Assembly: GCF_000299335.2 (NCBI RefSeq)
Contig: NZ_CP004387.1
Coordinates: forward strand, 2,356,001 to 2,420,000
Reading direction: 5' to 3'
DNA length: 64,000 bases
Origin: Isoalcanivorax pacificus W11-5
GTDB lineage: Bacteria > Pseudomonadota > Gammaproteobacteria > Pseudomonadales > Alcanivoracaceae
In this document: one piece after another, positions 1 to 64,000 of the stretch
Layout of the letters: every line of letters starts with the position of its first letter
Numbering within the stretch: position 1 is the stretch's first letter
Position numbers and translations under genes: made by a program
Notes under the pieces: generated by a model
Told to the model about the DNA's origin: nothing
The model's input: the letters and a program-made list of their open reading frames with translations, nothing else
The model's database searches: none

Positions 1-546
1 TTTATGTTCAAAATCCGTTGTGATGGTGCGGTAATAACGAATGATGTCATTGAGCAGAAAACGCGGCAGTGCAGCCTTGGGAGAACTGTTTTCCACATAA
101 CGCCGCAACAGAGAGCTTTGATATTCCTTGAACCTCGTCTCCTGATACAACCAGGTTCCTTCCAACAGGAACAACATTCTCCTGGTGAGGCTCAGGTTGT
201 CATCATGCTGGCCGCCAATGTTGATTTTCATCTCGGAGAACGACTTTACGGCGTCCAACCCGAAAGTCCCCGTATCTCCCGCCATATGCGGCACTTTGGC
301 CTTGATGACATCCTCCACACTTTTCAATTCCGCCCGAATTCTGTCCTCGGCGCTGTCGTCGGCATCAAAAAGTATAAACAGGTCAATATCGGATTCCTGC
401 GAAGCTTCCTCCCGGCCGTAAGAGCCGGTGGCCACGATGGTTAATTTGTCCTTCTCTGGACTGGTTCTCAGAGCCTGCTCCAACTCCGCTCTCAAAGACA
501 TTAAAGTATCAATGGTAAAGTCTCGACTCCGTTCTATGTGTTCCAT
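1..546 (-). CDS. Nucleotidyltransferase-domain protein, C-terminus beyond the window
   Basis: The reverse strand reads open from ATG at 546 to the window edge (182 codons). Residues 41-55 carry the GSX10DXD signature of MNT/DNA-polymerase-beta-like nucleotidyltransferases (G41, S42, D53, D55), which bind metal and transfer a nucleotide to a protein, RNA or small molecule. A strong AGGAGG lies just upstream of 546, which fixes the start even though it overlaps the end of the HD-domain gene by 38 bases. The overlap implies co-translation with that HD gene. The remainder looks helical, with no other motif that I recognise. The substrate is unknown; a toxin-antitoxin or defence role is inferred from the neighbourhood. 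The base composition looks more AT-rich than the rest of the window, as expected of acquired DNA. Confidence 0.75.
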   Translation of the reverse strand, partial: MEHIERSRDFTIDTLMSLRAELEQALRTSPEKDKLTIVATGSYGREEASQESDIDLFILFDADDSAEDRIRAELKSVEDVIKAKVPHMAGDTGTFGLDAVKSFSEMKINIGGQHDDNLSLTRRMLFLLEGTWLYQETRFKEYQSSLLRRYVENSSPKAALPRFLLNDIIRYYRTITTDFEHK

Positions 547-1546
547 CACTTCCCCCCTCCTGGTGTACAACAACCTTGTCTTGAAGCAACAAGGCCAGCT
601 TCTTTCTGGTCTTTTCTACTTGATAACGGGCCGATATCTCTTCTTCCTCCGGCACCACAAAATACCAGCGGGAGACATAGTCAATGGACGCGCCCCTCTC
701 CCTGGCCAGGGACTGGCTCTCTTCCCCGAGCGCTCCCAATGTCAGGAACAGATCGGGAAAGTCATGGCGCCATTCTTGCTCGGTCTCCATCAAATGGTCC
801 GTCGTCAGCAAACGCTGATTGTACTCAAAATAATCCTGGCAATAGCTATCCGCCAGCACCCCCATCGTGCTGGTGATGTAATGGGTATAAACCTGCCCTT
901 TGGCGCTCCAAAACTGATCCAGAATCGTTCTGTTCTCGGCCCGGTCCGGTTCCAGGAAAGCCGCATGCGCCACGGTCAACGGATCCAGTGAAGGCGCTTC
1001 CCCGAAACGCACCATACTGCGCAAGATACCATCGATGGTGTCAACATTGATCGGACTGGAGAACAAATCGCCACCCCAGTCCTGGCCGGCTTTCCCGGCG
1101 ATCAGCGCCTTGATCAGCGACAGATCGAAATGCCGATTCAATACCCCGGACAATACCTTATCGTGCTCCATGAGGTATTCGCCCAGATCATGATGGCCGA
1201 CTCCCAAACGGCGCTTGAAGTAAGGCTCCACGCTGTGTGACAAAGGCGCGTGACCAATGTCGTGCAGCAGCGCTGCGGCGACCAGATGGCGGCGTTTCTC
1301 GTTATCGTATTGACGTTCACGTGCGACGAAATCGGTGATGGTCGCCACGCCGAGCGAGTGCTCCCAACGATTACTCTGCTCATTCGATTCCCCAGCCACC
1401 AGAGCCGTGTAATCGATAGCCCCAAGGAAGGAGATATCCCGGAGCCGCTGAAGAGGGCGGCTACGCAATATGCCCATCAGTATCGGGTCAGCGCACCATT
1501 CGCCCATCCACTTCTTCATATAACGATCCAGGTATAATTTCGGCAT
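509..1546 (-). CDS. HD-domain phosphohydrolase (dNTPase/SAMHD1-like)
   Basis: This 345-residue protein has the metal-binding HD signature: H63 (RWEHS), the H95-D96 pair (LLHDIGH) and a later Asp in the VDTID segment near residue 170. These are the hallmarks of HD hydrolases that cleave phosphoester bonds in (deoxy)nucleotides. The order of motifs resembles the SAMHD1/dGTPase-like branch more than the short YfbR type. It is the first gene of a pair and overlaps the downstream nucleotidyltransferase by 38 bases, so synthesis and removal of a nucleotide or a nucleotidyl modification may be coupled. Start ATG 1546 is the first in frame but has only a weak ribosome-binding site. The substrate cannot be read from sequence. 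Confidence 0.75.
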   Translation of the reverse strand: MPKLYLDRYMKKWMGEWCADPILMGILRSRPLQRLRDISFLGAIDYTALVAGESNEQSNRWEHSLGVATITDFVARERQYDNEKRRHLVAAALLHDIGHAPLSHSVEPYFKRRLGVGHHDLGEYLMEHDKVLSGVLNRHFDLSLIKALIAGKAGQDWGGDLFSSPINVDTIDGILRSMVRFGEAPSLDPLTVAHAAFLEPDRAENRTILDQFWSAKGQVYTHYITSTMGVLADSYCQDYFEYNQRLLTTDHLMETEQEWRHDFPDLFLTLGALGEESQSLARERGASIDYVSRWYFVVPEEEEISARYQVEKTRKKLALLLQDKVVVHQEGGSDGTHRTESRLYH

Positions 1547-1735
1547 TCGTATTCCATTACGTTATCTTCAGAGTGATCGTCCTGAGTACCGATCAAACTT
1601 GGCCGTGATACCCTGTCTTCCATCACCCTACTTATCCCCCAAATGGCAAGCCGGCGTCACCGCAGGGTTCATGGCTTCGATTCTGACATGGACATATGGA
1701 CAGTACCATCCGCGCATTCGCGCAGGAGTCATCCA

Positions 1736-1984
1736 CTATCGCCATTCACGTTCTCTCACCAGATCGTCCAGCGTCGGCGTTTTGCGGGGCCTCGGGGCCA
1801 GTTCCTGCCCATATAGCGCGAATAACCGCTCGATTTTGCTGAAGCCGAGTTCCATGACCCGCCCCGATTCAAAGCGAGAGACGGTGGTACGGTCTACCCC
1901 GCTCATGGCGGCCACTTGCTGTTGGCTATGGCCGTTTGCCTTGCGTAGCTCAGCAAACAGGCCTCCCAACTCCTGGAGTCTCAT
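1736..1984 (-). CDS. Small XRE-family transcriptional regulator
   Basis: An 82-residue protein dominated by a lambda-repressor-like helix-turn-helix at about residues 5-60, with the recognition-helix segment SGVDRTTVSRFES at 28-40. I chose ATG 1984 because the HTH begins directly after it and GAGG lies 11 bases upstream; the open frame extends further upstream but that part has no recognisable content. The gene follows AbiEii on the same strand after about 155 bases, and its own start lies inside a perfect 10-base inverted repeat that could be its operator. The size and fold match the antitoxin/repressor half of a toxin-antitoxin pair, but no cognate toxin is adjacent downstream. Confidence 0.75.
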   Translation of the reverse strand: MRLQELGGLFAELRKANGHSQQQVAAMSGVDRTTVSRFESGRVMELGFSKIERLFALYGQELAPRPRKTPTLDDLVREREWR

Positions 1985-2038
1985 GTGAATATATACCTCA
2001 AAACGTCTCAAAATATCGTTTTTGTAGCATATATTCAC
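1985..2038 (-). promoter_or_regulatory. Perfect inverted repeat upstream of the XRE gene, candidate operator
   Basis: GTGAATATAT at 1985-1994 and its exact reverse complement ATATATTCAC at 2029-2038 flank an AT-rich 34-base spacer. One arm touches the start codon of the XRE gene (1984). Arms about four helical turns apart would suit two repressor dimers looping over the promoter. Autoregulation is inferred. Confidence 0.45.
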
Positions 2039-2138
2039 AACCCCTTCCAAATATACCTTGGCTGACAGGCGGAGAGCCTTCTCGACTGGCTCCTGCAGCC
2101 GCATAAAGGCTGCATTGTGGAAACGGACAGCATAATAC

Positions 2139-3047
2139 TTACATGTTGAATGGTCGTTCCGGTTCGGAGCCCGTCCGTAATACCGCCAGTGCGCTTTGCA
2201 AATGACCGCCGACAGCGCTGGTAAGATAGCCCAGAAACCCCTCCCTATTGAGGGTCCGGTCCAGAGTATCCTCGGGTAGAAAACGGCTCAATGTATCCCT
2301 GAAAGCCTGGCTTTGAATGCGTTCTGGCAGCTCCCTGATCGCCTGTTCCAGCTTGCCGGGATAATCCTCAAGCCCATAATCGTCGATTTTGGCACGCAGT
2401 ACGGCTTCGTCCATTTTCGCTTCCCGCTGGGCCAGCCATTGCAAGTCCCAGATGTCGCGGTATCGGGGGTGCGCCGTTACCGGATAGGCGATCAGCTTGT
2501 CCACGAACACTTCGTCCAGCGTTTCCACACCGACCAAGGTTTCATCATAGCCATCGGGTAGAAAATCGTAGTTGTGGCGCAGCGGCATGAGTACCCGGGT
2601 ATAGGCGGGCACATTGACCACCTCCAGTTTGATCCGCTGATGTGGCAGATCCGGCCGCTCCGGCGCGGTACGAATACTGACCTGCCAGCGCCGGACCTGT
2701 ACGCCCGGTCGGGTATCGTCATCTGATGGGGGCTCTTTGACCCACACCTGGAGCCCATAACGCTCGCCCAGATACTGTTCCAGGCAGGCTTTGATGTCCT
2801 GCAGTTCCGGATCGCCGAACTCCGTGCCGGCGACAAAATCCAGGTCTTCCGAGAACCTGGGGGCACCGTGACAAAGCCGCAGACTGGTCCCGCCCTGAAA
2901 CGTCAACCGGTCGAGGAGGCCCTGCCGGTCCAAAGCAAACAGAATGTCGTAATGCAGCAGTTCCTTTTCCACCACCGGGCGCATGTGGGTCCGGCCGGGC
3001 ATCGCCATGGCCCGGGTTACCAGCGCCTCAAAATCCCTACTGGCCAT
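2139..3047 (-). CDS. abiEii: AbiEii/AbiGii-family nucleotidyltransferase toxin
   Basis: A 302-residue member of the AbiEii family. Diagnostic residues are GGTSLR at 52-57 and RFSEDLDF at 64-71, the nucleotide-binding and metal-binding motifs of this polymerase-beta fold. AbiEii proteins are the toxin of the AbiE (type IV) abortive-infection/toxin-antitoxin system; homologues such as MenT transfer nucleotides to the 3' end of tRNA. ATG 3047 overlaps the end of abiEi by 11 bases, the usual antitoxin-first order, so the toxin is translated with its antitoxin. The length is typical for the family and both catalytic motifs are intact, so the module looks functional. Confidence 0.9.
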   Translation of the reverse strand: MASRDFEALVTRAMAMPGRTHMRPVVEKELLHYDILFALDRQGLLDRLTFQGGTSLRLCHGAPRFSEDLDFVAGTEFGDPELQDIKACLEQYLGERYGLQVWVKEPPSDDDTRPGVQVRRWQVSIRTAPERPDLPHQRIKLEVVNVPAYTRVLMPLRHNYDFLPDGYDETLVGVETLDEVFVDKLIAYPVTAHPRYRDIWDLQWLAQREAKMDEAVLRAKIDDYGLEDYPGKLEQAIRELPERIQSQAFRDTLSRFLPEDTLDRTLNREGFLGYLTSAVGGHLQSALAVLRTGSEPERPFNM

Positions 3048-3579
3048 CGCCGGCCCCCTCCTGTTCCATCAGATGGCAATTGCGACCGACACGCCGCAAG
3101 TCCCGGCGGGCAGCGGCTAGCGTGGCAATGCGCAGGGGCCGCCCAGGCACTGGCACCATACTCTTCAATACTTCGTCGAGCCCCCGCTTGGTGTGAGTGA
3201 ACTCGATGGTGCCGTGACGGGTACGGTAGGTGCCCTTGCGGCCCGTGGTCATCACGGTCAGCCGGTCGATGGGGATTTGCGAAATCACGCCATACTCGCT
3301 CAGGGCGGATTCCAGACTCACGTAGTTGTATTCCCCCGGACGCAGTGCCTTGGCGATATGTTCAATAGCATAGCCGTCCTGGCTCCCCGCATAAGGGTTC
3401 AGGTAAACCCCTCTGGTGGCGCGTTGCAGCAAGCCACTCTCGACCATGCGCGCCAGGCTCTTTTCCAGCGACCTTTCCGACTCATCAGGAAACAGGCGCC
3501 GCATGTCGTGACGGGAAAAGACGTACCGGCCACGTTTAGCCCATTCGCTCAATGTTTTCTGTAGCTCGCCCTGGGTCAT
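3037..3579 (-). CDS. abiEi: AbiEi-type antitoxin / transcriptional repressor
   Basis: A 180-residue protein with an N-terminal winged-helix segment (about residues 5-60: tyrosine-rich start, then a KSLARMVESGLL recognition region) and a C-terminal domain typical of type IV AbiEi antitoxins. AbiEi represses its own promoter through inverted repeats and neutralises AbiEii without stable complex formation. ATG 3579 is followed directly by family sequence. A palindrome and a good -10 box lie 16-40 bases upstream, consistent with autoregulation. It is first in a two-gene operon, with the small XRE gene trailing downstream. Confidence 0.85.
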   Translation of the reverse strand: MTQGELQKTLSEWAKRGRYVFSRHDMRRLFPDESERSLEKSLARMVESGLLQRATRGVYLNPYAGSQDGYAIEHIAKALRPGEYNYVSLESALSEYGVISQIPIDRLTVMTTGRKGTYRTRHGTIEFTHTKRGLDEVLKSMVPVPGRPLRIATLAAARRDLRRVGRNCHLMEQEGAGDGQ

Positions 3580-3594
3580 AAGTACACGATTTCA

Positions 3595-3618
3595 CCCTTT
3601 GAAAGGGGGGTAATTGTA
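3595..3618 (-). promoter_or_regulatory. abiE promoter -10 box with overlapping palindrome
   Basis: On the minus strand a TACAAT -10 box lies at 3618-3613, followed by the inverted repeat CCCTTTGAAAGGG (3595-3607) at the expected transcription start. The hexamer GTGTAC occurs on both sides of the palindrome. No convincing -35 box was found. An operator here fits the known autorepression of AbiEi; binding is inferred. Confidence 0.45.
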
Positions 3619-3675
3619 CACTTTTTACGAAATACAGCCACTTCCAGGCTGGTCGAGCTTGAACCCCGGAACAAT

Positions 3676-5127
3676 TTATCCGGTCGGCACTTCGATACCC
3701 GGCACCACATCTTCTCCTGACCAGGCCGCTGCCAGCCGGGCGGCCAACTGCCCTTTGGCATCCGCATCCCCATGGAGGATGCGAATCTCCGCCGGCCCGC
3801 GCTGCATGCCTGTGGCAAACGCCACCAGCCCGGCCTGATCCGCATGGGCGGAGTAGCCACCAATGGTCTCGACCCCGGCGCGAATGTCGTAACGCTCTCC
3901 GTCCAGTTCCACATAGCCACCGCGCGGCCCGAAGCGCTGGATCGCCCGCCCCGGTGTGCCAACCCCCTGGTAGCCGACGAACAGCACGTTGTGGCGCGGG
4001 TCACCCAACATGGCTTTCAGGTAGTTGATGATACGGCCACCGGTACACATGCCGCTGCCGGAGATGACCACGGCAGGCCGCGCGCTGTCTGCCAGGTGGC
4101 GGACCATGCGCAGGTGGGCGTCGTGGTCGTCCACGGTGAGCAGTTGCTCGAACCCGAGGGGGCGGCGACCGGACAGGACGCGTTCTATCGCCTCCTGTTC
4201 CCAGAATGGCCTGAGTTCGCGGTAGGCCTGTGTGAAGCGGCTGGCCAGAGGCGAATCCAGGATGATCGGCAGTTCGTTCCAGTTCAGGTCAGTATCGCCC
4301 ACCGGGTTGTTCTGCTGCTGGTGGATAATGTCTTCCAGTTCGTAAAGCAGTTCCTGAGTGCGGCCGATGCTGAAGGCCGGGATCAGGACAGTGCCTTTGT
4401 CGGCCAGGGCACGGACGAGCACGGCTTCCAGGCGTTTGCGGCGCTGTGCGCGGTCTTCGTGGTGGCGGTCGCCGTAGGTGCTTTCGATAACCAGGGTGTC
4501 GCAGTATTCCGGCGGCGCCGGGGGCGGCAGCAACGGAGCGTGTGGCGCACCGAGGTCGCCGCTGAAGATGATGCGTTTTGTCTGGGCTTCAGGGTGCCGG
4601 GGCGAAAACCCGGACGTCACGTCGCATTCAACATAGGCAGAGCCGAGGATATGGCCGGCCCGTTGCAGGCGGATGCGGGCCTGTGTATCGGATGTGCTTA
4701 CTACGGTTTGCCACTGATTGTAGGGCAATGGCACCAGCCGGCTTTCGATCATGCTGAGGTAGCGGTTTACCTCACGCGGGCGGCGGCTAAAGCCAAGCCG
4801 GAAGGCATCTTCCAGCACGATGGGCAGCAGGCGGGCGGAGGGCGTGCTGCACAGGATCGGCCCATCGAAGCCAGCGGCCAGGAGCCAGGGGATGCGGCCC
4901 ACGTGATCAATATGGACATGGGTGACGATCAGGGCGCGAATACGATGGACCGGGAAATCGATGTCCAGATTGTCGGCGTGCGCCCCGCCGCCCGGAGAAC
5001 TGTCGCTGCCCTGGAACAGACCGCAGTCGATCAGCAGGCTGTTCTGTTCGTCGAGCACCAGTTCATGCGCGGAGCCGGTGACGCCGTTGACCGCGCCGTG
5101 GTGAAGAATGTTGAACCTGTTTGTCAT
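3676..5127 (-). CDS. Beta-CASP metallo-beta-lactamase-fold hydrolase (RNA-processing type)
   Basis: A 483-residue enzyme with the full MBL plus beta-CASP motif series. It has H70-X-H72-X-D74-H75 (motif 2), a GHILGSAYVE histidine (motif 3), FSGDLG (motif 4), an ESTYGDR acidic motif, PAFSIGRTQ, SGMCTGG, and a GYSAHAD histidine near the C-terminus. Proteins with this architecture are zinc-dependent nucleases acting on RNA (RNase J/CPSF73-like, TTHA0252-like). It stands alone between toxin modules, with about 95 and 155 non-coding bases on either side. Its product could process RNAs altered by the neighbouring toxins, but that link is speculative. Confidence 0.85.
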   Translation of the reverse strand: MTNRFNILHHGAVNGVTGSAHELVLDEQNSLLIDCGLFQGSDSSPGGGAHADNLDIDFPVHRIRALIVTHVHIDHVGRIPWLLAAGFDGPILCSTPSARLLPIVLEDAFRLGFSRRPREVNRYLSMIESRLVPLPYNQWQTVVSTSDTQARIRLQRAGHILGSAYVECDVTSGFSPRHPEAQTKRIIFSGDLGAPHAPLLPPPAPPEYCDTLVIESTYGDRHHEDRAQRRKRLEAVLVRALADKGTVLIPAFSIGRTQELLYELEDIIHQQQNNPVGDTDLNWNELPIILDSPLASRFTQAYRELRPFWEQEAIERVLSGRRPLGFEQLLTVDDHDAHLRMVRHLADSARPAVVISGSGMCTGGRIINYLKAMLGDPRHNVLFVGYQGVGTPGRAIQRFGPRGGYVELDGERYDIRAGVETIGGYSAHADQAGLVAFATGMQRGPAEIRILHGDADAKGQLAARLAAAWSGEDVVPGIEVPTG

Positions 5128-5281
5128 GCCTTCTTCCCTGAAAGCGGTAGTCGACTCAAATCAGGCGCATGCAGAAACAACATGGTTTGGCGCCACAGTT
5201 GTCTGGACCCTGCTCACTGCGACCGCAATTATTTCTGCTCACCAGACACTTTTAATGCCAATGGGCAAACTGACTCCTCGG

Positions 5282-5695
5282 CTAGAGCTCCGCCTGAATA
5301 GCCTGCGCATAGCGCCTGAAGTCGTCCATTCTCTGGGTACAGAGCGCATGCACGATTTGCCAGTCAATATCTCCGTAGTTGTGCACCACGATATTACGGA
5401 AACCAACGGCCCGCCGCATATTCATCGCCAGATCCTGGCCAATCAACCCACCCTCCGCGAGACGGGTAAACGCTTCGCCCATAGTACGTGGCACGATCAG
5501 CTCATCATGATCAGCAAGCCAGTGGGTGGCGATATCGACACATAGCTGGATGGCACGCGTGAGGTTGAGAGAGACAATATCCTGTGCATCCAGATCACCC
5601 TGCAATGCCTCTGGGGTATCAGGACATTTTGCTTTGAGTCGAGCCAGGCAGCGGCGCAAGGACTCGAGTTTCTCGGAGATGACTACCCGATCCAT
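5282..5695 (-). CDS. hepT: HepT-type HEPN RNase toxin, copy 1
   Basis: A 137-residue all-helical HEPN protein (former DUF86) with the catalytic RX4HXY motif at R100-H105-Y107. HepT is an RNase toxin that is silenced when its partner MntA adds AMP units to the motif tyrosine (type VII toxin-antitoxin). ATG 5695 overlaps the end of the upstream mntA by 13 bases, the standard antitoxin-first arrangement. All three motif residues are present. The second HepT at 6795-7208 has the same length and the motif at the same residue numbers, but clearly diverged sequence, so the two look like separately acquired modules rather than a recent duplication. Confidence 0.88.
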   Translation of the reverse strand: MDRVVISEKLESLRRCLARLKAKCPDTPEALQGDLDAQDIVSLNLTRAIQLCVDIATHWLADHDELIVPRTMGEAFTRLAEGGLIGQDLAMNMRRAVGFRNIVVHNYGDIDWQIVHALCTQRMDDFRRYAQAIQAEL

Positions 5696-6108
5696 GACTC
5701 GGCCCTGGTGCGCAGTAAACGGTTTCTCAGTGGAACAAAATCCGCCTCTTCCACGAGGTGCCTGTATTGCAAAGCAGCTTTTTTCGCTGGCGTTCCTGCC
5801 AGCAATATAGCGTTCTGAAGAATCTCGCCCAGCAATGGCTCACCCACATCATGCAAATCAATCAGGTCCACTGGACGCCCTTCTTTTTCTGCAAGATCTG
5901 CGATCATGGCATATCGGGTCGCCGCATTCAGAGGCTTTTCCGCAAGCACCGCCACATCCAGGTCGCTATGCAGAGAAGCCGTACCTCTCGCCATTGATCC
6001 AAACACCATCACCAACTGCAACGGCACATGCCTCGCCAGCATCGCTGGTATCCATTGGAACTCCGTCCGGAAACGGGCTTCAGCATCGGAGGCAGGAAGT
6101 GGGTTCAT
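5683..6108 (-). CDS. mntA: MntA-type nucleotidyltransferase antitoxin, copy 1
   Basis: A 141-residue minimal nucleotidyltransferase with GSX10DXD at G37-S38 and D49-D51 (counted from ATG 6108). In characterised modules MntA uses ATP to AMPylate HepT and thereby inactivates it. I chose ATG 6108 because the family normally begins about 30 residues before the GS motif. An in-frame upstream start at 6165 has a better-looking GGGAG ribosome-binding site and cannot be excluded. It is the first gene of a two-gene operon with hepT. Confidence 0.85.
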   Translation of the reverse strand: MNPLPASDAEARFRTEFQWIPAMLARHVPLQLVMVFGSMARGTASLHSDLDVAVLAEKPLNAATRYAMIADLAEKEGRPVDLIDLHDVGEPLLGEILQNAILLAGTPAKKAALQYRHLVEEADFVPLRNRLLRTRAESWIG

Positions 6109-6243
6109 AAGGGAATACTCACGCCCGGTAGTAATTATCCAAGGGTACAGGCCAACATCGGACAACAGGCACTCCCTTGTAGCATATTCAGCCGAGGGAA
6201 TCTCTGAATAACTCCCCCGGTGGTTCTACCGTGTGTACATCGC

Positions 6244-6798
6244 TCAGAAGGCGCCAAAGAAATGCAGCCGCACGCCTCGCTCGACCGTGACGCCTACCGG
6301 CGGCGGCGCACCATCACGCCCGGTCACAAGGCGGGTGACGCCCCAGGCCAGCAGGTGGGTGCCTATCACGTCTTCGGCATAGTGCCGCTTCTGCTCTACT
6401 CTCGCGGCGCCGGCCACCGCCGCGCCCACATGATAGGGCCAGCCCTCGCGCCAGCCATAACGCTCTGTCACATACCAGGCCGGGACGCTGGCTTTCATGG
6501 TGTGGCCGCTGGGAAATGAACGCTGGTCGGTGCCATCCGGGCGGCCGCGCTGCACTTCGTCCTTCAGCCAGGCTTTGGTCCAGCGGCCGGCATGGTTGGC
6601 CAGAATCAGTTGCAGCGTGCCGTCGATGTCCTTGTGCGCAGCAGCATGTGCGTGCGCAACGTAACGGGCATTGCTGCTGATGAAGTCGCCCGCCTGAATC
6701 AACATTGACGCCATCACCGATGCCGGCAAGCCACTCGCTGCCACCATGCACAAGGTAATGAAAAGCCGTCGCAAGTTGGAAGGCCCTCCGGGTTTCAT
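6244..6798 (-). CDS. PAP2-family phosphatase, coupled to mntA-hepT copy 2
   Basis: A 184-residue protein with all three PAP2 phosphatase motifs: KX6RP (K79 to R86-P87), PSGH (96-99) and RX5HX3D (R133, H139, D143). A hydrophobic N-terminal segment (about residues 12-33) suggests export or membrane anchoring. The family dephosphorylates lipid phosphates, undecaprenyl pyrophosphate or small phospho-compounds; the substrate is unknown here. Its ATG shares four bases (ATGA) with the stop codon of the second hepT, so it is the third, translationally coupled gene of an mntA-hepT-pap2 operon. I know of no standard role for PAP2 enzymes in MntA/HepT modules. Confidence 0.85.
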   Translation of the reverse strand: MKPGGPSNLRRLFITLCMVAASGLPASVMASMLIQAGDFISSNARYVAHAHAAAHKDIDGTLQLILANHAGRWTKAWLKDEVQRGRPDGTDQRSFPSGHTMKASVPAWYVTERYGWREGWPYHVGAAVAGAARVEQKRHYAEDVIGTHLLAWGVTRLVTGRDGAPPPVGVTVERGVRLHFFGAF

Positions 6799-7208
6799 AT
6801 CTCGATGTCTGCCACGAGAAAATCATAGATAAACATATGGGCGTTGTTCGAGACGAGACGCAACACATGCTGCATATCCAGATTCAGATAGTCGTGAACG
6901 ATACGATTTCTCAGCCCGATGACGCCATACCATTGTTCCAGATCGGAGATGGCCGGACGACTCATCGCTGCAAGGTCACGGAAGGCATCGTAGGCGGAAA
7001 CTGGTACGGGTAATGAGTGAGCCTTGAGAATATGCTTCGCTTTCCCGATAGCATTTTCAATAAGCAGTTGCAGGGCATGCAGCACGCCGTTCTGCTCCAG
7101 TTCGCTCAGCCGGTCCCCAGTTTTTAACTTGTTCGCCGCCACGTCCAGCACACTTTTCTGTCTGGCTGCCAGGGTGCGAGTCTCCGCAAGGTACAGATCA
7201 AGCCGCAT
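6795..7208 (-). CDS. hepT: HepT-type HEPN RNase toxin, copy 2
   Basis: A 137-residue HEPN protein with RX4HXY at R100-H105-Y107, the RNase active site that is also the tyrosine AMPylated by MntA in known modules. I chose ATG 7208, which overlaps the mntA stop by 11 bases; the longer open frame upstream is the antisense-rich end of mntA and carries no HEPN sequence. The stop codon overlaps the PAP2 start. Sequence similarity to copy 1 is limited to the motif region and general helical pattern. Confidence 0.87.
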   Translation of the reverse strand: MRLDLYLAETRTLAARQKSVLDVAANKLKTGDRLSELEQNGVLHALQLLIENAIGKAKHILKAHSLPVPVSAYDAFRDLAAMSRPAISDLEQWYGVIGLRNRIVHDYLNLDMQHVLRLVSNNAHMFIYDFLVADIEI

Positions 7209-7599
7209 GATGTTCACGCTCCCACTGCCACTGCTCGAGCTCTCGCCAGGTTCGGCTGAGGAAGTGGAACCAGGCCAATTCCGCATCACCGTATAAAGGA
7301 ACGCCCTCTTCGGCCACGGCGGCACGCATGGCCAACCCAGCCGACGACAGGTTTATCAGATCAACGCTTTCCAGGCTGCATTCGAGAGCATGTGCGAGCC
7401 GCTCGCGTAGCCGCTCTTCACAGGCCAGGGTATCCATATCGAGCCCCGGTTTTGCCCATTGCAGGGCAACATCCCAGTCGCTGGAGGATGACGCTGCCCC
7501 CGTGGCCCTACTGCCCACCAATACGGCGAAGCATAAGCCCGGCGTATCAGAGAATATCGCCGCCAGTCGCTTTTGTAATGGGGCTTCATCAGGGCTCAT
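7198..7599 (-). CDS. mntA: MntA-type nucleotidyltransferase antitoxin, copy 2
   Basis: A 133-residue nucleotidyltransferase with GSX10DXD at G29-S30 and D41-D43 (SSSSDWDVA). ATG 7599 is preceded by GAGGTGG at good spacing, which decides the start over the longer in-frame options. It begins the mntA-hepT-pap2 operon. About 300 bases upstream on the same strand lies a perfect ops element, so this is the first gene downstream of a candidate RfaH recruitment site. A C-terminal extension rich in Trp and Glu (FLSRTWRELEQWQW) is unlike copy 1. Confidence 0.85.
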   Translation of the reverse strand: MSPDEAPLQKRLAAIFSDTPGLCFAVLVGSRATGAASSSSDWDVALQWAKPGLDMDTLACEERLRERLAHALECSLESVDLINLSSAGLAMRAAVAEEGVPLYGDAELAWFHFLSRTWRELEQWQWEREHHAA

Positions 7600-7836
7600 T
7601 GAATTCCACCTCATTGCAGGTGATCTCATAAACTGGAACAGGCCATAAAGCGCTCAATCCGTCACATCAGGCGGTACTACACCTGGACCGTTTCTAACAC
7701 AGTTGCCAGGGTGTGCCCAATCGGAGAAAGCCCGCGCTGTCCGGATACCCATTGCGGAGCACGCTGGGCAACCGACAGGCGGGAACCGTTGTGCTCGGGC
7801 GCGGGCATTTTGTCAGACTGACGGGAGTGAGCCGAA

Positions 7837-7876
7837 GCATGGACATGGCGGGTTTCGCCGTTGGCTCTACCCTCCC
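7837..7876. repeat. Single arm of the intergenic hairpin repeat
   Basis: This stretch reads GCATGGACATGGCGGGTTTC and continues to about 7876. It matches the right arm of the inverted repeat at 38770-38811 with a few substitutions. The second arm needed to form the hairpin is absent here, so this is a decayed or half copy. Confidence 0.6.
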
Positions 7877-7898
7877 TGCAGTCAGTCTTGGCATCAGA

Positions 7899-7910
7899 CA
7901 CGCTACCGCC
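7899..7910 (-). promoter_or_regulatory. ops element (RfaH recruitment site)
   Basis: The minus strand reads GGCGGTAGCGTG, identical to the 12-base ops core, and is preceded by CCTGG much like the end of the JUMPStart sequence. RNA polymerase pauses at ops so that RfaH can load on the exposed DNA strand. The site lies just downstream of rfaH and the EPS regulator on the same strand and about 300 bases before mntA copy 2. No polysaccharide gene follows it. Confidence 0.75.
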
Positions 7911-7996
7911 CCAGGATTGGCCGTCTGCTTCCTGAGAACGGGCAGCCCGGCACGGCCGGCTGCGGGGTCCGGGTATGAATCTACCCGGCACCTGTG

Positions 7997-8347
7997 TCAG
8001 TCCTGAGACGCCCCCAACTCTTCTTTCAACCGGGCGATCTCCTGCACCAGGGCGTCGTGTTCCTCTTCCTTGCGACGCAGGAAGCGCAGTGTCAGTGCGG
8101 CCTTTTCCCTCAGGCCGCTGGGCGTCAGCTTGTACAGATACGCCCGCTTGTTGCTGCTGCGGCGAAAGTTCTCTGCCTTCAGCCAGCCCTTTTCGATCAG
8201 CGCGCGCATGCAGTAGTTGACCTTGCCCAGGCTGACGCCCAGCCGTTCGGCCATCTCGCGCTGCGACAGCCCTGGCTCGTTCTGCAACAACGCCAGCAGC
8301 CGGTAATGCGCCTCTTCGACTATGCGGGGATCTATACGTTCAATCAT
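7997..8347 (-). CDS. MarR-family EPS-associated transcriptional regulator
   Basis: A 116-residue winged-helix protein. Residues about 8-75 form the HTH and wing (LSQREMAERLGVSLGKVNYC, then the basic NFRRSSNKRAYLY), and the C-terminus is a coiled coil. This is the pattern of the small MarR-type regulators found beside exopolysaccharide loci and rfaH-like genes. I chose ATG 8347 by family alignment; an in-frame ATG 10 codons earlier is possible, and neither has a strong ribosome-binding site. It is the last gene of the wzi-wza-wzb-wzc-rfaH series and probably tunes EPS gene expression; its target is unknown. Confidence 0.8.
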   Translation of the reverse strand: MIERIDPRIVEEAHYRLLALLQNEPGLSQREMAERLGVSLGKVNYCMRALIEKGWLKAENFRRSSNKRAYLYKLTPSGLREKAALTLRFLRRKEEEHDALVQEIARLKEELGASQD

Positions 8348-8420
8348 TGAACACAAAGTATGGCAAGGTGATGGCATACCCGCAACCGCAGGTACTTTAT
8401 GGTGTTGTTTCGGCTCGATA

Positions 8421-8951
8421 TCAGTCGATGCGGGTGACGCTGCGCAGCGGGAAGCAGACCTGCTGGGTCTTGTGCAGCAGGTTCATCAGCAGCACCACTC
8501 GCTCCTCGCCATTGAATCGTTCAAAGATGGCCTCGACGTTGGCAAAGGCGCCTTCGGTAATACGGACCTTGTCGCCAGGCTGGAACAGCATGCGTGGGCC
8601 ATCCGGCACCGCCAGCCTGTCGCGAATGGCGTTAATGATGGTGTCGGCCACCGGCAATGGCTTGTCGGCGAAGGTGACCAGGCGCTGAACTCCCCGGGTC
8701 GAGCGGATCGGCAGCCAGTTGTCGGCCACCTCGCTGAGCTGGATGAACAGGTAGCCGGGAAACAGCGGCTCACGGCGTGTCACCTGCCGCTGGCCAACCA
8801 CGGCCTGCACATCCACCTGGGGGAAAAAGCACTGGAACCCCTGATTGCTGAGGTTCTCTTCTGCCCGGTCGCCCTGACGAGGCTTGCTCTGGATCAGGTA
8901 CCAGCGTGATGGTCCGGTGCCATTTCTGGCCTGAGGGCGTGCGCTGTGCAT
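8421..8951 (-). CDS. rfaH: Transcription antiterminator RfaH (NusG paralogue)
   Basis: This 176-residue protein has an N-terminal NGN domain (RWYLIQSKPRQGDRAEENL) with the FFPQ and PLFPGYLF segments, and a C-terminal KOW-type domain (FQPGDKVRITEGAFANVEAIF). RfaH is recruited to RNA polymerase at ops sites and suppresses pausing and Rho termination in long capsule, LPS and EPS operons, also recruiting ribosomes. AAGGAG precedes ATG 8951. Its location within an EPS operon and its proximity to a perfect ops sequence (7899-7910) support RfaH rather than a generic NusG. Residues that contact ops cannot be judged from sequence alone. Confidence 0.9.
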   Translation of the reverse strand: MHSARPQARNGTGPSRWYLIQSKPRQGDRAEENLSNQGFQCFFPQVDVQAVVGQRQVTRREPLFPGYLFIQLSEVADNWLPIRSTRGVQRLVTFADKPLPVADTIINAIRDRLAVPDGPRMLFQPGDKVRITEGAFANVEAIFERFNGEERVVLLMNLLHKTQQVCFPLRSVTRID

Positions 8952-9094
8952 GGGTCACTCCTTCGTCTTCACCATGGCCGCTGGCCACGGCAGCGGGGCT
9001 CCATCTCCACCGCTGTGCATTCAGTGTCGTGCCCGCCACGGCGGGCGGACATCAGTCTTCATCCTGGCCATCCGCCTCGACATCCCGCCTCTAT

Positions 9095-11296
9095 CTATTT
9101 GTACTCGTAGGCGTAGTAACTGTAGGCATTGCTGGCCTTGCGTTCCACTGCGTTGAGGATGCAGCCTTTTACATGCACCCCATTCTGCTCGAAACGGCCC
9201 AGCGTCTGCTCCACTTCCTTGATGGAATTGCGGCCGTAACGGGTCACCACCAGGCTGGTACCGGCCAGATTGCCGATAATCGCAGCGTCAGTCACCGCCA
9301 GGATCGGCGGGGTGTCGATCAGCACCAGATCATAGTCGCGGCTGAGCTCTTCCATCAGCCCCTGGAACCGGGGGTGCATGAGCAGCTCCGCCGGGTTGGG
9401 GGGGATTTCACCCCGGCCGATAAAGTCCAGGCCAGGGATATCGGTGTGCAGCGTCACTTCTTCCCGTGAATTACGCCCCGCCAGATAGGTCGACAGCCCG
9501 ACGGCGTGGTCAGACGGGAAGTAGCGATGCAGGTGGCCCTTGCGCAGGTCGCCGTCCACCAGCACCACCCGCTGGCCAACCTGCGCCAGCACCATGGCGA
9601 AGTTGGCCGACACGAACGATTTGCCCACTTCCGGGCTGGGGCCAGAGATCATCAGCACATTGTTGGAGGCTTCGAGCATCGCAAAGTGGAGGCTGGTACG
9701 CAGGCTGCGCAGCGCTTCAATGGTCAGGTCGCCGGGGTTGGTCTGGGCCAGCAACTGGTGTGTCTTGTTGGGCGTGCCACGGCGACGGCTGATCCGCGAG
9801 ATCAGCCGTTCATTGCGAATCTGGTCTTCGGACAGCGGCAGTGTGGCGTAGACCGGGATGCCTTCCTGTTCCAGCTGGTCCGGGCTCTCGATACCGCGAT
9901 TGAATGCGGCGCGCACAAATACCTGCCCGACCGCCCCCATGAGACCAAGCAGCGTGGCCAGCACCACGACCAGCGCCTTTTGTGGTTTGATCGGCTCCGG
10001 CTGCACCTGCGCGTTATCGATAATACGCACGTTGCCGATGGTGCCCGCCTTCATGATGCGCAACTCCTGCACGCGATTGAGCAGTTGCACGTAGATTTCC
10101 TGGTTCAGCTCCACGTCGCGCATCAGCCGCAGGATCTGCTGCTGGGTTTCCGGCAAGTTCTTGACCTGGCTGTTCAGGCGCTCGCGCTCTTCTTCAAAAC
10201 TGCGCCGCTGCTCCATCAGGGTGCGGTAGGCCGGGTGCTCGCGGGTATAAAGACGATTGACTTCGCTTTCGCGGAATTTCAGTTCGTTCAGCTTGGCTTC
10301 CAGCTGTACGAGCTGGTCAAGCACGGCCTTGGTTTCCAGGGACAGGTCGACGGATTCGCTTTCCAGGCGATAGGCGTTCAGTTTTTCTTCGGCGGCGTTC
10401 AGCTCGTCGCGGATCTCGGGCACCTGTTCATCGAGGAATTCCAGGCTTTTCTCGGCTTCGGCGGAACGGCGCTGGACGTTCTGGAGCAAGTAATTCCTGG
10501 CCACGGCGTCGAGGATCTTGCTGACTTTTTCCGGGTTTGCGCCGGTCATGCTGACCGTGAGGATACCGGTGTTACGCCCTTTCTCCGCTACGCTGAGATT
10601 GGCCAGCAACTGTTGCATCACCCGCCGGCGAGACTGTTTCACCACCTCAAAACGCGTGCCGGGCTCTGCATTCAGTTCGGCCACGCGGATGGCGATGCGC
10701 TGGTCTGCAGAGCGGGCTTCTTTGCCCGGCTCGCCTTCCAGTACCGGCTCGCCGTCGAGGGTCAGTGTGAAGCTGCCGCCCTCGCCGGCTTCCAGAATAA
10801 AGGTGCTGCCCAGCAGCCATTCCGGCACCGCAAGCTGATCAATCCACAATTGTTTTTCGGTATCGGCCCAGCCGGCGAACAGGATGCGATTGTCCTTTTC
10901 TTCCGGCCCGAAAAACCGGCCGATGACGGGCAGGGATGCCGGCTGCACCTGGATATCGGCGCGCAGCTCATCTGCGGCATTGCCGATCACCATGCGCGAA
11001 CGGATGATCTCGATTTCTGTCTGCGCGGAGCTTTCGCTGCCGAGCATTTCCGAGAGGTCTCCCAGCACGGGCAGGCCCGACTGCCGCGCCTCGATCTGCA
11101 ACAATGCATCGGCGCGATAGATGGGGGTGGCCACAAAGGTGTAGATCACGCCCACGATGAAGGCCATGGCGGTAATCAGCCCGATCTGCCAGCGGTGATC
11201 CACCAGCAGGGCCCACAGGCGTGTCAGATCGATTTCATCATTGGCACCCGCCGCCATCCGGCCTGCCATTCCCCGTTTTGTATCCTGTTCGGTCAT
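9095..11296 (-). CDS. wzc: Wzc-type polysaccharide co-polymerase / tyrosine autokinase
   Basis: A 733-residue inner-membrane protein. It has a Wzz domain with a first TM segment at about residues 38-60, a long coiled-coil periplasmic region, a second TM near 430-450, and a C-terminal BY-kinase domain. That domain carries Walker A (GPSPEVGKSF near 552-561), Walker A' (VVLVDGDLR) and Walker B (VLIDTPP). The tail ends in a tyrosine cluster (NAYSYYAYEYK), the autophosphorylation sites removed by Wzb. It controls chain length and works with Wza in export. ATG 11296 has CGGAG upstream and follows the wzb stop by 13 bases. Confidence 0.93.
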   Translation of the reverse strand: MTEQDTKRGMAGRMAAGANDEIDLTRLWALLVDHRWQIGLITAMAFIVGVIYTFVATPIYRADALLQIEARQSGLPVLGDLSEMLGSESSAQTEIEIIRSRMVIGNAADELRADIQVQPASLPVIGRFFGPEEKDNRILFAGWADTEKQLWIDQLAVPEWLLGSTFILEAGEGGSFTLTLDGEPVLEGEPGKEARSADQRIAIRVAELNAEPGTRFEVVKQSRRRVMQQLLANLSVAEKGRNTGILTVSMTGANPEKVSKILDAVARNYLLQNVQRRSAEAEKSLEFLDEQVPEIRDELNAAEEKLNAYRLESESVDLSLETKAVLDQLVQLEAKLNELKFRESEVNRLYTREHPAYRTLMEQRRSFEEERERLNSQVKNLPETQQQILRLMRDVELNQEIYVQLLNRVQELRIMKAGTIGNVRIIDNAQVQPEPIKPQKALVVVLATLLGLMGAVGQVFVRAAFNRGIESPDQLEQEGIPVYATLPLSEDQIRNERLISRISRRRGTPNKTHQLLAQTNPGDLTIEALRSLRTSLHFAMLEASNNVLMISGPSPEVGKSFVSANFAMVLAQVGQRVVLVDGDLRKGHLHRYFPSDHAVGLSTYLAGRNSREEVTLHTDIPGLDFIGRGEIPPNPAELLMHPRFQGLMEELSRDYDLVLIDTPPILAVTDAAIIGNLAGTSLVVTRYGRNSIKEVEQTLGRFEQNGVHVKGCILNAVERKASNAYSYYAYEYK

Positions 11297-11309
11297 TCGA
11301 CCACTCCGA

Positions 11310-11738
11310 TCAAGCAAGTCGTTGGGCCCAGGCGGCCACGGCCTGGGCAATCATCTGGTAGGCCTGTTCGTACACTTCACGATGGCGCTTGTAAGGGTCG
11401 GGAATGGACTGTTCCCCCAGCCATTTGCCCAAGAGCAGCGTTTTGCCACTGGCTTCCGGCGCCAGGTTGGCAACGCGATCACGCTGGCGCGCTTCCATCA
11501 CCAGGATCAGGTCCGCATCGCGGCACATTTCGCGTGTCAGTTTGCGGGCGCTGTGGGCGGGGCACTCCAGCCCATGGCTCAGTGCCACTTCGCGGGCAAG
11601 CGCGTCCATATCATGGTCCACCAGCGCGACCAGCCCGGCAGAGCTGACTTTCTTCTGCGTATCACGCATCAGCATTGCCGCCGCCGTCGGACTGCGGCAG
11701 ATGTTGCCATCGCACACCACGAGGATGGAATCAAACAT
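11310..11738 (-). CDS. wzb: Wzb-type low-molecular-weight protein-tyrosine phosphatase
   Basis: A 142-residue phosphatase with the CX5R active-site loop near the N-terminus (VCDGNICRSPTA, catalytic Cys about residue 9) and the general-acid aspartate in a DPY motif (PDPYKRHREVYEQ). It dephosphorylates the tyrosine tail of Wzc and so cycles exopolysaccharide assembly. ATG 11738 overlaps the wza stop codon by one base, indicating coupled translation in the order wza-wzb-wzc seen in E. coli K30-type capsule loci. Confidence 0.93.
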   Translation of the reverse strand: MFDSILVVCDGNICRSPTAAAMLMRDTQKKVSSAGLVALVDHDMDALAREVALSHGLECPAHSARKLTREMCRDADLILVMEARQRDRVANLAPEASGKTLLLGKWLGEQSIPDPYKRHREVYEQAYQMIAQAVAAWAQRLA

Positions 11739-12898
11739 CAGCGGTCGATATCCCTGAGACGGTCCTGGGCCAGTGCGCCGAAGTAGATCGTCTGCACGGT
11801 GGGCAGAATCTGCGTGATCACGCGATTCCATCGAGAGATCGGCGCTGCGGTCACATAGATGATATCGCGTGGCGACAAGGTGAATTCATCTGCCAGCACC
11901 AGCGCGGTCGCATCCTTGGCATTGAGTTGATACAGGTCGATATACCTGTCTTCCCCCTCCACAGTGCGCCGCATGACAAACACGCCGGACGCATCGGCCT
12001 GCAATTCGTTCAGGCCGCCGCTTTCGGCCAGGGCCTCGGCCAGTGTCATGCCATTGCGGCCCATCATCAGCGAGCTGGGGGTGGCCACCTCACCCAACAC
12101 AAATATCTTGTTGTCGTCTCCACGGCCAACATGCACTACATCGCCCGCTTTCAGGAGCACGTTGTAACGCGCGTCGCCACGCTCATACACGGCACGCAGC
12201 GACAATGTATATTCCTTGCCATCACGCGTCAGAATCACGCTGCGCCAGTCGGCCGTTTCATCCAGCCCACCGGCGGCATTGACTGCGTCCAGCAGCCGCA
12301 TTGGCACATTCGTCACCGGGTAGGCGCCTGGCTGATGCACGCTCCCCGAGACATACACCCGCTGCGAACGAAAGGACGCCACCGACACATCTACTTGCGG
12401 GTTCTCGATATAGCGGGAAATGCGCTCTGTAATCAGCGACCGGATTTCTGTCACCCGCAGCCCGGCAACTTCAATGGAACCCACATAGGGATAGAAGATG
12501 GTGCCGTCGTTGTGCACCCAGTTACCGGCCTCGGAGGGGCTACGCATGGAACCGGCCGGAATGGTCAGTTCCGGATGGTCCCAGACCGTGATATTCAGGA
12601 CATCGCCCGCCCCTACCACGTAGTCATAGTTGGCCTGGTTAATATCCAGTTCCGGCGGCAATACCGGTTGTGTTTCCGGTGCGGGCTGCGCGCCGCGATT
12701 TGGCAGGATCCGGTGCACCCGCACGATATCCGGCAGGCTGGTGTCGCTTTCTTCCCGGTCGCCACCAAACCAGGGGTTACTGTCGGGGCGGGAAATATGC
12801 GAGCCCGGCATCGCAGTGCACCCCGCCATCATTGCCAGCAAGCCCGCTCCCAGCAGCAGGCTGACACGATGCGGAACCAATGTACGTATCCCCGTCAT
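11738..12898 (-). CDS. wza: Wza-type outer-membrane polysaccharide export lipoprotein
   Basis: A 386-residue export channel with a lipoprotein signal peptide ending in the lipobox MMAGC, so lipidation at that Cys. It then has the Poly_export domain (DYVVGAGDVLNITVWDHPEL) and two SLBB segments (VYVSGSVHQPGAYPV and IFVLGEVATPSSL), and a C-terminal amphipathic helix that forms the outer-membrane pore in the family. I chose ATG 12898; the frame extends to a TTG that would put non-signal sequence before the signal peptide. It works with Wzc across the envelope. Confidence 0.93.
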   Translation of the reverse strand: MTGIRTLVPHRVSLLLGAGLLAMMAGCTAMPGSHISRPDSNPWFGGDREESDTSLPDIVRVHRILPNRGAQPAPETQPVLPPELDINQANYDYVVGAGDVLNITVWDHPELTIPAGSMRSPSEAGNWVHNDGTIFYPYVGSIEVAGLRVTEIRSLITERISRYIENPQVDVSVASFRSQRVYVSGSVHQPGAYPVTNVPMRLLDAVNAAGGLDETADWRSVILTRDGKEYTLSLRAVYERGDARYNVLLKAGDVVHVGRGDDNKIFVLGEVATPSSLMMGRNGMTLAEALAESGGLNELQADASGVFVMRRTVEGEDRYIDLYQLNAKDATALVLADEFTLSPRDIIYVTAAPISRWNRVITQILPTVQTIYFGALAQDRLRDIDR

Positions 12899-12920
12899 GG
12901 TTTGCCCTGTTGTCAGTGAT

Positions 12921-14444
12921 TCAGTCAAAACGATACTCCCAGGCAGCCATCACCGTAGTGCGGGACCATTGCCTCGCTACGGTCTCGATTTCCTTATCAG
13001 TGTAGTACCCCGACAACGTGACGCGCCCACCCAGCACAGGGAGGCGGTACGATGCGGCGAGTATGGCGACATCCTGAGCGTCCACCGCCTCCAGAACGGG
13101 CGTGCCAGCTGAGGCGGGACGACCGGGGAGTGTACCATCGCGATTCAGCTCGGCCCGGCTCAATGTCACAGAAACATCACTGCCGCGGCGGAAGAAATGG
13201 GTTGCACCAAGTGTCAGCACCCGGGAATCCCCCTCCCATGTGGAGGCGATGTTGCGCCCGTTGAAGCGGTAGCCACTCTGGTAGGTGGAATGCTCATAGG
13301 CCACGTTCGGACGCTGTTCGCTCGACCAACTGCCGGCCGTGGTGTCGGTGTATTCCAGATAAAAGCGCTGCTCGGCATTGAGCCAGCGTGTGGCCAGATC
13401 CATACCGGCCTGATTCATGAACTTTGACGGCAGGCCACCAGCTTCGTCTTCCCCGGTTGCCTGCACGTAAATGCCCAGTGCCGCGCTCCCTACCGGAAAG
13501 CCCAGGCGCAGGTCGGCGCCACCCAACTGGTTGCTCGGGTCATTGCCAGGCCCTTGCTGTCCATTATCTCTACCTGTCACAGCATCCCAGAAAGAGGACC
13601 AGCTTTGCGGCCGACCATCCCCACCCCACTGAGCGGTACGGTTCAGGCCGACTTCCAGATAGCGCCATGGCCTGAAGGTGACACGCGCGCCAAGCAGCTT
13701 GGCATTCGGCACCACACGCTCATCCTCAAGCTGCCCGACAAACGCCACCGCATGCCACGGCCCGAGCCAGCGGGCCGGGCGCCATGAAAACGGTGTCGAT
13801 TGCTTACGGTTGATCCACACGCCCGGAACCGGGCGCGCGTTACTGGAGAGAATAGTGCTGCTGTGCCAACCCGGCCCCCACCAGCGCTCGATGGCGCCTG
13901 CGCCCAGCACCCAGTTACCCAGTGTGCCGGCGAGGTAAGAGCCATCGTAGCGCGCTTCGTCACCGTCGCGGGGGTTATGAACGTAAGTGCCGGAAAGGCC
14001 GATGGCCAGCCCGCCACTCATCCACTCCAGGCGGGCGTTGACCTCGCCCTTCTCACGCGGTCCGCCAGCGAAATCGCGGAACACCACCTCCTGCCCCGCG
14101 CCGCCTGCGGACAGGCCCATCTGCAGGCGCTCGCCCGCATGATAGTCACGCTCAAAACGGAGGTACTGCCAGGCCAGGCTTTCGCGACAGAGCGCCGGGG
14201 CGGCGTCGTTGTCCAGCCCCGGGCTGATATCCGCCCACATGACCGGCCAGGTGCTCATGGGCGCCTGCAGACAGCCCTGGTCCACCAGCCATTGCAGGCT
14301 GTGGCGCGCACGCATGTCCCCTGGCTCAACCCATGGCCGCGCGGTGGCGGGTGACGCGGCTCCCAGCAACAAGGCGCTGGCGAGCCAGCCGGCCAGTAGG
14401 TGACGGGCCGACACGGATGATGCCTTTCTCACTCCCAGAAGCAT
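12921..14444 (-). CDS. wzi: Wzi-family capsule assembly protein
   Basis: A 507-residue predicted outer-membrane beta-barrel of the capsule-assembly Wzi family. The signal peptide occupies about residues 1-35 (basic start, leucine/alanine-rich core, cleavage near SPATA-RPW), and the remainder shows many short amphipathic strands ending in an aromatic C-terminus (AWEYRFD). Wzi anchors nascent polysaccharide at the cell surface. It is the first gene of the wzi-wza-wzb-wzc-rfaH-regulator series. ATG 14444 was chosen because the signal peptide begins there; the open frame starts upstream at a TTG with unrelated sequence. Confidence 0.85.
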   Translation of the reverse strand: MLLGVRKASSVSARHLLAGWLASALLLGAASPATARPWVEPGDMRARHSLQWLVDQGCLQAPMSTWPVMWADISPGLDNDAAPALCRESLAWQYLRFERDYHAGERLQMGLSAGGAGQEVVFRDFAGGPREKGEVNARLEWMSGGLAIGLSGTYVHNPRDGDEARYDGSYLAGTLGNWVLGAGAIERWWGPGWHSSTILSSNARPVPGVWINRKQSTPFSWRPARWLGPWHAVAFVGQLEDERVVPNAKLLGARVTFRPWRYLEVGLNRTAQWGGDGRPQSWSSFWDAVTGRDNGQQGPGNDPSNQLGGADLRLGFPVGSAALGIYVQATGEDEAGGLPSKFMNQAGMDLATRWLNAEQRFYLEYTDTTAGSWSSEQRPNVAYEHSTYQSGYRFNGRNIASTWEGDSRVLTLGATHFFRRGSDVSVTLSRAELNRDGTLPGRPASAGTPVLEAVDAQDVAILAASYRLPVLGGRVTLSGYYTDKEIETVARQWSRTTVMAAWEYRFD

Positions 14445-15045
14445 GAAGACGTTCCACTTCAAGCTGGTATTGGCCGGATGCGGCGCGCGGCGCTCACCCT
14501 GGCCCTGTTCGTATTTACCCGCTGTTTTCAATCACGCCGCCGACTACATCGGCTGCGCACCACCCCATCCCGGACAGAGCATTACCTTGTCGCCATGCCG
14601 GGTCACAGACAAGCGTATTTGTGCAAGCGTTCGTACTGGCTACAGCGTAACGATGCACGTCGGGACGTGGCATCTCAGCAGGCCGACACAGGATGTCACC
14701 CGGCAGCGGGACAGGACAGAGGAAGCGGGTATGCCGCACATTCTCACCGCAGCCGTATTGGCCAGCGTGGCTCATGCTGTGCGAAGGAAGGACAAACCCA
14801 GTCAACGCAGAATCGTGCAAACGCCCTGACATCCCTGAAATACTGCTCCCTGTAGCGTTGAACGGCGCGCTGAGGTTGCCCCATGGCCGAGGCATGGTCA
14901 ATAGTGCTATCACTTCTTTACGATTTTCCTTCCGTCGGCCAGCAGCTTGCTGCGCTGTACACCATACCATCACAGTAACGCCCCATAAAGATCTCGCTAA
15001 GACAATAAAATCAATTTACGGGACATATAGGTAACCTTATTTAGT
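14445..15045. other. Long intergenic region upstream of wzi and hipB
   Basis: Roughly 600 bases separate the divergent wzi and hipBA promoters. Short open frames here have no ribosome-binding sites or recognisable domains. I found no copy of the ops core on the minus strand upstream of wzi, in contrast to the perfect copy at 7899-7910. The long 5' region could carry the EPS promoter and a leader, but no element can be named. Confidence 0.5.
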
Positions 15046-15074
15046 TTGACTTCACATGACAGACCCACTATACA
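15046..15074 (+). promoter_or_regulatory. Sigma-70 promoter of hipBA
   Basis: TTGACT at 15046-15051, a 17-base spacer, and TATACA at 15069-15074 make a near-consensus housekeeping promoter. Transcription would start near 15081, leaving about a 75-base leader before hipB. Confidence 0.7.
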
Positions 15075-15114
15075 TCTTCTGAAACAGGCTTAATGCGTCA
15101 CAAAGCAACCCTTC

Positions 15115-15126
15115 AATAGCGCTATT
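15115..15126. promoter_or_regulatory. Perfect 12-base palindrome in the hipB leader
   Basis: AATAGCGCTATT is a perfect palindrome located between the hipBA promoter and the hipB start, a plausible binding site for HipB autorepression. It differs from the E. coli HipB operator, so the assignment is inferred from position and symmetry. Confidence 0.4.
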
Positions 15127-15154
15127 CCGGATTACGTTACCAAAAGGTGACACT

Positions 15155-15496
15155 ATGGATTATCTGGGCACAAGCGATGATGTCATCCTCGCGGAGCTGG
15201 GCCAGCGCGTTGCCCGCCTGCGCCTCAATCGCAATCTCAAGCAGGATGAGTTGGCCCTGGAGGCCGGCATTTCCCGCAAGACATTGTCCCGGCTGGAGAA
15301 TGGCCACCCCGTGGACACCGTCAATCTCATCCGGGTACTGCGTGCACTCGGCCAGCTGGATCAACTGGATGCCCTGCTGCCGCCGGCAGAAATCAGCCCT
15401 GTGGACCTGGCACGCCTGCAGGGTCGCCGACGGCAACGCGCCAGCGGTGTGCGTGAAGACAGCAGTGACACGGGCGATTGGGAATGGCCGGAATGA
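15155..15496 (+). CDS. hipB: HipB-like XRE antitoxin
   Basis: A 113-residue protein with an XRE helix-turn-helix at about residues 14-70 (ELGQRVARLRLNRNLKQDEL, then ISRKTLSRLENG) and an arginine-rich, probably disordered C-terminus. HipB proteins bind and hold HipA kinases and repress their own operon. AGGTGA precedes ATG 15155. The next gene, hipA, begins 101 bases downstream rather than overlapping as is usual, with a palindromic element in the gap, so toxin expression may be set separately from the antitoxin. Confidence 0.85.
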   Translation: MDYLGTSDDVILAELGQRVARLRLNRNLKQDELALEAGISRKTLSRLENGHPVDTVNLIRVLRALGQLDQLDALLPPAEISPVDLARLQGRRRQRASGVREDSSDTGDWEWPE

Positions 15497-15597
15497 GGGC
15501 GGCTCGCCTTCGAGCGGCTGGCTGCGAGCTGCCAGCCCATCCGCTTTTTTAGCTCGTAGCTCGCAGCCCCCGGCCTACGCACAAGGGAACCAGCCTG
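15497..15597. repeat. Palindromic spacer between hipB and hipA
   Basis: The 101-base gap holds the palindromic GCTGGCTGCGAGCTGCCAGC and a second GCTCG-rich segment ending in GCTCGCAGCCCCC. Similar GCTCGCAGC hairpin sequence occurs at 37396-37450 and around 32280-32380, so this looks like a dispersed intergenic repeat inserted into a toxin-antitoxin operon. Confidence 0.5.
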
Positions 15598-16932
15598 ATG
15601 AAAAAAGGAACGACACAAGGCGGCACACTGGTGGCGAGCGTGGTGCTGTGGGGTGCGCAGATTGGCGCGGTGCGCTGGGACACTGAGCGGCAACTCGGCT
15701 TTTTTGAGTATGCGCCGGCGTTTCGGCGTAGCGGCATCCAGGTGGCACCGCTGACCATGCCACTGGACAACAGCATCCATGCTTTCCCGCAGCTGGCACG
15801 CGACACCTTTCGCGGCCTGCCCGGCCTGCTGGCCGATTCGCTACCGGACAAATTCGGCAACGCGGTAATTGATGCCTGGCTGGCGGAACAGGGTCGCTCG
15901 CGCGAGGACTTCAGCCCGGTGGAACGGCTCTGTTATATCGGCCGTCGCGGCATGGGCGCGCTGGAATTCGAACCGGCAGCCGGTCGGGGCACCGGTAATG
16001 CGCTGCCACTGGATATCGGTGCCCTGGCGGCACTGTCCGATGCCATTCTCGCGCAGCGTGACGGCTTCAGCACCTGGCTTTCTGAAGACGAACAGCGCAA
16101 TGAGAAAGCCATGCGCGACATCATCCAGGTCGGTGTTTCTGCTGGCGGTGCCCGCGCCAAGGCACTGGTGGCATGGAACGAAACCACGCAGGAGATCCGC
16201 TCCGGGCAATTACAGGCCCCGCCCGGTTTCAGTCACTGGCTGCTGAAGTTCGATGGCGTCACGCATAATCGGGACAAGGAGCGGTTCGATCCGGCAGGCT
16301 TCGGCCTGATCGAATACGCCTACTACCTGATGGCCACCGCCGCCGGCATCGATATGCCGGAATGCCGGCTGCTGCGCGAAAATGGCCGCAGTCACTTCAT
16401 GTGCCGCCGCTTTGATCGCACCGATGACGGACAGAAGCTGCACATGCAATCGCTGTGTGCGATCGCCCATTACGATTTCAATATGGCCGGCGCCTGGTCC
16501 TACGAGCAGGCCCTGCAGGTAATGCAACGCCTGGGGCTGAGCAAGCTGGCACTGGAAGAGCAATTTCGCCGCATGGTGTTCAATGTGCTGGCACGCAACC
16601 AGGATGACCACACCAAAAACATTGCCTTCCTGATGAACCGGCGCGGTGAATGGTCGCTCTCCCCGGCCTTCGATGTGACCTTCGCCTACAACCCGGACGG
16701 CGCCTGGACCCAGCAGCACCAGATGAGCATCCAGGGGAAGCGGGATCACTTCAGCCGTGACGACCTGCTCGCCGTGGCACGACGTTTCGCGATCATGGAC
16801 AAGCGGGCGCTGGACATTGTCGACGGCGTTGCCACCGCGATCCGGCAGTGGCCGGCTTTCGCAGCAGAGGCCGGTGTGGATGAGGCCACCACACAGGCCA
16901 TTGCGGCGGCGCAGGCGCAGCGGCAGTGGTGA
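15598..16932 (+). CDS. hipA: HipA-family serine/threonine kinase toxin
   Basis: A 444-residue HipA kinase, full length for the family. The N-terminal subdomain is followed by the Gly-rich ATP loop SAGGARAK (181-188), a lysine in HWLLKFDG (about 217), the MCRRFDR element (268-274), the catalytic NQDDHTKN (334-341) and the metal-binding aspartate in SPAFDVT (D359). E. coli HipA phosphorylates glutamyl-tRNA synthetase and halts translation, giving persistence; the target of this one is unknown. All catalytic residues are intact. ATG 15598 follows a modest AAGGGAA ribosome-binding site. Confidence 0.9.
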   Translation: MKKGTTQGGTLVASVVLWGAQIGAVRWDTERQLGFFEYAPAFRRSGIQVAPLTMPLDNSIHAFPQLARDTFRGLPGLLADSLPDKFGNAVIDAWLAEQGRSREDFSPVERLCYIGRRGMGALEFEPAAGRGTGNALPLDIGALAALSDAILAQRDGFSTWLSEDEQRNEKAMRDIIQVGVSAGGARAKALVAWNETTQEIRSGQLQAPPGFSHWLLKFDGVTHNRDKERFDPAGFGLIEYAYYLMATAAGIDMPECRLLRENGRSHFMCRRFDRTDDGQKLHMQSLCAIAHYDFNMAGAWSYEQALQVMQRLGLSKLALEEQFRRMVFNVLARNQDDHTKNIAFLMNRRGEWSLSPAFDVTFAYNPDGAWTQQHQMSIQGKRDHFSRDDLLAVARRFAIMDKRALDIVDGVATAIRQWPAFAAEAGVDEATTQAIAAAQAQRQW

Positions 16933-16983
16933 TCAATGTCGTTGCGCGTTCTACCCTATGCACCGTGACCTGACAGGACCTGC

Positions 16984-17505
16984 TCACACCTCCCGGAACA
17001 ACTCCTGGATGTCAGGCAATGGCATAAACAGCAGCAAGGGATTCTCGGGTGCTGCCCGAAAACCGAAGGCTGTATAAAACAACCTCGCGTTTTCATCCTG
17101 TGCATCGACAAGCAGCCCCACACAGCCTGATGACTCCGCCACGGCAATCACTTTGCGTAATGCATCCACTAACAGCAGCCGCCCCAATCCCTGGCGCTGA
17201 TGCCGCACATCGATACCCAACCTGGCCAGCCGGACAACAGGCAGGACGTGGGTTGGAAGGCGATAGTGCCTGATCAGGTCAGCCGTGAGCTCCCCAACAT
17301 TGACAATGGCATTCGTCAGCGAATAGAAACCAGCTATTCCATCACCTTGTAACAGGCAAAAGGTGCGCGTCACATTTCTCTTTTCATGCTGCAAAGCCGT
17401 TTGCACAAGATACTGATTCAACGCCGGCTGGCCACAATCAAAGACCGCTCGACTTGCCAACATCTCAGCGCTCAATCGGGACAGTTGGCGAATCGTTATT
17501 ATCAT
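16984..17505 (-). CDS. tacT: GNAT acetyltransferase toxin, TacT/AtaT-like
   Basis: A 173-residue GNAT enzyme starting with the FDCGQPALNQYL signature of aminoacyl-tRNA-acetylating toxins. The acetyl-CoA loop lies at R101-L110 (RHQRQGLGRL) and the catalytic tyrosine is near 144 (RLFYTAFGF). Family members acetylate the amino group of charged tRNAs and block translation. It overlaps the antitoxin gene by 41 bases; AGAGG upstream supports ATG 17505 over an internal ATG at 17463. Gene order (antitoxin first) and pairing with a DUF1778-type protein fit the TacAT class. The acylated tRNA species is not predictable. Confidence 0.88.
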   Translation of the reverse strand: MIITIRQLSRLSAEMLASRAVFDCGQPALNQYLVQTALQHEKRNVTRTFCLLQGDGIAGFYSLTNAIVNVGELTADLIRHYRLPTHVLPVVRLARLGIDVRHQRQGLGRLLLVDALRKVIAVAESSGCVGLLVDAQDENARLFYTAFGFRAAPENPLLLFMPLPDIQELFREV

Positions 17506-17794
17506 CCAGGGCCTCTCTGTACGACATCAGGGCCTGCCTCAGGCGGGCATTCGGTGCACGCGGCCTGGCCAGTTGCTCTAGAAACCACTCCGAATCCTGC
17601 TCAGACAATGTGATGTTCTTCATTTCATAACGATCAAGGACATCCTGGGCGTGCTGGTGGACGACCTGAACGATGTAGGCGTTCAGAGGAACTCCTGTCA
17701 ATTCAGCGGCGCGCTGGATAGTTTCCTGAACGCTCACCGGCACCCTGGCGGTAATCCTGCCTTTCGGCTGATCAGTCGCACTTCTGCGCAACAT
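17465..17794 (-). CDS. tacA: DUF1778/TacA-type ribbon-helix-helix antitoxin
   Basis: A 109-residue protein with an N-terminal ribbon-helix-helix (GRITARVPVSVQETIQRAAELTG, about residues 11-34) and a C-terminal toxin-binding tail (LSEQDSEWFLEQL) typical of DUF1778 antitoxins. It binds the operator as a dimer and wraps the GNAT toxin. I chose ATG 17794, with GAGGT seven bases upstream; the longer frame upstream runs through the promoter. The operator candidate lies at 17882-17918. Confidence 0.85.
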   Translation of the reverse strand: MLRRSATDQPKGRITARVPVSVQETIQRAAELTGVPLNAYIVQVVHQHAQDVLDRYEMKNITLSEQDSEWFLEQLARPRAPNARLRQALMSYREALDDNNDSPTVPIER

Positions 17795-17861
17795 CTGTGT
17801 TACCTCGCGGATCAAAGCTGATGGATGGGCTGGATGCGACACAGCCTTAATAAACCCCCAA

Positions 17862-17890
17862 ATTGTGTAAAAATCACACATTGGTGTCAA
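17862..17890 (-). promoter_or_regulatory. Sigma-70 promoter of tacA-tacT
   Basis: On the minus strand TTGACA (17890-17885), a 17-base spacer and CACAAT (17867-17862) form a promoter 70-90 bases before tacA. The -35 box lies within the arm TGGTGTCAA (17882-17890), which is mirrored by TTGACACCC at 17911-17919 with one extra base, so repressor binding would mask the -35 region. Confidence 0.6.
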
Positions 17891-17988
17891 TATGTCACCT
17901 GGATGCGTATTTGACACCCAAGACCCACTCATACAACCGACCCTTTCCAATCGGGCTGACCTGGTATGCCAGGCCAGCCCGTGCTGAC

Positions 17989-18285
17989 TCACTCCACTTT
18001 GATCCGCCCGCGATTCTGCTCAACCGTACTTGGCCCAATGCCTTTGACGCGCACCAGCTCGTCCGCAGATTGATAAGCACCATGCTGTTCACGATCCGCC
18101 ACGATGGCCTCGGCCCGGGCCATGCCGACACCGGACAGGACTTCGGCAATTTCGTCGGCACCGGCCTGGTTGATGTTGACCGTGGAGGTAGCGGTAAGCG
18201 CCGGTTCGGCAAGTGCTGCACCGGAGGTCAGGGCAAGGCCGCCGGCCAGCAGCAGGGACAGGATGATATTGAGATAGCGTTTCAT
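17989..18285 (-). CDS. Secreted ComEA-like helix-hairpin-helix protein
   Basis: A 98-residue protein with a signal peptide (about residues 1-26, ending ALA) and a single helix-hairpin-helix domain: VNINQAGADEIAEVLSGVGMARAEAI and VKGIGPSTVEQN. This is the soluble, periplasmic form of the ComEA DNA-binding domain found in many Gram-negative bacteria, linked to DNA uptake during transformation. AAGGAG precedes ATG 18285. It is the last gene on the minus strand of the conserved rpsA-to-pyrF group but is separated from pyrF by a strong hairpin, so it may have its own promoter. Confidence 0.85.
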   Translation of the reverse strand: MKRYLNIILSLLLAGGLALTSGAALAEPALTATSTVNINQAGADEIAEVLSGVGMARAEAIVADREQHGAYQSADELVRVKGIGPSTVEQNRGRIKVE

Positions 18286-18336
18286 GGGTCACACTCCTTT
18301 GCGTTTGGTTTAGGAGTGCCTACCCTACCGAAGCAG

Positions 18337-18363
18337 GGGCGCCAGGCTTGTAAGCCTGCGCCC
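18337..18363 (-). terminator. Strong hairpin after pyrF
   Basis: A 12-base stem with one bulge and a two-base centre (arms GGGCGCCAGGCTT and AAGCCTGCGCCC) sits between the end of pyrF and the ComEA-like gene. There is no uridine run, so it may be an RNA-stabilising or Rho-assisted structure rather than a classic intrinsic terminator. Confidence 0.45.
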
Positions 18364-18381
18364 TCATTTGCTTTAGCCGGT

Positions 18382-19077
18382 TTACGCGAGGCTGTGTATG
18401 ATTTCGGCTACTGTGTTTGTAGGATTTTGTGCCTGCGTGATCGGACGGCCGATCACCATGTAGTCCACACCCAGCGTTCTGGCGTCCGCCGGGGTCACCA
18501 CGCGGGTCTGGTCGCCGGCATCACTGCCAGCCGGCCGGATGCCCGGGGTCACCAGGCAGAAATCCGGGCCACAGGCATCGCGCAGCATGCTCGCTTCCTG
18601 CGCGGAGCAGACCACGCCATCCACACCGCTCTCGCGCGTCAGCTGTGCCAGCCGCAGCACTTGTTCGCGCGGCGATACGTCGATGCCGATGTCACGCAGA
18701 TCCGCTTCACCCATGCTGGTCAGTACGGTGACTGCCGTCAGCAATGGCCGCTGGCGCGCCGACGACAAGGCGTTCACGGAGGCTTCCAGCATGCGCCGGC
18801 CACCGCTGGCATGGACGTTGACCATCCACACTCCCAACGCCGCAGCACTGCGCAGGGCACCGGCCACCGTATTGGGGATATCGTGGAATTTCAGGTCCAG
18901 AAACACGTCAAAACCCAGCGCCTGCAGCGCATCCACCACCGCCGGACCACTGCGGGTAAACAGCTCCTTGCCCACTTTGACACGCACCTGAGCCGGATCA
19001 AGTTGCTGCGCCATGGCAAGGGCGGCGGCGGCTTCAGGGTAGTCGAGGGCGACGATGATGGGGGATGAGGCTGGCAT
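18382..19077 (-). CDS. pyrF: Orotidine 5'-phosphate decarboxylase
   Basis: A 231-residue TIM-barrel enzyme that decarboxylates OMP to UMP, the last step of de novo pyrimidine synthesis. The active-site segment [10 protein letters not shown] (about residues 60-69) carries the Lys and the D-x-K-x-x-D charge network, with the first Asp in VALDYPEA and phosphate binding through TPGIRP and the IGRPIT loop. The length matches the bacterial group I enzyme. It follows lapB by 48 bases, the arrangement seen in many gammaproteobacteria. Confidence 0.96.
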
Positions 19078-19125
19078 GGCGGGGTTATCCTTGCTCGGGA
19101 ACGCGTTGCATCACGGGGCGGTGCA

Positions 19126-20280
19126 TTAGACCATCGCGCCGGATACCGGGGCAATGGTTGCCCAGCCTTTGCAGCCCGGGCATTGCCAGTGCAGCGCGTG
19201 GGGCCGGAAGCCACATTGCACGCAGTGGTAGACCGGACGCTCGGCCAGCAGCCGCTGGGTCAGCGTGCGCAGGGTGTCCAGGTATTCGCGGGCATTTCCC
19301 TGGGTGGTATCGCGGTTCATCTCGATGATTTCGTTGAGGCCCTGTACCGACGGGAATTTCTTCATGTACTGGGCCAGGAACAACGAGGCTTCGCGCTCCC
19401 CTGCCCGTTCGCGCAGGATACCGGCCAGACGCACCACCAGCGCATTGGAGGGCGTTTCCAGACAGGCATCCAGCAGGAAGGACAACATGTCTTCCTCGCG
19501 CCCCAACGCGCGATAGCAGCGCTCCAGATCGTCCAGCACCTGATCCAGAAACAGCGGATTCTGCCGCCGTACACGACGCAACGCGCGCAGCGCGTTGTCC
19601 CAATAGCCGGCCTGGATTTCCAGCCGCCCCTGCAACAGGCTGGCGCGCACGCACTGGCCATCAAACGCCAGCGCCCGGCGCAGCAGACGCCGGGCTGCAT
19701 TGAGTTCCTGCTGGGCCGTTAACCGCTCAGCCAGTTCGCAACAGTATTGCGCCAGCACCGGGGCCACGTCGCGATTGCGGCGCAGCAGGCGTTCGCCGAT
19801 GGCCAGCGCGCTGTGCCAATCGCGCTCCTGCTCGAAGATCGACATCAGATGGCGCATGGCCACAGCCGCATGCCTGCCGTCGTGATCGACCATGTGCTGC
19901 AACACCTGCTCGGCACGATCAAACAGGCCCGCAGACAGGAAATCCCGTGCCAGCTCCAGTTCCACGTCTTCGCGCACTTTTTCCGGCAGGCGGCTATTGT
20001 CGAGCATGCCCTGGTGAATCAGCGTGGCGCGGTCCAGTTCACCGCGCTTGCGGAACAACCTGCCAAGCGCGAGATGGGTGTCCAGGGTGTCGGGGTGGGT
20101 ATCCAGATTCTCGACCATGGCACGCAGGGTGCGGTCGGAGGGTTCGCCGAGCAGGAAGTCGACGCTGCGCGGCAGCGCACGGGACTTGCGGCGGCGCGGA
20201 AAGCGGTCAAGGCGCCCGAGCAGAAAACCGATCGCGATGGCCGCGAACAGCAATGCCAGCAGCCACAGCGAAGTCTGCAT
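19126..20280 (-). CDS. lapB: LPS assembly regulator LapB (YciM)
   Basis: A 384-residue protein with one N-terminal TM helix (about residues 3-22), a series of TPR repeats through the middle, and a C-terminal rubredoxin-type metal site (YHCVQCGF and WQCPGCKGW). LapB recruits the protease FtsH to LpxC and so limits LPS synthesis. ATG 20280 begins the TM helix; the longer open frame runs back into lapA. It follows lapA by two bases, the conserved lapA-lapB pair. Confidence 0.94.
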   Translation of the reverse strand: MQTSLWLLALLFAAIAIGFLLGRLDRFPRRRKSRALPRSVDFLLGEPSDRTLRAMVENLDTHPDTLDTHLALGRLFRKRGELDRATLIHQGMLDNSRLPEKVREDVELELARDFLSAGLFDRAEQVLQHMVDHDGRHAAVAMRHLMSIFEQERDWHSALAIGERLLRRNRDVAPVLAQYCCELAERLTAQQELNAARRLLRRALAFDGQCVRASLLQGRLEIQAGYWDNALRALRRVRRQNPLFLDQVLDDLERCYRALGREEDMLSFLLDACLETPSNALVVRLAGILRERAGEREASLFLAQYMKKFPSVQGLNEIIEMNRDTTQGNAREYLDTLRTLTQRLLAERPVYHCVQCGFRPHALHWQCPGCKGWATIAPVSGAMV

Positions 20281-20282
20281 GC

Positions 20283-20522
20283 TCAGCTCCGGCGACGCGG
20301 CAGCCGCAATACGCCGCCCAGCAGCAACCCGGCGGCCAGCCCGGCGATGACGCCCACGAGCAGGAACAACAGCAGCCACTGGCCGAGCGCAGCCTCCGGC
20401 TGCCAGGCGGTGACCAGCAGCTCCAGCGCGACAGGCTGCGGGTTACCCAGCAGAAACAGCAGGCACACCAGGAACAGCACCAGGGCCAGCAGGACAATGA
20501 GGAAGTTCAGCAGCCAGCGCAC
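20283..20522 (-). CDS. lapA: LapA-family inner-membrane protein (DUF1049)
   Basis: A 79-residue protein with two TM helices (about residues 3-26 and 47-70) and the family NPQPVALEL segment between them. LapA is the partner of LapB in LPS assembly control. The start is GTG 20522, 14 bases after the ihfB stop; no better start is available. It is coupled to lapB downstream. Confidence 0.88.
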   Translation of the reverse strand: MRWLLNFLIVLLALVLFLVCLLFLLGNPQPVALELLVTAWQPEAALGQWLLLFLLVGVIAGLAAGLLLGGVLRLPRRRS

Positions 20523-20536
20523 GACGGCGGGCCTGC

Positions 20537-20911
20537 TCAGTGACCGGCCGCAGAGGCCGACCGGGGCATGTTTTCAGCCTCGCTCAGGTCGCCTTCGCCG
20601 GCAGCCTGTCCCGGGTTTTCCTGCATCGCCTGATTGACGCGATCACGCAGTTCCTTGCCGGGCTTGAAATGCGGCACATATTTGCCTTGCAGTTCGACCG
20701 AGGCACCGGTCTTGGGGTTGCGGCCGACACGCGGCGCGCGGAAATGCAGGGAAAAGCTGCCAAAGCCACGGATTTCGATACGGCCACCGTTGGCGAGATT
20801 GTCAGCCATTTCTTCGATCAGGGATTTTACCGCCAGCTCCACGTCTTTCGGCGAAAGCTGTTTTTGCCGGGCGGAAATACGTTCGATAAGTTCAGACTTG
20901 GTCAATGCCAT
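20537..20911 (-). CDS. ihfB: Integration host factor subunit beta
   Basis: A 124-residue HU/IHF-fold DNA-bending protein. The dimerisation helices ([11 protein letters not shown]) are followed by the beta-arm segment ([24 protein letters not shown]) that intercalates at the DNA kink. I chose the second of two nearby ATGs (20911) because the AGGGG ribosome-binding site is nine bases away from it and only three from the first. The C-terminal tail of about 30 residues, rich in Ala, Glu and Gly, is longer than in E. coli IHF-beta. It follows rpsA, as in most gammaproteobacteria. Confidence 0.95.
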
Positions 20912-20975
20912 AACCATGATCCCCTGGGCGTCCTGCCCTCGGGCCGCACTGGCGTGCGGCCCGGGGAGGAACGTC

Positions 20976-22652
20976 TTACTGGTCGCTACCTTCCATCTGC
21001 GCCTTGATCAGGTCACCGATGGTCTTCGGCGAGGATTCCTGACGGGTGCTCAGGTCGTCCATCGCTTCACGCTCATCGGCCATATCCTTGGCACGGATAG
21101 ACAGGTTAATGATGCGGTTCTTGCGGTCGACAGCGATGATCTTCGCTTCAACTTCGTCACCCGTCTTGAAGACCTGGGTGGCATCTTCAACGCGGTCGCG
21201 GCTGATTTCGTTCGCTTTCATCAGGCCTTCGACGTTGTCTGCCAGCTCGATGGTAACGAGCTTGGCATCCACTGCCTTGACGGTGCCTTTGACGATGCTG
21301 TTCTTCTCGTTAGCTGCAACATACTGAGCAAACGGATCGTCTGTCAACTGCTTGATTCCAAGGGAAATTCTTTCGCGCTCTGCATCCACCGACAGAATCA
21401 CGGTCTCAAGCTCGTCACCTTTGGAGAACTTGCGTACCGCATCTTCGCCCGGTTCTTCCCAGGAGATGTCGGACAGATGCACCAGGCCGTCGATGCCGCC
21501 TTCCAGACCAATGAAGATACCGAAGTCGGTAATCGACTTGATCTTGCCGGAGATGCGGTCGCCCTTGTTGTAGTTGGTTTCAAACGCCTGCCACGGGTTG
21601 GACATGCACTGTTTGATACCCAGGGAGATACGACGACGTTCCTGGTCGATATCCAGAATCATCACCTCGACTTCGTCGCCGATGGAAACAACTTTGGACG
21701 GGTGGATGTTCTTGTTGGTCCAGTCCATTTCGGACACGTGCACCAGACCTTCGACACCTTCTTCGATCTCGGCAAAGCAGCCGTAATCGGTCAGGTTGGT
21801 GACCTTGGCCTTGACCCGTGCGCCTTCCGGGTACTTGCCGACGATATCGTGCCACGGATCTTCGCCCAGCTGTTTCAGGCCCAGGGATACGCGCATTTTA
21901 TCGCGGTCGAATTTCAGTACCTTGACGTCGATTTCCTGGCCGACTTCAACGATTTCGCTCGGATGCTTGATACGCTTCCAGGCCATGTCGGTGATGTGCA
22001 GCAGGCCGTCGATACCGCCCAGGTCAACGAACGCACCGTAGTCGGTGAGGTTCTTGACGATACCTTTGACTTCCATGCCTTCCTGCAGCGACTCGAGCAG
22101 TTGCTCGCGTTCTGCACTGTGTTCGGCTTCCATGACCGCGCGGCGGGATACCACCACGTTGTTGCGCTTCGGATCCAGCTTGATGACTTTGAAATCCAGA
22201 TCCTTGCCTTCCAGATGCGCGACATCGCGCACCGGGCGGATATCTACCAGCGAGCCCGGCAGGAACGCACGGATCAGGCCGATATCCACAGTAAAGCCGC
22301 CTTTGACCTTGCCGCTGATCTGACCCTTGATGACTTCGTCTTTCTCGAAGGCTGCTTCGAGATCGGTCCAGATTTCCGCACGCTTGGCTTTTTCACGGGA
22401 CAGGCGAGTGAAGCCCAGGCCGTCGTCGATGGCGTCAACGGCCACTTCGACTTCGTCACCTTCGGCGATTTCGAGCTCGCCGGCTTCATTCAGGAATTCT
22501 TCGCGCGGGATGATGCCTTCGGACTTCAGGCCCGCGTTAACGGTCACCCAGTCGCTGTCGATGGCAACGATGGTGCCGCGGATGATAGAGCCACGTGCGA
22601 CGTCGAGATCCTGCAGGCTGGCTTCAAAAAGTTCGGCAAAACTTTCGGTCAT
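20976..22652 (-). CDS. rpsA: 30S ribosomal protein S1
   Basis: A 558-residue protein with six S1 RNA-binding repeats; the central ones are easily seen by their recurring G-x-V-x-x-x-T-D-Y-G-x-F blocks (for example [15 protein letters not shown] and [16 protein letters not shown]). S1 brings structured mRNAs to the 30S subunit and is essential. The length matches E. coli S1. A 137-base gap with a palindrome separates it from cmk upstream, as expected for an independently and autogenously controlled gene. Confidence 0.97.
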
Positions 22653-22768
22653 GTGAGATACCTGTAATTAACGATTTTCGCCATGCCAACCAGCAGGCAT
22701 GGGCAGCTCTTGTCTGACTGAACGAAGACCTTGCTGGTTTACGTTTGCGGCCTTCGGACAATCACCGC

Positions 22769-22790
22769 AATGCAATCGGACGATTGCATT
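22769..22790. repeat. Palindrome at the cmk/rpsA junction
   Basis: AATGCAATCG and CGATTGCATT form a perfect 10-base inverted repeat around a GA centre, ending at the stop codon of cmk and lying in the leader of rpsA. It could be a processing or attenuation hairpin, or a protein-binding site for rpsA control. Confidence 0.5.
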
Positions 22791-23482
22791 CACGCCGCGC
22801 CGATCAAACTGCGCCGGGCGGCTTCTTCGAGGATCCGGTCGACCACGTCTTCGACACTCAGGTGGGTGCTGTCGATGACGATGGCATCGTCCGCCGGGCG
22901 CAATGGCGCCACTGAACGTTGCATGTCTCGGTCATCCCGGGCGCGGATATCCTCAATGAGGGCCGGGAGGTTAGCATTAAACCCCTTTTCCTTCAACTGG
23001 TTATAGCGTCTGCGTGCGCGCTCCTCCGGGCTCGCCGTGAGGAAGATCTTCAGCGGCGCCTGCCGGAACACCACCGTACCCATGTCACGGCCGTCAGCCA
23101 CCAGCCCCGGCGCCTCGGCAAACGCCTGCTGGCGGGCCAGCAGCGCATCGCGCACCGGCTGCAGCACCGCCACCTGGGACGCCAGTTCACCGACCCGCTC
23201 GTCGCGGATCAGCTGGCCGATATCCTCCCCCGCCAGCAGCACCTGGATGTCCCCGTCGCCTTCACGGAACACCACCGGCAACTCGCGCGCCAGCCGGGTC
23301 AGGGCGGGTTCGTCGTCCAGCGCCACGCCCTGGCGCTCGGCGTACAGCCCCAGCACCCGGTACAGGGCACCGGAATCCAGCAGATGCCAGGCCATACGGC
23401 AGGCCACGCGGCGGGCCACGGTGCCCTTGCCGGAGGACACTGGGCCGTCAATGGTCAGGACGGGCACGCGCTGCCCCCCCAT
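22790..23482 (-). CDS. cmk: Cytidylate kinase
   Basis: A 230-residue P-loop kinase that phosphorylates CMP/dCMP. It has Walker [10 protein letters not shown] near residues 13-21, the CMP-binding segments LDSGALYR and [10 protein letters not shown], and a lid region rich in Arg ([10 protein letters not shown]). ATG 23482 overlaps the stop codon of tyrA-aroA (TGATG), so the two are translationally coupled; a TTG one codon earlier is not needed. The length is normal for the family. Confidence 0.95.
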
Positions 23483-25764
23483 CAACCCTGCACCTGCAAT
23501 GACAGGCCGGCGCGGCCGGCCAGTTCGGCGAAACCGGGGAAGGAGGTGGCCACGTTGGCGCAGTTGCGGATGCGGATCGCGCCGCTGGCACGCAGGGCGG
23601 CCATGGCGAAGCTCATGGCGATGCGATGGTCGCCGTGGCTCTCGATCTCGCCGCCGGTAAAGGCCGGCCTGCCCTGCCCCACGCCACGGATGCGGATGCC
23701 GTCCGGGTAGGTTTCCAGCTCGACACCCAGGGCGGCAAGCCCATCGGCCATGACCTGGATGCGATCGGATTCCTTCACGCGCAGCTCTTCTGCGCCGTGC
23801 AGGATCGTGTCGCCTTCGGCACAGGCGGCCGCGACGAAGATCGCCGGGAATTCGTCGATCGCCAGCGGCACCAGCTCTTCCGGAATGGTGATGCCTTTCA
23901 GGCCGCTGCTGCGGATACGCAGGTCCGCCACCGGTTCGCCACCCGAATCGCGCTCGTTTTCCAGGCGGATATCCGCGCCCATCAGGCGCAGGATGTCGAT
24001 CACGCCGGTGCGGGTCGGGTTGATGCCAACATGGGGCAGCAGCAGTTCGGAGCCTTCGGCAATCGCCGCGCCCACCAGGAAAAACGCCGCCGAGGAGATA
24101 TCCGCCGGCACTTCCAGCTGGCAGCCCGTCAGGCGGCCGCCGCTGCGCACGGTGACGCTGGCGCCGTCGCGCTGCACGGGATAGCCGAAGCCGGCCAGCA
24201 TCCGTTCGGTATGGTCACGGGTCGGCGCCGGCTCGGTGACACGGGTTTCGCCTTCGGCATACAGGCCGGCGAGCAACAGCGCGGATTTCACCTGGGCGGA
24301 CGCCACCGGCATGTTGTAATCGATGCCCTTGAGGGTACGGCCCCCGCGAATGCTGACCGGCGGCGTGCCGTTGCCGGTGGTGCCGATGGCGGCGCCCATC
24401 TCGCGCAGCGGCTTGGCCACACGCTCCATCGGGCGGCGCGACAGGGATTCGTCGCCGGTCAGTTCGCTGGCAAAGGCCTGCCCGGACAGCAGCCCCATCA
24501 GCAGACGCATGGAGGTGCCGGAGTTCCCCATATAGAGAGTGCGGGCCGGTGCCTTCAGGCCGTGCAGGCCAACGCCGTGCACGCGCACGCGGCCAGCGTG
24601 CGGGCCTTCGATCACCACGCCCATGTCGCGGAACGCCTGCAATGTGGCCAGCGCGTCCTCGCCTTCGAGGAAGCCTTCGATCTCGGTCACGCCGTCCGCC
24701 AGGGCGCCCAGCATGATGCTGCGGTGGGAGATCGACTTGTCCCCTGCCACGCGCACCTGGCCAGTGAGCTGGCCACCGGGTTGGACGATGAATTCGGGGT
24801 TGCGGGCCTGTGCCGCGTTCTGATCAGCCTTCATGTGATGCTCGTCTGTCGCGCTTTGCGCCTGGGTATAGGAAGTACGGGCGTTCATCGCCAGGAAGCG
24901 TGCCCGGGCCGTGTTGGCGCGGGTCATGATACCCAGCAGGGCGTCGCTGTCACCCCGGGCCACCGCATCGCGGAAGCGGGCCAGCCCGGCGGCGAACAAG
25001 TCAGCAGCAGCCAGCACTGCGTCCTGGTTCTCGGTAAAGATGTCGTGCCACATCACCGGGTCACTGGAAGCGATCCGGGTAAAATCACGGAAACCGCCAG
25101 CGGCGTACCGGAAAATGTCGGTGGAATCGCCCTGGCGCGCCAGCGTATCCACCAGCGAGAAGGCCAGCAAGTGCGGCAGATGACTGGTTTCAGCCAGTAC
25201 CCGGTCGTGCTCGTCCGGCCCCATGCTGAGCACGTCGGCACCCACAGCGGTCCACAGCCGGCGCACTGCCTGTGTCGCCGCCGGATCAGTCTCGGCCACG
25301 GGCGTGAGGATCACGCGGTGGCGCTGGTACAGGGCAGCGTCAGCGGCATCCACGCCGCTCTTTTCCTTGCCGGCAATCGGGTGGCCGGGCACGAAGCGGG
25401 AAAAATGGGCGCCAAGCTGTGCCCGTGCGGCGGCAATCACCGACCCTTTGACACTGCCGCCATCGGTGACGATGGCATGGCGTTCGAGCCCGGGCACGAT
25501 AGCACTGAAGGTCGCCGCCATCGCCGACACCGGTACCGACACGAATACCAGATCGGCCCCCTGCACGGCCTGCGCCAGGTCCTGGTAGCCTTCGTCCACC
25601 AGCCCCAGCGACAGGCCTCGCTCCAGCGTGCGGGACGAGCGCGAACCGGCGACGATTTTCTTCGCCAGCCCGCCCGACCGGACCGCCGCCGCCAGCGAGC
25701 CGCCGATCAGGCCCAGGCCAATGATGGTGACCTGTTCAAACAGCGGCATTGACGCATCACCCAT
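23482..25764 (-). CDS. tyrA-aroA: Bifunctional prephenate dehydrogenase / EPSP synthase
   Basis: A 760-residue fusion. Residues about 1-300 are prephenate dehydrogenase, with a Rossmann GLGLIGGS near 16-23 and the [10 protein letters not shown] and ETSHLPHL active-site segments. After a linker near 310-325, the C-terminal half is 3-phosphoshikimate 1-carboxyvinyltransferase (AroA), with [15 protein letters not shown], the [10 protein letters not shown] phosphoenolpyruvate-site motif, and the late IDEFPA and KESDR motifs. It catalyses the EPSP step of the shikimate pathway and, on the tyrosine branch, conversion of prephenate to hydroxyphenylpyruvate. This fusion is characteristic of pseudomonads and relatives. 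It follows hisC by three bases. Confidence 0.96.
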
Positions 25765-25767
25765 GAT

Positions 25768-26868
25768 TCAGCCCAGCACCCTTGCCAGCGCTTCCAGGAA
25801 GCGTTCGTTTTCCTCCGGCAGACCGATCGACACACGCAGGTGATTCGGCATGCCGTAGCCGGCGATCGGCCGCACGATCACGCCTTCGCGCAACAGCGCC
25901 TCGTAGACCGGCATCGCCTCACGGCCGCAGTCGAAGGCAATGAAATTACCCACCGACGGAATGTATTCCAGGTTCAGTTGCTCCAGCCCCTCAGCCACCT
26001 GGGCCAGACCGGTGGTGTTGAGGTTGCGGTTGTATTCCAGATAGTCGGCATCATCCAGGGCCGCTTCCGCCGCCGCCAGCGCCAGGCTGTTGCAGTTGAA
26101 CGGCTGGCGCACACGGTTGAGCACGTCGGCAATGTCCACACTGGAAACGCCGTAACCCATGCGCAGACCGGACAGCCCGTAGATTTTCGAGAAAGTGCGG
26201 GTGACCACCAGGTTCGGGTGCGCCGCCAGACGGGTCATGCCGTCCGGGTAGGCACTCTCCTCGACGTATTCGAAGTAGGCCTCGTCCAGCACCACCAGCA
26301 CATCCTTGGGCACGCGGGCGAGGAAATGATCCAGCGTCGAGGAACTGATCCAGGTGCCGGTGGGGTTGTTCGGGTTGGCCACAAACACGATGCGGGTGCG
26401 CTCGCCGATGGCGTCCAGCATGGCATCCAGGTCATGGCCGTATTCACGCGCCGGCACCGCCACCGGCCGTGCCGAGCAGGCCAGTGTCACCAGCGGGTAA
26501 ACGGCGAAAGCGTGCTCGCTGAACACAGCTTCGTCACCGGGCTTGAGCCAGGCGCGGGCGATCAGTTCCAGCACATCGTTGGAGCCGTTGCCCAGGGTGA
26601 TCTGGGCGGCCCGCACGCCGAGACGTTCAGCCAGGGCTGCCTTCAGACGGAAGCCGGAGCCGTCCGGGTAGCGGTGAATATCCTCCAGCACCGAGCGCAC
26701 GGCCGACATGGCACGCGGGCTTGGGCCAAGCGGGCTTTCGTTGCTGGCCAGCTTGACGATATCGGTGATGCCCAGCTCCCGTTCGAGTTCCTCGATCGGT
26801 TTGCCGGGTTGGTACGGTTGCAGCTTCTGTACACCTGCATTGGCCAGGGCAATAAAGTCGACAGGCAT
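25768..26868 (-). CDS. hisC: Histidinol-phosphate / aromatic aminotransferase
   Basis: A 366-residue fold-type I PLP enzyme. Seen are ANPNNPTGTW in the cofactor site, DEAYFEY with the pyridine-binding Asp, and the Schiff-base lysine in TFSKIYGLSGLRMGYG. In this location, between pheA and tyrA-aroA, the paralogue usually named hisC2 probably serves aromatic amino-acid transamination rather than, or as well as, histidine synthesis. The length is typical. The gene is followed after three bases by tyrA-aroA. Confidence 0.94.
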   Translation of the reverse strand: MPVDFIALANAGVQKLQPYQPGKPIEELERELGITDIVKLASNESPLGPSPRAMSAVRSVLEDIHRYPDGSGFRLKAALAERLGVRAAQITLGNGSNDVLELIARAWLKPGDEAVFSEHAFAVYPLVTLACSARPVAVPAREYGHDLDAMLDAIGERTRIVFVANPNNPTGTWISSSTLDHFLARVPKDVLVVLDEAYFEYVEESAYPDGMTRLAAHPNLVVTRTFSKIYGLSGLRMGYGVSSVDIADVLNRVRQPFNCNSLALAAAEAALDDADYLEYNRNLNTTGLAQVAEGLEQLNLEYIPSVGNFIAFDCGREAMPVYEALLREGVIVRPIAGYGMPNHLRVSIGLPEENERFLEALARVLG

Positions 26869-27136
26869 ATTAAGGACGCTCCGAAGCAGCCCGGGGGCTG
26901 CGGGTTATCAATACTCGCGCCGCACGGCGCACCGGATGATGACATGTTGAAATCACCCGGCCATCTGTCTCGTTGCAATGCCGGGATGGTACCCCGGCCG
27001 CTCGCAGGAGGCGACGCCCCCACCCTGCGGACTTTCTGTTCGCCAGGCCCGCCACCCACGCGACGATACCCCGAAACGTACCGGGTCACAGGGAAGTGCC
27101 GCCACAGCGGCTTGAGGGGTACGCCGCCCGGGCAGC

Positions 27137-28214
27137 TCAGATCACGGCGCGGGGATAAGAGCCCAGGAAACGGATGTCCATCGCTTCCTGTTCCAGCGCG
27201 GCCAGCACGCGCCCGACGCGGTCGTCGTCGCGGTGCCCTTCGAAATCAATGAAGAAGACATAACTCCAGTTGCCGCTGCGCGACGGGCGCGATTCCACCC
27301 GCGTCAGGTCCACGCTGTGCTCCTTGAACGGCTTGAGCACATGGTACAGGGCACCGGGACGGTTCTTCATGCGCACCAGGATACTGGTCTTGTCCTGCCC
27401 GGAGGGCGGCGTGTCCTGGCGGCCGATAATAATGAAGCGCGTGGTATTGTCCGGCCGGTCTTCAATGTTGTGGTGCATGATTTTCAGGCCGTACAGTTCC
27501 GCCGCCATTTCACCGGCGATGGCCGCAGCGTTCCATTCGTCTTTAAGCCGGCGCGCCGCCTGTGCGTTGGAACTCACCGCCACCCGCTCCACGGTCGGCA
27601 TGTGCGCATCCAGCCACTTGCGGCATTGCGCCAGCGTCTGCTGGTGCGAATAGATGCGCGTAATCCTGTTTTCCTGGGTGTGCTCTCCCAGCAACAGGTG
27701 ATGATGAATACGCAGGTCCACTTCGCCACATATTTTCAGCGATGAATCCATGAAGCTGTCCAGCGTATGGTTGACCACGCCTTCGGTGGAATTTTCTACC
27801 GGCACGACACCATACTGCACTGCACCGGATTCCACTTCACGGAACACTTCATCGATGGCACCCAGGGAGACGGCTTCCACCGCGTGGCCGAAATGCTTCA
27901 GCGCCGCCTGATGGGTAAAGGTGCCTTCCGGGCCGAGAAACGCGACTTTCATGCGTTGCTCCAGCGCCAGGCAGGCGGACATGATTTCACGGAACAGCCG
28001 CGCCACGGTTTCGCCATCGAGCGGGCCGGTATTGCGCTCTTTCACGCGCCGCAATACCTGTGCCTCGCGCTCGGGGCGATAGAACACGGCATCGCCGTCG
28101 GTGGCCTGCTTCACTTCTGCCACTTTCTGCGCCAGGGTTGCGCGCTGGTTCATCAGCGTCTGGAGTTGGTCATCCAGGCCGTCAATTTGCGCGCGCAACT
28201 GTTCGAGAGTCGGT

Positions 28215-28222
<8 letters not shown>
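27137..28222 (-). CDS. pheA: Bifunctional chorismate mutase / prephenate dehydratase (P-protein)
   Basis: A 361-residue P-protein. An AroQ-type chorismate mutase helix bundle (about 1-90, with RAQIDGLDDQL and YRPEREAQVL) is followed by prephenate dehydratase (VAFLGPEGTFTHQAA, VPVENSTEG, and the catalytic TTRFIIIG). A C-terminal ACT domain (ILVRMKNRPGALYHVL, ESRPSR) is the Phe feedback site. ATG 28222 overlaps the end of serC by eight bases, and a TTG four codons earlier was rejected. About 270 non-coding bases separate it from hisC, with no recognisable leader peptide. Confidence 0.96.
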
Positions 28223-29294
<1,072 letters not shown>

Positions 29295-29378
29295 GGGTTC
29301 CTCAGCGGCATCGCCGCGGCTGCAATGGGCAGGCCCCTGCGCCGGCGCATCGGCAGTGGGGCCGGTTCTTTCTATCCG

Positions 29379-32099
<2,721 letters not shown>

Positions 32100-32439
32100 G
32101 GTGATCCTTACTCTCAGGGCCTGACGGGCCACAACATCCGGCGGCCCGCTGGATTTCCGCGCTATAACGCGCCAATACCGCCACGCTGGGGCGGTTCGAC
32201 ACCCTGGCATCCCCCCCACAGGGGAAGCGCCGAAAGCCGGAGATCATAGCATAAGGCGCTTCGCGCCAGCTACGAGGCGCTGCGCGCCTGCTGCGCGCTA
32301 CGGGCGGCGAGCGGCGAGCCTGAAGCCCCACCGCATTGCTCGCAGCCCGTCGCTCGCAACCCGCCGCTGCAGGCGCGCCCACCGGGCGCGCCTGCTATAC
32401 TTCCGCCGCCCCAGAACATGTCCGCAGACAGGAGTCTTC
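32100..32439. other. Divergent intergenic region gyrA / mtaD
   Basis: About 340 bases with the promoters of both divergent units. The right half (32260-32400) is built of GC-rich inverted segments, including GGCGCTTCGCGCC, GCTCGCAGCCCGTCGCTCGC and GCAGGCGCGCCCACCGGGCGCGCCTGC. The last is a 12-base perfect stem close to mtaD. The GCTCGCAGC block resembles sequence between hipB and hipA and after 37391. No protein-coding content was seen. Confidence 0.55.
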
Positions 32440-33765
32440 ATGCCCCAAGCACCGGCACACGCCGACCTGATCATCCAGGCCAGCTGGATCGCGCCCGTGG
32501 AAGGCCCGGCGCGGCTGCTCGCCGACCACGCCATTGTCATCAGCGGCACCCGTATCCAGGATATTCTGCCCGCCGCCGAGGCCAGCCGCCGCTGGCAGGC
32601 CACGGAAACCCTGCGCCTGGACGGCCATCTGCTGATGCCGGGGCTGATCAACGCCCACACCCATGCGGCCATGAACCTGTTCCGTGGCCTGGCCGACGAC
32701 CTGCCGCTGATGACCTGGCTGGAACAGCATATCTGGCCGGCCGAGGGTAAATGGGTCAGCGAGCAGTTTGTCACCGACGGCACCCGGCTGGCTGCCGCCG
32801 AAATGATCCGGAGCGGCACCACCTGCTTTGCCGACATGTACTTTTTCCCGGACGCCATTGCCCGGGTCGCCACCGAGGCCGGCCTGCGCGCCAGCCTGTT
32901 CTGCCCGGTGATGGATTTCCCCACGCCGATGGGCCAGGGCCCGGACGATTACCTGCGCCTGGCCACCCAGGCCGCCGACGACTGGCGCCATGATCCGCTG
33001 ATCACTATCGGCTTTGGCCCTCATGCGCCCTATACAGTCTCCGATGAGCCCCTGAAACGGGTGGTCATGCTGGCCGAGGAACTGGATGCGCAGGTCATGA
33101 TGCACGTGCACGAGACCGCCGCCGAAGTGCAGATGGCCACCGACGCCAGCGGCGAACGCCCGCTGGCACGGCTGGCACGTCTTGGGCTGCTCGGTCCGCG
33201 CCTGATTGCCGTCCACATGACGCAGCTGGATGACGACGAGATCGCACTGCTCCAGGGCACTGGCACGCACGTCGCCCACTGCCCGGAGTCGAACCTGAAA
33301 CTGGCCAGTGGCTTCTGCCCCATCGAGAAACTGCGCCTGGGCGGCGTCAATGTGGCGCTGGGCACCGACGGTGCCGCCAGCAACAACGACCTGGACATGA
33401 TCGGAGAGCTGCGCACCGCCGCGCTGCTGGCCAAGGGTGTGGCCGGCGCCGCTGACGCCCTGCCGGCCGACGCCGCACTGGCGATGGCCACCCTCAATGG
33501 CGCCCGCGCCCTGGGCCTGGAACAGCAGACCGGCTCGCTGGTGCCCGGCAAACAGGCCGACATCATCGCCATCGACCTCAACCGTCTCGAAACCCGTCCG
33601 CTGTTCGACCCCATCGCCCAGGTGGTGTACGCCGCGACCCGCGACCAGGTTACCCACACCTGGGTCGCCGGCCGCTGCCTGATGGCCGGCCGCGAACTGC
33701 TGACACTGAACAGCGCCCGCATCCTGCGCGACACCCAGACCTGGCAGGAGAACCTCAATGGCTGA
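32440..33765 (+). CDS. mtaD: TRZ/ATZ-family amidohydrolase, 5'-methylthioadenosine/S-adenosylhomocysteine deaminase
   Basis: A 441-residue amidohydrolase with the metal-binding H-x-H in LINAHTHAAMN (near residues 69-75), a Lys/His segment MMHVHETAAE, the metal histidine in AVHMTQL and the catalytic aspartate in LGTDGAASNNDLDM. These are the deaminase subgroup motifs. In pseudomonads the gene next to ubiG deaminates methylthioadenosine for salvage. It overlaps ubiG by eight bases and begins the plus-strand operon mtaD-ubiG-mupP-yciK. The exact substrate (MTA, SAH or adenosine) is not proven. Confidence 0.88.
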   Translation: MPQAPAHADLIIQASWIAPVEGPARLLADHAIVISGTRIQDILPAAEASRRWQATETLRLDGHLLMPGLINAHTHAAMNLFRGLADDLPLMTWLEQHIWPAEGKWVSEQFVTDGTRLAAAEMIRSGTTCFADMYFFPDAIARVATEAGLRASLFCPVMDFPTPMGQGPDDYLRLATQAADDWRHDPLITIGFGPHAPYTVSDEPLKRVVMLAEELDAQVMMHVHETAAEVQMATDASGERPLARLARLGLLGPRLIAVHMTQLDDDEIALLQGTGTHVAHCPESNLKLASGFCPIEKLRLGGVNVALGTDGAASNNDLDMIGELRTAALLAKGVAGAADALPADAALAMATLNGARALGLEQQTGSLVPGKQADIIAIDLNRLETRPLFDPIAQVVYAATRDQVTHTWVAGRCLMAGRELLTLNSARILRDTQTWQENLNG

Positions 33766-34483
33766 ACCACAACGCACCGCCCGCAACGTCGACCCGCAGG
33801 AAATCGCCAAATTCGAACAACTGGCGGAACGCTGGTGGGACCCGTCCTCGGAATTCCGCCCGCTGCACGACATCAACCCGCTGCGGCTGAACTACATTGA
33901 CGAGCGCGCCGGCCTGCCCGGCCAGCGCGTGATCGATATCGGCTGCGGCGGCGGTCTGCTGTCCGAAGGCATGGCCCGGCGCAGCGCCACGGTGACCGGC
34001 ATCGACCTGGGCGAAGCACCGCTGGCCGTGGCGCGCCTGCACGCAGAAAAAGCCGGCGTCGAGGTGGAATACCTGAACATTGCCGCAGAAGAAATCGCCG
34101 AGGAACGCGCCGGGCAATACGACGTCGTCACCTGCCTGGAAATGCTCGAGCATGTGCCGGACCCGGCAGCCGTGGTGGCCGCCTGCGCAAAGCTGGCCAA
34201 ACCCGGCGGGCAGTTGTTTTTCTCCACCATCAACCGCAACCCGAAGGCGTTCCTGTTCGCCATCGTCGGCGCGGAATACGTGCTGCGGCTGCTGCCGCGC
34301 GGCACGCACGAATACGCCAAGCTGATCCGTCCGTCGGAGCTGGCGCAGTGGTGCCGCGACGCCGGGCTGGAAGTGCGCGACACCTGCGGCATGACCTACA
34401 ACCCGCTGACGCAGGTCTACCGGCTCAACCGGGATGTGTCGGTCAACTATCTGATGCACGCCGTGAAGGCCGGGCAGCCATGA
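33758..34483 (+). CDS. ubiG: Ubiquinone biosynthesis O-methyltransferase UbiG
   Basis: A 241-residue class I SAM methyltransferase. The signature KFEQLAERWWDPSSEFRPLH at the N-terminus, SAM motif IDIGCGGGLLSEGMARR, and the EMLEHVPDP segment are those of UbiG. It methylates both hydroxyl groups added to the ubiquinone ring. It overlaps mtaD (upstream) and mupP (ATGA), so it is fully embedded in the operon. Confidence 0.96.
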   Translation: MAEPQRTARNVDPQEIAKFEQLAERWWDPSSEFRPLHDINPLRLNYIDERAGLPGQRVIDIGCGGGLLSEGMARRSATVTGIDLGEAPLAVARLHAEKAGVEVEYLNIAAEEIAEERAGQYDVVTCLEMLEHVPDPAAVVAACAKLAKPGGQLFFSTINRNPKAFLFAIVGAEYVLRLLPRGTHEYAKLIRPSELAQWCRDAGLEVRDTCGMTYNPLTQVYRLNRDVSVNYLMHAVKAGQP

Positions 34484-35151
34484 TACAGGCTGTTTTTTTT
34501 GATCTCGACGGCACCCTGATCGACACCGCCCCGGACTTCTATGTGGTGCTCAATCAGGTGCTGGCACGTGCCGGCCGCCCGCCGGTCAGTGAAGCCGCCG
34601 TGCGCAGCCAGGTATCCAACGGCGCCCGCGCGCTGGTCACCCTCGGCTTTGGCCTGACACCGGAAGACACTGACTTCGGCCAGTACCTGGACCAGATACT
34701 CAATGCCTACGCCGACCGGCTCGACGTGGACACTCGGCTGTTCCCCGGTATGGACCGGGTGCTTGATGCACTCGATCAGCGCGCCATTCCCTGGGGCGTG
34801 GTGACCAACAAACCGGAACGGTTCACCGTGCCGGTGCTGCGCGGACTGGGGCTGGCACAGCGCTGCGGCCCGGTGATCTGCCCCGATCATGTGGCCCTGC
34901 GCAAACCGGACCCGGAAGGGCTGCTGCTGGCCGCCCGGCAGGCCAGCGTCGACCCGGCACAGTGTCTGTATGTGGGTGACCACCTGCGCGACATCGAAGC
35001 CGGCCGCAACGCCGGCATGCGCACCGTGGCCGCCCTGTACGGCTACCTGGACCCGAACGAAGACCCGCGTGCCTGGCACGCCGACTACTATATAGACGCA
35101 GCCAACGCGCTGTTGCCGCTGCTGGATATTGAAAAAGGAACCTCCGCATGA
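34480..35151 (+). CDS. mupP: N-acetylmuramic acid 6-phosphate phosphatase MupP (HAD family)
   Basis: A 223-residue HAD-superfamily phosphatase: nucleophile motif FFDLDGTLIDTAPD near the start, motif II VVTNKP, motif III KPDPEG with the lysine, and motif IV YVGDHLRDIEAGRNAG. In Pseudomonas the gene directly after ubiG is mupP, which acts in the cell-wall recycling route that bypasses de novo UDP-MurNAc synthesis and influences fosfomycin resistance. ATG 34480 overlaps the ubiG stop (ATGA). Phosphoglycolate phosphatase is the common alternative annotation for this fold; synteny favours MupP. Confidence 0.88.
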   Translation: MIQAVFFDLDGTLIDTAPDFYVVLNQVLARAGRPPVSEAAVRSQVSNGARALVTLGFGLTPEDTDFGQYLDQILNAYADRLDVDTRLFPGMDRVLDALDQRAIPWGVVTNKPERFTVPVLRGLGLAQRCGPVICPDHVALRKPDPEGLLLAARQASVDPAQCLYVGDHLRDIEAGRNAGMRTVAALYGYLDPNEDPRAWHADYYIDAANALLPLLDIEKGTSA

Positions 35152-35936
35152 CCGCCATCCACCCCGACCTGGCCCGCCTGCAACAGGAAGCGCTGGACTA
35201 CAGCTGTCCTGCCGGCAGCTTCAAGGACCGCGTGGTCCTGGTGACCGGTGCCGGAGACGGCATTGGCCGCGCCGTGTCCCTGGCCCTGGCTGACGCTGGC
35301 GCGACGGTAATCCTGATGGGCCGCACCCAGGACAAACTCGAGCGCGTCTACGACGACATTCTTGAGCGCGGCGGCCCCCAGCCGGCATTGGTGCCGGTGA
35401 ACCTGGAAGTGGCCACGCCGGCCAATTTCGAGGAACTGGCCGCCATGCTGGACCGCGAATTCGGGCGCCTGGACGGGCTGCTGCACAACGCCTCAATCCT
35501 CGGTGATATCACTCCACTGGACAGCTACGGCTATGGCACCTGGGACAGCGTGATGCAGGTCAACCTTAACGCGCCCTTCTACCTGACCCGCGCCGTGCTG
35601 CCGCTGCTGCGCAGTGCCAAAGACGCCTCGGTGGTGTTCACCTCTTCCAGCGTGGGCCGTCGCGCCCGCGCGTTCTGGGGCGCCTACGCGGTGAGCAAGT
35701 TCGCCACCGAAGGGTTGATGCAGGTGATGGCCGACGAACTGGAAAACACCTCCGCCATCCGCGCCAACAGCATCAACCCGGGTGCCACCCGCACGCGCAT
35801 GCGCGCCCTGGCCTACCCCGGCGAGGATGCCAATACACTGCGCACGCCGGAACAGCTGGTCCCGGCCTACCTGTGGCTGCTGGGACCGGCCAGCACCGGC
35901 ATCACCGGGCAGGCCTTCAACGCCCAAATCCGCTGA
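35148..35936 (+). CDS. yciK: YciK-family short-chain dehydrogenase/reductase
   Basis: A 262-residue SDR with the cofactor loop TGAGDGIGR (about residues 31-39), the HNASILGD segment, and the catalytic Ser/Tyr/Lys (SSSVGRRARAFWGAYAVSKFA). It resembles YciK, an NAD(P)-dependent oxidoreductase of unknown substrate. It overlaps mupP by four bases (ATGA) and ends the mtaD-ubiG-mupP-yciK operon. Confidence 0.92.
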   Translation: MTAIHPDLARLQQEALDYSCPAGSFKDRVVLVTGAGDGIGRAVSLALADAGATVILMGRTQDKLERVYDDILERGGPQPALVPVNLEVATPANFEELAAMLDREFGRLDGLLHNASILGDITPLDSYGYGTWDSVMQVNLNAPFYLTRAVLPLLRSAKDASVVFTSSSVGRRARAFWGAYAVSKFATEGLMQVMADELENTSAIRANSINPGATRTRMRALAYPGEDANTLRTPEQLVPAYLWLLGPASTGITGQAFNAQIR

Positions 35937-36206
35937 TACCCTCCGGCCGGTCGCCGTCGCGCACCGGCCCACTCCCCCTCTCTCGTTAACTTTTTTAATG
36001 TTGACCTTTAAGCAGCTTTTTTTTGCCACAAGGTCATAGCCCCTCTGACAACCCGAGAGTGAACATGGCATTCACGTCAGTTCGCGCGACACCCTCTTGT
36101 GTCTGCGCCTGTCATGGCACGGCGGCTTCCATCGTCCCTGCGACAGAATGCTGACAGACGCCAGGCTGCCAGGGGCGGCCTGCTTATCCATGAAGGACGT
36201 GGGACC

Positions 36207-37391
36207 ATGAAAAAAATAATTATTGCGCTATCACTGTTTCTCACTGTGGCCGGCCTGCACGCCGCAACAGAAAACGAGGTGTCTCTCACACCCGAACAGC
36301 AGGCCATGCTGCAACAACTGGCCCCCGGCGTGGACATTACGCCGGAACTGATCGAGTTGATGCGGGAAATTTCCCTCAGTTCCAACATGAGCGTCGATGA
36401 CCGCCTCAAGGCCATCGGCCGTCTCTCCGGCCTCACTGACCTGCCGCCGGATCAGCGCACCCCGTTCAAGATCTGCATCTGGGATATCGCCGGCCGCGCC
36501 GGCCCGGTGTTTACCATTGCCGAAGCCGAGCGCGTACGCGCACTGGAATACGGCATCAACCTGGAAATGATTCCGTTCACCAACGAAGGCGTGATGGTGG
36601 ACGAGCTCAAGGCCGGACGTTGCGACGCCGCCCTGATGAGCGGCATGCGCGCGCGGCTGTTCAATACTTTTTCCGGCACCATTGATGCCGTCGGCGCCGT
36701 GCCCACCGATGAGCACATGAAAACCCTGCTCAAGGTAGTGTCGCACCCGAGCAACGCCGGGCGCATGGTGCAGGGCGAGTATGTGGTACTGGGTGTGTTC
36801 CCGGCCGGCGGCGCCTATGTGTTCGTCAACGACAAACAGATCAACAGCCTGGCCAAGGCGGCGGGCAAGAAAGTCGCGGTACTGGATTTTGACCCGATGC
36901 AGGCACGCATGGTGTCCGGCATCGGCGCCACGCCGGTGTCCACCGACATTACCCGCGCACCAGGGATGTTCAACAACGGTGTCGTGGATGTACTGGCGGC
37001 CCCGTTGCTCGCCTACCAGGTGCTGGAACTCTACAAGGGCCTGGAACCGGACGGCGGCATCATCGACTACCCGCTGGCGCAGATCAGCATGCAACTGGTC
37101 GGCCATCGCGCCAAATTCCCCAACGAAATCGCGCAACTGGTACGCGAGGCCGCCAACGAACGCTACGACGCCATCATGGAATTCATTCATAACGAGGAAT
37201 CCCGCATTCCGGAGAAATGGATGGTGCAGATTCCGGCCGAAGACAAGCAGGAATACGACACCATGATGCAGGACGCCCGTATCGAACTGCGTAACCTCGG
37301 GTATTACCACCCGGAAATGCTGCACCTGCAAATGCGCATCCGCTGCCGCATTGAACCGGACAGCTCGGAATGTGCCAATCCGAAGGAATAA
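36207..37391 (+). CDS. Periplasmic solute-binding protein of an atypical TRAP-like system, copy 1
   Basis: A 394-residue exported protein: signal peptide about residues 1-20, then a 65-residue helical N-terminal extension (LTPEQQAMLQQLAPG...), then a binding-protein fold starting ICIWDIAGRAGPVF. The segments GYVFVNDK-like (AYVFVNDKQIN) and KVAVLDFDPMQARM resemble the DUF6091 'putative solute-binding' family, which I recall only by its pattern. Two cysteines near the C-terminus (RCRIEPDSSEC) are conserved in all three copies. ATG 36207 has AAGGA upstream. It is paired with copy 2, 85 bases downstream. The ligand is unknown. Confidence 0.75.
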   Translation: MKKIIIALSLFLTVAGLHAATENEVSLTPEQQAMLQQLAPGVDITPELIELMREISLSSNMSVDDRLKAIGRLSGLTDLPPDQRTPFKICIWDIAGRAGPVFTIAEAERVRALEYGINLEMIPFTNEGVMVDELKAGRCDAALMSGMRARLFNTFSGTIDAVGAVPTDEHMKTLLKVVSHPSNAGRMVQGEYVVLGVFPAGGAYVFVNDKQINSLAKAAGKKVAVLDFDPMQARMVSGIGATPVSTDITRAPGMFNNGVVDVLAAPLLAYQVLELYKGLEPDGGIIDYPLAQISMQLVGHRAKFPNEIAQLVREAANERYDAIMEFIHNEESRIPEKWMVQIPAEDKQEYDTMMQDARIELRNLGYYHPEMLHLQMRIRCRIEPDSSECANPKE

Positions 37392-37476
37392 AAAAAAGCT
37401 GCGGGCTTCGAGCCGCGAGTGAAAGGCCTTTTCTCGTGGCTCGCAGCTGAAAAAATAGCAACTATCAGGAAAAAAC
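37392..37476. repeat. Hairpin between the first two binding-protein genes
   Basis: AGCTGCGGGCTTCGAGCCGC pairs imperfectly with CTCGTGGCTCGCAGCT around 37398-37449. It shares the GCTCGCAGC core with the hipB-hipA spacer. On the plus strand no uridine run follows it, so it may modulate the mRNA ratio of the two binding proteins rather than terminate. Confidence 0.45.
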
Positions 37477-38640
37477 ATGAAGCAATTGCTGTTCTGTCTG
37501 ATGCTGTTGTGCGGCAGCGCGCTGGCCAATGCCGACGTGACACTCACCGCCGCCCAGCAGGCCGAGCTGGCCCGCGTCGCCCCTGGTGTGAACCTGACAC
37601 CTGAACTGGTCAGCCAGTTGCGGACGATTGTTTATGACCAGTCGAAGAGCGTGGATGAACGCATCCGTGCGATGCAACGGCTGACGGGCTTCTCCCCCGC
37701 CGAACCGCTGCGCCGCACAGTGTGTATCTGGGATATCGCCGGCCGCGCCGGGCCGATTTTCATGGCCGCACAGGACCAGCGGTTGCGCCTGCTGGAGTAT
37801 GGCGTGGATATCCAGCTGGAGGTCTACACCAACGAAGGTGTGATGGTGGAAGAGCTGAAATCCGGCCGCTGCGAAGCGGCCCTGATGACCGGCCTGCGTG
37901 CGCGACTGTTCAACCAGTTCACCGGCACCATCGATTCCGTCGGCGGCCTGCCCACTGACCAGCACATGCGCATGCTGCTGCAGGTGCTGGTCGACCCGCG
38001 CCTGGCGGACCGGATGACCACCCACGGGTATACCGTCATGGGCATCGCCCCCGGTGGCGCCGCCTATGTGTTCGTCAACGACCGCAAGATCAATTCACTG
38101 GCAAAAGCCGCCGGCAAGCGTGTGCCGGTGCTGGATTATGATCCGACCCAGGCGCGCATGGTGGCGCAGATCGGCGCCACGCCGGTGGCGTCGGATATCG
38201 TCAGCGCACCGACCAAGTTCAACAACGGCAGCGTCGATGTACTGCCAGCCCCGCTGGTGGCCTATGAAGTGCTGGAACTGTACAAGGGGCTGGGCGAGCA
38301 CGGTGGCATCATTGACTATCCACTGGCGCAGATCACCATGCAGCTGATCGGCAGGGAAGACAAGTTCCCGGCGGAAGTGGCGCAACTGGTGCGCGAGGCA
38401 TTCTTCGAAGGCTATGAGGAGATCATGGCGCGATTGCAGGAAGAAGCCGACAAGGTCCCGGACCACTGGTGGGTCAGCATTCCGGACGAAGACAAGCAGG
38501 AATACGAAACCATGATGCAGGATGCGCGCATCCAGTTGCGTGACGAAGGCTACTACAGCGCCGAGATGCTTACCCTGCAACGGCGCATTCGCTGCACGGT
38601 TGAGCCCTCACGCTCGGAATGCACGAACCCGGTTGAATGA
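37477..38640 (+). CDS. Periplasmic solute-binding protein of an atypical TRAP-like system, copy 2
   Basis: A 387-residue paralogue of copy 1 with the same layout: signal peptide (about 1-20, ending ANA), helical extension LTAAQQAELARVAPGVNLTP, core beginning VCIWDIAGRAGPIF, and a C-terminal RCTVEPSRSEC cysteine pair. The two are similar over their whole length, indicating tandem duplication followed by divergence, which may have widened ligand range. ATG 37477 with AGGA upstream. The large intergenic hairpin repeat begins immediately after its stop. Confidence 0.75.
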   Translation: MKQLLFCLMLLCGSALANADVTLTAAQQAELARVAPGVNLTPELVSQLRTIVYDQSKSVDERIRAMQRLTGFSPAEPLRRTVCIWDIAGRAGPIFMAAQDQRLRLLEYGVDIQLEVYTNEGVMVEELKSGRCEAALMTGLRARLFNQFTGTIDSVGGLPTDQHMRMLLQVLVDPRLADRMTTHGYTVMGIAPGGAAYVFVNDRKINSLAKAAGKRVPVLDYDPTQARMVAQIGATPVASDIVSAPTKFNNGSVDVLPAPLVAYEVLELYKGLGEHGGIIDYPLAQITMQLIGREDKFPAEVAQLVREAFFEGYEEIMARLQEEADKVPDHWWVSIPDEDKQEYETMMQDARIQLRDEGYYSAEMLTLQRRIRCTVEPSRSECTNPVE

Positions 38641-38644
38641 TGCG

Positions 38645-38811
38645 TAGGGTGGGTTGAGCCAAAGGCGAAACCCACCGTGTCCATGCCCGTTAATCACTCC
38701 TGCAAAATCATCGAAATCACCCGGCTTGGGAGGTGGGTAGTTTCGATGATTCTGTGCGAGCAGTGCGCTGCATGGACATGGTGGGTTTCGCCTTTGGCTC
38801 TACCCACCCTA
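38645..38811. repeat. Long nested inverted repeat between a binding-protein gene and the AarF gene
   Basis: Outer arms 38645-38686 and 38770-38811 match as inverted repeats at 40 of 42 positions. Within them, AATCATCGAAA (38706-38716) and TTTCGATGATT (38741-38751) form a second, perfect 11-base stem. The whole 167-base unit can fold into one long hairpin between convergent genes. One diverged outer arm recurs at 7837-7876, so it is a dispersed family and also a likely bidirectional transcription end. Confidence 0.8.
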
Positions 38812-38827
38812 ACCCCCACCAGCCCGC

Positions 38828-40174
38828 TCAATGCAACTGGTCCAGCGTCGCGAAGATATCCACCCGCGTGTCGGCAAACATGTCCAGTTCCGGCGCCAGC
38901 GCCTGCACATAACGATCAAAGTACAGGAACTGCTTCAGCAGCAAGGCAAACTCGCGTGGAAAGCGGATACCGTGGTGCTCGCCGATATGCACGATGTCGA
39001 GCAACAGGCGATTGACCTCACGATCATGGCGTCCCCCTTCCAGCAGGCTGGTCGGGTCCAGATTGGCGAGCTTGTCCTGGAAGCGTTCGATGTCGCGCGC
39101 CAGGGCATCCACGTCCACCTTTTCACGGGTCATGCCGATGGTGGCCATCGCTTCGGCGACCAGCCGGTGATCACCGCGGCCGATGCCGTCGAAAAACCGG
39201 GCCATTGCTTCCCAGGTCTCCTTGCGCATGTGCCCGACCATGCCGAAATCGATAAAGCCGATACGGCCATCGCGCAGCAGCATCAGGTTGCCGGCGTGTA
39301 CATCGGCGTGGAAGAAATCGCACAGCATCAGGCTGGAGAACCAGGTGTTGAGCGCCGTGATCAGGGTTTCCGCCGGGTCCGGCACATGCTGGCGCAATAT
39401 TTCCAGGTTAGTCAGCGGCACGCCGAAGAAGCGCTCCATGGTGAGCACCCGCGCAGTGGAAAATTCCCGGTACGGTGTCGGCGCCACGGCACGGGTATTC
39501 TGCGTCATGTTGAGAAACTCGTTGAAGCGTTCAAGGTTGTCCGCCTCCTGCCGGAAATCACATTCCTCCAGCATCGAGCCCTGCAGTTCCTCCACCACAC
39601 CGGACACCGCCGACCGCGACAGGCCCGGCGTCAACATCTCGACCACCCGCGCCGCAAAATAGAGAAAGTTGAAATCGGTCAGCAGGACATTGCGCACATT
39701 CGGTTTCTGCACCTTGATGACCACGTCGTCGCCATTGTGCAGGCGTGCGGCGTGCACCTGGGCAATGGAGGCCGAGGCCAGCGGTTGCGGGTCCACCCAG
39801 GCGTAGACGTCCTCCAGCGGCCGGCCAAGCTCTGCCTCCACCGTGTCGCGGATAAAGCGGAAAGGCAGTGCCGGTGTCTTGTCGAGGCACTTCTGGAACT
39901 CCTCGACATACTCATCCGGGAACAGCGACGGCGAACTGGCAATGAACTGCCCCAGTTTGATATAGGTGGTACCCAGTGACTCGAATGTTTCGCGCAGCAG
40001 CACCGGCAGGGATGGCCGTCGGCCGAGCAACCAGCCGGCCCCGGTGCGAGCAAGAACCGACGCAGTTTGCAAGACTCTCAAGCCGCCGCGCGCGGTATCT
40101 TCGGCCAATAAAAGCCCGGCACGCCGACCGGCCATGCGTGCACGTCGCTGCTCAACCTCAGTATATTTTCTCAT
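38828..40174 (-). CDS. AarF/ABC1/UbiB-family atypical kinase
   Basis: A 448-residue ABC1 family protein with the family's own motifs: KxGQ (YIKLGQFIASSP), the alanine-rich loop replacing the Gly-loop (LASASIAQVHAARL), the ExD element (EECDFRQEADN), and catalytic HADVHAGN followed by IDFGM. Members such as UbiB support ubiquinone synthesis or lipid handling using ATP. It is not next to ubiquinone genes here but lies, on the opposite strand, between parts of the TRAP-like locus. I chose ATG 40174; ATG 40186 and a TTG at 40228 are possible. Terminal TM helices typical of UbiB were not seen. Confidence 0.82.
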   Translation of the reverse strand: MRKYTEVEQRRARMAGRRAGLLLAEDTARGGLRVLQTASVLARTGAGWLLGRRPSLPVLLRETFESLGTTYIKLGQFIASSPSLFPDEYVEEFQKCLDKTPALPFRFIRDTVEAELGRPLEDVYAWVDPQPLASASIAQVHAARLHNGDDVVIKVQKPNVRNVLLTDFNFLYFAARVVEMLTPGLSRSAVSGVVEELQGSMLEECDFRQEADNLERFNEFLNMTQNTRAVAPTPYREFSTARVLTMERFFGVPLTNLEILRQHVPDPAETLITALNTWFSSLMLCDFFHADVHAGNLMLLRDGRIGFIDFGMVGHMRKETWEAMARFFDGIGRGDHRLVAEAMATIGMTREKVDVDALARDIERFQDKLANLDPTSLLEGGRHDREVNRLLLDIVHIGEHHGIRFPREFALLLKQFLYFDRYVQALAPELDMFADTRVDIFATLDQLH

Positions 40175-40424
40175 CCCCGGAACCATCCTGTGTTCGAGTG
40201 GAACAAATGCCCACCTGCGTGTGATCAATGATCACTTCCGGCCAGCGTTGCGGCAATGATAACTCAACACAAGTATTTGTAATGACTTGCCTTACTTTTT
40301 GTAATCGGCGCTTGTGCCAATTTTCGTGCTTCGGTAGTGTTGGCCTGACATTATCGGCGGGCGTTGCGCACATCGTCCGACCGAGCGGAAGAACAATAAT
40401 TATGCAATTGATGGAGAACGCAGT

Positions 40425-41450
40425 ATGAAGTTCCGTTTTCGCGTTCGCGGTGCCTGCCGCGTCGCAGCTCTGGGCGCCGCTTTGGCCGCCTTACCGGGGT
40501 GCGGGATGGTCTACAAGACCACCGGCGATGTGCTGGTCAGTTACGGGCGCGCAGAGATGGTGCCCTACCTCATGACCTATCAGGACGTCGGCATGGCCTG
40601 TGCCACCGGCGAGGCACTCACCCCGCTGCTGCTGTCATTCGAATCCGTAGGCTCCGACCCCGACAAACTCGCCACACTGGTTTACACCGTGGCCGCCACC
40701 TGTACCGAATCCATGGCGCTCGAAGAAGAGCTGCGCTACATGCGCGCGGTCAAGGAAGGCCGTGTCAATGAAGCACAGGACGCCCGTTCCAGACAGAAAG
40801 AACTGGCCGAGATCTCCGCCCGCCGTCAGTACGAGGCCTACCGCCGCTCCTTCGTCGAATTCGGCGAAGCCGACAACGGCAAGTGCCCGCGCCTGCGCAA
40901 TGACTTTGACGAACTGGTATGGATGATCGGCCAGATCAGCGGCGTCCAGTCGCTGCTCAACGATGCCACTGCCGATACCGCCGTGGGCGTGCCACGCGAT
41001 GTGGCGGCCAAGGTCGAGCGCGGCCTGGCCTGCCTGGACAACGAGAAATGGTGGGGCGTGCCCCGGGGTGGCCGTGCCGCCCTGTGGAATATCCTGCCGA
41101 TGCTGAAACCGGCTAACGCCGACGCCTGGGCCGAGCTTGAACGCGCCACGCGCCTGGGCTTTGAACAGGGCGTGCGCCTGCCGAGCGCCCTGTACGCTAT
41201 CTCCGCCTACAGTGTCGGGGATGACCAGCGGGTCCGCCGCGCCATTCGCGAGTTTGCCAATAACGACAAGAACCTCGACCCCAACTACGCCATGATCGAT
41301 TCGATCGCCGGCATGCTGATCAAGGGCATTTCCGACCGCATGTGGACTGAAGCCACCGGCAAGCGGACCCCCTACGGCAACCTGGGGACCTTCTGGGACG
41401 ACACCCGCAAGTCTTCTGAATCCACCATCAATATCGACGACCTACTGTGA
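40425..41450 (+). CDS. TatT-like lipoprotein (TRAP transporter T-component)
   Basis: A 341-residue lipoprotein: basic start, hydrophobic signal and the lipobox LPGC, with lipidation at C26. The mature part is almost wholly alpha-helical, like the TPR-type solenoid of TatT from Treponema, a T-component found only with some TRAP transporters and thought to associate with the binding protein and possibly shuttle hydrophobic ligands. GGAG precedes ATG 40425. It is followed by binding protein copy 3 after 65 bases. The assignment rests on size, lipidation, helical pattern and context; a profile search should confirm it. Confidence 0.65.
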   Translation: MKFRFRVRGACRVAALGAALAALPGCGMVYKTTGDVLVSYGRAEMVPYLMTYQDVGMACATGEALTPLLLSFESVGSDPDKLATLVYTVAATCTESMALEEELRYMRAVKEGRVNEAQDARSRQKELAEISARRQYEAYRRSFVEFGEADNGKCPRLRNDFDELVWMIGQISGVQSLLNDATADTAVGVPRDVAAKVERGLACLDNEKWWGVPRGGRAALWNILPMLKPANADAWAELERATRLGFEQGVRLPSALYAISAYSVGDDQRVRRAIREFANNDKNLDPNYAMIDSIAGMLIKGISDRMWTEATGKRTPYGNLGTFWDDTRKSSESTINIDDLL

Positions 41451-41515
41451 CCCGGCAGGCTGGTGCCCCGCTGCGGGCACCGGCCATGGACAGGCAGTAC
41501 AACGGAGACAGCATC

Positions 41516-42535
41516 ATGCGTTACGGTAAAGCTCTTATCGCGGCGGCGGCCTCGTCCCTGCTGCTCGGCGTATCCGCCCCGGCCATCTCGGCCGAAAAAC
41601 GCACCCTCTGCGTGTTCGACATCATCGGCACCTCCGGTGACATGTACAACATCATGCGGGACTACAGGACCGCTGCCATCGAGCAGGGGTACGACCTCGA
41701 ACTGAAGGCCTACACCGACGAGAACATTGCCGCCGAAGACCTCAAGGCCGGCCAGTGCGACGCCGCCGCGATCACCGGAATCCGCGGTCGACAGTTCAAC
41801 AGTTACACCGGCAGCCTGGATTCCATCGGGGCCATTCCGAACTACGACGCCCTGCGCACCGTGGTCCAGGTGCTGGCCAGCGAAAGCCCGCGCATCACCC
41901 CGAACCTGCGCAGCGGCTCCTATGAAGTGATGGGGATCGCCCCGATGGGTGCGGCCTACCTGTTCGTGAAAGACCAGGCGATCAACAACGTCAACGCCCT
42001 GGCGGGCAAGTCCATCGCGGTTATGGAGTATGACGCGGCCCAGGGCAAGATGGCCGCCAGCGTCGGCATGTCCCCGGTCATGTCGGACATAACCAATTTT
42101 GCCGGCCGCTTCAATAACCATAGCGTGGATATCTGCTTCGCACCGGTCATGGCCTACAGCGCCCTGGAACTCTATAAAGGGATGGAACCCAACGGCGGGA
42201 TCGTGGATTATGTGCTCGGCCAGCTGACCCTTCAGGTCATTGCCCGGCATAACAAGTTCGACAGCGAGTTCGCCGCCTGGTCGCGCAGCTACTTCTTCAA
42301 CTCGGTATTTGATCGTGCGATGCGCATCATCAACAGCGCCAACAACGAGATTGAGGACAAGTGGTGGATCGAGATCGCCGACCAGGACAAGCTGCGTTAC
42401 GACGAAATGATGCGCGATGCCCGGATCGAACTGACCGAGCAAGGCATCTATAACAAGGATATGATGTCGCTGCTGCGCAATATCCGTTGCCGCCTCGATG
42501 CCGCCCGCGCCGAGTGCAGCGACCAGCGCGAGTAA
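41516..42535 (+). CDS. Periplasmic solute-binding protein of an atypical TRAP-like system, copy 3
   Basis: A 339-residue exported protein with a signal peptide (about 1-26, ending ISA) and then directly the core LCVFDIIGTSGDMYN. Unlike copies 1 and 2 it lacks the 65-residue helical extension. Core features are shared: AYLFVKDQAIN, KSIAVMEYDAAQGKM, a GGIVDY segment, and the C-terminal cysteine pair (RCRLDAARAEC). GGAG lies nine bases before ATG 41516. It is co-transcribed with the TatT-like gene, and a good intrinsic terminator follows its stop. Confidence 0.78.
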   Translation: MRYGKALIAAAASSLLLGVSAPAISAEKRTLCVFDIIGTSGDMYNIMRDYRTAAIEQGYDLELKAYTDENIAAEDLKAGQCDAAAITGIRGRQFNSYTGSLDSIGAIPNYDALRTVVQVLASESPRITPNLRSGSYEVMGIAPMGAAYLFVKDQAINNVNALAGKSIAVMEYDAAQGKMAASVGMSPVMSDITNFAGRFNNHSVDICFAPVMAYSALELYKGMEPNGGIVDYVLGQLTLQVIARHNKFDSEFAAWSRSYFFNSVFDRAMRIINSANNEIEDKWWIEIADQDKLRYDEMMRDARIELTEQGIYNKDMMSLLRNIRCRLDAARAECSDQRE

Positions 42536-42574
42536 AGACCGGCGACCATACCGGATAAGACAGGCAATACTCAG

Positions 42575-42598
42575 GCGGGGCCGCAACGCCCCGCTTTT
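42575..42598 (+). terminator. Intrinsic terminator after binding protein copy 3
   Basis: GCGGGGC (42575-42581) pairs with GCCCCGC (42588-42594) around a CGCAAC loop, followed by TTTT. This is a classic Rho-independent terminator, which makes the permease downstream a separate transcription unit. Confidence 0.8.
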
Positions 42599-42805
42599 GT
42601 CGTATCAGCGCCCCGGAAAGGCGTTTGTTTTAACGGCCGGCTGCTCATCAGGCTTCTGCGGTCAGATTGGTTGTGTTGCGCACCCAGAATGACAACGACA
42701 TCGGCGCACGCCCGCAGGACTATGGCTCTTTTGGCACCGGTATTTCAGTGGACGGAGCGATATCGCGCCTCTGGCGTTCGTCGCATAACAACAACCGGGT
42801 GACCA

Positions 42806-44962
42806 ATGGAAACAACATCGCGCTTCAGGATCGCCAATCGCTCGATTGGTGAATGGATTTCGTCATTACCCACTCTGGTGATCCTGTTAATCACCATTTT
42901 CCTCGCCTCCGGCGAAATCATTCACTCGCAGTTGCTTAAAATCGGTGAAAACACCTGGCAGGAATACTTCCTGCTGCGTGCCAACCAGAGCGAACCCACC
43001 TGCGAACGCAATCGGGACATCGAGGCGGATGTCGCCCGGACCATCGCCGAGCGCGAGGCGAACGCGGCGGATGATCCGCTGGCCGGCCTGCTCGGGACAG
43101 ATATCGACGAGGACGCCATTCGCCGGTCGCTGGAGCGCTCCCAGGAAGTGTGCGAAGGCCGCTGGGAACGTTATGAGCGGGTACAGTCGCGCATCACCCC
43201 CGCCGTCATGGCGTTCCGCAGCGTGGAAACCACCGTTGCCATGGCCGTCACCGAGCTGGGCGGCTACAAGCGCCTGTTGCTGTGCCTGCTGCTCCTGATC
43301 TGTGCCGCCACAGCCACCCTGACCCGGCATCACATCTGCCTGCGCCCGATGCGCACGACCCGTGATCACTACGTCTCCGTGATCGCCCAGTTGGTCGCCA
43401 ATGTGATGCTGATGGTCTCTGCGATCATCTACCGCGAGCGCGAGATGATCAGCATGGCTGACGGCATCCAGGTCAACCATTTCTACCTGCACGTATTCTG
43501 GATCGCCGGTTTCGGCCTGCTGGCCGCGATCAACATCTGGCAACTGGTGCGCCCGCCGAAAGACATGGAACCGGGTGGCTCCTGGGGCAAGGCACCGCTG
43601 ACCATTCCGCTGTACACCTTCATGTGCCTCACCGCCGGCACCCGCTTCATGCTCGACGGCTACTACCACGGTATCAGCGTATACCTGGGCATGATGATGG
43701 AGCTCTCCACCCTGTTCCTGAATCTGGCGCTGTATATCTGGATCGGGATGATGCTCAAGCAGACCCGTCTGGCACAGCTGGTGTTCAACGTCTTCCGTCC
43801 CTGGAACATGTCACCGGAACTGCTCTGCTTCGTCGTGCTGATCGTGACGGCGGTACCGACCGCCTACACCGGCGCCTCCGGTATCTTCGTGATCGCCGCC
43901 GGTGCGGTGATCTACAGCGAACTGATGCGTGCGGGTGCACGGCCACAGATGGCGCTGGCCACCACCGCGATGTCCGGCTCCATGGGTGTGGTGTTGCGGC
44001 CCTGCCTGCTGGTGGTGATCATCGCTGCCCTGAACAATGCCGTGACCACCGCCGAGCTGTTCAGCTCCGGCCTGAAGATCTTCTTCCTGACCGCGTTCCT
44101 GTTCTTTATGTATTCGCAGTTCGCCCGCAAGGAAACGGCCCGCATCGCACCGTTTGGCCAGGCACTGCCGGCCAGCATCAAGCTGCTGAAACCGATCGTG
44201 CCATACGTGATCATGATCGCCCTGGTTGTGCTGTTCTTCCGCTTCGTGCTGGATCGTCGTCTGGATGAATTCTCCGCGCCGATCATCCTGCCGGTGGTGC
44301 TGCTGGCCATCCTGATCTACGAATACCTGATCGTCGGCAAGGCGAAACGGGAAGAAAACATTCGTGCTGCCGCAGAGGACGGCATCGAGCGTCCGAAGAC
44401 CTTTGAACACGCGCTGCGCAGCGCCACCAATGAGACCACCGGCCATATCGGCGCCCTGCTGATGCTGATGGCCCTGTCGGTGAGCGTCGGCGGCATCGTC
44501 GAGCGCACTGGCGTGATGGAAGCCCTGCCGGCCACCTTCCCGTCCATCTGGCTGGCCATGGGCCTGCTGGTCGTGACGCTGGTGCTGATCGGCATGTTCA
44601 TGGACCCCTACGGCGCCGTGATCCTGGTGAACGCGACCATTGCCCAGATCGCCTTCAACAACGGCATCGCCCCGCTGCACTTCTGGATGGTGACGCTGGT
44701 GGCCTTTGAGCTGGGCTACCTGACGCCGCCCGTGGCGCTGAACCATCTATTGACACGACAGGTGGTCGGCGACGACGAAGTGGAGAACGCCAAGCTCACC
44801 CATGGCAGTTTCTGGGCCCGTTACGAGAAATACCTGCTGCCCATCGCGGTGATGCTCTCCGCGCTGCTGATCGTGGCGTTCCTGCCACTGGCCTTCGATG
44901 GCCTGCACGACTGGCTGTTCCAAAAGGTCGACGTGGCCCGTCAGGTGATCCCGCTTGACTGA
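42806..44962 (+). CDS. TRAP-type large permease (DctM-like, with N-terminal DctQ-like part), copy 1
   Basis: A 718-residue membrane protein. A first TM helix (about residues 21-42) is followed by a periplasmic loop of about 110 residues with cysteines at 66 and 116, then many TM helices. Two DctM signatures are visible: PTAYTGASGIFVIAAGAVIY (351-370) with the later GARPQMALATTAMSGSMGVVLRPC-type block, and DPYGAVILVN to GYLTPPVALNHLL in the second half. The first 250 residues take the place of the small DctQ subunit. The start ATG 42806 follows a CCGGGTGA context shared with copy 2. It uses an ion gradient to import ligand delivered by the binding proteins. Confidence 0.82.
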   Translation: METTSRFRIANRSIGEWISSLPTLVILLITIFLASGEIIHSQLLKIGENTWQEYFLLRANQSEPTCERNRDIEADVARTIAEREANAADDPLAGLLGTDIDEDAIRRSLERSQEVCEGRWERYERVQSRITPAVMAFRSVETTVAMAVTELGGYKRLLLCLLLLICAATATLTRHHICLRPMRTTRDHYVSVIAQLVANVMLMVSAIIYREREMISMADGIQVNHFYLHVFWIAGFGLLAAINIWQLVRPPKDMEPGGSWGKAPLTIPLYTFMCLTAGTRFMLDGYYHGISVYLGMMMELSTLFLNLALYIWIGMMLKQTRLAQLVFNVFRPWNMSPELLCFVVLIVTAVPTAYTGASGIFVIAAGAVIYSELMRAGARPQMALATTAMSGSMGVVLRPCLLVVIIAALNNAVTTAELFSSGLKIFFLTAFLFFMYSQFARKETARIAPFGQALPASIKLLKPIVPYVIMIALVVLFFRFVLDRRLDEFSAPIILPVVLLAILIYEYLIVGKAKREENIRAAAEDGIERPKTFEHALRSATNETTGHIGALLMLMALSVSVGGIVERTGVMEALPATFPSIWLAMGLLVVTLVLIGMFMDPYGAVILVNATIAQIAFNNGIAPLHFWMVTLVAFELGYLTPPVALNHLLTRQVVGDDEVENAKLTHGSFWARYEKYLLPIAVMLSALLIVAFLPLAFDGLHDWLFQKVDVARQVIPLD

Positions 44963-44967
44963 TCACG

Positions 44968-45034
44968 CACTGGAAAAGCCTCAGCGGAGGCTTTTCCAGG
45001 CCATCAGCACAGGCTGTTTCTCAATAGCCTGTTA
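44968..45034. repeat. Short relative of the MITE-like repeat (copy C)
   Basis: The hairpin above plus CATCAGCACAGGCTGTTTCT and the following bases to 45034 match both ends of the element at 52604-52767, with the interior missing. It therefore looks like an internally deleted copy. Confidence 0.55.
44970..44999 (+). terminator. Perfect 13-base hairpin after permease copy 1
   Basis: CTGGAAAAGCCTC (44970-44982) and GAGGCTTTTCCAG (44987-44999) pair perfectly around AGCG, seven bases after the permease stop. There is no uridine run. It also matches the first hairpin of the MITE-like element at 52604-52767, so it may be a shortened copy acting as a transcription end. Confidence 0.65.
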
Positions 45035-45155
45035 ACCTTTGGCGGCACCAGCTGTCATAATGGAACGCGAACGGGCCGGAAACGGCCCGTTCGTTTCTGT
45101 GGCCACTGCCCACCGGCAGATGCCCGTTCCAGACCAGCGTACTCGGATGCCCCCA

Positions 45156-45326
45156 ATGACCCAGACACCGGATACCCGCCCCACCCGCACCCCGCGCTCA
45201 CAACGCCCGACCGAACCCCTGCCGGCAAGCTTCAAGCCCCTGTGGCGATTGATGCTGGCGCTGGCGGCACTGGTCGCTTTCGTGGCAGTGTCAGCGTTTA
45301 TCGTCGACCGCATGATCTACGGCTGA
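45156..45326 (+). CDS. Small single-TM protein between the two permease genes
   Basis: A 56-residue open frame from ATG 45156: a Thr/Pro/Arg-rich cytoplasmic start (TQTPDTRPTRTPRSQRPTEP) and one clear TM helix (about residues 30-52, MLALAALVAFVAVSAFIVD). No family was recognised. An ATG three codons earlier is also possible, and no strong ribosome-binding site is seen. Its location between two duplicated permeases and the convincing TM helix suggest a real small membrane protein, perhaps an accessory subunit, but it could be a chance open frame. Confidence 0.45.
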   Translation: MTQTPDTRPTRTPRSQRPTEPLPASFKPLWRLMLALAALVAFVAVSAFIVDRMIYG

Positions 45327-45563
45327 AGGCGACACTCCGGGGCAGCCCGGGCCCGCCCCGCCCTGCGGAAACGCCAAATATCCCTCTCCCACCCAGACCT
45401 GAAAATCAGGAAAAGCTGCTTTTCTTTCCCTCTTCTGGTAGGCACCTTTGCGTAGCTCGCCTAGACTGCCTGTTTCCCATTGCGGCGCAAGACCGCGAGG
45501 GAGCCTGGTTCCGGGCCTTCCTTGACCCCGGAACATGTTCGATAACAACAAACCGGGTGACAA

Positions 45564-47720
45564 ATGGAAGCAACCTCGCGTTTCACGCTTGCCAATCGTT
45601 CGATTGGCGAATGGATTTCGTCATTACCCACACTGGTGATTTTGCTTATCACCATCTTTCTGGCCTCCGGCGAAATCATTCACTCCCAGTTACTGAAAAT
45701 CGGTGAGAACAGCTGGCAGGAATATTTCCTGCTGCGCAGTAATCCCAGTGAGCCCACCTGCCAACGGGACCGGGATATCGATGCCGACGTGGCCCGGGCC
45801 ATCGCCGAGCGCGAAGCCGCTGCGGCGAACGACCCGCTGGCCGGGTTGCTGGGCACCGATATCGACGCAGACGCCGTGCGGCGCTCGGTGATCCGCTCTC
45901 AGGAGGTGTGCCAGGAGCGATGGGACCGCTACGAGCACGTCGCCTCACGCATCACGCCGTCCGTGGAAGCCTTCCGTGCAGTGGAAACCACCGTGGCCAT
46001 GGCGGTGACCGAGCTGGGCGCCTACAAGCGCCTGCTGCTGTGCCTGCTGCTACTGATCTGCGCCGCCACCACGACCGTGATGCGCCACCACATCGCGCTG
46101 CGCCCGATGCGCACTGTTCGCGATCACTATGTGTCCACGCTCGCGCAACTTGGCGCGAACTCCATTCTCGCCGTGTCCGCCATCGTTTACCGCGAGCGTG
46201 AAATCATGAGCATGGCCGACGGCATCCAGGTCGGCCATTTCTACCTGCACCAGTTCTGGATCGCCGGCTTCACCCTGCTCGCCGCGATCAACATCTGGCA
46301 ACTGGTACGCCCGCCGAAAAACATGGAATCCGGCGGTGGCTGGGGCAAGGCGCTGCTGACCATCCCGCTGTACAGTTTCATGGCCCTGAATGCCGGCCTG
46401 CGCTTCATCATGGATGAGTACTACCACGGCATCAGCGTGTACCTGGGCATGATCATGGAACTCTCCACACTGTTCCTGAACCTGGCGCTGTATATCTGGA
46501 TCGGGATGATGCTCAAGCAGACCCGCCTGGCGCAGCTGGTATTCAACGTGTTCCGCCCGTGGCACATGTCGCCGGAACTGCTGTGCTTTGTGGTACTGGC
46601 GGTGACCGCACTGCCCACCGCCTACACCGGCGCGTCAGGGATTTTCGTGATCGCCGCCGGCGCGGTGATCTACGCCGAGCTGATGCGTGCCGGTGCCCGG
46701 CCGCAGATGGCGCTGGCCACCACCGCGATGTCCGGCTCCATGGGTGTGGTGCTGCGGCCCTGTCTGGTGGTCGTGATCATTGCCGCATTGAACAACGCGG
46801 TGACCACCACCGAGTTGTTCAACTCCGGCATCAAGGTGTTCTTCTTCACCCTGTTCCTGTTTTTCATCTATTCGCAGTTTGCCCGCAAGGAACCGGCTCG
46901 CATCGCGCCGTTCGGGCAGGCGCTGCCGGCCAGCCTCAAGCTGCTGAAGCCGATCATTCCGTATGTGATCGTGCTGATGGCGGTGGTGCTGTTCTTCCGC
47001 TTCGTGCTGGACCGCCGCCTGGACGAGTTCTCCGCACCGATCATCCTGCCGGTGGTGCTGCTGGCGATCCTGGTCTACGAATACGTGCTCACACCCCGTG
47101 CCCGCCGCGAGGCGCACGCCGAGGAAGACCTCGCCGAAGGCATCGACCGGCCCCGCAACCTGGAACAGGCGGTACGTCGTGCCACCAACGAAACCACCGG
47201 GCATATCGGTGCGCTGCTGATCCTGATGGCGATGTCCGCCTGTGTCGGCGGCATCATCGAGCGCAGCGGCATGATGGAAAACGTGCCCGACGCCTTCCCG
47301 TCGATCTGGATTGCCATGGCCATGCTGGTGGCCACGCTGGTGTTCATCGGCATGATCATGGACCCGCTTGGCGCGGTCATCCTGGTCAACGCGACGCTGG
47401 CACAGATCGCCTTTGCCAACGGCATCGCGCCGCTGCATTTCTGGATCGTCACGCTGGTGGCATTCGAGCTGGGGTACCTGACACCCCCCGTGGCGTTGAA
47501 TCATCTATTGACGCGACAGGTGGTCGGCGACGACGAGGTGGAAAATGCCAAGGTCAGCCATGGCAGTTTCTGGGTGCGGTATGAAAAATACCTGCTGCCG
47601 ATGGCGGTGATGTTTACCGCACTGATCCTGATCGCCTTCATGCCGCTGCTGTTCGACGGGCTGCACGACTGGCTGTTCCAGAAGATCGACGTCAGCGCGC
47701 AGATCATCCCGCTTGATTGA
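45564..47720 (+). CDS. TRAP-type large permease (DctM-like, with N-terminal DctQ-like part), copy 2
   Basis: A 718-residue duplicate of copy 1 with identical length and near-identical sequence through most TM segments. The two cysteines at 66 and 116 and both DctM signatures (PTAYTGASGIFVIAAGAVIY; DPLGAVILVN to GYLTPPVALNHLL) are kept. Divergence is concentrated in the N-terminal periplasmic loop and in the cytoplasmic stretch near 520-535 (TPRARREAHAEEDLAEG versus VGKAKREENIRAAAEDG). The ACAACAAACCGGGTGA leader just before ATG 45564 is also shared, so the duplication included the 5' region. There are two permeases for three binding proteins. Confidence 0.82.
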   Translation: MEATSRFTLANRSIGEWISSLPTLVILLITIFLASGEIIHSQLLKIGENSWQEYFLLRSNPSEPTCQRDRDIDADVARAIAEREAAAANDPLAGLLGTDIDADAVRRSVIRSQEVCQERWDRYEHVASRITPSVEAFRAVETTVAMAVTELGAYKRLLLCLLLLICAATTTVMRHHIALRPMRTVRDHYVSTLAQLGANSILAVSAIVYREREIMSMADGIQVGHFYLHQFWIAGFTLLAAINIWQLVRPPKNMESGGGWGKALLTIPLYSFMALNAGLRFIMDEYYHGISVYLGMIMELSTLFLNLALYIWIGMMLKQTRLAQLVFNVFRPWHMSPELLCFVVLAVTALPTAYTGASGIFVIAAGAVIYAELMRAGARPQMALATTAMSGSMGVVLRPCLVVVIIAALNNAVTTTELFNSGIKVFFFTLFLFFIYSQFARKEPARIAPFGQALPASLKLLKPIIPYVIVLMAVVLFFRFVLDRRLDEFSAPIILPVVLLAILVYEYVLTPRARREAHAEEDLAEGIDRPRNLEQAVRRATNETTGHIGALLILMAMSACVGGIIERSGMMENVPDAFPSIWIAMAMLVATLVFIGMIMDPLGAVILVNATLAQIAFANGIAPLHFWIVTLVAFELGYLTPPVALNHLLTRQVVGDDEVENAKVSHGSFWVRYEKYLLPMAVMFTALILIAFMPLLFDGLHDWLFQKIDVSAQIIPLD

Positions 47721-47779
47721 CGTCGCCTGACATGGTTGCATCCGGGGCGGACACAATGCGTGCCGCCCCGGAGTGCACC

Positions 47780-48526
47780 ATGACATTGCCCCGCTCCACC
47801 CCGGACAACTGGAACTCCGGCAGCTACCGGCAGTTCCGCCCCCGCTATCCCGACACCCTGTTCGACTGGCTCGCCGCACAGGCGCCCGGCCATCATCGTG
47901 CGCTGGACTGTGGCTGTGGCACGGGTCAGGCCAGCCGGCCGCTGGCGGCACGCTTCGAGCAGGTCATCGCCTGCGATCTGGTGCCGGCGCAACTGGCCGC
48001 CCTGGAGGCCCCCGCGAATTGCCGGCGCGTGGTGGCCAGCAGTGCAGCACTGCCGTTTGCAGCGGCCAGCCTGTCACTGATCACCGTGGCCCAGGCCCTG
48101 CACTGGTTCGATCTGCCTGCCTTTCATCGCGAGGCCACCCGGCTGCTCGTCCCCGCTGGCCTGCTTGCCGTCTGGACGTACGGGCTGTGCGAAATCGACG
48201 GCGAATGCGGGCCGCTGGTGCGGACCTTCCACGACCACACGCTGCGCGACTGGTGGGCACCGAACCGCACCCATGTCGTCAATGGCTACCGCGATCTGCC
48301 CCTGCCGTGGCCGCTGCTGGATGCGCCGGCGCTGACGCTGCGCCACGACTGGCACTGGCGTGACATGCTGGGATATCTCGACACCTGGTCTGCGGTGATC
48401 GCCGCGCGGGCGGCGGGGGAAGACGTGCTGGAAGCGCTTGCGCCACGACTGGCGCGGGCCTGGGGAGACGACACACGAGAGGTCCGCTGGCCGTTGCATT
48501 TACGGGCGGCGCGCAAACCGGGCTGA
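47780..48526 (+). CDS. Class I SAM-dependent methyltransferase
   Basis: A 248-residue methyltransferase with SAM motif I RALDCGCGTGQASRPLAAR and motif post-I IACDLVPAQL, and the N-terminal SYRQFRPRYPDTLFDWL signature shared with trans-aconitate methyltransferase-like proteins. The substrate is unknown. I chose ATG 47780, which has GGAG seven bases upstream, over in-frame starts nearer 47717. It lies downstream of the permeases on the same strand but 60 bases away, and converges on the HIT gene; a link to transport is not shown. Confidence 0.85.
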   Translation: MTLPRSTPDNWNSGSYRQFRPRYPDTLFDWLAAQAPGHHRALDCGCGTGQASRPLAARFEQVIACDLVPAQLAALEAPANCRRVVASSAALPFAAASLSLITVAQALHWFDLPAFHREATRLLVPAGLLAVWTYGLCEIDGECGPLVRTFHDHTLRDWWAPNRTHVVNGYRDLPLPWPLLDAPALTLRHDWHWRDMLGYLDTWSAVIAARAAGEDVLEALAPRLARAWGDDTREVRWPLHLRAARKPG

Positions 48527-48576
48527 CAGAACGGCGTGGCAGGATTCGCTGGCGTTCGTGCCGCCAGCCCCGGCAC

Positions 48577-49041
48577 TCATTCCGCCGGGAAATGCTCGCG
48601 CAGCAACCCGGCAAGCCGGTCCAGCCGCTCGCGTCGCGCCGCCACACCGAACACATTCATCATGCGCGTGGCCCAGGTCAGCGCCATCGCCAGGCTGTCA
48701 CCGCCCTGCCGTGGCACCACATGCAGGTGCAGGTGCGGGACGTGCTGATTGGCGGCCTTGCCGTCGTTGATGATCAGATTGTGGCCACGGATGACCATGC
48801 CGGGGTTTTTGGTTGCCACTGCTTTCTGCGCAATGATGGTGCGGCGTGCCAGGCTCATCAGGTGCGCCAGCGACGCATCATCGAATTCCTCGACGTATTG
48901 CCCATGCTGACGCGGGATGATCAGCACGTGGCCTTCGCGCACCGGGAACAGGTCCAGCAGTACCAGCGCCTGATCATCCTCGTGAATGATGCTGGCCGGT
49001 GCCGCCCCGGTGGCTATCTGACAGAAAATGCAATCGCTCAT
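48577..49041 (-). CDS. HIT-family nucleotide hydrolase
   Basis: A 154-residue histidine-triad protein with zinc-binding SDCIFCQI at the start and the HIT motif HVPHLHLHVVPR near residues 95-106. HIT enzymes hydrolyse nucleoside phosphoramidates, aminoacyl-AMP adducts or dinucleotides. ATG 49041 overlaps the stop of the upstream membrane-protein gene (ATGA); the long frame upstream is antisense read-through. The N-terminal Cys pair places it in the HIT branch with a structural zinc. Confidence 0.92.
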   Translation of the reverse strand: MSDCIFCQIATGAAPASIIHEDDQALVLLDLFPVREGHVLIIPRQHGQYVEEFDDASLAHLMSLARRTIIAQKAVATKNPGMVIRGHNLIINDGKAANQHVPHLHLHVVPRQGGDSLAMALTWATRMMNVFGVAARRERLDRLAGLLREHFPAE

Positions 49042-49361
49042 CGCGTACGCCGCAGGTAATGGATCACGCCGGCCACGGCCAGCGCCAGAAGGATCGCCGC
49101 CAGCAAGGGTGCACCGGCCCGCAATGGATCCGCGTCCGACTGTACCAGCGTATCGAACATTGTGACCACCCAGGCCGGGCCCAGCGCGTCGGTATCGCGC
49201 GCCACCGGCCAGGGTGTGAGCAGGAAGGCGATGGCCAGCGCCCGCAGCGGCAGCTTGACCGCCGCCGACCAACGCCAGGTCAACCACCACAGAACGGCCA
49301 GCGTCACCACGGCGGCGCCAAGGTAGGTGGACCAGGCCATCATATATCCATGCTCAGACAC
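49038..49361 (-). CDS. Small inner-membrane protein of unknown function
   Basis: A 107-residue protein starting at GTG 49361 with AGGAG seven bases upstream. It shows three hydrophobic segments (about 10-28, 37-52 and 82-100) separated by a short loop with DTDALGPAW. No family was recognised. It overlaps the HIT gene by four bases, so the two are translated together. The reading frame extends upstream into the ycgN gene, but the ribosome-binding site fixes the start. Confidence 0.75.
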   Translation of the reverse strand: MSEHGYMMAWSTYLGAAVVTLAVLWWLTWRWSAAVKLPLRALAIAFLLTPWPVARDTDALGPAWVVTMFDTLVQSDADPLRAGAPLLAAILLALAVAGVIHYLRRTR

Positions 49362-49422
49362 GCGTTTCTCCTGACTTACCCGATGATCTGCCGGCCAGGG
49401 CCGGCGCTCTGGTGCACCTGGG

Positions 49423-49863
49423 TCAGCTGACCCAGCGCACGATATGGTCTTCGTAATCGTCTTCGTCCACCAGTGTTTCGCTGAATACCCGGCCACGCAT
49501 GGAAATCCCTGCGCGCACCACCGAGTCCGCGTCACCACTGACCAGGGGGTGCCACGCCGCCAGCCCTTCGCCACGGGCCAGGCGGCGATAAGCGCAGCTG
49601 CGCGGCAGCCAGTCCCAGGCTGCCACTTCGGGCGTCACCTGCACACAGTCCGGCACATGCGTTTGCCGCGCAGCGTAATCCAGGCAACGGCAGGTGTCGG
49701 TATCCAGCATGCGGCAGGCCAGTTGGGTGTAGTGCAGTTCGCCGGTGTCTTCGTCTTCGAGCTTCACCAGGCAGCAGCGGCCACAGCCGTCGCACAGCGC
49801 TTCCCATTCGGCACTGTTGAGCTCATGGAGCGGAAAATGTTCCCAGAAGCGCTCACGCACCAC
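49423..49863 (-). CDS. ycgN: YcgN-family cysteine-cluster protein (UPF0260)
   Basis: A 146-residue protein of the YcgN type. It has EWEALCDGCGRCCLVKLEDEDTGE (near residues 17-40), then LACRMLDTDTCRCLDYAAR, PDCVQ and CAYRRLARGE...WHPLVSGD. The conserved cysteines probably bind iron-sulfur or zinc; the function is unknown. The start is GTG 49863 (or the next GTG 49860), overlapping the end of ycgL by about ten bases. The rnd-ycgL-ycgN order is widely conserved in gammaproteobacteria. Confidence 0.88.
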   Translation of the reverse strand: MVRERFWEHFPLHELNSAEWEALCDGCGRCCLVKLEDEDTGELHYTQLACRMLDTDTCRCLDYAARQTHVPDCVQVTPEVAAWDWLPRSCAYRRLARGEGLAAWHPLVSGDADSVVRAGISMRGRVFSETLVDEDDYEDHIVRWVS

Positions 49864-50152
49864 GGCCCGGATGTCCCTTGGCCAGATACAGGTCCGGCTC
49901 CGGCGGTGGCGGCATCTGCAGGAACCAGCCCTGTTCCCGGAGCGCGGCGCGCACTTTGTCCACGTCAACGCGCGCCAGCGGTTTTTCCGGGCGCAGCAGC
50001 ATGTCGGCGACATGTTTCGGCGCGCCGAAACGGCTCATCAAGGCCTCCGGCACCGCGTCCAGGCCACGGCGCTTGTCGACGTACAGGTACATTTCATCCT
50101 GGCGGCTGCTGCGATAGATCGAGCAGATCAGGTGACGGGTCATATCAGTCAT
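49853..50152 (-). CDS. ycgL: YcgL-domain protein
   Basis: A 99-residue protein with the YcgL pattern: ICSIYRSSRQDEMYLYVDKR, then VPEALMSRFG and LARVDVDKVRAALREQGWFLQMPPPPE. The function is unknown in all species. I chose ATG 50152 because GCAGGAG is nine bases upstream, although the first conserved residues start at the ATG three codons later. It overlaps the rnd stop by eight bases. Confidence 0.9.
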   Translation of the reverse strand: MTDMTRHLICSIYRSSRQDEMYLYVDKRRGLDAVPEALMSRFGAPKHVADMLLRPEKPLARVDVDKVRAALREQGWFLQMPPPPEPDLYLAKGHPGRGA

Positions 50153-51230
50153 TCAGCAATATCTCCTGCAGCGGCTCGGCCACCAGCGTGCGCCGCCAGC
50201 CCTGCATCGGTGCCGGTATCTGCTCAGGTTCGCGCACCAGCGCTTCCAGCCAGCGGCGGCGTACCAGCACCTCCGGCTCCACCCCGAGCTGCGCGGCAAT
50301 CTTGCCGACGTGTGTGCGCAATTGCTTGACCCGGTCGCGCTGCGCCGCGTCCGGTGGTTCCGGCAGTGGCGCCGGCGGTGTCATCTGTTCAGCCTCACGC
50401 AGCAGCACCAGCAGCGTTTCGCCGTCACGGCGGATCACCGACGGATGCACGCCCTGGTCATGCAGGCCCTCAGCCTGACGCGGTGGCTGTTGTGCCAGCG
50501 CCAGCAGGGCCGGATCGCGAATGATAAAGCCCCGCGGCAGATCACGCTCGCGGGCCATGCGGTCACGCCAGGCGGCCAGTTGCTGCAGCCGGGCCAACGC
50601 CACGCCCTGCAGATGCCCGGCGCCCTTCACCTGCCGCCAGGCATCTTCCGCCGGCACCTGGGCCTGCACGCTGTCCAGCAAGCGCTGGCACTCTTCCTGC
50701 CACCACACCAGCCGGCCAAGGCCCGCAAGCTGTTCGCGCAGGCGTTCGGCCAACTCCGGCAGCCACACCACGTCATCGCGGGCATAAGCAAGCTGTTGCG
50801 GGGAAAGGGGGCGTTTCAGCCAGTCGGTGCGGGTGGCGTCTTTGGGCAGTTCGGTGCCGGTCAGTTCACGCACCAGCCGCTGGTAACTGCATTGCAGGTC
50901 ATGGCCACACAGTGCCGCAGCAATCTGGGTGTCCTCGATCGCCACGGGTGCCGCGCCGGTAAAGACGTTCAGCGCTTCGATATCTTCCGAGCAGGCGTGC
51001 ATCACCAGCGGATGCCCGGCGCACAGGGGGGCCAACGTGGTCGGGTCCGCCAGTGCCGGCGCGTCGATCAGCCAGATGGCGTCCCCGGTGTTCACCTGCA
51101 CCAGCGCAAGCTGCGGCCAGAACGTGCGCTCGCGCATGAATTCGGTATCCAGATACAGCGGCTGCTGTGCCGACAGGCCGGCCATGGCGTCCTGCAGGTC
51201 GTCGACCCGGTCAATCCAGCGATAAGTCAT
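50145..51230 (-). CDS. rnd: Ribonuclease D
   Basis: A 361-residue 3'-5' exoribonuclease. DEDD motifs are visible: LYLDTEFMRERTF near residues 25-37, an Exo II segment with MHACSEDIEALN, and Exo III YARDDVVWLPELAERL, followed by an HRDC domain (LARLQQLAAWRDRMARERD). It trims the 3' ends of tRNA precursors and other structured RNAs. It is the first gene of the minus-strand group rnd-ycgL-ycgN. Confidence 0.95.
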   Translation of the reverse strand: MTYRWIDRVDDLQDAMAGLSAQQPLYLDTEFMRERTFWPQLALVQVNTGDAIWLIDAPALADPTTLAPLCAGHPLVMHACSEDIEALNVFTGAAPVAIEDTQIAAALCGHDLQCSYQRLVRELTGTELPKDATRTDWLKRPLSPQQLAYARDDVVWLPELAERLREQLAGLGRLVWWQEECQRLLDSVQAQVPAEDAWRQVKGAGHLQGVALARLQQLAAWRDRMARERDLPRGFIIRDPALLALAQQPPRQAEGLHDQGVHPSVIRRDGETLLVLLREAEQMTPPAPLPEPPDAAQRDRVKQLRTHVGKIAAQLGVEPEVLVRRRWLEALVREPEQIPAPMQGWRRTLVAEPLQEILLND

Positions 51231-51400
51231 GTATATCCCGTGCAGCCCACTGATAGCGAACCGGCATTATAGGCCGCCAATGCCACAGCGGCGAACCCCA
51301 TGGCCATGACGGTGCTGTCGGGCCATTGGCTGAAGTTGACTGAAAAAGCCCCGGCGAAGTTTTCGAAAGCCTGCACGGCGCTACAGCGCCGCAGGGACGA

Positions 51401-51487
51401 GCACAGCAAATCAACCGCTTATCGCGTCTGACTTTGCGGACGGGCTGATCCGGCGGTCAGCGCAGGCCGTTTCCTGGCAGCCTGCTA
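51401..51487. repeat. MITE-like repeat fragment (copy A)
   Basis: These 87 bases align without gaps, at roughly 80 percent identity by eye, with 52678-52764. The most conserved block is CGCTTATCGCGT, and both copies end CAGCCTGCTA. Copy A lies in the promoter region of the lactonase gene, ending 40 bases before its GTG start. Its left end (51330-51400) is only loosely similar to that of copy B. Confidence 0.65.
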
Positions 51488-51526
51488 TACTGCACGGTCT
51501 TTGCCGCCGTTGCCCTGGAGATTGCC

Positions 51527-52609
51527 GTGCGCCTGATCAAAACGCTGGTTGTCCTGCTGATCATCCTGGTCATGACCCTGATCTGGCTGACCCGGCCCGG
51601 CCCGGTGGATGCGGTGGGCTGGGACGTGCCAGCGCCGCCGCCCGCCACTGGCGCGCTGATGGAAAACACCGATCTGCGCCGGGCCGCGCTGCTGGGTCAG
51701 GGCATGCTCAACGGTCCGGAAGCCGTGTTACTGGACGACGCCGGCAATCTGTTCAGCGGCACCGCCGATGGCCGCATCGTGCGCATCGATGATCAGGGCG
51801 GCATTCACCTGGTGGTCAACACCGGTGGCCGCCCACTGGGCATGGCACTGGACAATATCGGGCGCCTGATCGTCGCAGATGCCGCCCGCGGCCTGCTGCG
51901 CATCGACGCCGACGGCCGCATAGAGGTGCTGGTGGACGAGATCGACGGCGAGCCACTGACCCTCTGCGATGACGTCGCCGTCGGCAAAGACGGCACCCTC
52001 TATTTCACCGATGCTTCCTCCCGCTTCCCCCTTTCCCACTACCGTCTTGACCTGATCGAAGGCCGCCCGCACGGCCGGCTGCTGGCCTATCAGCCCGAGA
52101 CCGGCACACTGCGTGTGCTGCTGGACGACCTGTACTTTGCCAATGGCGTGACACTGTCGCCGGACGAGGATTTCGTGCTGGTGAACGAGACCTTCCGCTA
52201 CCGCATCCGCCGTTTCTGGCTGAGCGGCGGCAACGCCGGCCAGGATGACCTGTTCGCAGACAACCTGCCCGGCTTCCCCGACAACCTGTCGCGCCGCCCG
52301 GCCGGCGACGGTTACTGGGTGGCCATTCCCAGCCGCCGCAACCCGGACTTCGACCAGATCAGTCACTCGGTGCCGCTGCGCAACCTGCTGGCACGCCTGC
52401 CGCAGCGCCTGCAGCCCAGCCCGGAGCACTACGGCATGGTGCTGCTGGACAACGCCGGGCAGATCGTCGCGGCACCGCAGGACCCCGGTGGCGAGTTGCT
52501 GCACGAGCTGACCTCGGCGGTGGAACACGACGGGCACCTCTATCTGGGCTCGCTCAGCGGTGACCGGATCGGCAAATGGCCGCTGCCACCCGCCCTGCGC
52601 CACCCCTAG
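51527..52609 (+). CDS. SMP-30/strictosidine-synthase-like beta-propeller (putative lactonase)
   Basis: A 360-residue protein with an N-terminal signal anchor (about residues 4-22) and a six-bladed propeller. Segments include GPEAVLLDDAGNLFSGTADGRI, CDDVAVGKDGTLYFTDASSRF and LYFANGVTLSPDEDFVLVNETFRYRI. These match the strictosidine synthase-like/SMP-30 family, whose bacterial members are mostly calcium-dependent lactonases or esterases. The start is GTG 51527 with GGAG upstream. The TAG stop codon lies inside the terminal repeat of the MITE-like element, so the last residues may have been altered by that insertion. Confidence 0.82.
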   Translation: MRLIKTLVVLLIILVMTLIWLTRPGPVDAVGWDVPAPPPATGALMENTDLRRAALLGQGMLNGPEAVLLDDAGNLFSGTADGRIVRIDDQGGIHLVVNTGGRPLGMALDNIGRLIVADAARGLLRIDADGRIEVLVDEIDGEPLTLCDDVAVGKDGTLYFTDASSRFPLSHYRLDLIEGRPHGRLLAYQPETGTLRVLLDDLYFANGVTLSPDEDFVLVNETFRYRIRRFWLSGGNAGQDDLFADNLPGFPDNLSRRPAGDGYWVAIPSRRNPDFDQISHSVPLRNLLARLPQRLQPSPEHYGMVLLDNAGQIVAAPQDPGGELLHELTSAVEHDGHLYLGSLSGDRIGKWPLPPALRHP

Positions 52610-52767
52610 CAGGGTGTTGAAAAAGCCTCTTTGAGGCTTTTTCAAGCCACCTTTGCGGCACAGGTCCGCAAAGGTGGGCACAGAAAATCAATCGCTTATC
52701 GCGTTTGATTTTGCTGACGGCTTGCTTGAGCCGTCAGCGCAGGCTGTTTTTCAACAGCCTGCTAGGG
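52604..52767. mobile_element. MITE-like element with terminal inverted repeats (copy B)
   Basis: CCCTAGCAGG at 52604-52613 and CCTGCTAGGG at 52758-52767 are perfect inverted repeats, and similarity continues inward (GTGTTGAAAAA against the complement of TTTTTCAACAG). The interior folds into three hairpins: AAAAGCCTC/GAGGCTTTT, CCACCTTTGCGG/CCGCAAAGGTGG and GACGGCT/AGCCGTC. It has no coding capacity. Copies A and C elsewhere in the window show it is a family. Confidence 0.75.
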
Positions 52768-53031
52768 CCTGTTCACACTAAATCCATCGGCCCTGCTGGC
52801 CCTGTTTGGTCACCCAGCAAGGCAGCCGATGCGTAGTGTGGTGGGCCCACATGAGCAGCGGCTAACGCAGCGGGGTGGCCAAACAGGGCCAGCCCTTCGG
52901 GTTGAGTCTGCAAACGCACCGCTCCGCGTTGCTCGTCAGTCGCTTGGGGCTGCCAAGCTCGCCTCCTCGCGCCTTGATCGGTACGTTTGCAGACTCAACA
53001 GGGCCGATGGATTTAGTGTGAACAGGCCCTA
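52763..53031. mobile_element. MITE with perfect 33-base terminal inverted repeats
   Basis: The ends 52763-52795 (beginning TAGGGCCTGTTCACACTAAA) and 52999-53031 are perfect inverted repeats over all 33 bases. Inside are a second pair, CTGGCCCTGTTTGG and CCAAACAGGGCCAG, and a third, GTTGAGTCTGCAAACG and CGTTTGCAGACTCAAC. The 269-base element is non-coding and bounded by TA, as expected for Tc1/IS630-type target sites. It shares its left TA with the end of the neighbouring element. The intact ends suggest recent mobilisation by a transposase encoded elsewhere. Confidence 0.8.
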
Positions 53032-53116
53032 GTGAAGCGGGCCGGGGCGGCCTCCCCGCCCCCGGCACTTTCTGCTACCCTACGCGCGCTTTCGTCACTA
53101 GCCACAGGAACACCCC

Positions 53117-53863
53117 ATGACCACGAAACTGGTGCTGGTCCGTCACGGCCAGAGTCAATGGAACCAGGAAAACCGTTTTACCGGCTGGAAAGATGTCGAC
53201 CTGACTGACCAGGGCCGCGCCGAAGCCGCCCGCGCCGGCGAATTGCTCAAGGAAGCCGGCTTTGAGTTCGATGTGGCCTACACCTCGGTACTCAAGCGCG
53301 CCATCCGCACCCTGTGGACGATCCTCGACGGCATGGACCAGATGTGGATTCCGGTGATCCGCAACTGGCGCCTGAACGAACGTCACTACGGTGCATTGCA
53401 GGGCCTGAACAAGGCGGAGACGGCCCAGAAGTACGGTGACGAACAGGTACTGATCTGGCGCCGCAGCTATGACACCCCGCCACCGCAAATGACCCGCGAC
53501 GACGAGCGCTACGCCGGCAAGCTGCGTGTTTATCGCGACCTGACTGAAGAACAGATTCCGCTGAGCGAATCGCTGAAAGACACCGTGGACCGTTTCGTGC
53601 CCTACTTCGACGCCGAGATCGCGCCGCAGATCAGGGCCGGCAAGCAGGTGCTGATCGTCGCCCACGGCAACAGCCTGCGCGCACTGGTCAAGCACCTGGA
53701 CAACGTCTCCGACGAAGACATCCTGAAGCTGAACATCCCCACCGGCATTCCGCTGGTGTATGAACTGGACGACAACCTCAAGCCGATCAAGAGCGGTTAC
53801 CTGGGTGACGCCGACGCCGCCGAAAAAGCGGCCGCCGCTGTCGCCAACCAGGGCAAGGCCTGA
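53117..53863 (+). CDS. gpmA: 2,3-bisphosphoglycerate-dependent phosphoglycerate mutase
   Basis: A 248-residue dPGM. The catalytic [12 protein letters not shown] (phospho-histidine near residue 11), [13 protein letters not shown], the [15 protein letters not shown] loop and the second catalytic histidine in [15 protein letters not shown] are all present. It interconverts 3- and 2-phosphoglycerate in glycolysis and gluconeogenesis. The two MITE-like elements lie directly upstream, so the promoter has to lie within the 85 bases after the second element or inside it. Confidence 0.95.
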
Positions 53864-53892
53864 TCACCACGCGCCTGCAAAACGCTGCACAC

Positions 53893-53928
53893 CACACACT
53901 CAGGCACCTGCCCGTGCCTGAGTGTGTG
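53893..53928. terminator. Bidirectional hairpin between gpmA and the RND pump gene
   Basis: CACACACTCAGGCAC (53893-53907) and GTGCCTGAGTGTGTG (53914-53928) form a perfect 15-base stem around a six-base loop between convergent genes. There is no uridine run on either side, but the position and strength fit a shared transcription end. Confidence 0.7.
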
Positions 53929-53933
53929 CTGCC

Positions 53934-56900
53934 TCAACGCCCTTCCCGGCCCGCCTGCCAGGCCGCCTGCAGGACTTCGTCCTGGTATGGATTGGTCACC
54001 TGCCGATCAAACGCCGCCGCACGCCCGGCACGATAGGCCTGCTCCAGATCGTCTTCCGGTTTTGCACTGCGCCGGCGCAGGTCATCCAGCACCATCAGCA
54101 ACGTCGGCACCAACAGCAGCGTAACCAGTGTGGCAAACACCACGCCGAAACCGAGAGATACCGCCATCGGTACCAGGAATGCAGCTTGCGGGCTGTCCTG
54201 GATAATCAGCGGGGCGACACCGAAAAACGTGGTGGCGGTCGTCAACATGATCGGCCGGAAGCGATTGGCGCCCGCCTCCACCACCGCCTCGGCCATGGGA
54301 CTGCCTTCGCGCGTCAGCCGGTTGATCTCGTCGATCAGCACCAGGTTGTCATTGATCACCACACCGGATACCGCAATCACGCCGATCACCGACCAGAGCG
54401 TCATGTCCAGCCCCAGCAGCAGATGCCCCAGCAATGCCCCGACCAGCCCGAACGGGATCACGCTCATGACCAGCAACGGTTGCGAATAGGTACCGAACAA
54501 CACGGTCAGCAGGAAGAACATGCCGATCAGTGACAACAGATAGGCGAAGCCGAGCGTGCCGAGGAATTCGCTGATCGCTTTCGGTTTGCCAGCGATGCCC
54601 CAGTCCGCCGCTGCCGCACTGGCACTGGCAGGATAGTCCTCCGCCAGCGTATCCAGCATGGCGTCACGCAGCACGGTCATCACCTGTGCAGGCGACGTGA
54701 CACCGCTGTCGACCAGCGCGGTGACCGCAGCATGCCGGCGGTTGTCGTAGTGGCCGATCAGGGCGGGCTGATCCTGTACAGCCAGTTGCGCCACCACTTC
54801 CAGGGGTGCCCATTCACCACCGGGCAGATGCACCGGCAACTGGCGCAGATGCCACAGGGAATTGCTGTCCGCCCCACGCAAACGCAGCGTCACCGGCACA
54901 TCGCGATCCTGTTCCGGCAGCCGGTCGATCACGATGCCATGCACGGCCTGGCGCACCTGGTCCCCCAGCATCGCCACCGTCAGCCCCGCCTGCAGCCCTT
55001 CGTCCGTGAGCGTCAGGTTCACCTGGTCGCGGCGCGCTTCCAGGCTGTTGCTGATTTCGTGGACACCCTCAATGCCGCGCAATAATTGCTGCAGGCGCTG
55101 CGCCATCTCATCGAGTGTGGCCATGTCGGCGTGATACAGGTTGATGTGAATATCCGGCTTGGTCTGCAGCAGGCTGGCATCAAAACGCACCGACAACGCG
55201 TCGCGCACCGGCCCGTGCACACGCCGCCAGTCGTCCGCCATACGGCGCACGTCCAGCGCAGTGTCCGGCGCCAGCCGCAGGCTCAAGCGCGCACGGTGTG
55301 GTGCATCCGGTTCCGCCGCGTTGGAAATGTTGTAGCGAAAACCCTGTTCGGCAAAACGGTGTGCAAACAGCGTGTCACGTTCATACTCCGCTGCCAGGCG
55401 CTGCGCGCTGCTGTCCAGCCGCGCCAGTTCCTCGCGGATACGGTGCGCGGGGGAGCCCTGCGGAAACACCACCTCGGCCACGACCTGATTCGACGCCACT
55501 TCGGAAAACAGCACCGTATTCACCCAGCCGGTATGCATCAGGGCCGCACTGAGCAGCAGCAAGGCCACAAACGCCGACATCAGCACATAACGCCAGCGCA
55601 GCACCCGCCGGATAAAGGGACGGTAAACGCCGGCGAGCAACGCGTCCAGCCGCACATTGAAGCGTTCGCTCAGCGCATCGGACGCGCGCAGCAGGCGCGA
55701 CGGGCGCTCGGTTTCATGCGCCAGATGTGTCGGCAGCATCCACAGTGATTCCACCAGTGACAACATCAGGATGCTGATGGCCACAATCGGTACCACGCGC
55801 ATCAGCGCCCCTTCCGGGCCGGGCAGGAAAAGCAGTGGCACAAACGCCAGTGCGGTGGTCAGCACCGCGTAGCAGATCGGCCGCGCCACCGCCCGCACAC
55901 CCCGCAGCGCCGCTTCGCGACCGCGATAACCGAGCCGGCGCTGGTGATGCACGCTCTCGCCGACAATGATCGCGTCGTCGACGACAATGCCAAGCACCAG
56001 AATGAAGGCGAACAGCGAAATGGTGTTGAGCGATTCGCCCAGCAGCGGCAACACCACGCAGGCACCGAGCATTACCACCGGAATACCGAGCGCAATCCAG
56101 CGTGCCAGTGACAGCCCCAGCGCGAGCCCCAGCACCAGCATCAGGATCACCAGCGCCTGCAGGCCGTTCGACCACAGCAGCCCGGAGCGCTCGCGGAACT
56201 CCGCAGCATCGTCCTGCCACAGGGTGACGCTGATGCCTTCGGGCAACGCCAGTTGCTGCCGATACAGCGCCACGGCATCGGCCACGTCCAGCACCTGTTG
56301 CCGGCCAACGCGGTACACATCAATGGCCACCGCCGGCCGACCATCCAGCCAGGCGCCCATGCTGTCACGGGCAAAGGCGTCGTGCAGCCGCGCCACGTCA
56401 CCAACGTGGAGCGTATCGCCGTATTGCAGCTGGCGCAGCGGCAGCGCCAGATAATCCAGCGGCTGCTGTGCGCGGCGACCGGTCTCCAGCAGCAGGTTGC
56501 CGTCCTCGCTGCGCAGAAGGCCGCCGGGCACGGTGTCGGTGCGCACCTGTAATGCCGCGGCCATGTCCGCCAGTGACAGGCGATGCTGATACAGGACGTC
56601 GCGCGGCACTTCCAGTGCGATTTCCCGCTCGGGCAGCCCTTCGATATCCACCACGGAAATCGCATCCAGTGCCAGCAGTTCATGGCGAATGCGGTGTGCC
56701 AGCCGGTACAGGCCCAGATCGTCCAGGTCGCCGGACAGCAGCAACCGCACCACCCGGTTGCGCACGATCAACTCCTGCACCTGCGGCCGCTCCGCGCCGG
56801 CCGGCAGGTCACGCAGGGTCTCCAGTGCAGCACGCACGCGTTCCAGCACCGCGCGGGTGTTGTAGCCCTGCTGCACATCCACCGTCAGGTGGCAACTTCC

Positions 56901-57161
56901 TTCGCGCGCCTCGCTGACCAGATCGGTAAGGCCGTCGATGCCGGTCAAGGCGTTTTCCATCGGGGTGCACAGCAACTGCTCCACCCGTGCCGGCGCCGCC
57001 TGCGGCAACAGCGTGACCACGCCGATGCGGTCCAGTGGCACATTCGGCAAGGTTTCCTGGCGGGTTTTGCTGATCGCGAGTACACCGGCCACCAGCCACA
57101 GGCACAACAGCAGCCGCACCACCGCCGGCCGTTCAATAAACCAGTGCTGCGCACCGCTCAC
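53934..57161 (-). CDS. RND-family efflux pump, inner-membrane subunit
   Basis: A 1075-residue RND (AcrB/MexB-like, closer to the HAE2-type divergent pumps) transporter. It has TM1 near residues 10-28, two large periplasmic loops, and the proton-relay aspartate pair in TM4 (LVLGIVVDDAIIVGESV), with a matching C-terminal block (IGVIAVSGVVINDNLVLIDEINRL). The start is GTG 57161, overlapping the adaptor stop (GTGA). It is last in the operon that starts at 62935. The cargo is unknown; operon context suggests export of the compound made by the upstream enzymes. No outer-membrane factor gene is in the window. Confidence 0.88.
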   Translation of the reverse strand: MSGAQHWFIERPAVVRLLLCLWLVAGVLAISKTRQETLPNVPLDRIGVVTLLPQAAPARVEQLLCTPMENALTGIDGLTDLVSEAREGSCHLTVDVQQGYNTRAVLERVRAALETLRDLPAGAERPQVQELIVRNRVVRLLLSGDLDDLGLYRLAHRIRHELLALDAISVVDIEGLPEREIALEVPRDVLYQHRLSLADMAAALQVRTDTVPGGLLRSEDGNLLLETGRRAQQPLDYLALPLRQLQYGDTLHVGDVARLHDAFARDSMGAWLDGRPAVAIDVYRVGRQQVLDVADAVALYRQQLALPEGISVTLWQDDAAEFRERSGLLWSNGLQALVILMLVLGLALGLSLARWIALGIPVVMLGACVVLPLLGESLNTISLFAFILVLGIVVDDAIIVGESVHHQRRLGYRGREAALRGVRAVARPICYAVLTTALAFVPLLFLPGPEGALMRVVPIVAISILMLSLVESLWMLPTHLAHETERPSRLLRASDALSERFNVRLDALLAGVYRPFIRRVLRWRYVLMSAFVALLLLSAALMHTGWVNTVLFSEVASNQVVAEVVFPQGSPAHRIREELARLDSSAQRLAAEYERDTLFAHRFAEQGFRYNISNAAEPDAPHRARLSLRLAPDTALDVRRMADDWRRVHGPVRDALSVRFDASLLQTKPDIHINLYHADMATLDEMAQRLQQLLRGIEGVHEISNSLEARRDQVNLTLTDEGLQAGLTVAMLGDQVRQAVHGIVIDRLPEQDRDVPVTLRLRGADSNSLWHLRQLPVHLPGGEWAPLEVVAQLAVQDQPALIGHYDNRRHAAVTALVDSGVTSPAQVMTVLRDAMLDTLAEDYPASASAAAADWGIAGKPKAISEFLGTLGFAYLLSLIGMFFLLTVLFGTYSQPLLVMSVIPFGLVGALLGHLLLGLDMTLWSVIGVIAVSGVVINDNLVLIDEINRLTREGSPMAEAVVEAGANRFRPIMLTTATTFFGVAPLIIQDSPQAAFLVPMAVSLGFGVVFATLVTLLLVPTLLMVLDDLRRRSAKPEDDLEQAYRAGRAAAFDRQVTNPYQDEVLQAAWQAGREGR

Positions 57162-58297
57162 GGTGTACCCGCCTGCACCAGGGCATCGGTGTGCGGCCGC
57201 ACGCGGCTGCCTTCCAGCCAGCGCAGGCCGCCATGCAGCACGATGCGCGTGCCTTCCGGCAATTCCGCCGGCAGGTACAGCCACTGGCTGTCTTCATACA
57301 ATGGCGTGACGCTCTGCCGGCGCAGCCGCTGCGCTGAGTCCAGTCGCCAGATCTGCCGCTCGCCCGCCAGTACGGAACGCGGCAGGCGCACCACGCTGCT
57401 CAGTGTCCGGCCTTCAATGTCCGCCTGCACCAGCAGGCCGGGCTCAGGCGGGATTTCGTCAGCGGCGACGTCAATCTGCGCCACCAGATAGATCATGCGG
57501 TTTTCGTTCAGCCCCCCTTCGCGACGCACGATACGGCCCTGCCAGCGACGTGTCGTGCCGCCGAAATCGCCGCGCAGCGTCACCCGCGGGGCGGTCTCTT
57601 CGCCGGCCGCCGGCAACAGTGCCAGCCAGCGGTCACGCACCGGCAGGCGCACCTCCATGCTCTCGGTGGTGTACAGCGTTGCCAGCCGTTCCCCCGCATT
57701 GACGTACTGCCCGGTCTGCACGGCCACGTCCTTCAGGCGACCGGTAAAGGGCGCGGCAATACGGGTGTCGGCCAGTTGCAGTTCCGCGTTGCGCAATGCC
57801 GCATTGGCGGCGGCCAGCCGCGCTTCCGCTTCGGCCAGATGCGGTTGCAGCAGTGCATAGGGCGAGGCATCCGGGCCGCTGGTGCGCCGCGCCACACGGG
57901 CCCGCGCGCGGGTTTCCGCCAGGTGCAGACTGGCCGAGCTGGTATCGTGGCGCTGGCGCGCCAGCGCCAGTTCGAAGGGTTCGGGGTCCAGTTGCAGCAG
58001 GCGCGTGCCCGCCTCAACCAGGCCGCCATTGCGGAATGCATCGTCGGTGTCCATCACGCGGCCACTGACGCTGGCGATCAGCGCAATCTGGCGCGCCGGC
58101 TGCACGATGCCTTCCGCCCGGATCGGCAGCGTCAGCGACTGCCAGCGCACCGGCAACACCGCCACCTCCGGCACCACCTGTTCCGGCGTGCGGCTGTGCG
58201 CAGAGGGCGCGGTCAGATACAGACCGGCCAGCAGCGCGGCCGTCACCACCACCAGCCCTGCCAGCACGCCGGCCTGTCGATAACGTCGCTCAGACAC
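57158..58297 (-). CDS. RND efflux periplasmic adaptor (membrane fusion protein)
   Basis: A 379-residue adaptor anchored by a TM helix (about residues 9-28). It is followed by lipoyl half-motifs (VSGRVMDTD...NGGLVEAGTRLLQLD and APFTGRLKDVAVQTGQYVNAGERLATL) flanking an alpha-hairpin of about 80 residues, then the beta-barrel domain. It links the RND pump to an outer-membrane channel. The start is GTG 58297, overlapping the upstream condensation-like gene by eight bases, and its stop overlaps the pump start, so translation is coupled throughout. Confidence 0.88.
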   Translation of the reverse strand: MSERRYRQAGVLAGLVVVTAALLAGLYLTAPSAHSRTPEQVVPEVAVLPVRWQSLTLPIRAEGIVQPARQIALIASVSGRVMDTDDAFRNGGLVEAGTRLLQLDPEPFELALARQRHDTSSASLHLAETRARARVARRTSGPDASPYALLQPHLAEAEARLAAANAALRNAELQLADTRIAAPFTGRLKDVAVQTGQYVNAGERLATLYTTESMEVRLPVRDRWLALLPAAGEETAPRVTLRGDFGGTTRRWQGRIVRREGGLNENRMIYLVAQIDVAADEIPPEPGLLVQADIEGRTLSSVVRLPRSVLAGERQIWRLDSAQRLRRQSVTPLYEDSQWLYLPAELPEGTRIVLHGGLRWLEGSRVRPHTDALVQAGTP

Positions 58298-59318
58298 TGT
58301 GCGTCACTCCCTGCTTCTGCGGGCCGGTTTGCCGGGCGTTCTCCGACGGCGGGCACTGCGCCAGCAGCACGTCGCGCCAGTGCGCCAGGCAGGCATCACG
58401 CGCGGCATCGTCCAGCCCCAGCACCGGGTCCAGCCGCAACGCCAAGGCCAGCCGACCGTTCGTGATCATCATGCCGTTGGCCACCGGGTGATTCGGACTG
58501 CCGGGGCCGCACGCACACAACAGCGCCTGCGGCGGCAGCAATGTGCCACGCGTACCCAGCCACCATTCGCCCAACACGCTGAAGGAACCAAGGTGGCAAT
58601 GCCGCGACACCAGCCGCCGGTAAATCCGGTTGACCACGGCCTGCCCGAGCCGCGACACCAGATGCGCCTGATGCCAAAGCCACCAGTGCCGGCCGGCGCG
58701 CAGTGATTCGCGCAGGTGCTGTTGCAGCGCCACCGCACTGAGACGGCGCGGCAGCGTCACGTAAAAGCCACCGGCGTGATTATGTTCTTCGCTGGGCAGG
58801 CGCAGTGCACCGCGCAGGCTGACCGGGTAGAACCAGCTGCCGCCGCTGGACAGCGCCAGCCGCGCCATCACGGTTTCGTGCAACGCCCAGAACACCAGGG
58901 TCGCCAGGGATACCTGCCGGGCCTGGGCCTGCTCGGTCAGCGCACGCGTCTGCGCCCGGGAAAACCAGCATACCGATATCGGAGGCCGGCCCAGTGCAAC
59001 GCCCGCACCGCCCGGGCGCCATTGCGCAGATGGCGCAACGGGTTGGCTCGCCCGCCGCGCCGCCCGCCAGCTTTGCCACAGCCCGGGCACCGTCTGCGCG
59101 CGCGCCGGTGGTGCGGCAAAGCGGGTCACGCCCCAGCGCCGGAACAGACGCAGAAATCCGCCGATGCCGTCGGCTTCGCGGTGCGGAACAGATTCCCACC
59201 GCACCTGCCCGCTGACGGGATCAATCACGGCGAAATACATGGTGTCATCAATACCCAGCGGCGCCCTGGCACGGAACCAGGGCGCGGCGACATCGGGATG
59301 AAATGCGGGGGCCGTCAT
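58290..59318 (-). CDS. Condensation/CoA-dependent acyltransferase-fold protein
   Basis: A 342-residue protein with HREADG at residues 46-51, a version of the HHxxxDG catalytic motif of condensation domains and wax-ester/acyltransferases in which the first His is replaced (PHREADG) but the catalytic second His and the Asp are kept. Downstream are the expected NPRS-like segments: SVLGEWWLGTRGTLLPPQALL near the solvent channel and VANGMMITNGRLALALRLD near the end. Such folds join an acyl group to an amine or alcohol. ATG 59318 has GGAG upstream; the frame before it is unrelated. The partners are the neighbouring GNAT and GH3 proteins. Confidence 0.65.
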   Translation of the reverse strand: MTAPAFHPDVAAPWFRARAPLGIDDTMYFAVIDPVSGQVRWESVPHREADGIGGFLRLFRRWGVTRFAAPPARAQTVPGLWQSWRAARRASQPVAPSAQWRPGGAGVALGRPPISVCWFSRAQTRALTEQAQARQVSLATLVFWALHETVMARLALSSGGSWFYPVSLRGALRLPSEEHNHAGGFYVTLPRRLSAVALQQHLRESLRAGRHWWLWHQAHLVSRLGQAVVNRIYRRLVSRHCHLGSFSVLGEWWLGTRGTLLPPQALLCACGPGSPNHPVANGMMITNGRLALALRLDPVLGLDDAARDACLAHWRDVLLAQCPPSENARQTGPQKQGVTHSV

Positions 59319-59328
59319 GGCAACACTC

Positions 59329-60411
59329 CTACAACCGGGCGACTTCGACATACGGCAGGCGACCGTCCAGCAGCGGCCGGGGGTCCTGCCCGTAGCTGAC
59401 CAGAAAATGCCGGCTGGCCAGGCGCTGGCGACGATAGCCACTGGCCGCTTCGCGCAACGGGTCCTGGAGAAAAAAACCGGCGGAGAGCGCGCAGCGGTCA
59501 CGCCGCGCCTGCTCCACCAGTGGCTGCAACAGGGCATCAAGTACCGCCGGCGCATCGTCACGCACCAGTGTGCTGTGCAGCAGCCGGTAATTCAGCGTGC
59601 CGCCTGCGGCGGGCAGGTGCAGCCCGCCGCGCAGCCGGCTGTACAGATTGAGCAGATGACGCAGGCCGCCGAGCGCAAACGGATAACGCAGCACGCGGGT
59701 CTGCTTGAACCCTTTCTGGCACCAGGTGCCGGTCATGCCGACCAGTTCGCTGCCGCGCCAGGCAAGCAGAAAATCCTGCACTGACAGGCCGCGGTAGTAA
59801 TCGTGCCCGGCAATCAGATCCGACAGTGCGTAGCGCGGGAAAAATTGCCGGCGCGGCCCGTATTCATCCAGCCATGCCTGCATCAGCGGCAGGTCATCCG
59901 GCGTTGCCTGCGTCACGCGGTAGCCGTGCGCGCGACGGCGTGCGCCGCTGAACAGCAGGCTGGTTTCGATCTCGCCGCAGGGGTAATACACCGGCAACCC
60001 GGCGCGGCCACTGCCAACGGTTTCCAGGGATGCGCTGTTGTCACTGAGAATGACGGTCTGCATCCACTCGCCGCTGCGCAGGATCTGTCGCAGTTGGCGG
60101 AACAGCCGCACCAGCAGCGTACTGCCGCGCCAGGCCGGTGCCAGACGCAGGTCGTGTGCATACCGCACCGGGCGTGCTGCGCCGTTGACCATCACGCGCC
60201 GGCAGCCGACGTTGAACACGGCGATCACCGTGTCCTGCTCATCCACCGCGATCCACAGTTCCGGTGTCTCGCAGCTGACGCCGCTGCCATGCAGGAACGC
60301 CGGCTGGCGTTCAAAATTCAGCAGCACGCGGCCGTGCTGTGGCGTGGCATCGACCAGCGCAAGAATGCCCGCATCGTCCGCCGGCGTGGCAGGCCGGATC
60401 AGATAACGCAT
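59329..60411 (-). CDS. GNAT-family acyltransferase, probably double-domain
   Basis: A 360-residue protein. The N-terminal half is a clear GNAT domain: IRPATPADDAGILALVDATP at the start, then FERQPAFL, the beta4 strand AVFNVGCRRVMVNG, the acyl-CoA loop region YAHDLRLAPAWRGSTLLVRL and ILSDNSASLETVGSGRAGLP. The C-terminal half (from about 175) restarts with YRVTQATPDDLPLMQAW, suggesting a second, degenerate GNAT domain. ATG 60411 overlaps the GH3 gene by 13 bases. It is an acyl- or acetyltransferase of unknown substrate within the synthesis operon. Confidence 0.78.
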   Translation of the reverse strand: MRYLIRPATPADDAGILALVDATPQHGRVLLNFERQPAFLHGSGVSCETPELWIAVDEQDTVIAVFNVGCRRVMVNGAARPVRYAHDLRLAPAWRGSTLLVRLFRQLRQILRSGEWMQTVILSDNSASLETVGSGRAGLPVYYPCGEIETSLLFSGARRRAHGYRVTQATPDDLPLMQAWLDEYGPRRQFFPRYALSDLIAGHDYYRGLSVQDFLLAWRGSELVGMTGTWCQKGFKQTRVLRYPFALGGLRHLLNLYSRLRGGLHLPAAGGTLNYRLLHSTLVRDDAPAVLDALLQPLVEQARRDRCALSAGFFLQDPLREAASGYRRQRLASRHFLVSYGQDPRPLLDGRLPYVEVARL

Positions 60412-62063
60412 CCTGACAGGCTCCCCCGCGCGTCGCTGACATCGTGCAGGGCCGGCGGCAAAACCTCCGGCCAGTCGCGCAACGGTTCGATCTTGATATT
60501 GCCCTCGATCATGCCGCGCAGCCGGCACTGGTGCAGGTAGAACTCGCGCATGTCCTGCCGGCACACCACACGCGCCGGTGCAAGCTGACCCAGCCCGCGT
60601 GCGAGTTGATAGTGAAAGTGCTGCGCCAGCGCGGTTTCCAGTCGCTCGCGAATACGCTGCACCGCAGACTGCGGCGCACTCGCGCCGGCACATTCCACCA
60701 GTAGCACGTAACCGGGCTTGCCGGCGCTGTTGCTCTGCCGGGCTGCCAGCAGTGTCACCGGACGCAATGTTTCGCCCCAGGGCAGCGCATCCAGCACTTG
60801 CTGCACGTATACCGCACCGATTTTTTCGCCGACCATGTCGACACCGTCGTTGCGGCCCAGAAAGCGCAGCACCGGCAGGCTGTTGAGATGGCTGTCCACA
60901 CGCAGCCGGTCGTTCAGCCGGTAACGCAACAGGCCACTGCCTGTGGACAGCAACGGCGCCACTTCCTGGCCAGGCCGCAATGCCCAGGGCGGCAGGATGC
61001 GACCGCTGTCCAGATCCTCGAATTCATACACATGGGACTGATAGGCCAGCACCCACTGTCCCTGGCACGGCACCGTCACCACGCCTTCCGTGGCCCACAG
61101 CCCCTTGCCCTGGAACGCGGCCTGCGGCAACAGCCGCTGCAACAGCGTTGCCCAGGGTGCGGCGGCAGCCGTGTCCCAGGCACTGACCAGCGCCAGGCGC
61201 GGCCACAGGCGCAGAAAGAAATCCGCCGTCAGCTGGCCATCCCACTCGGCCAGCAATGCCGCCGCCTGCGGGGCGCGCGGGCAACGCAACCTGTCGGGCA
61301 GGGCCACGCGCCGGTGGCCCCAGTCGCCATGCCGTAACGCGTCGATCAGTTCATCGCGCCAGTCCACCAGCCGCTCGAACAGTGTCAGGGCAAAACTCGG
61401 GCTCCACACCGACAACACCGTCAGTTGTGCGTCCGCCACCAGCCAGGCCAGAGTGGCGAACTGTGCGTCATCGGAAGTACGCGCCAGCGCGATGAGTTCC
61501 GGCACCGACTGCGTCATGGCCGCCAGCAGCCGCTTGCCGCCGGTCAGCACTTTCATGTCATCGTTGAGATGGCTCTGCCCGCTGTCGCGCATGCCATCCG
61601 GCAGCCAGGACACCGACCAGTAGTGCGAGCCACGGCGAATGCCCGGGAACTGCCGGTACAGATCGTGCAGCCAGGGTGCGATGGCGCCGTCCAGTTCATG
61701 CAGGAATTCGCGCGTGTATGGCACCCACTTGATCTCGGAGGTGGAACCGCTGGTCGGCTGGTACCGCATCACCGGCGAATTGATCAGCGCCCCTTCCTGC
61801 CAGCGCCGCTGTGCTTCCACGGGCGCGGACCAGTCCCGGTAATCGGTGACCGGCAATGCACGGCTGAACTCCTCCCAGCGCCAGTCGCCATTCACCGGCG
61901 GCAGTGACGGATGCCGACGCGCCTGTGCCACCCGTCGCACCAACCCGGCCAGCCGTGCACGCTGTACCCGCTCCAGCGCATGGCTGTCGCGGACAAAGCG
62001 TCGCCCCCCGGCGGCCACAACACGATTCAGCACGGCATGGCCGAGCCGGTGACGAACACTCAT
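60399..62063 (-). CDS. GH3-family acyl-adenylating amido synthetase
   Basis: A 554-residue member of the GH3 family, known from plant auxin- and jasmonate-conjugating enzymes and from scattered bacteria. ATP motif 1 is PTSGSTSEIKWVPYT (about 103-117), and the second half has STGSGLLRYRLNDRL followed by FLGRNDGVDMVGEKI, the family's adenylate-binding signature. GH3 enzymes activate a carboxylate as acyl-AMP and pass it to an amine such as an amino acid. ATG 62063 overlaps the stop of the upstream gene (ATGA). Operon partners suggest that the product is modified by GNAT and condensation enzymes and exported by the RND pump. Confidence 0.85.
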   Translation of the reverse strand: MSVRHRLGHAVLNRVVAAGGRRFVRDSHALERVQRARLAGLVRRVAQARRHPSLPPVNGDWRWEEFSRALPVTDYRDWSAPVEAQRRWQEGALINSPVMRYQPTSGSTSEIKWVPYTREFLHELDGAIAPWLHDLYRQFPGIRRGSHYWSVSWLPDGMRDSGQSHLNDDMKVLTGGKRLLAAMTQSVPELIALARTSDDAQFATLAWLVADAQLTVLSVWSPSFALTLFERLVDWRDELIDALRHGDWGHRRVALPDRLRCPRAPQAAALLAEWDGQLTADFFLRLWPRLALVSAWDTAAAAPWATLLQRLLPQAAFQGKGLWATEGVVTVPCQGQWVLAYQSHVYEFEDLDSGRILPPWALRPGQEVAPLLSTGSGLLRYRLNDRLRVDSHLNSLPVLRFLGRNDGVDMVGEKIGAVYVQQVLDALPWGETLRPVTLLAARQSNSAGKPGYVLLVECAGASAPQSAVQRIRERLETALAQHFHYQLARGLGQLAPARVVCRQDMREFYLHQCRLRGMIEGNIKIEPLRDWPEVLPPALHDVSDARGSLSGCVI

Positions 62064-62935
62064 CGCGCGCCTCGCCCGGTGGCCGGTGTGGCCACCGAAC
62101 GCCCTTCGCTTACACGCCACTGCTTGGCGACAAACCGGAACAGATAGCGCAGCAGGTCGGAATAACCGAGTTGCCCCAGGCACGGCAGCTCGGTGCCCTG
62201 GCGCCAGCTCGGGTTACGCGCTTCAAAAAAGGCGATGCGCGGGAATCGCTCTCGCATGTCATCGGTAATGTCAGCCACGTTGTCACGCAGGCGCTGGTAG
62301 TCATCACCAAAATCCAGCAGGCGGCGCTGGCTGTCATAGCGGCCCGGAAACATCTGCTCGCAATACTGCTCCACCAGCGATTGATGACGCGGGTCATCAC
62401 CGGCCGGGTTGGGATAAAAGCGGAAAAAATTGTTTGCCAGCAGCAGGTAGGTTTTATAGCCCTTGGAGATCAGCAGCCAGAACAGCGGCGTAAAGGGATA
62501 GCGCAGCCGCAGCCAGAGCATGCGCAGGAAGAACTGCGTCTGCAGCGCACGGCTGCCCCAGTATTCGCGCTCGATGATGGTGTCACCGCTGAATACACCG
62601 CGCACGGTGCGGTGGCCATCACGCAGGGTCAGCACGGCGAGGGTGGAGAAACCGACAATGCGCTGGTCACTGCGTCGCCGGATCAGGAACAGTCCCTGCT
62701 TCTTGCTCAGGTCATGCAGGAAAATATCCAGGCTGGTGTTGTGATAGTAGTTGCAGAAGATGCCGTACATCTGCTGCAGGTCCAGCGGTGTGATTTTCCG
62801 CAACGGCCGATAACTGCCGTACACCGCCGGTTTCTGGCCACCGCCCGTCTGGCTGGACAGCCTGCTCTCTGAAAAAGACCCGGCCGCCATGCCATCGCCC
62901 TTCACCGCCGGCACGTCCTTGCACATCTCGTTCAT
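62060..62935 (-). CDS. Conserved-looking protein of unknown function, possibly GNAT-like
   Basis: A 291-residue soluble protein, the first gene of the operon. The central part (residues about 80-200) has a GNAT-like alternation: a strand RIVGFSTLAVLTL, then TVRGVFSGDTIIEREYWG, then the amphipathic FFLRMLWLRLRYP and KGYKTYLLLANNFFRFYPN. The acyl-CoA loop of GNATs is not evident, so the assignment is tentative. ATG 62935 is preceded by GGGTGA; a GTG at 62977 lacks a ribosome-binding site. It may supply an acyl or amine precursor, but no function can be stated. Confidence 0.6.
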   Translation of the reverse strand: MNEMCKDVPAVKGDGMAAGSFSESRLSSQTGGGQKPAVYGSYRPLRKITPLDLQQMYGIFCNYYHNTSLDIFLHDLSKKQGLFLIRRRSDQRIVGFSTLAVLTLRDGHRTVRGVFSGDTIIEREYWGSRALQTQFFLRMLWLRLRYPFTPLFWLLISKGYKTYLLLANNFFRFYPNPAGDDPRHQSLVEQYCEQMFPGRYDSQRRLLDFGDDYQRLRDNVADITDDMRERFPRIAFFEARNPSWRQGTELPCLGQLGYSDLLRYLFRFVAKQWRVSEGRSVATPATGRGAR

Positions 62936-63131
62936 GGTGTCACCCGATTGTTTTTTGCGTTCAACGGAGAGCGACACAATATGGGCAGGCCCATGGCGGC
63001 GACAGGATAGTCACCGCCAGTTTCTTGTCATTTGAAGACAGTGCTAGTAACTCCTTCCTATTGCCCCAATGCACCTAAAATGTGTACATATATTCACTCG
63101 CTTAACAGCGGGAAGTTATTCGACACTTTTC

Positions 63132-63147
63132 TGTGACCTCCCTCACA
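63132..63147. promoter_or_regulatory. Perfect CRP/Vfr-type palindrome
   Basis: TGTGACCTCCCTCACA has both perfect TGTGA and TCACA half sites with the canonical six-base spacer. It lies 39 bases upstream of the araC start and about 200 bases upstream of the divergent operon, placed to control one or both. Which CRP-like protein this organism has is not shown here. Confidence 0.6.
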
Positions 63148-63185
63148 TATCACCATAACATCAATAAATACGGAGGCTTAACAAA

Positions 63186-64000
63186 GTGAAGTTCAAAGCT
63201 TCGCTACTGTCTGATGCACCACTGGTGCCAATAGTGTACGCACGTATACTTCTCAGACTGTCGTCCCAGAACCTCGCCGAACGGCGCCGGATTGTCGCTG
63301 CAAGCCAGATTGGCGAGTCGATTCTGGACAACCCGGAAGCCTATATTTCCGTGCGCCAGTTCTTCCATCTGATCGATCATTGCCAGCGCACCGACGTACG
63401 TCCCGCCCTTGGCGCACGCTATGGCATGCAGCTGGATCTGTCCGCACACGGTCTGCAGGCCTTTTCGCTGCTGCATCGCCACGCCCGCGCCAGTGTCACT
63501 TGGCGGGCAGTGCAGTTTCTGAACGCACGCACGCCGCTGATGGGCCTGCATCTGATCAGCCAGGGGCAACAGGCGATGGTGCAATTGCGTGATATCTGGC
63601 CCCTCGACAGACGGCGCGACTTTATCGTTGATACCTATCTGGGCAGCATGTGCCGGGTGGCCTCTACCCTCACTCGCCGTTATCGGGTCCACATGCAGCA
63701 GCGACCGCTGCACATGAAGCCGGACTATGAGGATATCTACGGGTGCGAAGTGCGGTTCGGGCAGCACAGCAATGCGCTGGTGCTGGAAAAGGCGCGCCGT
63801 GAACGGCGCCAGGCGGCGCCCGCCGGTGGCATGCAGGCGGTCTCGTCGGAAGCCGGCAACGAGCAGATCATCACGCTGGTGCGCCAGCGCATTCACCAGT
63901 CACCGGGACGCGACTGCACGCTGGACCGGATCGCCGAAAGCCTCGGCAGCACCAGCCGCACAGTCAGCCGTTATTTGAAGGAAGCCGGCCTGCTGTTCAG
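63186..64000 (+). CDS. AraC-family transcriptional regulator, C-terminus beyond the window
   Basis: The frame is open from GTG 63186 (GGAGG nine bases upstream) to the window end, 271 codons. The N-terminal part is a ligand-binding domain of the type found in OruR/GltR-like AraC regulators: YARILLRLSSQNLAERRR, RYGMQLDLSAHGLQAFSLL, GMHLISQGQQAMVQ-like segments. The C-terminal part (from about 225) begins the helix-turn-helix (RDCTLDRIAESLGSTSRTVSRYL). It is divergent from the GH3 operon and is the natural candidate for its regulator, perhaps sensing the exported compound or a precursor. Confidence 0.85.
   Translation, partial: MKFKASLLSDAPLVPIVYARILLRLSSQNLAERRRIVAASQIGESILDNPEAYISVRQFFHLIDHCQRTDVRPALGARYGMQLDLSAHGLQAFSLLHRHARASVTWRAVQFLNARTPLMGLHLISQGQQAMVQLRDIWPLDRRRDFIVDTYLGSMCRVASTLTRRYRVHMQQRPLHMKPDYEDIYGCEVRFGQHSNALVLEKARRERRQAAPAGGMQAVSSEAGNEQIITLVRQRIHQSPGRDCTLDRIAESLGSTSRTVSRYLKEAGLLF

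Follow-up and report, generated by a model that had tools for sequence, protein, structure and literature searches.

A GH3-type amido synthetase operon with an RND exporter in Isoalcanivorax pacificus W11-5: a candidate for carrier-free synthesis and export of a lipoamino acid

Introduction

What is made by an operon in which a GH3-type acyl-acid amido synthetase lies among three further proteins of acyl-transfer folds and directly beside an RND adaptor and pump, and does the product leave the cell? The question is raised by six genes in the 64,000-nucleotide stretch of DNA analysed here (the window), from I. pacificus W11-5, a relative of oil-degrading marine bacteria; an earlier note on the same DNA had read them as a candidate synthesis-and-export system. 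Searches of the open-access literature gave no earlier description of this set of genes.

Operon organization

The six genes, here called A to F, are tightly packed on the minus strand, with an AraC-type gene, G, divergent from them. The coordinates agree with the layout given in the earlier note at all five junctions: a 4-base ATGA overlap between A and B, a 13-base overlap between B and C, a 10-base gap between C and D, an 8-base overlap between D and E, and a GTGA overlap between E and F.

The GH3 enzyme and its companion acyl-transfer proteins

Gene B (60399-62063, minus strand) encodes a protein of 554 aa that contains the Pfam GH3 N, M and C domains at 90, 42.2 and 25.8 bits, against a curated cut-off of 23.6 (PF03321, PF23571, PF23572), and its profile retrieves plant GH3 structures with a best E of 1.6e-16. 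The three GH3 nucleotide-binding motifs, as listed in PMC12493201, are seen as T104SGSTSEIK112, W323ATEG327 and G377LLRYRLND385; residues T104, S105, G106, S107, K112, T325, E326, G377, R380, Y381 and D385 are invariant in an alignment of 28 B sequences (A3: the window's and those of 27 of 52 relatives). On these domains and motifs B is judged a true GH3 family member, the profile searches having placed it there, as the earlier note supposed, and not in an unrelated family. It has the GH3 domains and the three motifs in common with the plant synthetases GH3.15, GH3.5, GH3.12 and JAR1, but it is distant from them in sequence and lies in a bacterial operon, and hormone substrates are not expected for it. 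In a tree of 28 core and 16 other GH3 sequences, which omits duplicate loci and the weak GH3 loci L107, L109, L111, L112 and L113 of four genomes, several non-triad branches are very long; one of the "no A" rows, L094, is an additional GH3 gene from genome G014, in which the A-B-C triad is present as well.

Of the window's proteins, A, C and D fall short of every Pfam cut-off, and their identities come from folds and relatives. Gene A (62060-62935, minus strand) encodes 291 aa from the ATG at 62935, with an alternative GTG start open 14 codons upstream. It had been described as unknown, and it has no Pfam family, but it can be identified as GNAT-type: its AlphaFold model (pLDDT 81.9) has strands and helices in GNAT order and finds GNATs in Foldseek with an E value of 5.7e-5 at best and a TM-score, by target, near 0.5, so that a single GNAT-fold protein is predicted, and one that is part of the invariant core described below. 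The Pfam GNAT family was matched by only one, at E 0.036, of the 43 members of its alignment (A1: the window and 42 of 51 A relatives). Gene C (59329-60411, minus strand, 360 aa), whose model has a pLDDT of 91.8, matches in Foldseek the tandem GNAT 7q3a at E 8.8e-12 and N-myristoyltransferases at E from 3.3e-11; from this model it is taken to consist of two GNAT domains and to resemble N-myristoyltransferase. Among 44 aligned members (A2: the window and 43 of 51 relatives), a conserved C-terminal RL is found in 43, the sole exception (L062) reading on through ambiguous bases, and 27, the window's C not among them, match Pfam Acetyltransf_9 with E values of 0.1 or less.

Gene D (58290-59318, minus strand, 342 aa) carries a catalytic HxxxDG motif, with H46, D50 and G51 invariant in 13 sequences (A4: the window and 12 of 15, omitting L022, L039 and L065). 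It scores 14.5 bits against Pfam PapA_C, under the cut-off of 30 (E 0.024); of the 13 members, 5 match the same family with E values of 0.1 or less, the lowest being 2.7e-7, and the D profile matches the PapA5 structure 1q9j at E 0.0069. By motif and profile, D appears to be a divergent HxxxD acyltransferase of the PapA/condensation-like kind. In mycobacteria, PapA5-type acyltransferases go with RND/MmpL export, and there, as here, an HxxxD lipid acyltransferase is encoded beside an RND-superfamily exporter; the present operon differs in having no polyketide synthase, an AcrB-type pump with adaptor in place of MmpL, and a D under the Pfam cut-off. NRPS adenylation, carrier and condensation modules were sought in the operon with Pfam and NCBIfam, and none was found.

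Conservation of the gene set

The first scan for relatives was pattern-based and picks up close relatives only. Of the 52 loci, 51 have A next to B and 51 have C next to B, each absence falling at a contig end; such A-B-C loci occur in Alcanivoracaceae, Aquabacterium and Moraxellaceae, and the three genes are co-oriented in 49 of the 50 in which all were called as ORFs. In 41 of the 52 an HxxxD relative is encoded no more than 7 kb from C; in a Halomonadaceae MAG (L057) D is missing and a gene for a lipid A-type acyltransferase follows F. The gene set is thus conserved in layers, with A-B-C as its core: conservation, as far as the earlier note implied it for the whole set, holds for the triad and mostly for the HxxxD gene, but just partly for the pump and the AraC gene. 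In a 369-genome sample of the class, GH3 is present in 18 of the 368 other genomes, and among these 18 are all eight in which A occurs (hypergeometric 5.7e-12 for the co-occurrence). Divergent triads have Rieske, AurF-like, desaturase, radical-SAM, P450 or NQR2/FG-GAP/UnbV genes as neighbours.

Of 42 genomes of the genus Aquabacterium, 41 hold A, one of them only as a fragment, and 37 score like the triad type by our count. The AlkB of the window's genome, searched in 39 of these genomes (G448, G449 and G465 being left out), found some match in all 39; in seven (G429, G430, G431, G450, G455, G463 and G466) the matches were only distant, which here means E weaker than 1e-70, a threshold of our own. 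Six of the seven hold A, and a strict link to alkanes is not supported; in Aquabacterium, A looks like a core trait of the genus rather than an oil-specific one. A is also no obligate partner of GH3, though it is so in the class sample: among second-paralog loci fetched from Aquabacterium-genus genomes, six of six (L129-L132, L134, L135) have A without B or C. In a seventh, L133, A lies beside divergent B and C.

The exporter

Gene E (57158-58297, minus strand) is over the cut-off for HlyD_3 in Pfam and for RND_mfp in NCBIfam (110.9 against 94.9), and gene F (53934-57161, minus strand) is over that for ACR_tran in Pfam, at 438 bits, with MdtB, MdtF, MexB and AcrB among its solved relatives. 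E and F are accordingly best described, from these profiles, as the adaptor and pump of a tripartite RND exporter; no outer-membrane channel was found among the six operon proteins. The exporter had been called dedicated, and here an RND adaptor and pump are indeed present, but across the 52 loci the pump is interchangeable: it belongs to any of three RND lineages, or its place is taken by an ABC-2 exporter. An exporter with an HlyD-type adaptor gene lies beside the triad in 32 loci, and none was detected nearby in the other 20, of which 19 are among the 31 Aquabacterium-type loci. Since the pump changes in kind or goes undetected, synthesis and export do not form one fixed system, and a fixed synthesis-plus-export unit was rejected; the varied exporters beside the triad in the 32 loci suggest, for their part, that the product is exported.

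Alcanivorax surfactants and other routes in the hosts

According to a review, A. dieselolei yields a proline lipid, A. hongdengensis a lipopeptide of undefined structure and A. borkumensis a glucose lipid. A search of the open-access literature gave no genes for synthesis of the Alcanivorax proline lipid or lipopeptide beyond those for proline supply. A. hongdengensis A-11-3 (L046) has A to F and the AraC gene, and its assembly (G426, of unstated completeness) gives 0 matches to the PF00668 condensation domain, on which ground an NRPS origin of its lipopeptide was rejected. A genome of 4,928,223 bases, which we take to be that of A. dieselolei B5, carries A-B-C-D and, in inverted orientation, an RND pair, together with 3 condensation domains; one of 3,120,143 bases, presumably that of A. 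borkumensis SK2, has only GH3 and AraC relics beside gpmA, and 7 condensation-domain matches. The glycine-glucolipid of A. borkumensis is an amphiphile of the same bacterial family, and its ecological use is likely the same, but its synthesis is NRPS-based and the SK2-like genome keeps only the relic.

Elsewhere in the window's genome lies an NRPS locus with 11 condensation domains over the cut-off, PF00668 giving no match at the operon itself (G000). An OlsB-type PF13444 protein is present in 10 of the 10 Alcanivorax-type genomes checked, the SK2-like one included, and alone could make N-acyl amino acids; an attempt to exclude other N-acyl amino acid enzymes failed on this count.

Proposed function and alternatives

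The closest characterised bacterial case that was found is OlsH, described in 2025 from the planctomycete Singulisphaera acidiphila, which uses ATP to join a fatty acid to ornithine as N-acyl ornithine (PMC12493201); GH3-dependent bacterial lipid synthesis being published, the operon's putative chemistry has a precedent. In both, a GH3-type enzyme and an acyltransferase are encoded in one operon, and a carrier-free N-acyl amino acid is the expected first step; the comparison is with the published description of OlsH. In planctomycetes an OlsI-type alpha/beta-hydrolase is as a rule encoded in the same operon as OlsH (PMC12493201), and among the six proteins neither such a hydrolase nor an OlsG-type methyltransferase was found; a single GNAT, a tandem GNAT, an HxxxD enzyme and an exporter stand in their place. 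The best reading is that the chemistry would be as in OlsH, but with a different set of enzymes.

We put it at about an even chance that what the operon makes and exports is a lipoamino acid, that is, an amino acid or small amine bearing at least one fatty acyl group, assembled without NRPS or carrier protein. The steps that we infer from the gene identities would begin with B activating a free fatty acid to acyl-AMP, which would be joined to the amino group of the amino acid. A and C would transfer more acyl (or aminoacyl) groups to this molecule, C perhaps acting as N-myristoyltransferase does; D would add a second acyl group, as ester or amide; E and F would expel the amphiphile through a TolC-type channel encoded elsewhere; and G, with a CRP-type protein, would set expression. 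In oil-degrading hosts a biosurfactant is the most likely use.

Several lines of evidence converge on such a product. The GH3 domains and motifs and the OlsH precedent point to an acylated amide, and in this the earlier note seems right. The three further acyl-transfer folds, the conservation of the triad, the HxxxD relatives near C and the lipid A-type acyltransferase in place of D in L057 argue the same way, as do the complete set without condensation-domain matches in A. hongdengensis, a reported lipopeptide producer, the A-B-C-D of the B5-like genome and the mere relics in the SK2-like genome of the glucose-lipid species. Against it stand the 20 loci without a nearby exporter, the near-universality of A in Aquabacterium, the ubiquitous PF13444 protein, and the NRPS condensation domains of the window's and the B5-like genomes.

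Some of the same facts fit a product that stays in the cell, and it is possible, though somewhat doubtful, that the triad makes a cell-envelope amino lipid like ornithine lipid, which adjacent pumps would place or flop, with no secreted surfactant. The product of OlsH is a membrane lipid (PMC12493201). The presence of A in nearly every Aquabacterium genome and the 19 of 31 Aquabacterium-type loci without a nearby exporter also suit an envelope lipid. An exporter with an HlyD-type adaptor, as in the 32 loci, would however be unusual for an inner-membrane lipid, and an OlsI-type hydrolase is missing from the six proteins.

A small non-lipid conjugate, such as an acylated amine or an amide of an aromatic acid and an amino acid serving as signal or antibiotic and exported by an ordinary drug-type RND pump, seems unlikely. 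Plant GH3 enzymes, among the structure entries matched by B, do join hormones and benzoates to amino acids, the Rieske, AurF-like, radical-SAM and P450 neighbours of divergent triads are typical of specialised metabolites, and the solved structures closest to F are drug pumps; but genes of the fatty acid desaturase family also occur in some of the divergent clusters, and the D-type HxxxD enzymes and the L057 acyltransferase point to acyl chains. That free fatty or oil-derived acids are conjugated and expelled to protect the cell during growth on hydrocarbons is highly improbable: AraC-type control with an RND pump would fit stress-driven efflux, and there are known oil degraders among the hosts, but four acyl-transfer proteins exceed the need of a detoxifying step, and A persists in six of the seven Aquabacterium-genus genomes without a close AlkB relative.

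A wider and more tentative proposal is that A-B-C may be a portable, carrier-free amide-assembly module for lipopeptide-like products, fitted out with differing tailoring and export genes, and that it would be the source of the orphan proline-lipid and lipopeptide surfactants of Alcanivorax, for whose genes the operon is a concrete candidate. Such a module would add a route beside NRPS and OlsBA/OlsF-type acyltransferases. In Alcanivorax, Moraxellaceae and Aquabacterium its partners would be HxxxD enzymes and pumps of the RND or ABC kind; elsewhere in the class they would be Rieske, AurF-like, desaturase, radical-SAM or NQR2/FG-GAP/UnbV genes. The module would also take GH3 chemistry beyond one planctomycete pathway, into a set of three enzymes that is widespread in proteobacteria, and would supply carrier-free enzymes for acyl-amino-acid detergents.

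Candidate regulatory elements

Gene G (63186-64000, plus strand), truncated by the window end, encodes an AraC-type regulator whose Arabinose_bd domain matches Pfam at E 3.7e-22; HTH_18 is present in its full-length twin at locus L022. Between G and A, at 63132-63147, lies a CRP/Vfr-type palindrome, TGTGAN6TCACA, the single exact match in the 64 kb, where 0.04 would be expected. The site is exact in 6 of the 6 operon-holding genomes of the genus, and L014, L020 and the A. hongdengensis locus L046 each depart from it at a single position. The control by an AraC protein and a CRP-type site that the earlier note envisaged is thus borne out for the genus, but a divergent AraC gene lies directly upstream of A in only 15 of the 52 loci, and was rejected as a constant part of the set.

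A second conserved element between G and A, GTGAATATATGTACA (63083-63097, minus strand), is a candidate operator of the AraC protein. It is present with 0-2 mismatches in all six operon-holding genomes of the genus and without any mismatch in all three loci (L010, L011, L012) from a second genus; in the other 14 of the 23 regions tested it has at least 3 mismatches, a shuffled sequence averaging about 5.5. A sigma-70 promoter scan gave 2 sites against 1.4 expected. At the far end, between F and the convergent gpmA, the sequence scan found an inverted repeat with 18-base arms (53890-53931), which the T-run terminator scan did not pick and which is probably a bidirectional terminator.

Conservation of the gene set

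Re-reading of the window sequence bore out the six minus-strand genes of the earlier note, with their strand and all of its junctions; they are designated here A (GNAT), B (GH3), C (tandem GNAT), D (HxxxD acyltransferase), E and F, with the AraC-type gene G divergent from them. The window occupies positions 2,356,001-2,420,000 of a one-contig genome of 4,168,427 bases, where B is the only GH3 match. The closest named relative among those searched is Alcanivorax sp. S71-1-4, with 95% GH3 identity. Upstream of gpmA, at 52762-53032, 37-base inverted ends (97% complementary) enclose two further nested inverted repeats, in what looks like a small repeat element.

Genes A, B and C form a genuine conserved biosynthetic module. 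A pattern-based scan of genome contigs from 84,980 species, one genome per species, with B as query, gave 52 loci. A and C were each present in 51 of these, the gaps falling at contig ends (the L060 contig starts inside B; that of L045 stops after B), and all three are co-directional in 49 of the 50 loci where they were called as ORFs; in HTCC5015 (L058), C is inverted. The triad is flanked in Aquabacterium-type loci, a group of 31 of our own making, by atp-like and hemE-like genes, named by eye. A relatives search found full-length GH3 in 25 of 35 other genomes of the family, with a relic in one more, and a divergent copy in 1 of 21 genomes from other families of the order.

The linkage also appears in an independent 369-genome class sample, where A was found in 9 genomes and PF03321 in 19. 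GH3 occurs in all nine A-holding genomes (chance probability 5.7e-12, excluding the window's own genome), and A was absent from the remaining 10 GH3 genomes. A profile of 28 GH3 sequences, from the window and 27 relatives, scored the GH3 proteins of the eight other A-holding genomes at 226 bits or more and those of the 10 genomes without A at 126 or less. A tree built from 44 GH3 proteins puts those linked to A on one side of a branch with 93/97 support and gives the core set 100/100; this separation is supported but falls short of proof, because the non-triad branches are long.

In the 3,120,143-base genome of locus L091, presumably A. borkumensis SK2, gpmA (83% identical) is followed at 8171-9596 by some 75 codons' worth of GH3, with an AraC fragment on the opposite strand; these relics beside gpmA make loss of the operon in situ probable.

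Divergent A genes have a second type of neighbourhood, in which the partners are variously Rieske oxygenases, desaturases of the fatty acid type, NQR2-FG-GAP-UnbV, SnoaL-like or radical SAM B12 proteins, an AurF-like protein (below the Pfam cut-off) or a P450; A-B-C thus behaves as a module common to two kinds of cluster. In L084, A lies among such neighbours and GH3 is on a separate contig. Loci L084-L090 carry divergent A, mostly with B and C, and in several of them it is clustered with such neighbours in what may be undescribed specialised-metabolite clusters.

The encoded proteins

B has all three GH3 Pfam domains above cut-off. The 28-sequence profile retrieved plant GH3 structures from the PDB (best E 1.6e-16), the alignments listed spanning its N-terminal portion and the region around motif III, and TSGSTSEIK, WATEG and GLLRYRLND are the counterparts in B of the three GH3 nucleotide motifs listed in PMC12493201. 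For A, which has no Pfam match above cut-off, the AlphaFold model (pLDDT 81.9) shows its elements in GNAT order; Foldseek matched it to GNAT enzymes with modest similarity (best E 5.7e-5). The model of C (pLDDT 91.8) is a tandem GNAT, best matched by the tandem GNAT MAB_4324 and by N-myristoyltransferases. C ends in RL in 43 of 44 aligned members; four divergent homologues end in SI, SI, LL and SL. Since the catalytic base of N-myristoyltransferase is its C-terminal carboxylate, an analogous role for that of C is a testable guess.

Six loci from Aquabacterium-genus genomes (L129, L130, L131, L132, L134 and L135) hold a second A paralog with neither GH3 nor C nearby, in several of them adjoining tRNA synthetase-like genes, named by eye; the GNAT family of A thus also has a role of its own.

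In D, HxxxDG is invariant across 13 sequences, and similarity to PapA_C was seen only below threshold. An HxxxD relative lies within 7 kb of C in 41 of the 52 loci, the catalytic motif having been read in the D type only; the other 11 include the short contigs L045, L060, L062 and L068.

Exporters and regulation

E is an RND adaptor and F an RND pump. Exporters of the 52 loci were typed by BLAST to representatives, whose kinds were confirmed by Pfam. Window-type RND genes are found in 10 loci, an inverted and different RND pair in 3 (Alloalcanivorax type), a third RND type in 7 (Moraxellaceae; only the adaptor in L062 and L068, at the contig end), and HlyD-ABC-ABC2 in 12 (Aquabacterium type; cut in L060). 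No exporter was detected by this BLAST in 20 loci, namely 19 of the 31 Aquabacterium-type loci and L058, L045 being uninformative. The first 4 kb of the Alloalcanivorax-type loci L036 and L039 hold homologues of the Aquabacterium-type ABC exporter, some 5-9 kb upstream of A, with the RND pair downstream. In L057, from a Halomonadaceae MAG, a lipid A-type acyltransferase gene (17344-18261) lies directly 3' of the RND pump in a cluster without D.

G encodes an AraC-type regulator whose HTH falls beyond the end of the window but was confirmed on its S71-1-4 twin; in 15 of the 52 loci a divergent AraC gene stands immediately upstream of A. TGTGAN6TCACA is exact in all six operon-holding genomes of the genus and has one mismatch in L014, L020 and the A. 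hongdengensis locus; over the 52 upstream regions it is exact in 5, has one mismatch in 1 and two or more in 46 (exact in 0.04% of shuffled sequence). GTGAATATATGTACA, at 63083-63097, is a candidate AraC operator, recurring with 0-2 mismatches in the same six genomes and exactly in three of a second genus; the remaining 14 of the 23 regions searched gave no such match (3 or more mismatches).

Candidate products

The bacterial GH3 enzyme OlsH makes N-acyl ornithine; the authors of that study anticipate that further GH3 homologues will use other amino acids (PMC12493201). Whether the product here is of lipoamino-acid type we consider evenly balanced; that it is specifically one of the orphan Alcanivorax surfactants seems rather unlikely. 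The review PMC6669457 credits A. dieselolei with a proline lipid, A. hongdengensis with a lipopeptide of unknown structure and A. borkumensis with a glucose lipid, and terms the pathways apparently unrelated. Proline-synthesis genes are indicated by PMC5174103 (with pssA and yciA in addition), PMC11309472 and PMC9788540, and PMC11511702 names N-acyl proline surfactants of an Alcanivorax strain.

A. hongdengensis A-11-3 has A-F and the AraC gene, and no condensation-domain matches were found in its genome; the A. borkumensis-like genome has 7. A 4,928,223-base genome, which we take to be A. dieselolei B5, has A-B-C-D with the inverted RND pair and also 3 such matches. A real competitor for making simple N-acyl amino acids is an OlsB-type PF13444 protein, present in all 10 genomes checked. 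A purely oil-related role for A in the Aquabacterium genus is argued against by its near-universal presence there (41 of 42 genomes), which does not track AlkB. Outside the window, at about 1,159,600-1,192,500 of contig 1, the window's genome carries a large NRPS locus with long open frames and 11 condensation-domain matches above cut-off, a candidate separate source of lipopeptide or siderophore; this locus is also present in a second genome, G004.
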